Source: Tomocerus qinae (taxonomy: Eukaryota > Arthropoda > Collembola > Entomobryomorpha > Tomoceridae). Taken from it: a stretch of 64,000 nucleotides of DNA. Made by a program: the position numbers and the translations under genes. Below are positions 1 to 64,000 of the stretch, piece after piece; positions within the stretch are counted from its first letter, which is position 1; each line of letters starts with the position of its first letter. The stretch lies in contig CM034546.1 in assembly GCA_020055645.1 (NCBI GenBank), positions 3,534,001 to 3,598,000 of the forward strand. The letters run 5' to 3'. The notes under the pieces are model-generated. The model was not told where the DNA came from, did not search any database, and saw nothing but the letters and a program-made list of their open reading frames with translations.

Positions 1-540
1 AAATGGGTTGCATGATTTTTTCAATATAAGCTATAAGTATTATATTTGTAATGCATGGACTATATACCATATTATATACGTTGTTTAGGCTTTTGGGACG
101 GGTAAGTAAATGAATAAGATGTAGATAACCTTTTCAATAGAAAATTTCACTATACGACAGGATTACCCACTTTGTGTCAGACATTGATAGAAAATCCTTG
201 ATTTATTTCCTCACAAACATTTATTCGATTTGCGATTTATTAAAACATTGATTTATAAAGCTATACACCAATAAATGATATATTGAACGACTATTTATTT
301 GGTTCTACAAACACCAAATTCAAAATTAATTGGCCTCCTCGATTGCGCTTTATTTTAATTAAAAGGTGAAAAAAGCAATTTTTTATGAATTGTTCAATCC
401 ATTTAAAAATCCCCCTTAATTAAACAAATTAAATTTTTAATTGACTTGTCAAGATTTGTTACATTTGATGGAGATGATAAATGATAAGCATATATGATAA
501 AAATTGTAAGAATAAAAATAGTATAGACAGCTTGTGCAAT
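1..540. other. AT-rich intergenic; start resembles repeated GR upstream segment
   Basis: No gene is visible. The first 60 bases resemble a short segment that recurs at about 3535-3610, 13640-13710 and 14440-14520 (shared words such as TTTTCAATATA and AGTATTATAT, followed by a GGGGGCGTA-like stretch in two copies). In the complete copies this segment lies upstream of the minus-strand receptor genes, so a further duplicated unit may lie just left of the window. Confidence 0.4.
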
Positions 541-544
541 TGAT

Positions 545-3500
545 TGTTGATAGATCTATACCATAATTGTTGACATAGCATTCAGTACCTACATATAAAA
601 TGTGTTAATACTATCTTCACTGATTGGGAAGATGTTACTGATTATTTACGTTTAATGAAAACGTGAAAAAAATGCTGAGCTGCGAAGCTCATGTTGCTCA
701 TTCCTCAAGCTTCCGTTCCCGAACTAACTTATTTATTTGCCATTCTAGGCTAACATATAGTCAAGTTGATTATTACTAAGTGCCCTTCGTCTTTAATTTT
801 CGTATATACACTTATACTTATGTATACATAAAGAAGTGTGAATGGGAACTGAACCACACATTTTAAATTCCAGTGGCATCGTCTACTAATAATAGAATGG
901 TGATGGAGTTATCAACAAAAGCAGTTAAAAATGTTAGTAATGTTAGACGCTTGAGATAAAAAAACGGTCCTATGCTTATACATTGCTGGGGACAACTTCG
1001 AACCCATTTTCCAAAAACGCATTTCCGAGATGTATATCTTTTCCAATTTTCGACAAAACTAATTGAGTGCGAATGAAGCATTGCGGCCTGAGCAAAGAAA
1101 CCAATTTCAACAAAAATCAAAGACAGACCAGCAAATATTAACATGAATTTCAATACATGAGAAAAAATGTGGTCCATTTTAAACAAGAGTACATTTATAG
1201 AAATTCCTATGAACAATGCTTCAGCTATCAGCGTTGGAGACAACATTATTATATGATTATTGATCATTGTATTTATAATTTTTGTTATTGAGACAGATTG
1301 CTTTAGTAGTACATGCACACTCCTAATGAACCTGATTCTTTTATCTGGATCAAGAATCAAGATTACGAATTTGATTAGGAATATACACAGAAAAGTAATA
1401 CATCCAGCCTTTTGCGAATTGTATGTAACAGATACCCATAATTACGTAAAAGCCAACCAATCCGGATACAAAAAACATGAATAAAGTAATTAAAAGTATT
1501 ACAACCCCCAACACAAAAACGTTATGTCTGTAATCTCCAAAGCCGATTTCCTTCATTGCAAATTGAATTGGTAGATTTTCATTTACTGTCACGTAAATAG
1601 CAGCTAGAACGATGCAAATTGGCAAAATGGTAGCCACTAAAGGGAAGTACTTTCCAAACCAGTCTCGATCGTTTGTGTAAAATTTTCGACTTGCGGGAAA
1701 AATGGCTATTGGAAAAAATAAAATCTCACATTAGAATTGTCATTGTTTTATTTGATTATTGTTAATCCTAATAGTGTATAATATTAATATTATAAGTATT
1801 GAGTTAAAATTTGAAAAATAAAATATTGAAACACATGCATGGGTCGGATCCGGTATTTCAATAACTGCCTTTGCTGGAGTATATAGAGGATAGACTGATA
1901 GATATTTATTATTCATAGTATTCTATCAGTATTGATTTGTGGCCAAGAAATAAACTCATGTACTTATGCTATGCCTACATCGTTTAATATTATAATGGTT
2001 TATACTTCTACGAATCTAGCAAGTCCGCGTGCCACAAAATGTTTTTATAAGCGATCAAGCGAATCATTAAATATGCATCCAAACGTGCTATAAAAACTAT
2101 TCAGATTGTTCTCGGAAATGTTTTCTACTTACGGCTTATTGAATTAGCTTTTACTTATGTACTTAAGTTTTACTTTTATAGGTATTGCAATTCAACAAGA
2201 AAAGTTTTAAACCATATGTACGTGCACTTACCCATGCCTTATCAGCAAGTACTGGTATTTGTAACTAGTAATGATGATGTTTTCCTATCCTAGTATTAGA
2301 TAGGATGGTAAAGATTGTAATTATGGTTTCATCTCCTATTAGTATACCTAGGCTATTTACAATTTTAAATGTAAAATATTAATAAATACAAATGAAATCA
2401 CAGCACGCGCTTGATATCTTGATTATTCCGATCAAAATGTTTTAGGCACCTAATTGAACTTTCACAATAAATTTCTCGTAGCTCATCCAGAACCAGTGAG
2501 TTGTAAACATGTGATTATTATTTAAATTAAACTAAATGAAACTTTTGTAAGCGCTGCTGTTACTATAAGAAAAAAACTTACAATTGATAATTATTTAAGA
2601 TGAAGTAACTGTCATAAAATTCTTCTTTGTTATCTTCTTAGCACAAATTAGGATTTGTCAATCTTGTCGTGTAAACTATCAATTTAATGAAAGGGGAAAT
2701 TTTATATTGTTTTTTGTTTCAACTTGACACTTAGAAATACATCTGTATATAAAGATCAATTTACAAACAATCAAATTTGATTAATTAATTGCGATTTTTT
2801 TCCAATTTTTTCAATTCATGTTTTAAAATTAAAAATAACTCTGGTTCAAAGGTAAATATTGTAACATTTAATGTATAAGTTAATTGTGAAAAAGGGAAAA
2901 CTATATTACAAGTTTCAATTAACATTAAAGTTTTATGGTATTTTTGATATGTAGAAAATAACTTACCTTATAGCAGTCGTAATTGTTCAGAGATAAGTGT
3001 AATACCTTCAACTTACAATTTTTTATCTAGTGTGATAAAATTATTAAGATCATAGTAATACATTATTTCAAATGTAAAATAATGCGATCTATATAATATT
3101 AGAGGTAAAATTTCTGTATCACTAAATTTTAGATACCTATATATTTAAACTGAGGTGTGTCGTTGTTGATTGGAATGAAGTGAGTCAATATTACAATGTA
3201 TTGTGAAGTTATATTACTACAGTCGTAGAATGTATGGTTGAAAAAGAGGACACGACATGGTCACTGAGTTCACGACTTTTGACTGAAAGCAGCATCCTGT
3301 CTTGAGTATTACACACAGTTTTCACCATGACAAGTACTATTTAATTTTATTATTCTATTACTTTAAGTTAATATTATTATATCAACACCAAGATAAGCAG
3401 GACTTTCTAGTTTAATAACAAAAAGATATATGGATTATACTGCTTTAGTGCTTGTAATGTAAAAAGAATTATTTTGGATAGTAGATGGATGGTATAATAG

Positions 3501-3615
3501 TATGGAAGTTGAGATAAAGCAATCAATATAATAAAGTAGATTGCACGATTTGATATATTTTCAATATAGGCTAAGAGTATTATATCTGCTATATAAGGGG
3601 GCGTATTGGCTTAAG
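545..3615 (-). repeat. Segmental duplication unit 1 (older, eroded GR unit)
   Basis: This segment aligns by eye with about 9717-13740. Matching landmarks are the downstream flank (CTTCACTGATTGGGAAGATG at about 615 and 9780), the receptor exon, the upstream flank (CTCGTAGCTCATCCAG against CTTGTAGCTCATCCAG) and the far end (AAGTAGATTGCACGATTTGA at about 3534 and 13637). The copy here lacks the part equivalent to about 11590-12430, which carries receptor exon 1. Outside the dead receptor exon I see no other gene in it. Confidence 0.8.
863..1705 (-). pseudogene. Gustatory-receptor-like pseudogene, exon 1 lost
   Basis: A dead copy of the receptor at 10064-12381, on the same strand. The large second exon begins after an acceptor at 1706-1707 (AATAG then CCATTTTTCCCG) and codes AIFPASRKFYTNDRDWFGKY and onward, about 80% similar to the intact copy. 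A perfect 7-bp tandem duplication (TCTTGAT twice, near 1350) shifts the frame just after YIPNQIRNLD. The reading resumes in another frame (DPDKRIRFIRS) and continues to the conserved end, which carries an SIGPFFYLKRLTLLTFL block followed by a last hydrophobic helix. Exon 1 has no counterpart within the next 1 kb because the duplicated segment is deleted there. Seven-pass chemoreceptors of this kind sit in sensory-neuron membranes. This copy cannot make a full receptor. Confidence 0.85.
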
Positions 3616-3832
3616 GGGGTGTAATGAAATGTGCCCGATGACAGAGGTTACTTAAGTATATTACAATAAGTTGTATTTCTAGGAATTGTCTGAAGAAGCT
3701 TTAAATAAACAAGTGAAGTAAGGCTATGTTGTTTATGTGTTTAGCTGAGGCCCACATGTAAATAGTACTGTACATAGTAAACTAAGTACTCAAAGCTCAA
3801 GTAATGCACGGCATATCACGGCCCTGTTTATT

Positions 3833-4420
3833 CAATTCAATTCAATTCAATTCAATTCAAGGCTTTATTGTCAGACTCAGATTCAGCTACATTTTAACTG
3901 GTCTCCCACAGAGGACCGCGGAGATAAGTGAGTAAAATAATACAGCATTGCATACAAAATTGCATAATAATTTCACTGTCATCAAACAATACAATGTTAC
4001 AAATAGTACAATACAATAATGTTTGCTACACAGTAGAAACAATATATTTTTGAAAAACTTAAAACAGTATAACTATTTACTATTTCTTAAATAACACAAA
4101 TGATCATGGAGGTCAGATTTAAATACACTTAACGAATTTATACGTTGTAGCTCCACTGGCAAATTATTCCAAAGAATGGTTGCCCTATAGCGGAACGATT
4201 TCTTAAAGAATTCATGTTTATGAATAGGAACTATCAATCCACTTGCATATTTGCTTGATCTAATTTGCTCATTTATGCTGACAATGGATGAAATAGTTTC
4301 AGGATAGAGTGTAGGATTTTTTATAATGGGGAACAGTGTAGTCAATAGAGAAAATTCTATTTGTTCCGATACAGTGAGCAAACCAAAATTATTATATAAG
4401 TCCGTCAGATTCTATTATAT
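3833..4420 (-). mobile_element. 5'-truncated LINE, ORF2 C-terminus with GAATT-type tail
   Basis: A minus-strand reading frame of about 110 residues ends at 4073. It carries the usual C-terminal signature of CR1/Jockey-group LINE ORF2 proteins: DLYNNFGLL, then FRYRATILWNNLPVELQ and FKSDLHDHL. About 240 bp of 3' UTR follow, ending in a run of five-base repeats (TTCAA as read on the plus strand, 3833-3862). Simple-repeat 3' tails of this sort are typical of such LINEs. Endonuclease and reverse transcriptase are absent, so the copy is dead on arrival. At its 5' side the 14-base word TTATATAAGTCCGT occurs twice (about 4392 and 4413), perhaps an insertion scar. Confidence 0.85.
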
Positions 4421-5870
4421 AAGTCCGTTTATTACACATTGAGTTAGGCTACCATAAGCAATATATAAATACGTATACGGTTTTCACTGCTACAATTTAA
4501 TACCAAGAAATGAGAGTGTCTCCTATACTGGTTAGTATTATTTCAAGATATGATCTATAGAATAGTTAGAACCATATAGGTCACTACACTTTCTACCTTT
4601 ACTTTACACTGCTATTAGCATATTCGCAAAAATGAAATGAAAGTATAAAATTTCCGTATAGTATATGTTACATGACTTTAATACTAAGGTTTTCAATCTG
4701 AATTTTTGAAGATGTTATTTATCTTCAAGATATGTGAAATATATACGATGCTTAGTTGACTATAATATTTGTACATAGCTTGGTAGTTCCTTTCTTTGTT
4801 GCTTTTTTTAGTTTTGAAGGCCGTACAAAGATTAACTTTTGCGATGTCGACAATTTTACAGTATGAGAAGAATGTATTAATAAAATGTATGCTTATGATA
4901 CAATTTACTATATTTTCTATTAGAATTTTATTAAACGGAATTCGATTTTTAAACTTAAAGAAAATGTGATTCAATAGTGACCCACTAGAATTTCGTTATT
5001 TGTATGTGTAAAAATTAATAAATTTAAATTAACACAATAAAGGAATTGCAAATTTAAATACAGCACAGCTTCCTATATTTAAAAACTATGGAGAATTTGG
5101 TGCTATTTGGAAATTTTAACCAGTTTCTATTTAGAAACTAAAACATTATTTGTAGTACATAAATGGGAGAACCGTATAAGAGCACATTATTACAATTGGA
5201 TATTTGACACTGGGCCCATGAAGTTAGAGCATCCAAATTTTGAAGACGCGTAGTTTAGTTAATGCTTAATAACATATTTGAATTTAGTAAATGTTGTTTT
5301 TTTCATTTATGAAATATTCGGTTGAAACCACTATCTCTTATAGCCTGTAATTTAGTACTCAAATCAACTTTCATATGGTTTTCTTTAAAAAACGCAATGG
5401 GCCCATAAACCGAGAGAGCCCAAAATCTCAGGATATTTAGAACAACCGTTTTTGAATACATAAAATGAGTCTCAAAAATGTTGTTTTTTGTTCATGAGAT
5501 ATTGATTTTTAAAAATAATGTCATAATTTTTAGTGGATGACACCGTAAGTAAAGGCAATTGGCCATAAAAAGTACTGATACATAGTGTATTATGCGTTGC
5601 TATATGCACTTTTTTGCTTGGATAGCATTACTTTATTACATGCACATGAAACAAACACAAACCAAGGTTGCTGTACTGTTGAGTACATGGTAATCAGGTT
5701 GGCTGTTTCAGTGGACAAGTCCCACCCCAAGATGCCTCTAGTGTTTAAACTGGGGTAAAGGTTTATGAGACCATAAAAGAAGTCATTTTGTCCCTAAAAA
5801 GAAGTCATTTTGTCCCGGGTACAAGGAGCCATAGAAAAAGTATATGGGGCACTACAAAGAAGAACGAAAG
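4421..5870. other. Intergenic, two diverged tandem 186-bp units and a dispersed repeat
   Basis: No credible gene. From about 5213 and again from about 5399 there are two diverged units starting TGGGCCCAT and containing AATGTTGTTTTTT and ATGAAATATT-like stretches, offset by 186 bp. The last 110 bp (about 5765-5880) hold short internal repeats of the type GAAGTCATTTTGTCC and CCATAGAA. They resemble the block at about 28930-29080, so this is a dispersed repeat family. Confidence 0.4.
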
Positions 5871-5874
5871 GCCA

Positions 5875-7918
5875 TAGAACGAGTACTAGATTTTGATTTG
5901 ATTTGATTGTTTTATTGATATTCTCGACGGGCAAGTGGCCCATAGAACATGACATGGTTACAATTACATTCACAGACATATCATAGTATATTAGTTAAAC
6001 CCACATGTTGACTAACTGACAATTTCCTAAGAGAGTTTTCTGATGCATACTCATCTCCCCATACTACCCGCGTAACGAAGGATTATCGTCCCTCTCCTTA
6101 TAGGTACACGGCTCATCAGGACTTACCCACCTTTAGAGTAAGAGAATTACAATCTAACACAGATTTGACACCTTATAATATACACTGACATACCCGTATA
6201 ATGTAATTATCATACAGTGGTATAATAAACATAGTAAAAACGATTTATCTGCACTTAAGACTGCATAGTACATTATATAAAGAAACTAGTTTCACATGAC
6301 AATAGACAAATTTTATGCAATAATAACACAATGTTCTACTTAATTTTTCTTTCGTACCCCCATCAGCACGTCAGCTACTAATTTTGTCCATACAGAGTGA
6401 CCTCAAAAACTCTCCGGACCAAATGTTCACACACACATTTTCCCATATAAATATGTAATACTACTTAAGTTACTATGTTGTGTTTGCACAAATATTGCTA
6501 AAGTACAACAGTATCAACAATGTTTCCACTATAGGTACATACTGCTATGTCTGTACCCGGGTTGGAGTTAATACCCGAATAAGACATGCATACGGATAAC
6601 GTCTTGGTAATTAAACACGTACAACTGGTATTTTGGTTCAGTCTTGTTTATTGTACTTTGTTTGTCAGTCTTGAAAGGGCCGTACGACTTTACAAATGTA
6701 GTCGCCAGCTGTGTACTTATATTAAACCAGTCGGGCTTTACAATCACTAGTCCGAACTGGGTGATGTACTTATGTAATTAAGACTCGACACTCAGCTTAT
6801 TAACAATCACTGAGGAGGGCGTTCAATTATCTAAACCAGTCTGTCTATGCGTTGAAGGGACTGGCCTGACGAGTTCTGTAGACGGCACGTTCGACCCTGT
6901 ACTCATTATCCGAATTCGGATAACTTTCCTATGTCTACTGTCCGTTGGCAGAATTTCGTCAGTCTAAAGTACTGTACTAGTACTACTCGTACTGCTTGCT
7001 TTTAGTGAGATTTGTCTCACCTTTTATACCAAATTCGGGACATAAAAACCGATCTAAAAACTAATCTATTTTTAGAAATAGCTGATGCAATATCCGGTGG
7101 ACTTTACATCAGGGTAAAACGGCTGATGCAATATCCGGTGAATATTACATTTCCAATTATTCTAGAATATTCTTTTTACATCTAGATTCACAAAGAATAT
7201 TCGGGCTAATTAAGAATATTTCTTTTACATCGAGATTCTTAAGAAGTATTGTTATCCTAGATCTGGGTGTGTCATCTTAACTAAATGATGAAATACATTC
7301 TCAGCATTACATCATGTCGTGTTATCTTATTTGACATCTATTATTTCACAATAGTTCTATTTTTAGAACTTAACGGAATAGTTCCGTTTTACTCTTAATG
7401 TATTGCTCACACACTTCTCTTCAATAAGAAGTAGTTGGCCTTGAGAAAGATTGCTATCTTTCTCGATGCACTGCAACACATTATTCCGCACTCCTGTTCA
7501 TACTTAGGAGTGTGGATATACAAGTGTCTATATGCGTGTAACTCTGCAATAATTAGGTATCACTGACCTAGCTTACACTCAGTGATAACTGGTTCTGTGA
7601 TGCTCTGTTGCACACGCATGTAGGCACTTTAAAGCGGTTGTCGGTAACATAGAAAGAGTAAAAGATGAGAAGAGAATTCTCTCATTTCGGTAGGTACGTA
7701 TTTGCTGCTAAATGGTTGACATTCCGAGATAAAAACTCGTGTATAATATTTTCATGGATTATGATGCTATTGGATATGCTGATCCTAAATAGCGATGTTT
7801 TAGAGTTTGCCCAATGCTCTAAGCCGGTCTTATGCATGTCTGAAATGGACATGACAATACAATACAATATAATTATATATTAACGTAGAAACTATGACAT
7901 ACCCTAGAACGAGTACTA
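5875..7918 (-). mobile_element. 2-kb non-coding insertion with perfect 14-bp target duplication
   Basis: The words TAGAACGAGTACTA at 5875-5888 and 7905-7918 are identical and flank 2016 bp (5889-7904). The left side starts with a TTTGA-type simple repeat followed by GTTTTATTG, resembling the 3' tail of the LINEs elsewhere in this window read in minus orientation. I find no long reading frame in either direction. Internal features are a repeated GCTGATGCAATATCCGGTG (about 7080 and 7121) and several AGAATATTC-type words around 7160-7250. The target duplication and tail suggest a retroposon moved by LINE machinery; whether it is a large SINE-like element or a captured transcript I cannot tell. 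Confidence 0.6.
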
Positions 7919-9716
7919 AATTCCATAAAACTTAAACGTTTTTATTTCGTCAAAACTAAATCAAGGTTTATATTAAAGTTAAAAAACGTAACAATAAGTC
8001 CAGAAATAATCAGGTATATCATCATTTGTGGAAAAATTCATGGTTTAACCCTTTGAATAGCACTGGTGGTCTCCAAGCTTTCAATTTAATTGCAATACGT
8101 ATGGTTTTGGTTTTCTGTGAAATAGTGTGTAACTTATGCATAGTATCAATACCAATGATATATTTGTTTACATACGCATCTTTTGTCGATTGACATTGAC
8201 AATCTACATATTTATATAATAAAGTTGTTTATAAGTATGTTGAGCATTAGTATTGGGGGCCCAGTATAATAAATAAGTGAATATTTGACACTCATTTGTA
8301 ATTATTGCAATGTAAATATAGCCATTTTTACGGGTTTCAAGTTTTTAATTCTAATTTTGATTCGGAATCTGTGTCAGAATTACTAGAATTTCGTTAGGAA
8401 GTTGTTTTAAAATGGCGAGTTCTTACAGTAATTAAATTACTTTACAAATAAAATTATTCTTGAATTCGATTTCATTAGAATCTTAGAGACCATATTGTAT
8501 TTTTTGTGTCATACTATATTCCGTAGTTGTTTTAAAATATAGGAATAACAGGATAGCAGGAAAAATGCTTTTTTCATTTATAAGTGCTTATTTCTTCGAT
8601 TTATTTATGGTAATATACTTATGGAACAATGTACTCGTTGGTCCCTGACACACGACAGATCCACCACTGTTGTATTAGAAAAGCCTAAAAAGTGATAAAT
8701 TTTGTACAACAATATCTAGATAGTATGTATAGGTATGTAATTATGGATATGTAGCTAGGATATGATTGAGAGTGAGGATTGTTTAAACTTTAAATTGTAT
8801 TTTATTATTTATGCACATTTTATTGGATATGACTACCAAGACAGACTAGGATAAGAGGGTATTCGGTTAAACGCCTAACATGAAAACCCAAATTTACATA
8901 TTTATGTAGATAATACAAATGCCTATTATCAGAATAGGAGAAAATATCAAATGCGATTGGAGAAAATATCAAAATCTACAGAATTACGAACCAATGGAAC
9001 AAATATGCATTGTTTGCACATACCTTATCATCTTTGTCAACTTCTTTAATGTTCAGATCAAATACTTGATATCCCAGAATTAGCATTCAATTATTATTAG
9101 TATAAACTTAGAAACCACACTGTTATAATTGCAAATTAGAGTTAGAATTCTGTATAGTACCATACATTCAATCTAGGTATTAGTTGGTATATTCGCTACT
9201 TAACCATTCATAGTGTAATAGAACACACTATAACAACAAAGAATCACACTTAAGAATGACCTGTGAATATCATATAAACTATTATTTAGTGCTTGATTGA
9301 ATGTCAATATACTACGTTATTATGTATATCATAGAAAATATTTTTTCACATCCCCTCTGTGACTCTTTGTGACATTTAATCATTACCTAAGAAATTTACA
9401 TAAAATAATATGAAACAGGGAAGGGATTAACATTCGTGATCTCTGTAGTGGTTGCCTCTTCTACAATGGCTTTTGACATTTTTTTCAATGATGTTTGATA
9501 TTTTCTCCTTAACTGACAATAGCCTTGCATTATCTACATCTGTAAATTTGGGTTTTCATTTTAGGCGGTTTTACACCCAACCGATAGGAGAGCAGGTAAT
9601 TCGTTTCATGAGCAATCTTTTCAGCGTTTGAGAAAAATGAAGGTTGTCTTATTTTTCCCAAAAGATGGTTACATTATACTTGTGTAATAGCATTATTGCA
9701 CAATTGCACATTCTAA
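7919..9716. other. Intergenic, no gene seen
   Basis: AT-rich sequence with no convincing exon, repeat tail or RNA gene. Short open frames here look like chance. Confidence 0.4.
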
Positions 9717-10063
9717 ATCTCTAGACCATAATTGTTGACAGAGCATTCGGTATCTACATATAAAATGTGTTAATACCATCTTCACTGATTGGGAAGATGT
9801 TATTGATTATTTACGTTTAATGGTAAACGTGAAAAATTTTTTTGATCGGCCTACTGTATAAATAAAGCGCTGAGATGCCGAGCTCATGTTGCTCATTCCT
9901 GAAATCTCCGTTCCTGAGCTAACTTAAATGTCATTGTAAGCTAGCATATAGTCAAGCTTACAGTTACTAAATGCCTTTCGTCTTTAATTTTGATATATAC
10001 ACCTATACTTATTTATACATAAAGAAGTGAGAATGGGTACTGAACCCTATGTTTTAATGTCCA

Positions 10064-12381
10064 CTAGGCTTCATCTACTAATAATAGAATGGTGATGGAG
10101 TTATCAACAAAAGCAGTCAAAAACGTTAGTAATGTTAGACGCTTGAGATAAAAGAACGGTCCTATGCTTATATGTTGCTGAGGACAACTTCGAACCCATT
10201 TTCCGAAAGCGGATTCCCGCGATGTATATGTTTTCCAATTCTCGACAAAACTAATTGAGTGTGAATGAAGCATTGCGGCTTGTGGAATGAAACCCATCTC
10301 AATAAAAATCAAAGACAGTGCAGCAAATATAAGCATGAAGTTCAGTACTGGAGAAAAAATGTGGCCCATTTTAAACAATAACACATTTATAGCAATTCCT
10401 AAAAGCATTGCTTCAGCTATCAGCGTTGGAGACAGAATTATTATATGATTATTTATCATTGTATTTATAATTTTGGTAATCGAGACAGATCGCTTTAGCA
10501 GTGGGCTAATTCTCCTTATGAACATAATTCTATCATCTGGATCTAGATTACGAATGTGATTGGGGATATACACAGAAAAGTAGTGCATCCAGCCTTTCGC
10601 GAATTGTATGTAACAAATACCGGCCATTATGTAAGTGCCAACTAATTCGAATACAAATATCATGAAAAAAGTCATGAAAAATATTATAACCCCTAGTAGA
10701 TAGACGTCATATCTGTAATCTCCAAAGCCCATTTCCTTCATTACAAATTGAATTGGTAATTTTTTATTTACTGTAATGTAAATTGCAGCTAGGACGGCGA
10801 TAACTGGCATACTGATAGCCACAAAGGCGAAGTACTTTCCAAACCAGTCTCGGTCGTTTGTGAAAAATTTTCGACTTGCCGGGAAAATGGCTATTAGAAA
10901 AAAAGTCACATTAACATTTTCATTATTACATTAGACATTGATTATTGTTAGTCATGATATTAATCCAGCAGTATTGAGTTAAAATGTGCAATAGGTGTTT
11001 TATAAGGAAATAGATACAAGAGTCGGATCCGGAATTTCAATAAAGTTAAAACTGCTTTCGCTACAATAATACAGTATAGATATTGATTATTTGATTATTC
11101 GTAGTATTCTATATAAGTATTGACTTAGGGCTAGAGATATCCTCATATATGTACTTTTGCTTAGCCTACATCCTACATAATAGTATATAATGGAATATAC
11201 TTCCACGAATCTAGAAAGTCGGCATGCCACAAAATGTTTTTATAAGCGACTCATTAAATATTCATCCAAAGGTGCCACTAAAGGTAATCAGATTGTTCTC
11301 CGAAATGTTTTCCATTTATGACTCGTTGAATAGGCACAATTAAAGTTTTACATTTATAGGTATCGCAATTAAACAACCAGGTGCCACAGTTTAAGAAAAA
11401 CGTACTCATGTCCTACTACCAAACACTGTTATTTGTAACTAGTAATGTTGATGATTTTCTTATCCTAATCCTATTGTTATATGTAAATGATAGTATTATA
11501 GTTCTCCTAATGATTTACCTAGTCCATTTATGCTTTTAAAAGTAAAATGTATAATTGTACAAATAAAACCAAAGAACGCACAATTGCAAAACTTATTTAC
11601 ATATGGGAGTATCAGTATCAGTATCATTTATTCCGTGAGTGACAATAGATTTTTAGAAATGAAAATTAAATAATGAATACCCCATACTGTGTTCGCTTGA
11701 CGTTCGGTGGCCTATGATTCTCTCAAACAAAAGACGCCTAACAATAAAATGAGATGAAACAACGATATTTATCGAAAACGTTTGCCCTATCGAAATACTT
11801 ACTCATCATAAGTTGTGAATCATATTAATATTTTTCACAAATATCAGCTAGTTAAATATTATATTGCCTATGAATTATTTGGGTAAATACATTATGTAAA
11901 AATTAAATGTCCAAAATAAATATTTACCATCCATATTTAGCTCACTGAAATTGTATCGTATCGTCGTATCTATTAATTTCGTAGTTTCGTAGAAAACAAC
12001 CAAAAAATACTTACCTTTAAAACGTCGGTCCATTTTCCACACCATAGTGGTCATGCAACAAAGATCATCCTTCCACAAAAGAAATGTCAAGGGGAAACCG
12101 AAGCCGATTGTTGATACTATTGCCCCAAAGCAATATATAACCAAAATGTGTACTGGAAAATCTATTGAAGGATATTTCAGTTGAATTAGAAGACGTATTG
12201 AAACGTAAAAAGAAATATAAAACCACATTGTGCATCCCACGGAAAAAAGAATGTAGTTGAGTTTTCTTTTTGACGGGGAAAGAATAAGCCGTTTCTCATC
12301 CCAATGAACTGGTAGCAGAGGAAAGTAATAATTTAAGCATGATGCAGCGTAGAAAGCCAGTTTGGTGTTAATGGTCAACAT
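10064..12381 (-). CDS. Gustatory-receptor-like 7TM chemoreceptor (intact, 2 exons)
   Basis: Exon 1 is 12381-12015 (ATG at 12381, donor GTAAGTATT) and exon 2 is 10890-10064 (acceptor TTCTAATAG). The phase-1 junction restores the open frame (FK, then AIFPASRKFFTNDRDW), giving a protein of about 398 residues, a normal GR length. The N-terminus has the PVHWDEKRLILSPSKRKL stretch seen in variant form in the other receptors here (P, W, D, then basic residues), followed by several hydrophobic helices. The C-terminus carries an SIGPFFYLKRLTLLTFL block before the last helix. GRs are ligand-gated channels of taste or odour neurons; the ligand is unknown. The intron of about 1.1 kb is long compared with 66-68 bp in the other receptors. 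Naming it GR rather than a related 7TM receptor class is by resemblance only. Confidence 0.82.
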
Positions 12382-12414
12382 TTTGAGAGGAGGAAGTAAA
12401 ATAGTAAATTGTTA

Positions 12415-13740
12415 AGATACGAAGTATATCGTGACTGTGACTATTCCAATCAAAAAAGTTTAGACATCAAATTAAAAATTCGCAATAAATTTCTTGTAGC
12501 TCATCCAGCAGGACAAATCCGTTATAAAATGTGATTGCTAAAGTTAAACTAAATCAACTTTTGAAAGTGAAGTTCACTGTGTCAGTTTAAGAAAAGAAAC
12601 TAACACTGGATAATTATTTGAGAGAATAGTTAGAAAAATTCTGCTTTGGTATCTATTTATTCCAATTTGAGTAGGATTTGTCAATTTTGTCGTGTAAACT
12701 ACCAATATATATAATGAAAGCAGAGATTATTATTGTTTTTAGTTTGAACTTGGCGCTCGGAACAGATCTGTATGTATAAAAGAACAATTTACAAAGAATT
12801 AAACGTGATCGTCGAATATTTTAAATTTAAAACCAAATCTTAAAATAAATTACGATTAAAAGAAAAATATATTACAAATTTCAATTAATATTAATACTGA
12901 GATAAGTGCAGTACCTTCAACTTACAATTTGTATTTACATACTTCTAACTGCAACAAATGTGGTGAAATTATTAAGATATTTTCAAACGCTCTGCTTGTA
13001 AATGTAAAATAATGTGTTCTATGAGTTGGATATAAAATTTCTGTATCACAGAATTTTAGATATATTTAATCTGAGGTATGTCGTTGTTGAAAAGATTTAG
13101 TCTGGTTATTATATTATTATTATAATTATATTACATTATAAAGTTATATATTATAATCGTAGAATGTTTAGTTGAGAAGGGGGACACGGTCACTGACGGA
13201 AACTACAAATATAACTTAGTTCACAACTTTTAACTGAAAGCAGTTCCCCAGAGTACTACACATATGATTTTCACCATGCCAAGTACTGTTTAATTATATT
13301 ATTCTATTACTTAAAGTTAATTTGAATATAGCATTAACATCATATCAATACCAAGAAAACGCGACGTTCTAGTTCAATAACAAAAATATATATGGATTGG
13401 ATTGCTTTACTGCCTGTTATGTAAAAAAGAATTATTTTGGATGGTGAGGTAGTTGAGTTAAAACTTATTTTATTATTCTATTACTTTAAGTTAATGCTAT
13501 TATATCAATACCAAGAAAAAACAGGACGTTCTAGTTCAATAACAAAAAGATATATGGATTGGATTGCTTTACTGCTTGTAAAGTAAAAAATAAATGTTTA
13601 GGGTAGTATGGAATTTGAGATAAAGCAACCAATACAATAAAGTAGATTGCACGATTTGATATTATTTTCAATATAGGCTAAGAGTATTATATTTGTTATA
13701 TAAGTGAGCGTAGCGGCTTTATCATATGAGCCCAAATGAT
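12415..13740. other. Upstream region of the minus-strand GR
   Basis: About 1.3 kb 5' of the receptor start, conserved in the duplicated unit at about 2420-3600. A promoter is expected here by position, but I see no specific motif I can defend. Confidence 0.35.
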
Positions 13741-15407
13741 GTGCCCGGGGACGGATTTGTGTTGTTTTGCTAAAGCTTAAAGGATTAATTTTAAAATGTT
13801 TCCTGCCTGCCGAACACAGGTAGCTGAATTCCCTTAACTTAATACAGCGCACTTTTATATGTACCTATACGTAAAGGTATTTACCAAGACAATTTAATAC
13901 GACAAAATGAGAATTTGTCTTTCTACTATTTCAAGATAATATTATGATGCTATAGAATATATACAACCTTACTGTTATTTACTTTATTACTTGAAAGGTC
14001 ACTAGTTCACTATACTTTCTACCTTTACACTCCCATTAGCTTTTCCTTAAAATCAATGTAGGTTGTTGAGAAAATAGGTCGTATTAATTAATACTTTGTG
14101 GTAATTATTAGACTTGGTTTTGGTGTTCCAGAATATATGGAATATGTAAGTGTATTGGTATACTAAGATGTTCACTAGAAAATGCACGATGTCAATATAG
14201 GATGGCACAATTGAGAGAGCTTTTCTTTCCATAACCAAATCGGATTATAAATAAGCAACATATTACAAAACCATATACCTATAATGAAATAACAGTAGAG
14301 ATTTAATTCTTTTTAGTTTTTAAAACATGCGACTTTCTAGTCCAAAAGCAAAAAGAATTATGGATTGATTGAGTCCTTACTATGCTTGCTGATAGTGTAA
14401 AAATAAATATTTTGGATTGTATGGCAGATAGAACTTAGAAAATTAAACAATATAATAAAGTAGATTGCTATTGCTGATATATTTTCAATATGGGCATATT
14501 TGTAATGTAAGGGGGCGTACGGTCTTATATAGTACAGGCTGGCTTATAGTGGAAGAAGTAATTCAATTTATTATTAACTCAAACAAGTACGTATACAGAA
14601 CTGAGAGAGACAGAACCATCCCTCAATACGTCCTCCAACTAAAAGTATATTGGCTCATTTTCTTTCCTTCTCAATAATTTAAGAATAGCCAGTACAACTC
14701 AGACAAGTTTATATAGAAAAACAAATCAATGATAACTGATGGAGGAACCGACATCAAATTGTACTGTTAAAGACGTAAACACAATCTCATTATCAAAGCC
14801 TTATGACGTACTATTGTAAGTCCACTAAATGTTAAACTCCATTAATTTGATTTATGTTTAGCCTTAAAGGTCAAGATTACAGCACAATAAATCCTATATA
14901 AAAAATCATTGATGGTTCTCAATATCGCAATATCCTTAAAAAGGGGTGGGTTTTGCAGATTTATGCCTTAAATGGCATTTCTGGGATTTATTTTATTTTA
15001 TTGAAACGGGAAAATGAAAATAAATACCCACTGGAAAACACAAATTGAGTTTTTAATTTAAAAATTGAATGATTAGTCATAATGATTAGGAGTGTCCAAA
15101 TTAAATGCTACCGGTAGATCTTCGAATCATGCTATTCGACATTCCCCGTAGTATATAATACGAAGTGTAAGTATTCGGGGAGATTTTTTGACGAATGGAA
15201 GTTTCATAGGAAATTTAGGACATATGGACTCTTCATTGCACATCAAAATTATGGGCTGGGTATTCTCCATTTGAGCGGCATCCTTATTTGTGGTTTCCAA
15301 TTAGTTCCGTTGTTAATAACTCAGAAAATATTAAACGTAGAGAAGGGAAATTAGCACCACCGAAAAGTTTGAAATGTCAGTTTTTGGGTGATGTATTACA
15401 CTACTGG
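13741..15407. other. Intergenic with another copy of the GR upstream segment
   Basis: The stretch at about 14325-14530 is a partial third copy of the receptor upstream block (TTTCTAGTCCAAAAGCAAAAAG, then AATATAATAAAGTAGATTGC and AAGGGGGCGTACGGTCTTA). It implies a further duplicated unit, now without a recognisable gene. The rest shows no gene. Confidence 0.4.
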
Positions 15408-15970
15408 GGTTATCAATAAATGTCGATGTCAAAATTTTAATTTTATTTTTTCTTTAATTTTATTCTTTTTGAACATTTAAAAAAATTAGTACAAAAACGA
15501 GCATGGGCAGCCAGTTTTTTCATAGAATGGTAATAGGCATGTCCCACTTCACTATCCTGAAAACCATTTGGCAGTTCGTGACCTACGACTATCATCAGGA
15601 GAAAAAAGCCAAGACAGATACATCACATGGGCTAGTGTGAGACCGAGTGCGAGGAGGATCATATTTATCTTTCAAGTGATTTGAAACTGTAAAATTAACA
15701 TGATTTCTGTGCCAAAATAAACGGTAGATGAATATTTCATTCCTTTCTATTATTTTTGTTAAAAAGTGACACTGTGGAATTAGACACTATATTTTAAGTA
15801 GTTATACCTTTCGGTTGCAACTCGATCCAGCCAAAAATGATTTTCAGAATAGTGTAGTGGGACACGCCTACTACCATTCTATAGAAAAACTGGTTTTTGT
15901 ACAATATTTCTGAAAAAATTATGTAAAAAGGGTAAAATGAAAATTTTTACCTCGACATTTTATGATACCA
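15408..15970. mobile_element. Fold-back MITE, about 563 bp
   Basis: Long imperfect terminal inverted repeats of roughly 150 bp. The left arm has GGTTATCAATAAATGTCGA and CATAGAATGGTAATAGGCAT; the right arm, read on the opposite strand, has GGTATCATAAAATGTCGA and ATAGAATGGTAGTAGGCGT. The inner edges (CCAGTTTTTTCATAGAATGG at 15512 and its complement ending near 15892) match almost base for base. No coding capacity and no clear target duplication, so the superfamily is unassigned. Confidence 0.75.
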
Positions 15971-16672
15971 TTTTATTTCATCGTACAAGGTCGTGTAATT
16001 AGCTTATTCGACAGCAAACCAGTACATTGACATTTTGTAGTTGCGCCCAAATAAACTGCTTTGTGTTATACCCGTTTTTCAATGGTTTATTGCACTAAAC
16101 ACTCAAAATTCGTAAATATTTTTGGATGTGTAAATATTTACCCACATCATATAAATATATCCATATTACCAAGAATATTTGAAACTAGGCGGTCACAGGA
16201 CCCAGGTCCTGTAGTACATGGGGCTAGTGCATCTGCAAACAATTTTGTAGGAACTGGTTTCCAGTAGACCTATTACACAAGTATTCAATTGGGTTCATCA
16301 CTAATATAAAGTTTGTTCTTTTGATTACTTTGCTTCTGTACGTTGTACTTGTCCAGCAGAACTCTATCCTTGAGAACAAAAAAGAATATTATTTAATAAA
16401 AATATTAAGTCTCACTTTTTCATATTTTTTACAGATATAAACTAAAATATCATATTTTTAAAATCACAATTCTATTTTTAATGTACAATTGTTCATTCAA
16501 TTATAAACAAATAACATTTCAATAGGCAAAAAGAGTTTACTGCAATATAAAAAGTTTGGTCTACAAACTCGAAAAAAGAGTTGGGCATAGGCATTTAAAA
16601 CAGATTCAAATGATAAAATTTTTCATTTTCAACTACAGTGGCTTTAGAAAACTATAAAAATTCTGCAGAATA

Positions 16673-17133
16673 TTACTTATGTTGTAGAACACTACGATAC
16701 ACAACATTTGTTGTAAATATATCAGTGCACTTTGATAATAATTTTCCTTGAGCCACAGTTTCCAAAATTTTAACTTTAACGCCTGATTTCAAAGTGGCCC
16801 TTGAAAATGCAACGTATAGTTGGCCATGACTGAAAACAGAAATAGAAGGTAAATTCCTACTTTATCTAAAGATTGACCTTGTGATTTATTAATGGTCATT
16901 GCAAACGATAACATAATAGGAAACTGTTTTCTTTTAAGAATAAAAGGCAAAACATTTTCAAGACGAAGTTTATTTCTTTCTCTTAAATCACTAAGTCACA
17001 ATAAACATTCTTTTACAGTTTCGTTAAGAACACCCTCTTTATTTTTTCTTACAAGTTGCTTAATGCGCAATATACGCTGCAGGGAATTTTCATTTGCAAG
17101 ACGATTTCTTTGCTCAATGCTTCCAAACACAAA
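16673..17133 (-). pseudogene. Helitron PIF1-like helicase C-terminal fragment
   Basis: Translated on the minus strand this reads EQRNRLANENSLQRILRIKQ, NETVKECLL, then after a stop [48 protein letters not shown], and in another frame [12 protein letters not shown] and [18 protein letters not shown]. The TINKSQGQ and QLYVAFSRA blocks are the last helicase motifs of PIF1-family proteins and would power strand unwinding during rolling-circle transposition. At least one internal stop and one frame change are present. Without the nucleotide-binding motifs it cannot act. Confidence 0.85.
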
Positions 17134-17138
17134 TGGTT

Positions 17139-17779
17139 TTAGCTGCATTGGTTATAGATTTGACTTATTATAGATAGGTTCTTTTTGGATCCATTTGAAA
17201 TATGTTTGTCAATTGTTTTTGCCATATCTTTTTGAAGGCGAGATTTACTGGCTTCCTTAGTTTCTTTTGATTGGCGTTTTGTCTTTACTTGTTTCATTTT
17301 TTGAAGACGACATTGATGCTCTTCGTCTGTTTCTATTAATAAGCGTTGTTGCTTTCCTTGTATCATTTTTTGAAGACGATATTGACGCGCTTCGTCTGTT
17401 TCTTTTAATAAGCGTTGTTGTCTTCCATATTTCATCTTTTGAAGACCATATTCGCGATCTAACACAGTTTCTTCTAAAAGTCGCTTTCGTCTACTTTCTT
17501 TCATTTTTTGAAGACGATTTTCACGCTCTAATACAGTTTCCTGCAGAAGTCACTTTTGTCTCCTTTCTTTCATTTTTTGAAGACGTTTTTCACGCTCTAA
17601 CATAGTTTCCTCTAAACGTCGCTTTTGTCTACTTTCTTTCATTTTTGAAGCCGACATTCCCGCATTTCTTTAGATTCTTCTACTCGGCGTTTTTGATTTC
17701 TTTCCGTCAATTTTCGTAAAAGATGTATACGCTCTTTTTCAGTTTCATTCAATTCTCTATTTTCTTCTATATTCTCCAT
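17139..17779 (-). pseudogene. Helitron N-terminal charged tandem-repeat region
   Basis: From an ATG at 17779 (MENIEENRELNETEKERI) the minus strand codes six or more copies of an about 20-residue unit with the pattern RRxxRLLxETxxxRxxRLQKM. It is strongly basic/acidic and probably helical. Regions like this precede the Rep and helicase domains in many arthropod Helitron proteins. Single-base losses and stops break the frame more than once (for example after CRLQK near 17647). The antisense strand shows a matching array of FEDDIDALRLFLL-like units, which is only the shadow. Confidence 0.75.
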
Positions 17780-17834
17780 TTTTGATGCTAATGTACATGG
17801 AATTAGTGGAATGTAAGCTTTATAACCACCACTC

Positions 17835-18960
17835 AGTCAATTCAAGTCAGCCTTAATTTACAAAGAAAAATAATATTTCAGGTTAGCCTTAATTGGCAAT
17901 GGACCATTTTGAGGTCAAGTTAGCCTTAATTGGCAATGGACCGTTTTGAGGTCACGTTAGCCTTAATTGGCAATGGATCGTTTAGAGGTCACGTTAGCCT
18001 TAATTGGCAATGGACCGTTTAGACGTCAAGTTAGCCTTAATTGGCAATGGACCCTTAAGTGGTCAAGTTTGCCTTAAATGGCAATGTACCGTTTAGAGGT
18101 CAAGTTAGGCTTAATTGGCAATGGACTGTTTAGAGGTCAAGTTAGACTTAATTGGCAATGGACCGTTTAGAGGTCAAGTATGCCTTAAATGGCAATGTAC
18201 CGTTTAGAGGTCAAGTTAGGCTTAATTGGCAATGGACTGTTTAGAGGTCAAGTTAGCCTTAATTGGCAATGGACCGTTTTTAGGTCACGTTAGCCTTAAT
18301 TGGCAATGGACTGTTTAGAGGTCAAGTTAGCCTTAATTGGCAATAGACCGTTTTGAGTTCACGTTAGCCCTTATTGGCAATGGACCGTTTAGGGTTCAAG
18401 TTAGCCTTAATTGGCAATGGACCGTTTTGAGGTCACGTTAGCCTTAATTGGCAATGGACCGTTTAGAGGTCAAGTTAGCCTTAATTGTCAATGGACCGTT
18501 TAGAGGTCATGTTAGCCTTAATTGGCAATGGACCGTTTAGAGGTCAAGTTAGCCTTAAATGGCAATGTACCGTTTAGAGGTCAAGTTAGGCTTAATTGGC
18601 AATGGACTGTTTAGAGGTCAAGTTAGCCTTGATTGGCAATGGACCGTTTTTAGGTCACGTTAGCCTTAATTGGCAATGGACTGTTTAGAGGTCAAGTTAG
18701 CCTTAATTGGCAATAGACCGTTTTGAGTTCACGTTAGCCCTTATTGGCAATGGACCGTTTAGGGGTCAAGTTAGCCTTTATTGGCAATGGACCGTTTTGA
18801 GGTCAAGTTAGCCTTAATTGGCAATGGACCGTTTTGAGGTCACGTTAGCCTTAATTGGCAATGGACCGTTTTGAGGTCACGTTAGCCTTAATTGGCAATG
18901 GACCGTTTTGGGGTCAAGTTAGCCTTAATTGGGTAATGAACCGCAAGAGGTCAATCCCGT
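17835..18960. repeat. 37-bp minisatellite, about 30 copies, with 370-bp higher-order period
   Basis: Consensus unit is GTTAGCCTTAATTGGCAATG followed by GACCGTTTTGAGGTCAC (37 bp, with TTTAGAGGTCAA as a common variant). A variant string beginning CCTTAAATGGCAATGTACCG occurs at about 18183 and again at about 18553, and the next six units match between the two blocks, giving a 370-bp (ten-unit) higher-order repeat. A third, shorter match starts at about 18071. The array sits just 5' of the Helitron coding region and may be an internal part of that element. Confidence 0.92.
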
Positions 18961-20392
18961 TATTTGGCAAATAACGCCAAGCTTTTGTTTAATTAATTAA
19001 ATATTTTTGGTTTAAATTTTTGTTGTAGCTTTTCAAAAAGCTGTTCCTGAAATTAAAAAAAAATAATGATTAAATAGAATAACACTCTTAATGCACTGCA
19101 AAACATATTATATATTATAAAGTGTGTTTAGGCTTTAGCTACATTTTCAGCTTTAGTCAACTGTAAATAGTGTCACGTCGAACAAATCTGATACTTACAT
19201 ATATTTCAGTTGAATTAACAAAAATTGAATTTAATATTGAATTGCTGGAAAGTCAAAATTTTTCTAAATTTGATTCGTTACCCTTCAGTAATAACCTACA
19301 CACTTCAAAATTCAACTTACCGGTGAGTCACACAAAATTTAGAAGCAGTTTCAGTTTTTTATTTACAATGTCATCAAGAAACAAAAGCGAATCAAAATAT
19401 GAAAATATTAAATGTGTGAAAGCACCTAAAAGAACAAAAACCTCACCAATCACATCTCACAGCATTAAACAGACCACACATTTGGTTGTGATGAAAGCGA
19501 GAAAGGAACTACACACAGAACGCGTGCGTGTTAATGTTTTCAATAACGTACCCCAACGCATATACATTCATGTGTTATATTTAGTACATGGAGGTATGCG
19601 TTGGGGTACATTAATTTGATGCACGATAGTACATACATACTGACATACATACCGACATACCAAATTTCACCACGCAACTCGAACAAGACAATTATCTTTA
19701 GTAGTGATGTGTTTGCAATGCAATCAACTGAAAATACCCCTGACATGTTCACAAGCAAAAGGTAGTTGATGTTTATTTATGTGTCAATATAAGTTCATCG
19801 TTGATTGCGAAGTAAACAAATCAATACGTCTATGTTATATTGTTCTTTCTTCGCTGATTATTCATTGCCATTTAAATGTAAATGAAGTGGTTAATTAATC
19901 ATGGTTAAGTATCTCACGTCTTTAGGTATTTATTGATTAATATTTCAGGATAAATAATATTTACAACCAAAGTAGTCGTACAACTCACACATGTAAATTG
20001 TTTTCACTAAATTCCTTTTGATTTACCCTTTAAGTATGACCTTATGCTATACTAAGGCGCCACACAAAACCAATAACAAAAATCCTTTCAGCAAATCGTT
20101 CTTTAATATTTGTGTGTAGACACAACATAAGTTAATTAAATATTTATTTTAAAATTCCAACAGTAATTAAGTTGTCACACTATAGAATTCCTATATAAAC
20201 AAGTATATATAAACAAAATAAACATTAGGCAGTATAATATGATGCTGTAAATAAACTAAAGATTTTGGGCTGTCATTATTTTGATACTTTTATTTTTATC
20301 TCAGCAATCCAATTTGAATGTGTAGTCAGTGCTGAAGGGCAGATTACGTTCCAAAAGTATTCAAAAACCATTCCTGGACGAAGTTTTTTAAA
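18961..20392. other. Intergenic with a strong hairpin
   Basis: No defensible gene. An open frame of 149 codons at 19170-19619 lacks domain signal and overlaps the hairpin at 19548-19609, so I do not call it. From about 20100 onward the sequence weakly resembles the upstream flank of the receptor at 26980. Confidence 0.4.
19548..19609. repeat. Perfect 15-bp inverted repeat hairpin
   Basis: GTACCCCAACGCATA (19548-19562) and its exact complement (19595-19609) enclose a 32-base loop. A related stretch lies at about 29505-29530 (TTAATGTTTTCGATAATGTA then CCCCAA), so the hairpin arm with its left flank may be a piece of a dispersed repeat. Confidence 0.7.
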
Positions 20393-22029
20393 ATGTCCTT
20401 CATATTGAATATCTTGAAAAAGTTTTGTTTTCCAGCCCTTAATTTCAAATTACAGTCTCTAATTAGTAATTTTGAAACTAATATTAACTGGATTGGGATG
20501 TACATTAATACCGGTCACCGATTTGGGGTGTTACCATATTATTTGGACTGGTCAACAGGACAATTTTGTGCTTCTAAGTCGCAGAAAGTCATTAAAACTG
20601 TAACAGTGTTGAATTTGTTGTTTTCTTTGTATGAAGTTTTTATATTGACCGTTGAAATTTCGAATGCCACTCAAATTAAAAACGACGTTATATTCATCTA
20701 CATCCACATGACGTCGAACTTACTGTTCGCAATCTCCTTCATCAATGTCCAAATTAAGCAACAAGAAATAGTCTACACGTTGAACTGTCTAAAATTAAAA
20801 ATTCCATCAGCTAATTATATGTTGTAAGACAGTTTAGTAACTAAATATTATTCACATTATGGTAATGATTGGGTAATATTATTAATGAAAATCTGAAGGG
20901 GACTGTGGAGGAGGAAGTGGACTTAACATTGGGGCATTAATGGAGATTTGGACATCGAAGATTTTTATAGCTCAGCTATTTTCATCAGAGTTCAACTAGC
21001 CGGTGGGTAGGGGTAAAAGTGGCTAGTGGGCGGGTAAATTGCAAGGTGGCTAGTGGGCAAAAGGGCCAAAAGTGGGCAAAAGTCAAAATGGGGCTAAATA
21101 ATACAGTAAAGGATGTAAAAATTGGCGCAAATTATTTTAGGTACTTTTGCCCCTTTTGCCCACTACCCCTTTTGCCCCTTTTACCCGGGTGGGTGGGCAA
21201 AATGTAAAAAAACCGGCTAAAATAGAACTCTGATTTTCATCCGCTGTAGTAATTCTAAATACAGGCGGCGGAAAATATTTATTTGCGGAGTTCATGTTTC
21301 TAGACATATATATAACAGAAACATGAAACACTGATGTGCACTCTTCATGTGTTTCAAATGGGAATCGAAATGGTTTCAGTGTATTCAATAATAGTTACAC
21401 TTTTTTATATATGTAATTTACGTCGTAAGGGATTTCAAATAATTATCAATCGCAATACAGGTATTGAAGAAATAATTATCCAAAATGGTTAATTAACCTC
21501 ATCTGGTTTCATCCAACGTTTAGTTATATAATTAACTGTAATTACAGGTTAAACACAGGCAAACTGAACAATCGAATAATGCCATACAACAAATTGTGGA
21601 CTCTAAACGGGTTGTATACAACGACAGCTTCATTTCAGCATTTCTTCCGTTGGTCTTGACGGAGTTTGCGTCCTCTGTGACAATATCCAGCTTCTGTTGC
21701 ATTCGACTGTTTAATTTCGTCCCTACAGACATATCTGGTATTTCCAGCTATCCTTTCAGCAACACTAACAACTCTAACACTAATTCTAATTGGATTTGCT
21801 ACGTGCAGAAAAAAATCCTGTAAATTGATTACTAAATCGATATAAGATGAAGTCCATGTTCTTAGAAAACGATAAGATTGTCGAAAAGAGGCTAAAAGTA
21901 TTAAGAGGTTATGGCATTCGTGTTGGACCAATTAGAGCAATGCAATAGGACAGAATATTCGAGTTTTATGAAAAGATAGTATCCTGTCTTGTCACTCTGC
22001 TAATTACAATCAAGTCACAATGGTTTTAA
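20393..22029 (+). pseudogene. Gustatory-receptor-like pseudogene carrying a hAT-type MITE
   Basis: Dead paralogue of the receptor at 26980-28323. Exon 1 (20393-20823) is open and codes MSFILNILKKFCF, GHRFGVLPYYLDWSTGQFC and NLLFAISFINVQIK. Exon 2 (from about 20912) has IGALMEIWTSKIFIAQLFSS, is interrupted by the MITE at 20986-21232, and continues VVILNTGGGKYLFAEFMF before its frame breaks. A later piece reads FQMGIEMVSVYSIIVTL. Exon 3 starts after the acceptor at about 21547 and contains further frame changes and an in-frame stop (MQ then TAG) where the intact copy has VKYDRIFEF. The phase at the exon 1/2 junction also no longer fits. Several independent lesions show it has been free of selection for some time. 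Confidence 0.85.
20986..21232. mobile_element. hAT-type MITE, 247 bp, 8-bp target duplication
   Basis: Inverted ends CAGAGTTC...GAACTCTG (extending imperfectly to the CTAGCCGG and CCGGCT words) are flanked by perfect 8-bp duplications ATTTTCAT (20978-20985 and 21233-21240). Eight-base duplications and CAG-type ends are hallmarks of the hAT superfamily. The interior is made of TTTTGCCC/GGGCAAAA words on both strands. Removing the insert rejoins the receptor reading frame (QLF, then SSAVVILNTGGGK). Confidence 0.93.
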
Positions 22030-23773
22030 ATGTTTCATTCCATAGCCTAATTTATATCTGCAACATACATTTAGTAGCAGAAATGAATTATATGGCTTTT
22101 TGAGTTCATAATTTTAATCAGTCAAAACAAATCTCTGTAGATTTAAATTCCAGTATCAATTACTTTGTGTAATTCTTAAAATGATAAAACATGCATTCAC
22201 ATTAAAATGTAGACCCATTCGGAAACGAATGTAGGCAACATTCGTTGCTAAGCGTTGAAAATGGTCAACGTCTTGTTAGCAATGTTATAATCAGTTGCAG
22301 GCTGGTGGAGTATAAATATATCTGTATATTATTAAAAGGTGATTATCTTATATGATTTTATATTGATAATTTTATACTGATACTCTTATCATGGTAATTG
22401 TTAATCTTTTGTTTTCGTTGCTTTTGTTAAAAAAAATTTTTAATCACTAGTACTGTGTCTGTTGGGCAATTATCAATATCATTTGATAACAGTAATAAAA
22501 TCAATCAATAAGAATAATATTTATTATTCTTTTATAGTTATTCAGAAGTATCCAATTATGCTAGGTAAATTATCTATGTTAAAGATTTGATTCCTTACAT
22601 TGGGAATCCTATCAATATCGGCGAACTTAGTAGACACCAAAAAGTTATTTGAAAAATTGTCTATTTTATTAATACATAATACTAGACCTCCAGTACTGCT
22701 AGTAACGAATTTCAAAAGATTCATTTGGTTTAATTTGCACATGTGCTAATATTATCCCAGAGTGTAGGTCATTGTTTTATGTAACATTTATTCTATCACA
22801 TACGCTCTCGCTCATACCTAAATAGATAGCTAGGTAAGTAGATAAATTTACTGCTCCATTAAGACAGCCATTGTGTAATAATAAAAGTTATCTATTGTTC
22901 CCCTAAACGACAAATTCCGATTTCTCAGAAAAACCTAAGTTCTTTACATGTCCTCCTTGTAAACAGTTGAACTGATAAGGCTCTAAATAACGAGTTGAAC
23001 TATATAGCCAATATATTTATTGTAGTATAGTAATTCTAGATTTTGGTTTGTAAATTTTTAACGATATTTCTAATGAAAAGTAACTAAACTTATCTACTTA
23101 ATATGACTGTTGTCTCAGAAATTGCTAATTACATTTGATAAACAATAAGCTGAGTGTACACCAGTTTATTGGACAAGATCCTACTATTTTATTTAATCAT
23201 GTAATTGGTGGATAAGGTTAATCGAAGAATTTCACTTCACCGAGAAAGGGTTTTTGTGTCCAATGAACTCCTAAGATAATAGTATCTCTGTTTTAGTAAC
23301 TACAAGTAAAGCCATGTTGTTCTAATTTGGTATACACAAGTTCTTAGAAATGAACTAAAACGTCCGCGCTCTAGATACGCGATAGATAATAATCCGTGTT
23401 TGGAGTTGGAGTGGTATTCCTAATTGTTTGTGGAGAAAATAAATAAAATGACCACTTACCAACAGATTTTGTTCTAGGTACTCTTATGTAGTTGAGGTTT
23501 TCTTGTCTAATCCCTGTTTGAATTTACATTATACATATCTTCGCACATAAATTCTACCTGTGTGACAATACGCAACGATAAGGATAACAATTATCTAGTA
23601 GGTATCGTTTTGTGACAGGGCATGCATACCGGTAATTATTGATTGCTGCTCCAGTTAGTATACTTTGATAAAACTGTAGATTTTGATAGAATATCTGTCA
23701 CTGTGCAAAAATTTCCCTTTCCTACCAACACTCATCTAATTATAATAAAGAAAAACAATAAAGATCTAAAACA
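22030..23773. other. Intergenic between dead GR and ionotropic receptor
   Basis: The first part (to about 22200) is the duplicated downstream flank that also follows the intact receptor (28323-28510). Beyond that I see no gene or repeat. Confidence 0.4.
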
Positions 23774-25786
23774 ATGTCTTTCAAACTCTTTTTGTGTCTG
23801 CAAATTTTATTTTTTGGAAACAGGAATTTGTTTTTCCAAGTGTTCGCAAAAGAAAATACAAGAAGTTTTCCAAAACTTAAGGCAGCTTCTAAGATCGTTT
23901 ACAATATTGTAAAATCAGCTGCTGAAGAACGTGACGAATTTTGTCCGGTGGTTTTTGTGGCAGAAGATCCTAGTGATTTTATTTTAATAAATTTTGAATT
24001 GTACATCTCAGAATTTATTCCCACGTCTACATTCACTAAAGATAATGAAATCGCCCGCCACTACGATCAAGCAAGCATTTCATTGCAGAACAAATATTTT
24101 TTGAAGTTTCACTTCGATTGCAAAACGTTTGCAATTGTCGGGTTGAACCCTTTGAGCAGTTTTCAACCAACATTTTTGGAAAATATTATTACTAATAGAA
24201 ATCACATGTTTGGAAGACCAGCAATCGATCGATTTCTTTTCATTGGTGAACTAGACAGCGTTCGTACTTTTCTTGAGACATCACCAATTGTTAATCGAAT
24301 GAAATTAAATGTAGGCATCGGATTTGTCAATGGATATTCTTCTAAAGGCTGTCAACTACTTACAAGTATCCGTTCAGACGACAGTTCTAAAAATGTTGTC
24401 ACAAAATTGAAAAAAATCCCATCGCTTTCATCTCAATGGTTTAATTTACGCAACACTCACTTAAGAATAGCGTCAATCAGTCTACCGCCGAACATATATT
24501 ATGCAGAGGATAATGAAACTGTGACAGGGTCATACTATGTCACTCTGACTTCTGCTGCTAAATATTACAACATAACAATGGCAGTTAAACCAGCAAGATC
24601 ATATACCCACATTTTGGGAATTCAATTAGAAAATGGAACGTGGACTGGAATGATGGGAGACCTTATGTATGGACGAGCAGATTTTTCGACTACTGGAGGA
24701 AAAATATTTGGATATTACCATATTCTTGACTCGGCTGATATTACATCTATTAGCTTTCTTTTTACTACAGCCCTTCCCGAAATTCATACAGAATGGACAG
24801 CAATTTTCTACCCCTACTCCGAAAACGTTTGGATCCTTCTAATTTTAACTTTCAGTTCAGTCGTCCCAATAATTTATTTCGCTCTCCGACTTCATCGACT
24901 TTCAAATGAAAAATCCAGCTTCATTATCTTCCAATCGATTTTCGTAGCCTTTTCTATAGCAGTCGATCAAGGAACAAGACTACCAAAAGTAGCCAAAGGA
25001 ATGAAATTCATTTCTGGACTGTGGATGTTATTTGTAGTTGTCACTGGCATTGGATACAAAACCAATTTGGTTTCCTTTCTCACCTTTCCAAGAATGGAAG
25101 CCATTCCAAAAACAATTGAAGACTTACATGCTAGAAAAGACTATACACTGAATTTTCAATATTTTGCAACCATTGGGTATGATTTTTTCAATCATAGCAC
25201 AAACCCGATGTATCGAAGTCTAACACGAAGACTAAACTTGATGGGAAATCCAAATAATTGTGTTACTTCCGTAATTTTGCAACCGAAAACAGTTTGCATT
25301 GGATGGGAGTCCATTTTTCACTCTTCATCTGCAAGCGAACTAACAATAAACCAACAATTCAATCCTATTCGCCATTCAAATGATGCATTATTTCGTTTAT
25401 CCGTGGGATTTGGTTTCTTAAGACATTCTATTTATCTTGAATCATTCACTAAGGTAATGTCCATTCTAAGAGACACAGGGAATTACGACAAGTGGTACAA
25501 CGACGTTATAAATTCCCAGAAAAAGAAAGGCAGGGCAAAATTACTACAAAACAAATCGGGTGAGATTTATCAAAGGTTAAATCTTTTACTAGCCGAAAAA
25601 TCTCATAGTCGTTTCAAGTCTTTGAGCCTTGATAATTTTGGGGGCGTTTTTATTATTTATTTCATGGTTTGTGGCTTTGCAATTTTATTCTTTCTTGTTG
25701 AAATCTGTTCCAATATAAAAAATTTTGTGTCCCCTGTGAATAAAAATGGCTTACCTATAACACTTGTCAAAACCAGGGCAAGTTAA
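23774..25786 (+). CDS. Divergent ionotropic receptor (IR), intronless, 670 aa
   Basis: A single open frame of 670 codons. Residues 1-25 form a signal peptide, followed by a divergent extracellular region. Residues about 275-345 look like the first ligand-binding lobe (ENGTWTGMMGDLMYGRADFS). TM1 is about 350-372 (NVWILLILTFSSVVPIIYFA). The pore segment and TM2 lie at about 385-435 (QSIFVAFSIAVDQGTRLP, then KFISGLWMLFVVVTGIGYKT). The second lobe runs from about 440 to 615 and TM3 is about 622-645. This is the ionotropic glutamate receptor fold used by arthropod IRs, which form cation channels in chemosensory dendrites with a co-receptor. GIGYKTNLVSFLT stands where iGluRs have SYTANLAAFLT. The size suits a divergent tuning IR and no lesion is visible. 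The start is the first ATG, directly before the signal peptide. Confidence 0.88.
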   Translation: MSFKLFLCLQILFFGNRNLFFQVFAKENTRSFPKLKAASKIVYNIVKSAAEERDEFCPVVFVAEDPSDFILINFELYISEFIPTSTFTKDNEIARHYDQASISLQNKYFLKFHFDCKTFAIVGLNPLSSFQPTFLENIITNRNHMFGRPAIDRFLFIGELDSVRTFLETSPIVNRMKLNVGIGFVNGYSSKGCQLLTSIRSDDSSKNVVTKLKKIPSLSSQWFNLRNTHLRIASISLPPNIYYAEDNETVTGSYYVTLTSAAKYYNITMAVKPARSYTHILGIQLENGTWTGMMGDLMYGRADFSTTGGKIFGYYHILDSADITSISFLFTTALPEIHTEWTAIFYPYSENVWILLILTFSSVVPIIYFALRLHRLSNEKSSFIIFQSIFVAFSIAVDQGTRLPKVAKGMKFISGLWMLFVVVTGIGYKTNLVSFLTFPRMEAIPKTIEDLHARKDYTLNFQYFATIGYDFFNHSTNPMYRSLTRRLNLMGNPNNCVTSVILQPKTVCIGWESIFHSSSASELTINQQFNPIRHSNDALFRLSVGFGFLRHSIYLESFTKVMSILRDTGNYDKWYNDVINSQKKKGRAKLLQNKSGEIYQRLNLLLAEKSHSRFKSLSLDNFGGVFIIYFMVCGFAILFFLVEICSNIKNFVSPVNKNGLPITLVKTRAS

Positions 25787-26979
25787 AAGAGTGACATTGG
25801 AAAATTATTGAAAAAATTTATACTTCATCTCCTGTACTTTTCCTAGATGTATATCTATTATAGTGATATAATCGCTATGATATATTATTGATAAATTCTG
25901 GGGGGCTAGTCTTTTGTATGAATTGCTTAGGAGTGATTGACGACGGCTGCGAAATACCTCTAGATATTCCGATTGATGAATTTGTGGATAAAGAAGGAAA
26001 TTAAATGCCTTCATAATTTTATTGAATTTAAAAAAATAACAAAAATTAAGGTATACTACAGTTGTTCGTTTTCTATTGAGCACATCAAATATTAAAAATT
26101 TTGTATGCATTTTTGCCCACATCCTGATAAACGTATTCCCTGATTTAATAAAAATGACCAACAGTTCCCATGAGTAAACCATAAATATAATTGTCTTCTA
26201 GAAATTACCTAATTCTATATTTGCACCTTATGTCGTCCTATAGAAAATATTTGCACTGTAATCAGTTTGTTGACATCAAAGCCAAAAAAGGTAAATACTT
26301 GAAAGGTAAACATTCTTGTTTTCACTCTCTTACTATACATAGTCGTATTTAATTCTAAATTTCAAACGGATACAATACAGCAGCCTTGCAAACTTCTCTT
26401 CAATGCAATGGCAATTACGTACCTACAGTATACGCAATTGCTTTCATTAATTAATACATGTCATTCAAGTTTGTATTGATCAATAATCCATATGCAGATT
26501 TCCAATAAGATTACAAAATAAATATTTTAATTTATTTAAAGAGACTTTGTTTCAAACGCAAACCATATTGTAGTGTTAGCAAATAATTTCGAAATGCAAT
26601 ATTTCTTTCTGCCAATATTAACTGTCGTGCTCCCTTCAACATATTTCTGATGAACGTTAAAAGTTCAGTTTTAAGCACGTCATTGCCCATATGTAAACAC
26701 ACATTCTCCAATTAAATATTAAAACCAGACAACTTGTTGAAATAAACTGTAAAAATAATTAAATTGTCATATTCAAAATTCCTAAATACATAAATGCAAT
26801 GATAATATTGTGAACATAATAAACGTTTTAGCTGTCATCATTATTCCAAACGTTCCCAGGAGTGCAGGGTCTCGTAGCAACCTCCCATCTTAAGTAGTCA
26901 TTGTAAGTCGCTCATATCAGTCACGTCTCAACAAATTACAAGAAACACAAATTCACTGAATATAATACATTTTCCTAAA
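25787..26979. other. Intergenic upstream of intact GR
   Basis: No gene seen. The last 250 bp resemble the region before the dead receptor at 20393. Confidence 0.4.
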
Positions 26980-28323
26980 ATGTTTTTCTCGTTAAAAGTT
27001 TTCAAAAATATAGTTCTGGCTTATCTTATTTACAAATTAAAGTCACCAATTCTTAGTAGCGAGACTAATTTTACCTGGATTGAAATGTACATTAACATAG
27101 GTCATCGTTTTGGGGTAGTACCTTTTTATTTTGATTGGGCAACAGAAAGATTTTGTGTTTCCAGGTCACAAAACTTCATAAAACTTGTGACAGTATTAAA
27201 CGTACTGTTTTTTGTTTATGAAATACTTCAATTGAAAACTGAAATGTCAACTGCAACCCAAATTGGAAATGGCATAATTTTTATGTACTTTCACATGACG
27301 TTGTATTTATTATACACCATTTCCTTTCTCAATATCCAATTTAAAAAAGAAGATATAGTGAACAACCTGAACTGCCTAAAATTAAGAATTTCATCAGTTA
27401 CTTGTAAGATAAATCATATTTCATAACAAATATTCATCACATTCTAATTTATAATATATTATAATTTAAAGGGGCAGGCGATGGGGATGATGAAAGCAGA
27501 CATGGTAAGGGGATATTACTCGAGAATTGGACAACTAAGTGTTTTGTTCCCCAGTTATTTTTATCGGGTGCGGTGATATTAAACACAGGTGGTGGAAAGT
27601 TTCTTTTTGCCGAGTTTGTGTTTCCAGACAGATCTGACAGAGTTACTGATCTTATTGCGAAATATATTCTGTACGCGTTCCAAATGGGACTCGAAATGGT
27701 TTCAGTCTATTCAGTCGTAATTACTCTTTTTTACACAATACTTTACATTGTCCGGGATTTTAATTTCCAACCCCAAAGCAGGTAACGTATGGTAATGGTT
27801 ATTTAAAATTATTATATTCATCCTAGGTTTGTAATTACTAATTACGTTTCATTGTCATACCAGGTTAAATGGAAGTAAACTCAATAATCGAATAATACTG
27901 TACAACAAATTATGGATTCTAAATGGATTGTTCAATGATAGCTTTACTTTTATATTTTTACCCTTTTTCATGATCCAATTTGCATCATCGATAGTTATAT
28001 CAAGTTTCTGTTCTATCCGATTGTTCAATTTTGTACCTTTACAAACTTACCTTGTATTTCCATTTACCCTTTTAGCAGCCCTAATTCCTCTGACCTTAAT
28101 TCTGATTGGATTCGCTACATGCAGGAAGAATTCTTGCGAATCGATTATTAAAATTAAATTCATATTTTTAGAAAACGACAAAATTATTCAGAGGAGGCTA
28201 ATAATAATGAAAGGGTATGGCATTCGTGTTGGACCAATTAGAGTTGTGAAATATGACAGAATTTTCGAATTTTATGAGAAAATGGTAATATATCTTGTCA
28301 CTCTGCTTATTACAGTCAAGTAG
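26980..28323 (+). CDS. Gustatory-receptor-like 7TM chemoreceptor (intact, 3 exons)
   Basis: Exons 26980-27403, 27472-27781 and 27864-28323, with donor/acceptor pairs GTAAGAT...TTTAAAG and GTAACG...CATACCAG. Phases 1 and 2 fit exactly and give about 396 residues with no stop. N-terminal MYINIGHRFGVVPFYFDWAT aligns with its dead neighbour. Exon 2 codes ILLENWTTKCFVPQLFLSGA and NTGGGKFLFAEFVF and ends in a long hydrophobic helix (YSVVITLFYTILYIV). Exon 3 has the intracellular KLNNRIILYNKLW region and the terminal GIRVGPIRVVKYDRIFEFYE followed by the last helix. The role is likely ligand detection in a sensory-neuron membrane; the ligand is unknown. Neighbours are its own dead copy and an IR, all on plus. 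The GR label is by family resemblance. Confidence 0.85.
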
Positions 28324-28548
28324 TAATTGTTTTAAATGTTACATTACATATAGGTACCTAGCCGAATCTTTATACAGCATACTTTTAGTAGCACAAATGA
28401 AGTACACGGCATTTTGAGTTCATAATTTTAATCAGTTGTATCAAGTCGTTGTAGATTTAAATTCCGGTATCAATTACTATTCAACTAATTGTTAAGTAAT
28501 AAAACATGTAGTTTTATTAAGAAGGATGTATTTAGGGGGTGCTAGGAT

Positions 28549-28700
28549 CAGGGTTGCGTTTTGTCCGGACAAAACTATTACTGTCCAGGATGAAATTAGT
28601 TTTGTCCACTTTCTATCCAGGACAAAAGTGGACAAAACTAATTTCTTCCTGGATAAAACCACTTTTGTCCACACCTTCCTATCCGGATACCGCAACCCTG
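28549..28700. mobile_element. hAT-type MITE, 152 bp, 8-bp target duplication
   Basis: Ends CAGGGTTGCG...CGCAACCCTG are perfect inverted repeats, flanked by GCTAGGAT on both sides (28541-28548 and 28701-28708). The interior alternates TTTTGTCC and GGACAAAA words and contains CCGGATAC. Overlapping open frames on both strands here are palindrome shadows. The same kind of sequence (CCGGATACTGCAACTGTGAC then TAGGAT) is embedded in the terminal repeats of the 8.1-kb transposon. Confidence 0.92.
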
Positions 28701-28708
28701 GCTAGGAT

Positions 28709-29963
28709 ACTGAAGAAACCCCCTTAGCTTCCCAAAAATACACAAAAAATTTTCTGAAAATTAATTAAAAGTAACTTTATACATAAGAAATTTCTTGTCA
28801 CAGTTGCCCCCTTAATTTGTGTTCTGGATACGCCCCTGCTTATTAAAATGTATGATGTACACCCTTTCCTGTTCATGAGTCAACGCTGCATTTGTTACTA
28901 AGCGTTTAAAATAGGGTGGGGGTCATAGGTCATAGGTCATAGATAAATAATAGGTCATAGAAAAAGTTATTTTGTCCATAAAATAAAGTCTTTTGGGCCA
29001 GGATACATGGTACCATAACAACAAGGAGTACTGAGGGCAATATAAGAAGTGATAGAAGAAGTGAAGTCATAGAACGAGCTTTTGAGATCCTGACAGATAT
29101 AGAACATAAGTAGTTATAAGCCCAAATATCTTAAGAAACTGTAAATTTTTTGATCTCTTTGTACTTATGGTACAATGGTACTATTCCAGTTGTAAAGCTG
29201 CCTGTAAATTTTCTGGAAAATAAATACATTACATGACCCATACTTTAATTACATTAGTGAACATGTTTATTAAAAAAGTAGACTCCTACTAGTTACTAGG
29301 CCCCCAGTACTATTTAAAATGATTAGGCGTATTAACAATGTTTAATTTTCGAAATAAGTTGATGCTCACTCATATTGGAGTTTTAGGTACATAAGGTAGA
29401 TAGATAGATAGATAAATAAATGTATGTATAAACAGCTTTATTTATTGGAGATACAGTTATTTTTAATCTTATTAAACCCACCGCAGACAGATAGCCGATT
29501 TGAATTAATGTTTTCGATAATGTACCCCAAAGCAGTTTACCCGAAGTCCATCACACGCAATGTGCCTATGTCGGGTAACTTTGAAAGGCACCTGTGTGTC
29601 GTTAGTGGTTCCTTTTACATGTATTTTCCCACACCATTGTTTCGTGAATAGCTCCCCCAATTCGGGATAGATTTTGACCTTTGACGTCTGGGACCTTATA
29701 ATGAAGATTTGCTAATCAGCTCGGACTTGTCATGGTCATGGTATATTTTACAATTTTGACCTATAAAGGTCACACCATCTACTAAAAATTGTTCTTTTTC
29801 ATTTTTTTGGCGCGTTGTCTAGACTTTGATGGCAGGGCATGAGAAGGTATTATGGAAAAGTGGGGACGACCAGTCAGACCAGAAATGGAGATAGATGTTT
29901 AGGAAAAAACCGGAAATTTTTCATGTGAGTTTAGAGTTATGACCGAAATGTTTAGCGCACCTG
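28709..29963. other. Intergenic; dispersed ATAGAA-type repeat at about 28930-29080
   Basis: The block at 28930-29080 (repeated GGTCATAG, ATTTTGTCCATAAAATAAAG and GAAGTCATAGAACGAG) resembles 5765-5880. Around 29395 there is a short TAGA run. The fragment at 29505-29530 matches part of the hairpin region at 19530-19555. No gene seen. Confidence 0.45.
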
Positions 29964-30546
29964 CTTAAGGTATGAAAAGCGCAATATGCATTTCCAGGTT
30001 GGTAGTGAAAATGCGCATAAGCATATACGGGTACAGTGAGATTTTATGATAAAATGAGAAAGCATAAAATGATATGTAAGATGACCAAATTTTACATTTT
30101 TTTAGCTGTAAATAGCTGAGCTGGTGAATTTGTAAAATCAACTTTTCAACCCAATCATGTTGTATCACTTGTGTCTCATGCTCTCTCCTGCAAAATTGGC
30201 ACCGATGCAAATTGCGCATTTTCCATGGTTTCGAGTGGGAAATGAAAGAAGTTGGACATTCCCCATTTCCCAGTGGGAAAAGTGGGAAGCAAAAAGGCCA
30301 AGTGGGTGGGAAAATGGGAAATAGAAAAATTTAGTGGGAAATAGACCCTAATTCTGCAAGATGGCGACACTCATTTCCTACTATTTCCCATTTCCCAAAT
30401 TGGTGGGAATTTCCGGTGTCCAACTAAAATTTGATGGGAAATGGGAATATCCGAAACTATGGCATTTTCCTTACCAACCTCAAAATACAAATTGCGTATT
30501 TTCCCTACCATTCTGGAAATGCATATTGCGCTTTTGATACCTTAAG
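29964..30546. mobile_element. Inverted-repeat transposon, 583 bp, with a nested palindromic core
   Basis: Ends CTTAAGGTATGAAAAGCGCA and, on the other strand, CTTAAGGTATCAAAAGCGCA continue as near-identical arms of about 60 bp (AATATGCATTTCCAG, then TGGTAG). The core from about 30225 to 30470 (GTTTCGAGTGGGAAAT ... GATATTCCCATTTCCC on the other strand) has its own opposed ends and is full of TGGGAAAT words, so it may be a second element inside the first. No target duplication is evident and the superfamily is unassigned. Confidence 0.7.
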
Positions 30547-30610
30547 GTGCGATAGTACACAGCAAAGGAGAACAACAGAGCTGAAAAGTCATGTGAATTT
30601 TCGTTCTCTC

Positions 30611-31274
30611 CAGGGTTACCAGGTATACTTAAATGGCAAGTATTATACTTAAATTGGGCCCTATACTTGAAATACTTGCAAGTATTTTAAAATGCTTAAA
30701 TTATACTTAAATATACTTAAATCAGCTAAAATCGAAAACAGTGAAATAACTTAATGTCCCTTAATATTAGAACACACTTTGTTATCGTTCAGATACGTTC
30801 ACTAATTGAAATTTTCTCGCGCTTCGCGCGAATTTAAGTATTTTTGTCTTTAAATCCAGTTCAATAGTCAAAATTGTCTTCCAATTTCGAAGGAAATTAA
30901 TTAATAACTTATCAGTGGGGTATAAGTAACAATCTCTCTTCCTCAACTATGTCACTAAACCGTTTTTAAAGCTAAATTACTCGAAATTCGTTAAGTCTTT
31001 ATTGATCAGTTTTGAAGTTGAATTTCAAAAATTTCTACCTTCATTTATGAAGCAATATTCAAGAATATTTGTTTCAAGATACGTAATTTACTTATTTTTG
31101 CTTCTTTGTCAACAAAAAACCGTAAATTTGTTAGCTGCGCTCATATGATTGCGCCAAATACGGCTGTATGACATTTGTAGGCATTTACCAAGACGCGCCC
31201 GAAGGGCGCGGGTTGGTAAATGGCTATTGTTGGCCAGGATACTTAAACTCGTTGAAGAAAATCTGGTAACCCTG
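30611..31274. mobile_element. hAT-type MITE, 664 bp, 8-bp target duplication
   Basis: Ends CAGGGTTACCAG...CTGGTAACCCTG are perfect 12-bp inverted repeats, flanked by GTTCTCTC (30603-30610 and 31275-31282). Internal hairpins include TCGCGCTTCGCGCGA (about 30815) and GCGCCCGAAGGGCGC (about 31195). No reading frame of note. A related truncated copy in reverse orientation follows at about 31515-31680. Confidence 0.93.
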
Positions 31275-31514
31275 GTTCTCTCACTCACAGGAAGATTATC
31301 TTATTTGCCGCTCTAACAGCGCACTATTTCTGTTCTGACTACTTTCGTTCTTATTCCTGTAGAAAATTCGTACTTCAAAGGAATTCCGGTTGTTGCTTAG
31401 TATTAGCGAAAGAGTGAACCTTCTGTAAACCAGCTCATTTCACATTGTGTTACTTCTGTGAAACGAAAGTTTAAAGGACTAATCTAAAAAATACATTTCC
31501 TACCTGCCCCTCCT

Positions 31515-31680
31515 CACAGGTTTACCAGATTTTCTTCAGCGAATTTAAATTTCAAAATTTATCAATAACTATTTCACAGATTTTTTGTAATTTAGCTTTA
31601 ACGGCTAAGATGACATAGTTGAGGAAGAGAAGTTTGCTATTTATCCTCCACTGATATTTGAGAAATGGATTTCCATCGAA
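31515..31680 (-). mobile_element. Fragment of the same hAT MITE family, reversed
   Basis: Read on the minus strand, AAGAAAATCTGGTAAACCTG at the end and CTTCCTCAACTATGTCA inside match the right end and the interior of the element at 30611-31274. About 165 bp survive, and no complete pair of ends is present. Confidence 0.7.
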
Positions 31681-31689
31681 ATTAGAAGC

Positions 31690-32751
31690 AAGGTATGGAC
31701 ATACGTAAGGACAAGGCATACATCAGTAGATATTATAGGTAAAACAGGAAGTTGTGAAAATAAAAAACTTGCTAGGTTTAATTTGTATTGTGGCTACTAA
31801 GAATATGGAGTTAAAGACAAAAGTTCGTATATTATATACAAGTAAACATTATCAATACACAAATGCCACTACATTACGAATATTATTAACTTTCCGATTC
31901 CAAAGTCACGTTGTTTAAGCAATTGCGGACATCAGCACTATCCAACTATACAATATAGACTTGTGAACTTTTATTGGAGCATGGTTTTCAAATTGAATTT
32001 TACTGTCGACTTAGTTAAGACTAATATATACCACGAACCATCTACTGTAAGTCTGAGTTTAATATATATCAATTTAACCTACATATTATACTAGTATAGG
32101 CAGGTAGTGCTGTTACGGCCCACTGAAAATAAAATCAACATTCCGTATGAAATACTATACTAAATAATTCATATAAGGAAAGACTGAGTGACTTTTGTAC
32201 GTAAGAAAATTTGTTATGTTAAATGCATATTGGAGTATGTTTATTAAAAATAAAACTTCGAATTGACACAAGAATAGTATAGTACAATATAGATTTTCCT
32301 ATATAAGTTGTAGGCTAAAATATATTATTAACTTCAGCTATCTATTATACTTTAGTATACTTGTTAATAATTCATTATAACGGGCAAAGGTAGACTCAAT
32401 ATATTGTATACACGTAAAATAAACACTCACCTTTCCATAGCTCTTGTTAAATATCCAACATTTCACAATACATTGCAATTCGTATTAACATATTATATAG
32501 AAACTTTCCTAATAAAATCTCCTTACTATTAGACAGAGTGCTTTTTACACTATTTTACATTGAAGTCATAAATGCGTCATAAGCGAGCCAATAGAAATCT
32601 AAGCATAACATATTAGTTTCGATTATACTTAGATTTGAGGCCAGCAAGCAAATATCTTAGTTTTAGACTAAATATTGACTACATCGGAGAGTGAAAATAT
32701 TACACTTGTAAACAGTACATTTGTGAAGATTTTTAGGGAGAACAATTTGAA
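31690..32751. other. Upstream flank of intact GR
   Basis: About 1 kb of AT-rich sequence conserved in unit B at 44439-45464. No other gene is visible. Conservation is consistent with shared descent and does not prove a promoter. Confidence 0.4.
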
Positions 32752-33975
32752 ATGGCCACGCTGGAATTTTTGAAACCCCTGGATTTATTTTTTAATATAT
32801 TTGGAGAAAAATTATGGGCGTGTCCTTTGGATTGGAACTCAGCCACCAAAAAATTGAAATTCACTTCAAATAAAAAGAAATTAGCGGTTTACTATTCCAT
32901 GTTTGTTATAATTGTGATACTTAACCTCGTAATGCTAGGAGGATTGACCTCTCAAATATTTTCTCCAACACTCAGTGTGGGGCACATTGTTATCCTAGCT
33001 TTCTTCACGATTATATTTTCCCTACCTTCTTTTTTCAGCTTCGTTCTTATCTCGAAATGGACCACAGTAATATCTTTATTTAATTACGTCTTTGTTCTTG
33101 ATGCAGGATTTGCTGGTAAGAAATTCAAAAACTAAATTGCAGCAATTAAAATTATATTTTTAATTTATATTTTGATTCCAGGAAAATATATGAAATCAGG
33201 ACCAATCAAAAATTCGAAACTCCTTGTCCATCTAATTTACATGACAATAAATCAAGCGTTATCAACGTCGTTTCTGCAATCTGTTCTGCTGGTATCATCT
33301 GAATTAAGTCCTCTCGTTGTTGTTTTGGAAACGTATCCGTCCTTGGATCACCTTGTTCTGCGTGTAGTTCTAGTTCCTATTTTAACTATTATTTTTGTCA
33401 ACTTATGGTATCCGCCGTTATTAACAGTGTACTTAGTTTTGCTCTATTCCTCATTTTATGGTTTTTGGTTGGAAGTTATGACTGCTGATATAACCAAGTC
33501 GACTAAATATTCACCTGCAAAACTGTTTTTCAAATCCCATCCACCGCTGCATGCCTATAAAATGTTGATGATAATAAATACCCAATTTATTAACGAATTC
33601 TTTTATGTACTTGCACCACCAATTTTCCTGGTTACGGCCCTTCTAAATATTATTTGTAACTTCGTTGCTGTGAAGATGCTCCACGTCATCCCGATGCCTG
33701 GCTACGCCTTTGCTCCAATACTGTCCGTAATGATATCATCGATTCAAGTTCTAGTATTCCCAAAGATAACTTTAATTCATTCAAAATCTGAAGCTTTCAA
33801 AGAAGAATGGCAAAACCATTCAAACATGCTGATCCGAAAGTATGTAAGAAGCTTCCTACCTTTAAAATTAAATGTTGGTCCTTATTTTATGATGAAGAAA
33901 TCCACTAGTTTTACATTTTTGGAAATTGTGGCTACACACACATCTAATGCCATAATATCTGTAAAGGTGCGCTGA
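32752..33975 (+). CDS. Gustatory-receptor-like 7TM chemoreceptor (intact, 2 exons)
   Basis: Exon 1 is 32752-33115 (donor GTAAGAAAT) and exon 2 is 33182-33975 (acceptor GATTCCAG). The phase-1 junction gives GFAGKYMKSGPIKN and a protein of about 385 residues. N-terminal MATLEFLKPLDLFFNIFGEK is followed by PLDWNSATKKLKFTSNKKK, the same P-x-W/D-then-basic layout as the other receptors here, then hydrophobic helices. The C-terminus has LNVGPYFMMKKSTSFTFLEI before the last helix, the usual GR end. The 66-bp intron lies in the first third, at the same phase as the first intron of the other two intact receptors. Its paralogue in unit B is over 90% identical by eye but split by a transposon. Ligand unknown. 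Confidence 0.85.
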
Positions 33976-36900
33976 ATAATATTTTATGTATCTTGAAGCA
34001 TTATAATATAATACTCTCATGTAATTGTCATCTAAATTAAGTTCCTATATAAATTTCCTATATATTATAGTAATAAATTATTTTTGAGGATACTAGCATT
34101 AATTATGCATAAAGTGTGATATCAGCTTTTTGAAGTTAATAAAATAAATGGCTTTTGATAATATTGTAAACGCCAAGGAGAATATAAAATTAAAACATTT
34201 ATTTCTTCCTACTATAAGTCTGCTTTGTCTTTTGGCACAATGACATTTAAAGCCGTCTGCACAAACTGACAACATTGAATATTCCTACTTACACTAAAAT
34301 ATTGATTTAAAACTGTATTAAGTCTAGTGGCGTGCTTTAAAATATTAAAACTAGATATCCAGGGAGGATAACATTTGCCCACTCTCCCAATTGCAGAGGC
34401 ATTCACCGGAATGAACCTACGTACAATATTACAATTATATACTAAATCTAGGTGTTGGTTATTGTCAATTCAGACAAAATTTCAACGTTGCTAGTTGTTA
34501 TACCGAAATGCATAACTGACTCCGTGAAGTTAAAACGTGTGTACGAAGCAATAATAATATCACGTATGAAATCGTAAATATCATGAAAACTAGCGATAAG
34601 AACGGTCAGCGGTAACTTCTACATACCATTTTTATGTGGTTATTTGTTTACTCGTTGAAATTCTATTCAGTTTTAAGAAGGTCATTTCACTCTATATTTT
34701 TTATTTTAAATAACTTTAATGCTGTTAGCGATCAGATCAATAATATACGAAAAATGTGAATAATCTCTCACTAACAAATAAGCCATGTTAATTTCAGAGT
34801 AAAATACTGGCCACTTTGCATATCCATTTAACATTTTTCTCCATTGCTAGACTCAAGTCGATAAAATGTTGTTCTATTTACCACGGTGACTGAATGTCGC
34901 GTTGAGCCAAGAACGAATTCATTGTACTTAGTATCAATAATCGATTACCTGCATATTTAAAATAGACCTAGACATAAATGTAATGATAATTTCACTCATA
35001 TATAATATCAGTACTAAAACTTAGCTTTGGATAAGTAATATAGTTGTGCTACTATATCGTAATAAAGGAAGACAAATTATTATTACTTACTATGACTGTT
35101 GTATACTTACTAATCCAAGCCGAATGTCTCATTTGCAGGCAGTATCCCTGACTGCCATTTATCACAACAAAATCAAACATTGGTTAGTGATTGAGATTGA
35201 ACTTATTGCATATTAAACAAGTATCCAGTCTTACCTACCTAGCAGAGAGATACATTGCATCATTTTATGTTATAAAGTACTGGATTTCAAGAGGAAAACT
35301 ACATGGCTTAAATAATACTTTGCGAAAATTATCTTCGGCACGGATTTCTCACCAATTTAGTTAATAATAACAATGTTACAGACAATACATAAACCAAAAT
35401 GTGCGTAAGTAAGTATAAATAATATGTGCGCAGAGTAATATAGCAAGATCTGGAAAAGATTAACATCTATTTCGCAATTCCCACGATTACAAAAAACCTT
35501 CTAATTCTCATTTACAGCTACCCTATACTGGCATTGAGTATTCATGTTACAATACAAAAAACTCCACGAAACAATTTACTCCATGATTCACACAAGAACA
35601 TGATTTTCCATATTCTCATTAAATAACTTCCTACCAGGCTCAATGGGCTTCTGAAAAGTAGTTAAGAATGTTAATATTAACCTGCTAGTTTGTTGTATCA
35701 ACATTTACTATGTTTAAATTGCAGTCTCCCAAAATAAGATGGAACATTACACATTTGAATGACATTTTTAAGAAAATTCAACCAAACCAACGTAGGACTG
35801 AAGACCAAATGACACGTCAGTACACTAAGGTTAGTTGACAAAATTTTCTGTATACCTCTAGATTTAAAATTTTAAATCAAACTCTTGAACTGAGTTACTT
35901 AAATCCTGAACTGAGTGAATCCTAAACTGAGTGAACTTAAATCCAGAAAATATAAGGCAATTTTTATACGCACAGTTTTTTTAATGGAATATTTATACTA
36001 TCTTTCAACTATATATTTTTATCTATTATATGAATGCATTTTTTTGTATTACAAACTTTATTTTTTACTGTTTTAGGAATAGCCTGGAATGAAAATGATA
36101 AGGTCACAATTATGATGAGCAATGAACCTGTAAAGTAGATTTAATTTTGAAATTCGTCGAAAACGATTTGAGATTTAGAGATCATAATTATTATTTTGGT
36201 TTAAGTTGACTACACTGGTGCTGAATTCCGCAAAATGCTGTATGTTCTCTTTTTAATTAGTTTCAACTTTATTTGTTCTTTATTTCTTGCTACGTATTTA
36301 TTATTTCCTATGTATTAATATTTTTATAGTTTGTGACAATTTCAAAGATGTTTCTATATAATATAATGTTACCCTTACTTGGAATTTCCACAAAATGAAA
36401 TAAAACACCAACAGCTGCATGTAAAAAATCAAATTCAGTAAAGGAGTATTCATTGCCTTATTACATATTTATGCATCTAGAAATTAAAATTGAGAGGCGA
36501 CGACAGACAAACAGTTCAAAATTAGTTGGACCGGTATATTGAGGAATTCTAAATGCATTTGATAGAAAATTATCTTAATGAATTGGATGCAGGAGTCAGT
36601 ATAAATAATTAAAACATTAACAAACCTAATATTACTTCATTACTCCATATCTTGGCATACTCTGAGACGTTTTCCAACTTTTGCAGACACCAGGGTTGTG
36701 GGTCGGGTTTTTTGGGGGTTTTTTGGCAAAAAACCCACCCCGCTTCACTTAAAAAACCCGGGGTTTATTGGGTTTTTTGGGTCTTTTTACAAAACATACC
36801 TATAATCATACCAAGGGAAACAGGCTTCCCATGATAGTATTGTATTACTAGCCAGATTCCGGGTCGTATGCATGCAATGTGCTCTAGTCAAAGTACAAAA

Positions 36901-37971
36901 GTTGCTACTCCAATATTTTTTGTAAGATTACAAGTTATAATTATAGCAGCAATATTCCAACTTTCTAACCAAATATTCCTACCATCCTACCTATACAACC
37001 CTACAATGTTGAGGGGAGTCTAGTCAATTGTTTTTTCATATACTTATAGAACGGCCTTGTGTACAAACGAGTATAGTTACTTCATACACATGTGAAAACT
37101 ATTGGCTTGTTTACAAAAATGGGTGACTAAATTTAAGGTAAATTTAAGTTTATCATTCTATCTTGTTTCCCCTGAAAACTATTGACTATTGTGTTACAAA
37201 AGTAGTATTCTGATTTTTGGTATTTTTGGTTTAAGTATCTACTCCTAAAAGCGTGAAGCTTTCAATCTTTCAAAACTCAGTACATAAGTATATGGTATAG
37301 CACATTTAAAAATAATATGTAAAAAACTTAAAATGTCTTCTTTTTTATCTGGGTTATCCAAAATTCCGAATGTGGAGAAACCATAACATTCAAATGCGCT
37401 TTTCAGTAATATGGGTAAATGTGAATGACTTGAATGACCTTAATTGAGTTACTTCCAATAAAGGTCGGTGAGCAAAATACTAACACGCTCAAGTTTTCCT
37501 CACTAATTTTCCTCAAACCTTGAACTAGTGGATTTGGTATCAATTTCCGTTTAAGCGGCTATGATAATAAATATTATTTATTAGTACAAATGAAAGTGTT
37601 AAATATAATTTGTTTATTACTCACCTCACAAATAAAAGTAAACTAAATAATGTAAATGTAGTTCGTTTTTACATACAAAGCAAAGTTATTGCATAAGAGA
37701 GCTTAGTTTAGTACCTCTGAATAACTATAACGAATGGAACTAATAACTTACATAATTAACAAATGTGGTTTTTACATATAAAGCTAAATATTTTCACAGG
37801 AAGTTTAATCATGGATAAAGTTTATCTGAAGCAAATTAGGTAAGGTATAATAAATAATTGTAATTATTACATGTGTAGTGTATCGCTTATAATTATGCTA
37901 CTAAAAATCATACTTTATTACACTCAGACTACATCTAATTGTATTGGTTGTGATTCTCTCAATTTTTTAAC
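33976..37971. other. 4 kb between GR and trefoil gene, duplicated in unit B
   Basis: No gene is visible. About 35445-36660 and 37340-37970 are duplicated at 59605-60790 and 61430-62124. At about 36688-36800, absent from unit B, there is a GGGTTTTTTGG/AAAACCC-rich insert beginning CAGGGTTGTGGG. It resembles the left end of the hAT MITEs nearby, but no right end or target duplication was found. Confidence 0.45.
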
Positions 37972-40900
37972 TTAACAGCTTTCAATACTCCAAACACTTT
38001 GGGTAATATTGCCTGCAGGGATCCATGTAAATACCCCACGCCTTTCACTGTCTCTTTTATAAATGTCACTGGCATACAGTCGCTCTCCACTATAATAGAT
38101 ATTTTCTATGTAACAATATTCACCCATGGAGCGAATATTGAATGCCCCATTGCTGATTGCATAGCCAGGAGTCCACGTAAACACATATCTACTCTCTAAA
38201 TTGAATTCATATCGTGATACGAACAAATACTCTCCCCAGTGCAAGTTTTTGATAACGAAGCCTGTCATATTATCTCCAAACTTCCCAATTTCAAACTTCC
38301 AATAGCTTTCTTTGGTTTTACCACTATGCCAGGTAAACACTGTACGTCTCTCATGATCGTGTAAGAAATAACTTCCAGCAGCATGAAGATACTCATTGTA
38401 TTCAACATTCCGAATGCATTGCCTCTTGGCAAAAATTGCATTTCTGATGCATGCAGGATAATTATCTCTAGCATCGGCCAAGTCTTTCCTTAATTCAGTT
38501 TCAACATTTTTGTAACTTTCCTGATTCATTAAATTGTTCATTCTATGTGCTATTAAAACCGCTTCTAAACTGTCCATGTCACTGCTATTTATTTTCCTAA
38601 ATATTGCAAGATGAATTAAAATCGATTCCTGCATATAACCTTGTGACCCTGCATAGTCAAAAACTGTTTCAAACCCTTTTGTATCATAAATGTCATTAAT
38701 TACAGCTTCAATAGTTTTACGAAATATTTCTGCACTGTACCTGTAAACGACGTGAGCAAACTGTATAATTCCACCATTTGAATATAGGGCGTACAGGACG
38801 GTCTAATGGTGTAAAAACCTGGCTGGCTGTCCGCATTCTTGGGTTCGAATCCTAAGAGCGCCTCAGGTTGTGTGTTAGTTAGTCTGGAACTGGGAGAAGC
38901 TGTCTTTGCCGTATATTCGTTATTAGCATTGATTTGCCTATCTTGGTGACAATATGACTATCTATCCTTACCCTGTCTGCAGTGTGCAGATTGCTCTCTT
39001 GGTTAGGTGTACACTACGAGTTTACCTAGTGATATACTGGACTGAGGAGCACATGCGAAGGGATGCGGGAGGTTGCGATGACTGTCACACCTAATGTGGT
39101 CAGCTCACCTAATCTTGCCACCTAAGCACAGATAGGTAGAGTACGGGACTGTGTAGGGCTGTACCACATAATGGTTCAGTACCCCTCACCAAAGTCTCTT
39201 CGTGTAAGTCTGTACACTCAGTAAAGTTGTCCGGGAGTCACTGCAAGTAAGCCACCCCAGGCTTGAGCGGTAGCATAGCTCTACTACTATAGTAGATGCT
39301 GTGCTCTCCCCCTAACACACACACCATTTGAATATGTTTTACTGTTTATACTATCTGTCAGCCTTTTCCTAGTTACGGCCTCAATAATTTCTTGAAGATT
39401 TTGTGCAGCAGTCTCGTGTTTAGACCTAATTTCATTGTCAGTATTTTTATAATTTACCTCAGTCATCAAATGGTTCATATAGTGTGATAATGTAATTAAA
39501 CTGAAAATGTCGACGCCATCTGCAACTATTTTTCTCAAAATTATAAGATGGATAAGCATTGTTTCTGGCAGGTGTGATTGTGCGATTGAATATTCCAGAA
39601 GTTTATTGATCTCTACTTTGGTATAAATGTCATTGATTACATCTGACATAATTTTAAAGAACAGGTTTTTGCTATACAAGTAAACATTATGCACTAATTG
39701 TTGGTCTTCAGAATTTTCAAATGTTCCGTTCAAAATACTACTAATAAACTTTTGCTTTGTCAAGTGTTCAATATTCCCTAGAGTATTATTTGCACTAAGC
39801 TCAAATTCAGATCTAAGTTGACTATCTACATTTGAATAATTTTCCTGGTCCATCAACATTTTGACACTTGCAGCCATCTGGGCAACTTTTACAGCATCCA
39901 AACTGGTATTGTTTTTAAGAATTATTAAGTGAATCATGATGGTTTCGTGTAAGTGTGATTGAGCGGATGCAAATTTTAAAAGTGTTTGGAAATCGACTGT
40001 ATCACGAAGGGCATTAATTACACGAGTTATAATGATGCTAAACAAGTCCTTACTGTACAAATAAAGATGACGAACTAACTGCCTTTCTTTAGATTTGGAA
40101 AATGTTTTGTTTAATATACTTCCAATAATATCTTGTTTGGCAATACGTTCTAAGTTTACTTTTAGATCTTTGCTGATATTTTTAGCTTCAGATATTAAAA
40201 CTGTTTCGGTCTTCTCGCTACTTATGACCATTGATTGGAGAGCTTTCTCAAACATTATTAAATCATCTACTGTAGCATTTTGACCTATGTTTACTTTCAC
40301 CAATTCTTTAAGGATATAAAATCGGGACCTGGTTTGAAATTGTTCGGCAAATGCAATCATTTCTTGTGCTTTTTGAGGATATTTTATCAGATACTTAAAC
40401 GTTATTGATTGCAAAAATTTTTCATCCCCGTCCTTTAAGCTTTGGTATGCTCTCTCAAATTTAGAGGAACTGATTGCCTCGACAATTTCCTTTTCTAATT
40501 CTAAGCCAAAATGTTTTAGACATGTCAATTGCTCATGGGTTGTACTCCTTTTCATTTCTAAGTCTGCAAACCTTTCTTCATGTTGTTCAGTACAATGCAA
40601 TATGTGCACTTTCTTTTGTTTTAAGAAAAGGGAATTTATTTTTTGAAATTTTAACTCTTCTGCTTTTAATTTAGACTCAAATTCAAATAAGGTTGTGTTA
40701 CCAGCAGTTAACGAATCTAATTGAGAATTCAAAGATGTTATATCCTTTTCCAAGATTGAGAATTTCTCTTCCAAAGTAATCAATGTTTCGTTAATCTCCC
40801 CAATAATAGAAAATTCTTTTTCTTTAAATACCAATTGGTCAAACCTTAATTTTAATAACAGCAACCGTACTAACAAATGATAATTGCTTTCCTCGTGCTG

Positions 40901-41245
40901 AAAGTAAGGGTTTTCCATTTCGGTGTACGCCAATGTCTTCACAGCAAACATTTCTGTCGCTAATTTTGATTTACTTGGCACATCAATTTTTCCAGTTAAG
41001 TTCATTTGCACTGTCATTTTGTCCAATTCAAATTGTGCCGCTGACAATTTGTCAATTATAATTTTCACGTTTGTTTTTCCGTTGTGACCTTCCGCCGCCA
41101 TTGTATTGTGGACAACGTCATTTCCAAAAGTACCAATTGGAGATGGTATATTTGGAGAATTAATTGCCAAAATGACAGAGCAATGTGTGACAAGAAACAA
41201 TAAACCAAAAATATGTTTAAAATTCTGTCTGGAGCTGTTGACCAT
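37972..41245 (-). pseudogene. Secreted helical-repeat plus beta-trefoil-like gene, split by SINE
   Basis: Apart from one insertion this is a single open frame. I place the start at 41245 because the Met there begins a signal peptide (HIFGLLFLVTHCSVILA); an in-frame Met at 41347 would put 34 residues before it. A coiled-coil-rich region follows, then three or more helical repeats of about 130 residues with motifs such as SILNxTFxxSExQQLVHNVY, LYSKxLF and AQSHLxETxxIHLxIL. The last about 150 residues hold three VFTW units (ERRTVFTWHSG, ESRYVFTWTPG, ERRGVFTWIP) about 45 residues apart, the layout of a beta-trefoil. Many NxT/S sites fit secretion. The SINE at 38786-39321 cuts the frame after KTYSN; without it the frame reads on (GGIIQFAHVVYRYSAEIFRK). 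Function unknown; binding of a glycan or small molecule is only suggested by the fold guess. Confidence 0.75.
38786..39321 (+). mobile_element. tRNA-derived SINE, 536 bp, 14-bp target duplication
   Basis: CACCATTTGAATAT occurs at 38772-38785 and 39322-39335. The 5' end has a tRNA-like head: an A-box-like GTCTAATGGTG near 38799 and a B box GGGTTCGAATCCT near 38846, about 45 bases apart. The body of about 430 bp is of unknown origin, and the 3' end is an ACACAC run. An internal pol III promoter is expected from the boxes. The insertion lies inside the trefoil gene in opposite orientation. Confidence 0.9.
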
Positions 41246-41347
41246 TATGGAATGACTTACAAAACGATTTTGATGACAACGTCCGTCAATAGGATTTTTC
41301 CTTTTTTGGGGATTGTCCAAGCCTTCTGCAATAACAAATACGTCCAA

Positions 41348-43189
41348 ATAAATGGTGATGATTGATAACTAAGCAATGTATTTATTTTAATCATAACATG
41401 ACTGTCTCTTTTCTCAGCTAGTTAACTATAGTGCTCTTTTTAAACCAGTTCTTAAAATAGAATACCAGATCGCTAGCCTTCATCTTTCTGTGACATTTAG
41501 GTTTTACATAAAACATGAGCCTAGTATATTGTTGGGGTTTTGAAGGGTAAGAAACGAAACCAAAGCAACAGTAATAAAAATTACGCTTCGTGTAGAAATT
41601 GGAAATCAGTGCTGAACTTAATTTTTAGTGCCAATTTTTAGTGGCTTCCGTGTAGCTAAAACAGCGTTTACATTTCTTTTGTATGACAGAGGTTGCAGCT
41701 GCCACCACAATATTACTTATGCAATAACAGATATACTTGTATAATGTTTAGTATTAATTATATTAAAGGTGACCTCGACGATGATGTTATGTAAATAAAT
41801 TTCTTTACTTTTTGTGGTTCAGTTTTTCCTTATTCGCTTGATCTAAGTGTAAATGTAAATAATTTTCGATTCATACTTCTAAATACCATTAAATCATTAA
41901 TATTACATACAACATATCTCTATAAACGTACCTTAAACCTAAAATACAACATTACTCTTAAGTACTGCTTAACTACCTCTTTGCTCTATATTTATTACTT
42001 GCAAAAAACCTAGCACAATGGGTTAGAATTAAGTAAATTTCAAATGCACTTTGACCCGATTTTCATCGATAGACCGATGATTATTTAGTTAAACGGTTGT
42101 TGTTGAGTCGCATTGAATGCCGAACGAGGCTATAGTTGTATATGAGTGAGACTCCAAAGTCATAATAATACTATGATATTAAAATAAATAATGGATTCAT
42201 GACAATGTTATGTGTACTGATCATTGTCTAGTGCATTTTGCATTTGTGGTGGCTACTTTAAGTTATGACTTTCGGGACTGTTTCCGTACGCCATTCGACT
42301 TATCTCTCCTTTTCCTAGAATCCTATTTGAACACACCCTATGCTACTTTGAAGTAATAATATGATTTCCACAATTTCAATACACCCTCAACTACATTCGT
42401 GTGTCCCTTTTTTGGGTTATTTACAGGAAAAATTCCGAAAAACTACAAAATTAAAAATGCTTACCCAAATAGTTTGGCTCTTTATTCTTGAATTTAAAGG
42501 CTCCATCGTTATCAGATTTGGCGTCACGGTCTAACTCATTTGGTACTTCAACTGCTTGCCGCTGAAGAAGATAGTGAAATGGAATTAAAACAAAGTAGGA
42601 AAGCCAGAAAATTATTAGAATGAGACAAATAATGTGAAGCTCTTTTGTGGTTTAATTGGTCTCTTTTCCATGTATTATCTACATCCGCTAACCTTAGTAT
42701 CAAATACCGGTATCAACTTCTGAAGAAAATACTTTAGTTGTGTAAGTAATGTAATCTTGAAAATAAGCGATGTCTATATATTCATTTAGGCATTATAACT
42801 AATAATTCCAACTTCTAAGAATGCTAAATATCTAAATATGCATTACATAATAACATGTATGTGGATTATAACATTTAATATTTTTAACAAAAGTTTTTAT
42901 TGGAATTTGGAATATGTTCTACATATTATTATTTTACTTACATACTATTCATTAATTTATATCTAATTACTAATAAAGTGATTAAATTGCTGTAAAAGCA
43001 TATTCCAGAAGTTACTCATTTCCAATTTCTAAATAGTCAGTAGACACCAATTGTATGGCAATATCTTCCAGCTTTTCTACTTCTTGCGGAAGCTTGTTAA
43101 TAGAAAATTAATTATATCATTCTACTAGCACTAACCATCAAATCAATATTAACATCAATTAACTGAAACAAAAACAAATCTTGTCGGAC
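41348..43189 (-). other. Possible RTK tail exons, otherwise no gene
   Basis: Three exon-like pieces on minus follow the kinase fragment. One at about 43022-43108 reads KLPQEVEKLEDIAIQLVSTD then YLEIGNE. One at about 42475-42551 reads RQAVEVPNELDRDAKSDNDG then AFKFKNKEPNYL, with acceptor CTTCTTCAG and donor GTAAGC. One at about 41280-41336 reads EGLDNPQKRKNPIDGR after acceptor TTATTGCAG. The pieces could be a kinase C-terminal tail, but the joins do not all keep frame. The rest (41390-42460 and 42560-43000) shows nothing. Confidence 0.35.
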
Positions 43190-45464
<2,275 letters not shown>

Positions 45465-46361
45465 ATGGCCACGTTGGAATTCTTGAAACCTTTGGATTTA
45501 TTTTTTAATATATTTGGAGAAAAATTATGGGCGTGTCCTTTGGATTGGAACTCTGCAACCAAAAAATTGAAATTCACTACAAATAAAAAGAAATTAGCGG
45601 TTTACTATTCCATGTTTGTTGTAATTGTGTTTCTTAATCTCGTGTTGCTAGGAGGATTGACCTCTCAAATATTTCATCCAACACTCAGTGCAGGGCATGT
45701 TATTATCCTAGCTTTCTTCACGATTATATTTTCCCTACTTTCTTTTTTCAGCTTCGTTGTTATCTCGAAATGGAAAACAGTAATATCTTTATTTAATTAC
45801 GTCTTTGTTCTTGATGCAGGATTTGCTGGTAAGAAATTCAAAAACTAAATTGCAGCAATTAAAATTATATTTTTAATTTATATTTTGATTCCAGGAAAAT
45901 ATATGAAATCAGGACCAATCAAAAATTCGAAACTCCTTGTCCATCTAATTTACATGACAATAAATCAAGCGTTATCAACGTCGTTTCTGCAATCTGTTCT
46001 GCTGGTATCATCTGAATTAAGTCCTCTCGTTGTTGTTTTGGAAAAGTATCCATGTTTAGATAATCTTGCTCTGCGCGTATTTCTAGTTCCTATTTTAACT
46101 ATTATTTTTGTCAATTTATGGTACCCTCCGTTACTGTCAGTGTACTTAGTTTTGCTGTATTCCTCATTTTATGTTTTTTGGTTGGACGTTATGACTGCTA
46201 ATATAACCAAGTCAACTAAATATGCAGCTGCAAAACTGTTTTTCAAATCCCATCCACCGCTGCATGCCTATGAAATGTTGATGATAATAAATACCCAATT
46301 TAGTAACGAATTCTTTTATGTGCTTGCACCTCCAGTTTTTCTGGTTGCGGCCCTTCTAAAT

Positions 46362-47270
46362 GGCTCATCCCTTCTACCCGACAACCGACGGCACAGTACC
46401 CGACAGCCGACACCACCCTACCCGACAACCAAACCCACCGCACCCGACAACCGACGCCCCAGGACCCGACACCCGACGACACCCCACCCGACTACAGACA
46501 CCACCGGACCCGACAACCAAAACCACCCCACCCGACTACCGACGCCACCGGACCCGACAATTGAATTTACAAAAAATTTTAAAAAAATAACTCAATATTT
46601 CGGAATCTCAAAATCTTAGGGTGGACTAGTAAAACCATTTCGTCCACTAGGAATAACCGTTTTGTCCGGATGAAATACATTTTATCCGGATACAATCACT
46701 TCTCCCATTGGACAAAAACCATTTTATCCAATTTGTCGACACGTCCCTTTCCGGATACTGCAACTGTGACTAGGATTGTTTAATTAATGTTTAGAATAAC
46801 ATTTTATTTTAAAACTTAGAGGGTAGGGTAGACTATACTACAGTTAATTTTTTATCATTGAGAAATGTTTAAGGTTCAATGCATTGCATAATCCAACCCA
46901 TGTCTGCCCTTTTTCATACGATTATCAACTTATTCAGATAACCTTTAAAAAATAATCATTCATAAAAAAATGAGCTATATAACTGTTTGTTTCTTTTATT
47001 CAAGTAGGCTCTCCACACACGCCTGCATAGCAACCACTATCTAAATGCATGTTAAAAAATGTTTTACATATGGCTTTATTCCTTCCGAAGGTTAAGGCCG
47101 ATTTTTAAGCGACTTTCTTTTTGGAATCCTGGACTTTCGAGGAACAAACGACGGTACCTGGATCATTGATATCGTTGGGCCCGTGTGGTTGCTATGAAGA
47201 CGTGGAGAGCCTCCTTAAGCATTTCTTTTATTAAACCAATTTTTAATTATTTTATTTATTACTATTAATA
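46362..47270 (+). repeat. Left terminal inverted repeat with GC-rich subterminal minisatellite
   Basis: 46373-46560 is a tandem array of about 20-bp units built on CCCGACAACC and CCGACNCCACC, strikingly GC-rich against an AT-rich background. Next come the CCGGAT/GTCC block (46640-46780), a GAGGGTAGGGTAGACTATAC stretch, and GGCTCTCCAC words at about 47009 and, in reverse sense, about 47203. Proline-rich open frames over the array are artefacts of the repeat. Confidence 0.9.
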
Positions 47271-47346
47271 ACCGTTTTTTCCGGATGAAATACATCTTAT
47301 CCGGATAAAATCACTTTTCCCATTGGACAAAAACCATTTTATCGTG

Positions 47347-47736
47347 AATGATTTAACGTAAAGAAACTATCTCCCACTTTTATTGAATTTTAAAGCAAAT
47401 TATCAAATTCTTAGTAACGTAAAATATCTTGTATTCTCTTCGAGGCAAAACCTTAAGAATTCAGAGGAACGCATCTTTATTAATGAAGATTTACCAGTCA
47501 ATACCAGAAAAGCCAGACATCTCCTGAGAGAAAAACAAAAGGAAGCATATAACTGCGGCATGATACCAAAAATTGATTATAATAAAAACAGCATAATCGT
47601 AGATGGAATAACTTACTACGTTATCAACGGAAAACTGGAGAAACTCAATTTGTACGGGGACATGACTAGAAAAAAGACGAATGCTGATACCTTTAGTCAA
47701 CCGATGGACGTCCTACAACAAGAAAATTATGACTGA
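47347..47736 (+). pseudogene. LINE ORF1 C-terminal fragment
   Basis: The frame reads VFSSRQNLKNSEERIFINED, LPVNTRKARHLLREKQKEAY and KIDYNKNSIIVDGITYYV. The run IFINEDLP, then R..LLRE, then IIVDGxxY is the typical C-terminal part of CR1/Jockey ORF1 proteins, which bind the element RNA. The N-terminal portion is missing, being cut at the insertion boundary. It ends 45 bases before the ORF2 start. Confidence 0.75.
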
Positions 47737-47781
47737 CAATTTGCCGAAAATCTGCCTCAAATTGAAAACAAACCACACAAG

Positions 47782-49341
47782 ATGTTAAATATAGCTCATG
47801 TGAATATACAATCTGTGCGGAATAAGCAACACTTGGTTAATGACATCTTGTGCTTCGAAAACTACGATGTGTTATGTTTAACGGAAACATTCCTAAAACA
47901 AGGTATTCTATCTCCGGATTTTAATGGATACGAAATTATAAGGAAGGACCGTATGTATAAAGGTAATGGGGGTATTTCATTTATCATAAAAAATAGCTAC
48001 AAACACAAAGAGTACAAATTCAAAAATGAGCTATTAAATTTAAATAATAATATCGAATTTTCTGACATCGTAGCTCAACATAATTATAATAAGTCCTGTG
48101 TTATAGTTTGTATATATCGTAGCCCAATATATGACAAAGAAACATTAGACAATGATTTTCTGTCCTTTGACATGATATTAGCGGAACTAAATGATATAAA
48201 TAAGCCAATTTTTATTATGGGTGACTTTAATTTAAATGACAAATATATAAAAGGGCTAATGTTAAGATTTAATAGACTACTGAATAATTATTCCTTTAAG
48301 CAATTCGTAACAACCACTACTAGAGGAGATGCAATACTAGATTTATTTATAAGTAATTACAATGAGGATAATATAAGTGTAAGCGTTGAGGACAAAGGTC
48401 TAGCTGACCACGATCTAGTTAATGCGATAATTAATTTCCCTAAACAAAAGAAAACTAAAAAAATTATATCAGTACGTAAAATAAATGAAAAGACAATGGC
48501 TAATGTAATAGATTTTATGGATCAGTGCGATAATATAATTCACGAAAATAGTACACTCGATGTAAAAGTTGACAGTTTAGCCAATAACATATTATTAGGA
48601 CTAAATACATTCGCACCCTATAAAAATATAAAAATAAAAAATACTGGGATTCGTAAACACCTCTCAAAGGAGACTCGTGATTTAAAAAGGAAACGTAATA
48701 TAGCATACAAAATATATAAAAAATGCCCTAATAAAAAGAATAAAGAAATTGTATCAAATTTTAATAAAACCCTCAAGAAGGCAATTAAAATTGACACAAA
48801 AAATTACACGAATTATCAAGTAGAAACGATAGGGGTACATGCTGCACTCAAAAATATAGTGACAATAGGAAAGCAAAAAACTAATAATAAAATTGAAATC
48901 CAAGCCGAAACCTTAAACAACTACTTTGTAGACGTATGTACATTACCTGAAAGCGGTGTTGATTCCTGTCTTGTAACAATGCACCCTAGCTTACCTAAGG
49001 TGACCAGTACATTTCAAATAGACAATGTGTCTGTAAACGAGCTGCAATTGGCGTGGAAAATGATCAAAAAGAAAAATTCAAGGTCCCATGACTACCTGAA
49101 TCTGTGTCCCACTTATATGAAGTACCTATTACAAAGTAAAAATGTTCAATACTCTCTACTTAATATTATAAACCATAGCATTAATAATAATTATGTAAGC
49201 GAAAACCTAAAAATATCGAAAATTATTCCGGTAAATAAAATTGAGATACCTAATGATGTAAGTGACTATAGGCCTGTCGCAATTCAGACAATAGTTTCTA
49301 AAATAATAGAAAAATGCGTTATTTACTTACTTACTAACTGA
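47782..49341 (+). pseudogene. LINE ORF2: intact AP endonuclease, RT core deleted
   Basis: 519 codons from ATG 47782, directly downstream of the ORF1 end. The endonuclease motifs are all visible in order: HVNIQSVRNK, CLTETFL, RKDRMYKGNGGISFIIK, VCIYRSP, IFIMGDFNLND, TTTRGDAILDLFIS and LADHDLV. This is the apurinic/apyrimidinic-type nuclease that nicks target DNA for reverse transcription. The linker (LKRKRNIAYKIYKKCP) and the start of the RT (KISKIIPVNK, DYRPVAIQTIVSKIIEKCV) follow, and then the frame ends. Motifs A to C of the polymerase (D, FADD) are missing, because the next bases already encode the far C-terminus in another frame. A non-autonomous, internally deleted copy. Confidence 0.85.
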
Positions 49342-51082
49342 ACAAGCAAAAGAATCAGAAAATAATGTGTATAATATAAGTGATTTTAACAGTTACGATG
49401 AGACAATAGATGAGGTTGTAAGATTTGATTTGATGTAATTTTGATTTAACATATTAAAAAACATTATTTATGACGTAATACTCAAATGAAAGTGTGCAGA
49501 AGCAGTACAACTGCCTTCTTTTGAAGGAATCTGTTTCTTATGAAAATAAATATCCAATTTATCGACACGGCTCTTTCCGGATACCACAACTGTGACTAGG
49601 ATCGTTTAATTAATGTTTACAATAAAATTTTATTTTGAAACTTAGAAAGTGATATTGCTGGAATAAAAATTCCCCATTAAATACATTCCTATAAAGCGAA
49701 GGATTGTAAAATAGTAAAGATAGTTCAATTATTTTGTTGTTTTCTTTGTATCATCTGGTACCTAATGGCTTTTTTAACAATACTTCCATAAGGGTATTAT
49801 TGATTGTGGAAGTAAGTGTATACAATTAACTAATTTAAGCTTAGTTAGGTGATAAAGTTAAGTGATTTAAAAAACTCACATTGTAGCAATTAAATCTAGT
49901 ACGTTTTTTATAATAGATAGGCAAATAATATTAACACATTTTAGTTCCAATCCATAGAGCGTTTTTTCAAAGTAGATGGTAGTTTTCCTGACCATTTTTT
50001 CTCCTTCCAGCTGCTCTTGTTCTATTGTTCGCTCCTTTCGCTTCACAGGTTCTGTTGGAAATAGTAGCTTGAGTTTCGATGAAGCGAAAGGAACGAACAA
50101 TAAAACAGTTGATGGTCAGGAAAACTAAAAGGAATGCCATAATACCAATTTGTGTTAGCAATTATGCTATTCATTAAATATACACTTACCTGCCTCGTGG
50201 AAAAATGTACACTTATTTGTTGAACATTTTGGTTTGAAAATTAAATTGTATTTTTGGTCATTTAGTTTTGCATTCTATCTAAACCTAATTTTACAGTGAT
50301 ATACCTTATTGTACAAGGTCATCACTTATATAATCCCCCACCACTATTCAAATCGGTTAGAAAACACCGGGTAAAAATTTGAAAATAAAAGGTTAAAAAT
50401 ATTCAGAAATTCAGGCCACTTTCCAAATTTCCGAATGTTTCCTGTTCAGCAAGAATTTCATTTTGAAATATTATTTCCAGAATCATAACTAGCATGGCAT
50501 TTGTGATTTTTTCACCAATTCTTATCAAAAACGAAGAAACCGAATCGAATTTTTTCCAACTTTTTTGTCGATTTTGAATATCATTTTGATATCTAATCTC
50601 CATTGGGCTGTGGTGGTGGAGTATAATCAAATAATTGATGACCATGTATTATGTTTAAAGTTGAAAATATTTATAAAAATAATTTTCTTTTTTATCGTTG
50701 GACTAGAAATTATTTCTTTCTTACTATAGTTTTGAAATGCACTTGTAGTAACAAAAGCTGTAAATAAAAAAACCATTGGTTTAATTAAATGTCTATTGAT
50801 ATACTTCTATACTTTATTTGCAATAATTTTTAGTCGACAGTAGTGAAAAGATATTCCTAAAGTCTTAGTGGAAAACTGTCCAAATTGGTATATATTTGCC
50901 AGTCATTGATACAGCGTATATGATAGGCATAATATGTATAATACCCCCCTATCCATGGTGACCAAAATTGGCAAATCAAGCTGAATAGTTTGGTGATATA
51001 TTTAACCTTGGCAGGTAGGTGTTTTAAACATTCGGCGTTTTTGACAAGTCCAAATTAGTTTGATTGTACTTCTCTCCCAATC
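49342..51082. other. Transposon interior: LINE tail, inner terminal-repeat copy, hairpin
   Basis: 49342-49551 is the LINE end. 49552-49655 repeats part of the terminal repeat (TCTTTCCGGATACCACAACT). 49978-50130 is an imperfect hairpin (TAGTTTTCCTGACCAT against ATGGTCAGGAAAACTA, and TGTTCGCTCCTTTCGCTTC against GAAGCGAAAGGAACGAACA). 50131-51082 shows no recognised gene. The transposase promoter should lie in the last part, but no motif is clear. Confidence 0.55.
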
Positions 51083-53144
51083 ATGTCTGGAGTTAAGAAG
51101 GTTCTCACCACTGCTGATATAAATCGACTAAATGAAGGTCGAAAAAGAAAAATAAACATAGGAGCAAGTGAGGATTCCCAAAGAAACTTTCTTAGGAATT
51201 GTGGCCTTGAGTACACAAGTCGTAATGGAATGGTTCGCGAAGAAATTGTAAAGGAACCTTTGGTAATTTCAGTACGTTAAATTATGTCGAATTTACTTAG
51301 CAATGAAATAGATAAAAGATAATTGTAGCATGAACTAATCTAGGAAAAAGCTTGCGAAAAAAGATGTCATAAAATAGGATGCATGTTATCACGACAAGAG
51401 AAACAGAGAATAAGCGATGATTTCTGGAGAGTATCAGATGAAAATTATAACAGACAATCGAACATTCTTTTGTCTCCTATGGAATGGTCAGTACCAATTA
51501 AACGGACCACAGACATTGAAATAAGCCGATGCGGAGCCAGTTATTATTACTTTCTAATTAACCAATATGGAATGAGGGTCCCGTGCTGCGCCGCAACATT
51601 TATGAACGTATTTTCAATCGGTAAACAAAGATTAGGGACTGTACGAAAGAAGAAAAAGGCTGGGGTTTTATCGATAGAAGATCAGAGAGGATCTCAACTG
51701 AATAGAGATCGGAAGAAAACAAATATGTAATAATGGAACATATTCAGTCGTTTCCTACCTACCTCTCTCACTATTCCCGAGCCGTAAGTCCAATACCGTC
51801 AACGATAGTCGGTCTTCTCCAATACTTTCCAATTTTGTATATAAAATAATTAATTGACTTAGAACGGGAATCCAGAGAGGTTGTACTTACAACCGGATTT
51901 AAATGCATCAAAGATGTTCCGAATGTTTGTTGATAAATATGGAGATTTCTACAGCGATTTCGAGCATTTGTATAAACACACCCTACGGACAACAAAATTG
52001 TCTTTTGGCTTGCCAAAATCGGACACTTGTAACGTTTGTGACAAGTTAAAATCAAGATTGGGTAATTATGATGCAAGCCAGGAGCAGGAAATTAGAGAAA
52101 CTGAAATACAGTTACAAAATCATCACGTTGCTGCTGAAGGTGGATTTGCAGAAATGAAGAAGGATATTCACAGAGCTAAAGCGGAACCAAATTTCATAGT
52201 CTTGTGCCTGGATATGCAGCAAATTCTTTTATCCCCAAGACTTAGTAATCAGGAGATGTACTATTTAAGAAAATTTTCGTCTTACAACCTCGCTGTAACG
52301 TCTCCTACCACCGATGACTCTGTAATGTACTTTTGGAGCGAAAATAAAGGAAATCGAGGTCAAATTGACATAGGATCTTGCTTATTAAATTATAACGTTC
52401 AAAAATTTAAAAAACTTAGGGAAGGAGAAACACGAACGCTGTGCTTATGGTCGGATAGATGTTCCGGCCAGAAAAACAATTATTCTACCGTCTGCTTATG
52501 GAAGTTTTTTTTACACAACGGTTATTTCACAGAAGTATGTTTCATTTATATCTGAGAAATTTTTATTTTTCGATTCTTAATGATAGCTATTTATTTGATT
52601 GAATATTCATTAGGCGAGACAAAAATTCTTGGTTTCGGGTCATACTTTTTTTGTCATGTGACCGCCATTTTGCGGCTATAGAACGATGTCAAAAAACGCA
52701 ACAGTCCATACGCCAGAAGATTGGGTAGACGTAATTAGAAAATCTAGAGTTGCAAACCCATTCACTGTAGTTCAAATGGGCTTTAACAATTTCAAAAATA
52801 CTGCAGTTTCAGCGGAACTAATTCCTAATCCAACCACTTTTAAGGTTAGTCAATACCACTGTATCGGAATGGAAGTCAATGAGCCTTCTGTATTGATGAC
52901 TAAAACGTCCCATGATGCCAGAGAACCGTGGATGAATCATAATATTTTTAACCCGTATTCGCAAAATATAAGAATTATTAACAGAGTAAGTTGGGAGCCT
53001 CATTGGTTAGTTAATCACAATATCCCCAATGCTTACGAAAATGAGATTCCGATATCTGATGCCAAAAAGAATGACATTCGTAAAATGATTGAATATCTGC
53101 CTACTTTGAAACAACAATTCTTTTTGCTGCTTTTAAATTCATAG
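51083..53144 (+). pseudogene. Transposase-like gene, DUF7869-type RNase-H-like (4 exons, frame broken)
   Basis: Exons 51083-51262, 51344-51783, 51878-52534 and 52614-53144, with GT/AG borders and introns of 79-94 bp. In order: a short N-terminus (KKVLTTADINRLNEGRKRK), a Cys-rich patch (ACEKRCHKIGC), then DFWRVSDENYNRQSNI and VPCCAATFMNVFSIGKQRL, IMEHIQSFPTYLSHYSRA, and a CxxC zinc knuckle (KSDTCNVCDKL). The likely catalytic core is FIVLCLDMQQILLSPRLS, YNLAVTSPT, MYFWSENKGNRGQIDIGSC and LCLWSDRCSGQKNN, followed by FLVSGHTFF, CDRHFAAIER and a C-terminal domain. The LDMQQ and WSDRCSGQ aspartates resemble a DDE/RNase-H-like site. The family assignment is from memory. One frame change near 51700 and two compensating ones near 52660-52685 break it; intact length would be near 600 residues. 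Confidence 0.72.
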
Positions 53145-53631
53145 GTACTTTCATATTTAAATCTTGTTCTGGATTGATGATAGTTGTTCAAGGGTTAATT
53201 TACGCTCTTGGCTACATGTAACTTGTTTATTTGGTTGTTATGTTGTAAATAAATATTATATATTTTTATTGAGTTCTGGTTGCTTGTTCTTCGTCCCAGC
53301 CTATCATATATGATACTACTCATATTTAGACATTTTCACACTTTTTCACTTACGAACGATAAAGTCTAGCATGATACTAATTAATCAATTACTCAATTAG
53401 TATTAACTTAGTTAACATAATATGATCTGTGTTCCCGTGTATCTTCCTAAAACAATTGTTTCTGTTTTCAAATTTGGACATTGAAATCACCAATGTTATC
53501 GGATAATGTCATGAATTAAAGTTCAGGAGTATGACATAAAACGATGGCGACGTGACAATAAATAAATTTAATTAAAATACGATTAAATAAATTTACAACA
53601 GCAAATTTTACTTGTGATTTATTTGCATGAA
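53145..53631. other. Transposon 3' interior, no gene
   Basis: AT-rich sequence between the transposase-like gene and the right terminal repeat. The run AATAAATATTATATATTTTT at about 53248 would suit a polyadenylation region, but this is weak. Confidence 0.35.
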
Positions 53632-54502
53632 AATAGTAATAAATAAAATAAATAAAAATTGGTTTAATAAAAGAAATGGTTAAGGAGGCTCTCCACTTCT
53701 TCATAGCAACCACACGGGCCCAACGATATCAATGATCTAGGTACCGTCGGTACCGTAAAAATCGGCCTTAACCTTCGGAAGGAATAAAGCCATATGTAAA
53801 ACATTTTTTAACATGCATTTAGATAGTGATTGCTATGCAGGCGTGTGTGGAGAGCCTACTTGAATAAAAGAAACAAACAGTTATATAGCTCATTTTTTTA
53901 TGAATGATTATTTTTTAAAGGTTATCTGAATAAGTTGATAATCGTATGAAAAAGGGCAGACATGGGTTGGATTATGCAATACATTGAACTTAAAACATTT
54001 CTCTATGATAAAAAAATTAACTGTAGTATAGTCTACCCTACCCTCTAAGTTTTAAAATAAAATGTTATTCTAAACATTAATTAAACAATCCTAGTCACAG
54101 TTGCAGTATCCGGAAAGGGACGTGTCGACAAATTGGATAAAATGGTTTTTGTCCAATGGGAGAAGTGATTGTATCCGGATAAAATGTATTTCATCCGGAC
54201 AAAACGGTTATTCCTAGTGGACGAAATGGTTTTACTAGTCCACCCTAAGATTTTGAGATTCCGAAATATTGAGTTATTTTTTTAAAATTTTTTGTAAATT
54301 CAATTGTCGGGTCCGGTGGCGTCGGTAGTCGGGTGGGGTGGTTTTGGTTGTCGGGTCCGGTGGTGTCTGTAGTCGGGTGGGGTGTCGTCGGGTGTCGGGT
54401 CCTGGGGCGTCGGTTGTCGGGTGCGGTGGGTTTGGTTGTCGGGTAGGGTGGTGTCGGCTGTCGGGTACTGTGCCGTCGGTTGTCGGGTAGAAGGGATGAG
54501 CC
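53632..54502 (-). repeat. Right terminal inverted repeat
   Basis: Reverse complement of the left repeat. Differences are few: for example a block of about 38 bp (around left 47107-47145) is missing here, and a handful of single substitutions sit in the inner half. The GC-rich array at 54305-54490 matches the left array base for base by eye. Confidence 0.92.
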
Positions 54503-54828
54503 CTTCTAAATATTATTTATAACTTCGTTGCTGTGAAGATGTTCCGATGCCTGGCTACGCATTTGCTCCATTATTATCTGTAATGATATCATCAATTCAA
54601 GTTCTAGTATTCCCAAAAATATCTTACATTCATACAAAATCTGAAGCTTTCAAAGAAGAATGGCAAAACCATCCAAACATGCTGATCCGAAAGTATGTAA
54701 GAAGCTTCTTGCCCTTAAAATTAAATGTTGGTCCTTATTTCATGATGAAGAAATCCACTTGTTTTACATTTTTGGAAATTGTGGCTACACACACATCTAA
54801 TGCCATAATATCTGTAAAGGTGCACTGA

Positions 54829-55856
54829 ATTAAATGTTATGTACCTTGAAGTAGAATAATATAATGTTCTCATGTAATGTCATTCAAAATTAAATTCCAC
54901 ATAAATAGATTAGTTTAGTATATTTATAGTAATAATTATTTTGGAGGGTACCAGCACTATACATACAGTGTGATGTAAACTTTGTTGAAGCTAAATAAAA
55001 TAATGTCTTTTGATGATATTGTTTGCGCGAAGGAGAATATAAAATGAAAACAATTATTTCTTACAAGTTTAATTTTGCTTTGTCTATTATGGCAATGGCA
55101 TAACATTTCAAGCCGTATGCTTTAGCTGACAACATTGGAATATTCCTATATACTTATCCTAAAATATTGATTTAAAACTGTAGTCTAAGGCTAGTGGCAT
55201 GCTTTAAAATATTAAAACTAGATATTCACAGTGGGTAACATTTGCCTACTCTCCCAATGTCCCAATATTAATAAATATGCCGATGAGAGTCAATTGCAGA
55301 CATTCACTAGAATGAACCTACGTAAACTATTACAATTACTAAATCTAGGTGTTCGGTGTTCCTTCTTGACAATTAAGACAAAATTTTAACATTGTTAGTA
55401 GCTATACCAAATGTTGAAATGACTCAGTGAAGTTAAAACTTGTGTACGAAGCAATAATGTCACCAATAAAATTGTAAATATCATGTAAACTGACAATAAG
55501 GACTGTCAGCGAAAACTCCTTCATCTATTATGATTTGACGCTGCACCCTTTACCAAAACAGATATTGCAAATGTTTTTTTAAAGTTTACAGTTTACACTA
55601 AATCATGGTCTAGGGTCATGGTCATCAAGTCTAGGGTGGGGCGCCCCACGCGCCCCACCCTTAGATTAGGTTAGATTATGAAAAATTAGGTTAGGTTAGG
55701 ATTAGGAGAGTGGGGCGGGTAGGGCGCCCCACCCTAGGGAGGGGCTTTTTAGTCTGGCCGGTGTTAGATGGATTTATGGACGTGCACAGGAACATTCCCA
55801 TTTCAGCTTAGTCGTGTAAAAGATTACCTTATAGAGCATAGAAAGTCACGGGTCTT
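54829..55856. other. Duplicated GR downstream flank, then a GC-rich palindrome
   Basis: 54829 to about 55500 matches 33976-34610. The palindrome at 55631-55737 has no counterpart in unit A. No gene. Confidence 0.45.
55631..55737. repeat. 107-bp GC-rich inverted repeat with TTAGG-like core
   Basis: Perfect 16-bp arms CTAGGGTGGGGCGCCC and GGGCGCCCCACCCTAG enclose a core containing GGTTAGGTTAGGATTAGG. It could be a tiny MITE. No target duplication is evident. Confidence 0.65.
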
Positions 55857-58095
55857 GAATTTGAATTTATTGCTGAGATATCACCCTCATCAGAGGTCAT
55901 TACAAATATCAGAGTATATACATAAGATAATTTCCTTGGTAACTTGCTTTTCACATTTAAATTAGTCCCGAAGCTACATCTTCAATACAGGAATAGTTGC
56001 AATTATTATTACTAGTATGGTCGTGTATACACTCATCAATTTGTAGATCAAGTAAATATTTTTTTACTTTTGTCTTAAAGCTATTAATATTATTTATATT
56101 TCTCAGTGGCTCAGGAATACTGTACCATAGCTTAACACCATTAAAGATAACAGTTCGTTTAAAAGAGCAGGAGTTACCTTGGTAATTAGGTAGTGAATAC
56201 TGATTACTTCTAGTTACAATAGTATTAATATAATTAAAATCTATGTAATCCTTAAAGTAGGGAGGGCAATTGTTATTAAAAATCTGGAAAGCTAACTTTA
56301 AAAGTTCAAATTGGTACATATAATTAGGGAACAACCACTTTAATGAGTTTGAGATATCGTATTTAACAGAGTCATATTTCTTATAATCTAAAACAAAGCG
56401 ACCACAACGGCGGATCAACTTTTCCACTAGTTCTATATTAAATTTAGGTGCAGTACCCCAAATAGTGCTCATATAATGAATAATAGGCATTATAAAGGTA
56501 TTTATTGCTGCTTTACGGTTAATACAAGATAAATAGGGCTGTAGAGGATAAAGGGACCACAGTACTGAATTACAACGCCTGTTAACATCTGTTATGTGCG
56601 CAGTCCATTTCAATTCTGAGTCAATTATAAGTCCTAAACATTTTATCTTATCAACAGACTTAATTATAGTATCATTTACCTTAAAACTAACATTTCCAAG
56701 AGATTTAATTATATGAGGTCTACCAACTAACATAAACTGAGTCTTATCTACATTTAATTCCATTCTGTTAACAGACATCCAATCAAGTACACTCAACATA
56801 TCTAGTTCGATTGAATTAATAAGTGCAGATATACTATCTGGTGGGCCAGCAATGCTCATAGTAGTATCATCTGCAAATAGAATACTTAAACTATTTTTTA
56901 TAGCTAACGGCAGGTCATTAATGTATATTGAGAATAAGATAGGCCCTAATACACTTCCTTGGGGCACTCCAAGGGTAGTATATTTAACCTCGGATACATC
57001 ACTATCACTTAAATAAACAAATTGTCCTCTATCCTCTAGATAAGAATCAAACCAATGTGGGTTAATCCCATACCATCCAAGTTTAGTCAGAAGTAGCTCA
57101 CGGCAGATTTTATCAAAGGCTTTGCTTAGATCAAGTGATAAAACTAAACAAATATTACCAATATCAATATTTTGATATAAGAAGTCTGTTAATGCTACTT
57201 GTGCATGTGAAGTCGATTGTTTAGCTCTAAATCCAAATTGTTGGTTGCATAGAATTGAGTTTTTATCTAGATATTTAACCAAATTAGCATAAACACATTT
57301 TTCAATAATCTTAAGAAGGAAAGGTTGATTACTAACAGGTCTTAAGTCCTTAGGTACCTGTACATTAGGTACTTTAGGCGATGGAATTACTTTAGAAATC
57401 TTCAAGTTATTAGGAACAACACCACTTAAAAAACTGTTATTAACAATATCTAATAGTTCAGCACAGACATTCGGGGACTGCATCGTGTAGTGTAGCATTA
57501 TAGGAGATAGTAAGAGACAATCATTATTTTTACCTTGATTATTTTTACAACTTTTCCATGCTTTATATAAACTAGACATATCAATTGGACCGACAGTGAA
57601 GTGTATATCAGGTAATAAAGGTACCATAGGATTACTTGGAAATTCAGGATAAAGACTAGAATTATTCATTGTACTTATACTTATGAAATAATCATTAATA
57701 TCATTAGCTGGTACTGTTATCATATCATAGTTTTTGGGCTTAAAGTTAATAAGAGACTTGATACCATTTGCAGGACCTTTTTTCTCAATAGCTAAGTTAA
57801 CATGATTTTTTGTATCAATATACATTAAAGATTTTACCTTAAGTTTTAATTCAGCATGCTTAGCTATATTTGACTCAGTAGGATATTTACATTTTAATTT
57901 ATAAGCGTTATCACGTTCACGTTTCAAACTTAAAGTGGATTCCGTGAAGGTAAACTTTTTAGGATAATCAACATAAGATTTAGAAATTACTGGGGCAGCT
58001 TTATCAAAGATTGTGGTTAGAGTTTCACAGAATTTTTCCACACGTAAATTAAGGTCGAAACAATTATTTGGAAATACTACATCTATGGTTAGTTC
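55857..58095 (-). mobile_element. 5'-truncated CR1/Jockey-group LINE
   Basis: Contains most of ORF2 (55957-58041 and some open codons before it), about 90 bp of 3' UTR, and a short tail read on plus as TTGAATTTGAATTTATTG at 55857. The endonuclease domain is missing at the 5' end (about 58095). It lies in the unit B intergenic region and is absent from unit A, so it arrived after the duplication. Confidence 0.85.
55957..58041 (-). CDS. LINE ORF2 reverse transcriptase (5'-truncated, open frame)
   Basis: 694 codons without a stop. RT motifs by residue: 219-240 (IPSPKVPNVQVPKDLRPVSN), 265-275 (CNQQFGFRAKQST), motif A at about 299-311 (LVLSLDLSKAFDK), motif B at about 357-372 (LGVPQGSVLGPILFSI), motif C FADD at 389-392, motif D at about 426 (LNVDKTQFMLVGR). 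The C-terminus has KRTVIFNGVKLWYSIPEPLR, characteristic of this LINE group. The catalytic aspartates are present, so the enzyme part looks whole, but the endonuclease needed for target-primed insertion is absent and the first Met is simply the first one in the surviving part. Open codons continue upstream (ELTIDVVFPNN). A copy with no decay over 2 kb is young. Confidence 0.85.
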   Translation of the reverse strand: MEKFCETLTTIFDKAAPVISKSYVDYPKKFTFTESTLSLKRERDNAYKLKCKYPTESNIAKHAELKLKVKSLMYIDTKNHVNLAIEKKGPANGIKSLINFKPKNYDMITVPANDINDYFISISTMNNSSLYPEFPSNPMVPLLPDIHFTVGPIDMSSLYKAWKSCKNNQGKNNDCLLLSPIMLHYTMQSPNVCAELLDIVNNSFLSGVVPNNLKISKVIPSPKVPNVQVPKDLRPVSNQPFLLKIIEKCVYANLVKYLDKNSILCNQQFGFRAKQSTSHAQVALTDFLYQNIDIGNICLVLSLDLSKAFDKICRELLLTKLGWYGINPHWFDSYLEDRGQFVYLSDSDVSEVKYTTLGVPQGSVLGPILFSIYINDLPLAIKNSLSILFADDTTMSIAGPPDSISALINSIELDMLSVLDWMSVNRMELNVDKTQFMLVGRPHIIKSLGNVSFKVNDTIIKSVDKIKCLGLIIDSELKWTAHITDVNRRCNSVLWSLYPLQPYLSCINRKAAINTFIMPIIHYMSTIWGTAPKFNIELVEKLIRRCGRFVLDYKKYDSVKYDISNSLKWLFPNYMYQFELLKLAFQIFNNNCPPYFKDYIDFNYINTIVTRSNQYSLPNYQGNSCSFKRTVIFNGVKLWYSIPEPLRNINNINSFKTKVKKYLLDLQIDECIHDHTSNNNCNYSCIEDVASGLI

Positions 58096-61000
58096 TGCCA
58101 GTAGGCAGAAGTCAAGAGTTTTATATTGAAATCATTACTATTAGATAAACGGCAAAAGTTAGTCACGTGATAATTCCGTTTGTATGTTTGCACTTCTGTG
58201 TGTTGATTTGCCGCAATTCTAAAACGCCAACCACGAACCACAATAGTGCCTTTAAAGCGGCAAATCCCTACATGTCCGAACCAGAAGAACTTCAAGCCAG
58301 TGTACATATCAAAATTACGCACTTTGCGATCAATAATTTCACAATAGGTAATGCAATCCTCAGCGCAATTAAGCCTGGTCAGTGCTGTGTGGTTAGTCGG
58401 GGACTTTCTCTCATTTTCCCCTTCTCTTTTTTAGAATTAATTGGCACACTACAGCATTCTTCTATATAGAGATTAATGATTATAACTATGAACCACTGTA
58501 GGTATACAGTTTTGTGCGAATTTATTTTGAAGATAAGAGAAGCGATTTTAAATTAAAGTACGTTAAAGCTAAGATGATTAAAAAAATTTTGACCCCGACT
58601 CTTGATTCTCCTATTTTGAAATAATAAGGATAGAATACAGGAAGTCTTGATTACTGTGTGGTGTGGTAATGAAAACGTCGTGAGTTTAGCTGGTATGGAA
58701 CGTTTTAAGATTATTAATTTTCATTCAGACCTGAAATTGCTAACTTATATTGTAATGGGTAAAAGTCACCAAGATGTCACCAGTCGATTTCATCATCAAA
58801 ATATATAATAATTGGGCTGAGTGACGCATAAACCTTTGGAGTTTGAAATAAATTAAAAACTGTGCAACCCGCTGATAGGAACAAGCGCTGGTGGAAATTA
58901 TGTATTTCACGGTATCCAAACTACAAAAATTTGTTCCAGTTTTCGGGAAATTTTTTTTCCCGGTTTTGGGGTACGAATAAATATATACAATTGCGCCACG
59001 CGCAAAAAGTTTGTGGCATTTAGAAGGGGAAAATTAATAAGAATAACCAATAACATTCCGCGAAATCGTAGAAACTTTTTGCTGTTTAGAGGCAAAAAAG
59101 TCGTTTGAAGGATAAAATTTCGTGCAGAGCAAGAAAAAGTCGACCAGCACTGAGCGTCGAGGAAAGAACAACTAGAAAGCAATTAGCAACACAATACAAA
59201 ATGTCCAATTTGTGATGGTGCTTTATTGTTTTCATTGTTTCCTTTGTCTTTTGGGAAACTTTGAACGGGCAATATGTATAGTGGTGGTTCAGAGTACTGT
59301 AGACCCTAAGCCACGTGATCATGGTAGGTAACAGGTGTAAGTTACTGATGCCCAAATTTCAATTTAAAACGTTATATAGTTGAAGTAAGATAATGGTTGG
59401 ACAAATAGCTTTCACAAACCTCTTTTACTTCAACTCAAAAAGTTAATTCGGTCTTAGTATAGGGCGAAGTTTTGGAATAAGTTTTTACTCTCTATCAATG
59501 TTAAATCTCTACCTCTGGCCCACTAAATTAGAAACCGTGAAAAGGTCAGTTGGAATTAAAATAAAATATCTAGGGAAAATTGGAATTTGTATGGCACACA
59601 CATAGATCTGGAAAGGATTAATATCTATTTCGTAACTCCCACGATAGCAAAAAACCTTCTAATTCTCATTTACAGCTACCTTAAACTGGCATTGAGTATT
59701 CATGTTACAATACAAAAAACTCCACGGAACAATTTATTCCATGATTCACACAAGAACATGATTTTCCATATTCTCATTAAATAACTTCCTACCAGGCTCA
59801 ATGGGCTTCTGAAAAGTAGTTAAGAATGTTAATATTAACCTGCTGGTTTGTTGTATAAACATTTTCTATGTTTAAATTGCATTCTCCCAAAAGGAGATGG
59901 AACATTACACATTTGAATCACATGTTGAAGAAAATTCAACCAAACCAAGCAACGTGGGACTGAAGACCAATACCCAAATGACACATCAGTACACTAAGGT
60001 TAGTTGACAAAATTTTCTGTACCTCTAGATATAAAAATTTAAATCAAATCATTGAACTGAATTAAATCCAGAAAATATAAGGCAAGTTATTATACGCACA
60101 ATTTTTTGTTCCCTGTCAATGGAATATTTATACTATCTTTCAACTATTAATTTTATCTATTATATGAATGCATATTTTTGTATTGCCTTATTCTGTTTTA
60201 GGAATAGCCTGGAATGAGAATGATAAAGTCACAATTATGATGATCTATGAACCTGTAAAGTACATTTTTTTTAAATTCGTCGATAACAAATTAAAGGCTT
60301 AGGGATGATTATTATTATTATTTTGAGTTAAGTTGTCTACACTGTGCTCGATTCTTCAAAATGTTGTATGTTCTCTTTTTAATAAGCTTCAACTTTATTT
60401 GTTCTTTATTTCTTGCTACGTATTTATTGTTTCCTACGTATTAATATTTATAGTTTGTTACAATTTCAAAGATGTTTCTATATAATATAACGTTACCCTT
60501 ACTAGGAATTTCCACAAAATGAAATAAAACACCAACAGCTGCATGTAGAAAACCAAATTCAGTATAGGAATATTTATTGCCTTCCTACATATTTATGCAT
60601 CCAGAAATTAAAATTGAGAGGCGATGACAAACAGACACCTCAAAATGAGTTTGGACCGGTATATTGCGAAATTCTAAATGCATTTGATAGAAAATTATCT
60701 TCATTTGGATGAAGGAGTCAGTATAAATAATTAAAACATTAACAAACATATTACTTCATTATTCCATATCTTGTCATAATCTGAGGCGTTTTCCAACTTT
60801 AGCAGATGCACTTGCATACATTTGCACGATGCATTTTCTTTAAAGGTTATCATATATATTACCCTCTGATATATTTCGGTGAGATTAGGTAAATACATTT
60901 CCCTGCTTAGCACAACTGTAGTTTCATTGAAATAATGACACACACCTTTATTGTAATTAATTTAATTGACCGTGAATAAATGATTAGTAAATTATAACTT

Positions 61001-62124
61001 CTTAAATTCAACAATTGAGTGAAAGAGAAAAAATGACATTTTTTAATATTTAGAATTTCGAGAGATAATTTTCATTGGTAAATTGATTGACTTATTATTA
61101 AGCTTCCTGTGAGCCATCGGCTGATGGAACACATTACTAAAAATTAGGATCTTTAAATTTTTATACTTCAGGAATTTCCAGTAGTTGCATGATATAATTT
61201 TGCTCAATCGGTAGGTGTTATATCGTCCCTTAAGGAAAGATTTAGCCTCAATAAATTATTGTACGACCGTAGGACCAGTTGTCTCAGAACCTTAGGGAAT
61301 TTCCCAAAAAAAGCATGAATTTTTCCGACTCCCATTTACCCTCAATGATAATTTTTGCTGGTTACCTAGCAACACCCCCATCTGTGGCAAAAACAATCTG
61401 AGTCTTTTGACACATGCACTCATAATCCTTCTTTTTTATCTGGGTTATCCAAAATTCCATATATGGAGAAACTACAACATTGAAATGCGTTTTTCACTAA
61501 TAAACTATTTGACCTGCATTTTAAGGGTAAACGTAAACGTGAATGACGTGAATGACTTTCCTAATTGAGTTACATTGTGCAATAAAGGTTGGTGAGCAAA
61601 ATATTAACACGCCTAAAATTTCCTCGTTAATTTTCCTCAAACCTTGAACTGATGGATATTGTACCAATTTCCTTTTAAGCGGCTATGATAATAAAATTAT
61701 TTATTAGTACAAATAAAAGTATTATATACTTTGTTTATTACTTGCCACACAATAAAAGTTTAAATATACGAAACAATAACATGTAGTTCGTTTTTACATA
61801 CAATATTCTGTAGTTATCGTATCAGATAGAGAGAGCTGTAATTGTGTCTTATGACATTAACTAATGCAAAATGCAACTAATAATTATCATTACTTTACTA
61901 ATGTGGTATTTACAAATACAGCAAAATATTTTCACAAGAAGCTTTAATCATAGATAAAGATTAACAGGATGTATGTTCCTAGGCAGGCTATAATAAATAA
62001 CTAAATATTATTACATGTGTAGTGTATCGCTTATAATTATGCTACTAAAAACATACTATATTACACTCAGTCTGCATCTAATTGTGTTTGTTGTGGTTTC
62101 CTCAACGAAGCCCAATTTATTACA
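58096..62124. other. 4 kb of unit B intergenic DNA
   Basis: 58096-59600 has no counterpart in unit A and shows no gene. From 59605 to 60790 it matches 35445-36660 closely (TCCCACGATAGCAAAAAACC, CTGGCATTGAGTATTCATG), and from about 61430 it matches 37365 onward. No gene or RNA is seen. Confidence 0.45.
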
Positions 62125-64000
62125 TTAAAAACTTTCAATACTCCAAACACTTTGGATAATATTGGTTCCTGGGATCCAAGTAAATACCCCACGCCTTTCA
62201 CTGTCTTTTTTATAAATGTCACTGGCATACAGTCGTTCGCCACTATAATAGATATTTTCTATATAGCAATATTCACCCATGGAGCGAATATGAAATCCAC
62301 CATTATGGATAGCAGTGCCAGGCGTCCACGTAAAAACATATCGACTCTCTAAATTGAATTCATATCGTGATACAAACAAATATTCTCCCCAGTGCAAGTT
62401 TTTGATACTGAAACCCCTCACACCTCCAAAAATCTTAACGTCAAATTTCCAATAGCTTTCTTTAGTTTTACCACTATGCCATGTAAACACTGTACGTCTC
62501 TCATGATCGTGTAAGAAATAACTTCCAGCAGCATGAAGGTACTCATTGTATTCAACATTGCGAATGCATTGTCTCTTGGCAAATATTGCATTTCTGATGC
62601 ATGCAGGATAATTATCTCTAGCATCGGCCAACTCTTTCCTTATTTCAGTCCCAACATTTTTGTAATTTCTCTGATTCATCAAACTGTTCATGTTGTCTGC
62701 TATTAAAACCGCATCAACACTGTCCATGTCACTGCTATTCATTTTCTTAAATATTTCAAGATGAATAAAAATGGATTCCGGAAAATAACTTTGTGACGTT
62801 GCATAGTCATAAAGCGTGTCAAACCCTTTTGTATTATAAATGTCATTAATTACATCTGCAATGATTTAACGACACAATCCTGTATTGTATTTGCAAATGA
62901 CATGCGCAAACTTCAAATTTTCAATATTTGAATATGTTTCGTTATTTATACTGTCTGTAAAGCTCTGTCTAGCTAAGGTCCTAATAATGCCTTGAAGATT
63001 TTGTGCAGCAGACTCGTATTGAGACTTAATTTCAGTATCAACATTTTTATAATTTACATTAGTCATCAAACGGTTTATATTGTATGATAATGAAATTAAT
63101 TTGAACATATCAAAGATATTTGTATCTATTTTCCTTAGAACTGTAAGATGGATAAAAATAATTTCTGGCAGACATAATTGTGCGTTTGAATATTCCATAA
63201 GTTTGTCGAACTCTATTTTGTCATAAGTCGCATTGATTGCCAGTGCCGTGATATTTAAAAACAGGTCTTTGCTATACACGTAAACATCATGCACTAATTG
63301 TTGATCTTCAGAATTTGCAAATGTTTCGTTCAATATACTGCTAATAAACTTTTGCTTAGTCATAATATCTTCAAAATTAGCTAGAGTATTATTTGCACTT
63401 AGTTTGAATTGACACCTAATTTCAGTATCTATATTTTTATAATATTTCTGGCGAATCAAATTATTGATACTGGTTGCTAATTGGAATAATTTTACAAGAT
63501 CCATACTGGTGTCGTTTCTAAGAATTGCTAAATGAATCACTGCGATTTCGAAGTATGGTTGTGTTGATGCAAATTGCAAAAGTGTTTCAAAATCAACTGC
63601 ATCATGAAGGTCAATAATTACGCTAGTTATAATGTTCCGAAACAAGTCTTTACTGTAATAAAGATTGCGAACTAACTGTTTTACTTCAGAATTGGAAAAT
63701 GACCCATGTAGTATACTTCCGAAAAGTTTTTGTTTGGCCAACCTTCCTAAATCTGATTTTATTTCTCTGCTAATATTTTTAGCTTCAGATATTAAAAAGG
63801 TTTTGGTTTTTTCGCTACCTATGACCATTGATTGGAGAGATTTTTCTAACAGTATTAGACCATCTACTGTAGCGTTTTGACCTTTGCTTAATTTTACCAA
63901 TTCCTTAAGGATATAAAATCTGGGCTTAATTGTTCGATATTTCTGCGCAAACGCAATCATTTCTTGCACCTTTTGAGGATACACGGTAAAATATTTAAAC
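62125..64000 (-). pseudogene. Secreted helical-repeat plus beta-trefoil-like gene, copy B (partial, one internal stop)
   Basis: Paralogue of 37972-41245, truncated by the window edge: the frame is open to 64000 (FKYFTVYPQKVQEM against FKYLIKYPQKAQEM). The helical repeats (EVKQLVRNLYYSKDLF, EDQQLVHDVYVYSKDLF, PEIIFIHLTVLRKI) and the three VFTW units (HDHERRTVFTWHSG, NLESRYVFTWTPG, DSERRGVFTWIPG) are all present. A single TAA at 62866-62868, next to a slightly divergent stretch (CKYNTGLCR), interrupts one continuous frame. No SINE is present here. Either it is a recent pseudogene or the stop is polymorphic or an assembly error. The trefoil part is about 90% identical to copy A. Confidence 0.78.

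Follow-up and report, generated by a model that had tools for sequence, protein, structure and literature searches.

The window analysed here is a 64,000-nucleotide stretch of the springtail Tomocerus qinae (contig CM034546.1 of assembly GCA_020055645.1, positions 3,534,001 to 3,598,000), and it contains an 8.1-kb DNA transposon within a receptor-like gene. The element occupies positions 46362-54502 exactly as originally delimited, and its termini read GGCTCATCCC...GGGATGAGCC. It is flanked by two forward-strand copies of the 9-bp sequence CTTCTAAAT, at 46353-46361 on the left and 54503-54511 on the right. A paralogous gene lies in the same window at about 33.6 kb. When the flanks of the element are joined, they align with this paralogue at 92% identity (451/490 columns); the insert is absent there, and a lone CTTCTAAAT stands at 33640-33648 on the forward strand as the empty site. 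The forward strand of the window holds CTTCTAAAT four times, twice flanking the element, once in the paralogue and once at 41876, and the opposite strand holds it twice. If the final three bases of the element are included, the direct repeat becomes 12 bp (GCCCTTCTAAAT), so a length of 9 bp holds on the condition that the element stops where its inverted repeat does. The duplication is supported by the paralogue, which has a single CTTCTAAAT and no insert. The perfect 9-bp target duplication in a receptor exon that had been proposed is confirmed, and the inverted ends, the duplication and the paralogous empty site support the reading of the insert as a DNA transposon. The 8-mer CCCTTCTA is common to the target and the element tip; this may be chance and carries no evidential weight.

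The terminal inverted repeats span 905 bp on the left (46362-47266, forward) and 871 bp on the right (53632-54502, reverse). In their alignment, 858 of 906 columns are identical, with 12 mismatches and 36 gap columns, which agrees with the near-identical repeats of about 0.9 kb that had been described. The termini had also been described as matching over 10 bp; they do match, but the identity runs through the outermost 486 bp of both repeats. Each tip region carries a tandem array of 8.4 copies of a 22-bp unit, at 46376-46560 on the forward strand and, as its counterpart, at 54304-54488 on the reverse strand. By likeness to Galileo, these arrays are putative repeated transposase-binding sites. 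Further inside, the forward strand has a direct but incomplete copy of the terminal repeat. Its first part (47261-47343) is a copy of 46646-46728 at 93%, and the remainder (49551-49646) is a copy of 46725-46820 at 91%. The end of a second, nested element was considered as the source of this internal copy and rejected, as there is no separate partner beyond the two ends. The partial repeat is interrupted by a fragment of a non-LTR retrotransposon (LINE) of about 2.2 kb at 47344-49550, forward strand. The fragment has an endonuclease domain, and its reverse transcriptase is, by eye, mostly absent. The LINE is a later insertion and does not belong to the transposon proper.

Besides the LINE, the only gene recognised in the element is a spliced, DUF7869-like gene on the forward strand at 51083-53144. 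As predicted, it is spliced, and it is composed of four exons, at 51083-51262, 51344-51783, 51863-52534 and 52614-53144, separated by introns of 81, 79 and 79 bp that are all GT-AG. A possible polyadenylation signal, AATAAA, is found at 53248-53253, about 100 bp past the stop. Exon 3 provides the longest open stretch in 49647-53631, at 230 codons; among 500 simulated sequences of the same dinucleotide composition, the longest was 192 codons. The frame is broken in two regions, near 51.72 kb in exon 2 and within about 52.65-52.70 kb in exon 4. Because the gene is broken in these two regions, this copy of the element is probably dead.

PF25273 (DUF7869) is named in Pfam as a domain of unknown function. 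The spliced protein, read through with X at the breaks, matches this model over positions 53-141 of its 192 at E 2e-5 and 24.7 bits, slightly below the curated cut-off of 26, which supports the original description of the gene as DUF7869-like. Splicing adds to the signal, since exon 3 by itself gives no match and exon 3 with the 15 initial residues of exon 4 gives E 0.0064. Three shuffled proteins were made, and the two that were tested did not match DUF7869. The Pfam scan of the spliced protein ran to a limit of E 10, with matches above about 0.1 mostly dropped by the tool. No MULE or PHD model was reported for the spliced protein or the scanned element ORFs. Those ORFs, which include part of the short ones, yielded no other transposase domain. 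Patterns for PHD (C4HC3), C2H2, CCHC, SWIM, RING, BED, THAP and FLYWCH-like motifs gave no match in the six-frame open stretches or in the joined N-terminal part. Two single-sequence structure predictions were uninformative on the fold, with mean pLDDT of 33.7 and 36.2, and the PDB returned two matches for exon 3 and two for the spliced protein, every one with E above 1. The term DUF7869 was absent from the literature searched.

A bacterial protein provides the link to known transposases. Among the prokaryotes sampled DUF7869 is rare, with one positive genome, and the bacterial ORF matches the model above its cut-off at 82.2 bits and E 4.8e-23. The same stretch of this ORF matches DDE_Tnp_ISAZ013 (PF07592) at E 5.4e-6 and 26.1 bits, where the cut-off is 26.9; in the genome search its PF07592 score rose above that cut-off, to 28.2 bits. 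The ORF had no reported match to a MULE model. The bacterial gene is flanked by 47-bp inverted repeats that are 94% identical, and its final 8 bases overlap one arm. This bacterial element is present as a single copy in its genome, and no duplication longer than 4 bp abuts it. In phmmer, the bacterial and window proteins align at 19.2 bits and E 2e-5 (best stretch 14.6 bits), and the best of 1000 shuffles reached 3.8 bits. The alignment spans three acidic sites in order, spaced D81D40D in the bacterial protein and D80D42D in the window protein.

In the window protein, the first two acidic sites are the Asp codons at 52211-52213 and 52454-52456 in exon 3, which encode the aspartates of LDMQQ and WSDRCSGQ. 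These had been likened to an RNase H-like core, and both have aligned counterparts in the bacterial DUF7869 protein, which lies between inverted repeats and matches the ISAzo13 DDE model. The first choice for the third catalytic residue was the Glu in FAAIE (codon 52681-52683), 49 residues after the second Asp; it was set aside, and it stays as the alternative. The bacterial relative has Ser at this position and keeps the Asp that lies seven residues before it. For this reason the comparison of the two sequences favours that Asp, in CDRHF (codon 52660-52662, exon 4, forward strand), as the preferred third residue. The C/DxxH motif, which in MULEs lies between the second and last acidic sites, has one match in the window protein, CDRH, on the third acidic site itself, and no match in the bacterial relative.

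An ISAzo13 model was built from 15 proteins out of 28 loci (L029-L056). The other 13 were omitted, mostly as fragments, and L041 and L042 were retained despite missing the strict motif. A comparison with known DDE transposases had been proposed, and its outcome is divided: this model matches the bacterial relative at 21.6 bits and E 1e-4 (the best of 400 shuffles reached 3.7), whereas the window protein is unreported even at E 100. The window protein is linked to ISAzo13 by way of a single bacterial protein. That DUF7869 protein can be aligned with ISAzo13 transposases across acidic sites two and three; the third residue is Glu (IEHR) in ISAzo13 and Asp (VDR/CDR) in DUF7869.

The element is probably a DNA transposon of the cut-and-paste kind, with the DUF7869 protein as its own transposase. 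It has the features by which DDE/D cut-and-paste elements are recognised: inverted ends, a target duplication and an internal gene with three predicted acidic sites. The cysteine-rich N-terminal part of the protein would bind the element tips, and perhaps the 22-bp repeats as well. Cutting the element ends, and joining them to the two target strands at points 9 bp from each other, would fall to an RNase H-like core that carries a DDD triad (about D80D42D, the third Asp in CDRHF); host repair would then produce the 9-bp duplication. This copy would have inserted into the receptor-like exon and later decayed through frame breaks and the LINE insertion.

Much the same mechanism would apply if this were a known type, Rehavkus or another Foldback/Mutator-like element, with DUF7869 as the Pfam name for its transposase or part of it; the difference is one of novelty and lineage. 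According to PMC6446971, Rehavkus occurs in arthropods and annelids, duplicates 9 bp of target and has a minisatellite before the 3' end; it serves there as the outgroup to MULEs. PMC10218199 describes tandem arrays within the inverted termini of Rehavkus-1_TC, which is 9.5 kb long. The element here resembles these in its arthropod host and its size, in duplicating 9 bp and in having terminal tandem repeats. Its TIRs of about 0.9 kb differ from the 26-400 bp listed for Rehavkus in PMC6446971, though arrays of 164-bp units in Rehavkus-1_TC must exceed that range (PMC10218199). The Rehavkus transposase is also reported to hold a PHD finger (PMC6446971), and none was found here with Pfam or patterns. 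Tetris, Tm1 and Galileo share long inverted repeats with internal repeats, and Tm1 and Tetris pair Foldback-like ends with 8-10 bp duplications. Tm1 has FLYWCH and MULE domains, Galileo has a P-type transposase and none was found for Tetris, unlike the DUF7869 protein here; Foldback is an architecture and no single lineage. MULEs are recognised by duplications of 8-11 bp with long TIRs, and the element has both (9 bp, about 0.9 kb), but the spliced protein yields no report of a MULE transposase domain, and the bacterial relative matches ISAzo13, with no MULE model reported. A known type of this kind is rather unlikely. The type had been put forward as apparently undescribed, but Rehavkus elements already pair duplications of 9 bp with terminal tandem repeats.

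The MULE-like ends also raise the idea that the DUF7869 gene is cargo, carried as Pack-MULEs carry genes, with ends moved in trans by another, MULE-like transposase. A duplication of 9 bp together with long ends is what MULEs typically show (PMC6446971), the gene is broken, and its tie to the ends is seen in one eukaryotic case. Nevertheless, the gene is itself transposase-like, its distant bacterial relative also lies between inverted repeats, and the scanned element ORFs, with part of the short ones included, gave no other transposase domain; carriage as cargo is improbable. Less probable still is a Zator element, the eukaryotic ISAzo13-like type. The PF07592 match of the bacterial relative and the pairing of Zator with ISAzo13 in the literature speak for it, but the window protein matches neither PF07592 nor the ISAzo13 model built here. 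ISAzo13 and Zator have 3-bp duplications (PMC10045372), against 9 bp here, and a Zator identity is disfavoured because of this length.

The best reading of the compared sequences is that DUF7869 would be a DDD transposase family near ISAzo13/Zator, yet one whose element here duplicates 9 bp of target and has Foldback-like ends. The link of gene and termini is based on two elements, one from a eukaryote and one from a bacterium. Searches for further relatives covered viral contigs, genome contigs, plasmids and phages. In viral contigs, exon 3 had no pattern match, and the stretches found with exon 4 (3), the bacterial protein (11) and the two-sequence alignment (19) included no confirmed relative. 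A first motif pattern hit no viral contig and 16 stretches of genome contigs; when the four exons were compared with these 16 by tblastn, the lowest E was 0.12. A second picked out 9 viral stretches, with no exon match at E up to 1. Plasmids and phages yielded no match to the bacterial protein.

Tentatively, and with somewhat less than an even chance, DUF7869 may be the transposase family of a superfamily found in bacteria and animals. Its DDD core, spaced about D80D42D, would branch near ISAzo13/Zator, and its animal element combines a duplication of 9 bp with ends of the Foldback type, features that elsewhere occur on Mutator-like elements. If so, duplication length and end architecture would not track transposase lineage, and a 9-bp duplication with Foldback ends would occur alongside a non-Mutator-like transposase. 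A Pfam domain of unknown function would gain a function, and annotators could use the ends, the duplication length and the catalytic sites to recognise such genes as transposons and not as host genes. The comparison further hints at one more case in which animal and bacterial transposons pair up. In the bacterial genome, the DUF7869 gene is adjoined by an Rpn nuclease gene.

The element at 46362-54502 is called here a terminal inverted repeat transposon with a DUF7869 transposase, within a known kind. It lies between two copies of a 9-bp target-site duplication, CTTCTAAAT, at 46353-46361 and 54503-54511. A paralogue of the interrupted gene is found 13 kb upstream with an open frame at 33136-33975. 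The joined flanks of the element match this paralogue at 92% (451 of 490 columns) in an alignment that is unbroken across the insertion point. A single CTTCTAAAT is present at the corresponding site, and the uninterrupted paralogue therefore supports both the insertion and the duplication. The length of 9 bp follows from taking the inverted repeat as the end of the element. Both copies are preceded by the same three bases, GCC, and, judged from one copy, the duplication may alternatively be as long as 12 bp, its ends then being uneven. An 8-mer, CCCTTCTA, is common to the element tips (46369, 54488) and the target (46351/54501); five of its six occurrences on both strands of the window are in the element/target or the paralogue, and the sharing may reflect chance or a target preference.

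The receptor-like genes are duplicated (33136-33975 and 45438-54828). The receptor label comes from the original prediction, and a Pfam scan returned no match for the interrupted gene. About 30 bp beyond the insertion, 10 bp of the paralogue are also absent from the interrupted copy, and with both changes it is apparently a pseudogene.

The terminal inverted repeats are 905 bp and 871 bp long and are identical in 858 of 906 aligned columns, with 12 mismatches and gaps of 35 and 1. The outermost 486 bp of both ends do not differ. If mismatches were evenly spread, all 12 would fall in the inner part with a chance of ~6e-5, so the outer part has probably been homogenised or kept under constraint. 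Each end has 14 bp at the tip, followed by 8.4 copies of a GC-rich 22-bp unit that match one another at 73%, and then ~700 bp inward without such an array, which is the same plan of ends as in Foldback elements. A 114-bp stretch of the inverted repeat is 65% like a short element at 28542-28708, which has ends CAGGGTTGCG/CGCAACCCTG, is flanked by CTAGGAT direct repeats and by eye is a hAT-like MITE.

A LINE fragment (47344-49550; endonuclease, Pfam E 1.2e-5) has inserted into a partial copy of the terminal repeat in direct orientation, and the element without this fragment is ~5.9 kb. A second LINE, at 55957-58131 (-), contains a long frame for reverse transcriptase (RVT_1 E 6.8e-31) and is 34% identical to the first over 225 residues. 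Besides the LINE, the sole gene recognised in the element is a DUF7869-like gene of four exons on the + strand (51083-51262, 51344-51783, 51863-52534 and 52614-53144), modelled from splice signals and similarity rather than transcripts. Its introns are 81, 79 and 79 bp and are GT-AG throughout. Exon 3 has 230 open codons, against a longest frame of 192 in 500 simulations. Frame breaks occur near 51.72 kb and in ~52.65-52.70 kb, and a full-length protein is thus not expected from this copy. Between the LINE and the gene, an imperfect hairpin was seen by eye at 49980-50127, with arms around GCTCCTTTCGCTTCA / TGAAGCGAAAGGAAC.

The DUF7869 name given in the original prediction was borne out by the spliced conceptual product of this gene (the window protein, with X placed at frame breaks), which matches DUF7869 at residues 392-483 (24.7 bits against a curated cut-off of 26; E 2e-5). 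Single exons reach at best E 0.04 against Pfam. The stretch from exon 3 to residue 15 of exon 4 reaches E 0.0064, while neither exon 3 by itself nor either of two shuffled proteins has a DUF7869 match in Pfam; the signal from joined exons supports the splice.

DUF7869 is rare in the prokaryote genomes sampled, being found in 0/5, 1/396, 0/398, 0/64, 1/142, 0/326 and 0/329 genomes of the sets searched and in none of the 14 named control genomes. Both positives are the same genome, the sets overlapping slightly. The gene is a single ORF without introns, 714 codons long from its ATG, on a 4.9-kb contig (locus L027) taken as bacterial because an Rpn-family nuclease gene adjoins the ORF (PDDEXK_2 E 5.3e-54; TIGR01784 E 3.9e-50). 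Inverted repeats of 47 bp, 94% complementary, flank the ORF (1258-1304 / 3701-3747), and its final 8 bases overlap one arm. The element is single copy in its genome, and no abutting duplication >4 bp was found. Next to it, at 3817-3901, are 25-bp direct repeats with GCAACGGCCTTAAA.

The bacterial protein links DUF7869 to ISAzo13, a bacterial DDE transposase family. It scores 82.2 bits against DUF7869 and, over the same stretch, 26.1 bits against DDE_Tnp_ISAZ013 (E 5.4e-6; cut-off 26.9), or 28.2 bits, above cut-off, in the genome search. ISAzo13 matches occur in 20/247 genomes of one sampled set. A model built from 15 proteins of 28 ISAzo13 loci scores 21.6 bits against the bacterial protein (E 1e-4; top of 400 shuffles, 3.7 bits). 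The window protein was not reported by this model. By hhalign, ISAzo13 and the two DUF7869 proteins align over 84 columns (probability 73.8%; E 2.9e-5 in a single comparison). The bacterial and window proteins are colinear by phmmer across three acidic sites (19.2 bits in total, 14.6 there; E 2e-5 for a search space of 1000), compared with a top score of 3.8 bits among 1000 shuffles of the window protein. Exon 3 alone matches the bacterial protein by BLASTP (E 3e-05, one comparison). The spacing is D81D40D in the bacterial protein and D80D42D in the window protein, the last figure being uncertain by one or two owing to a frame break. A Glu seven residues past the Asp of CDRHF was considered as the third catalytic residue of the window protein, and the bacterial protein has Ser there. 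Since the ISAzo13 model also places the Glu of IEHR on the Asp of VDR in the bacterial protein, the third residue is best read, by alignment, as the Asp of CDRHF.

In a cut-and-paste element of this type, the predicted transposase would probably bind the tips, cut the ends and join them to the target at positions 9 bp apart on the two strands; whatever goes beyond the sequence evidence follows general knowledge of DDE transposases. The 22-bp arrays may serve in tip binding by analogy with Galileo, for which such binding has been proposed (PMC4079207).

Among known elements, Rehavkus is described as duplicating 9 bp of target and as carrying a minisatellite together with a PHD finger (PMC6446971), and Rehavkus-1_TC as having inverted termini with tandem arrays (PMC10218199). 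This anatomy agrees, but Pfam and pattern searches found no PHD, MULE or other known DNA-binding domain in the window protein. The duplication likewise agrees with MULEs, whereas no MULE domain was found. Zator, the eukaryotic counterpart with which ISAzo13 is paired, has 3-bp duplications like ISAzo13 (PMC10045372, PMC5718144), which do not fit the 9 bp here. Foldback ends with 8-10 bp duplications are described for Tm1 (PMC3169594) and Tetris (PMC4079207), and the Tm1 paper notes different transposases within Foldback ends. The literature searched, which leaves aside Repbase Reports, Dfam and the bulk of subscription journals, has no mention of DUF7869 and, in the titles, abstract openings and passages covered, no element with a DUF7869-type protein. 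Because these negatives are limited in scope, a new superfamily is given slightly less than an even chance.

Elsewhere in the window, the gene content, which includes a Lig_chan gene (Pfam), suggests an arthropod host. Two proteins closely alike by eye, at 37972-38802 (-) and 62125-62865 (-), have no match in Pfam and share the repeated motif SYWKF...FTWTPG.
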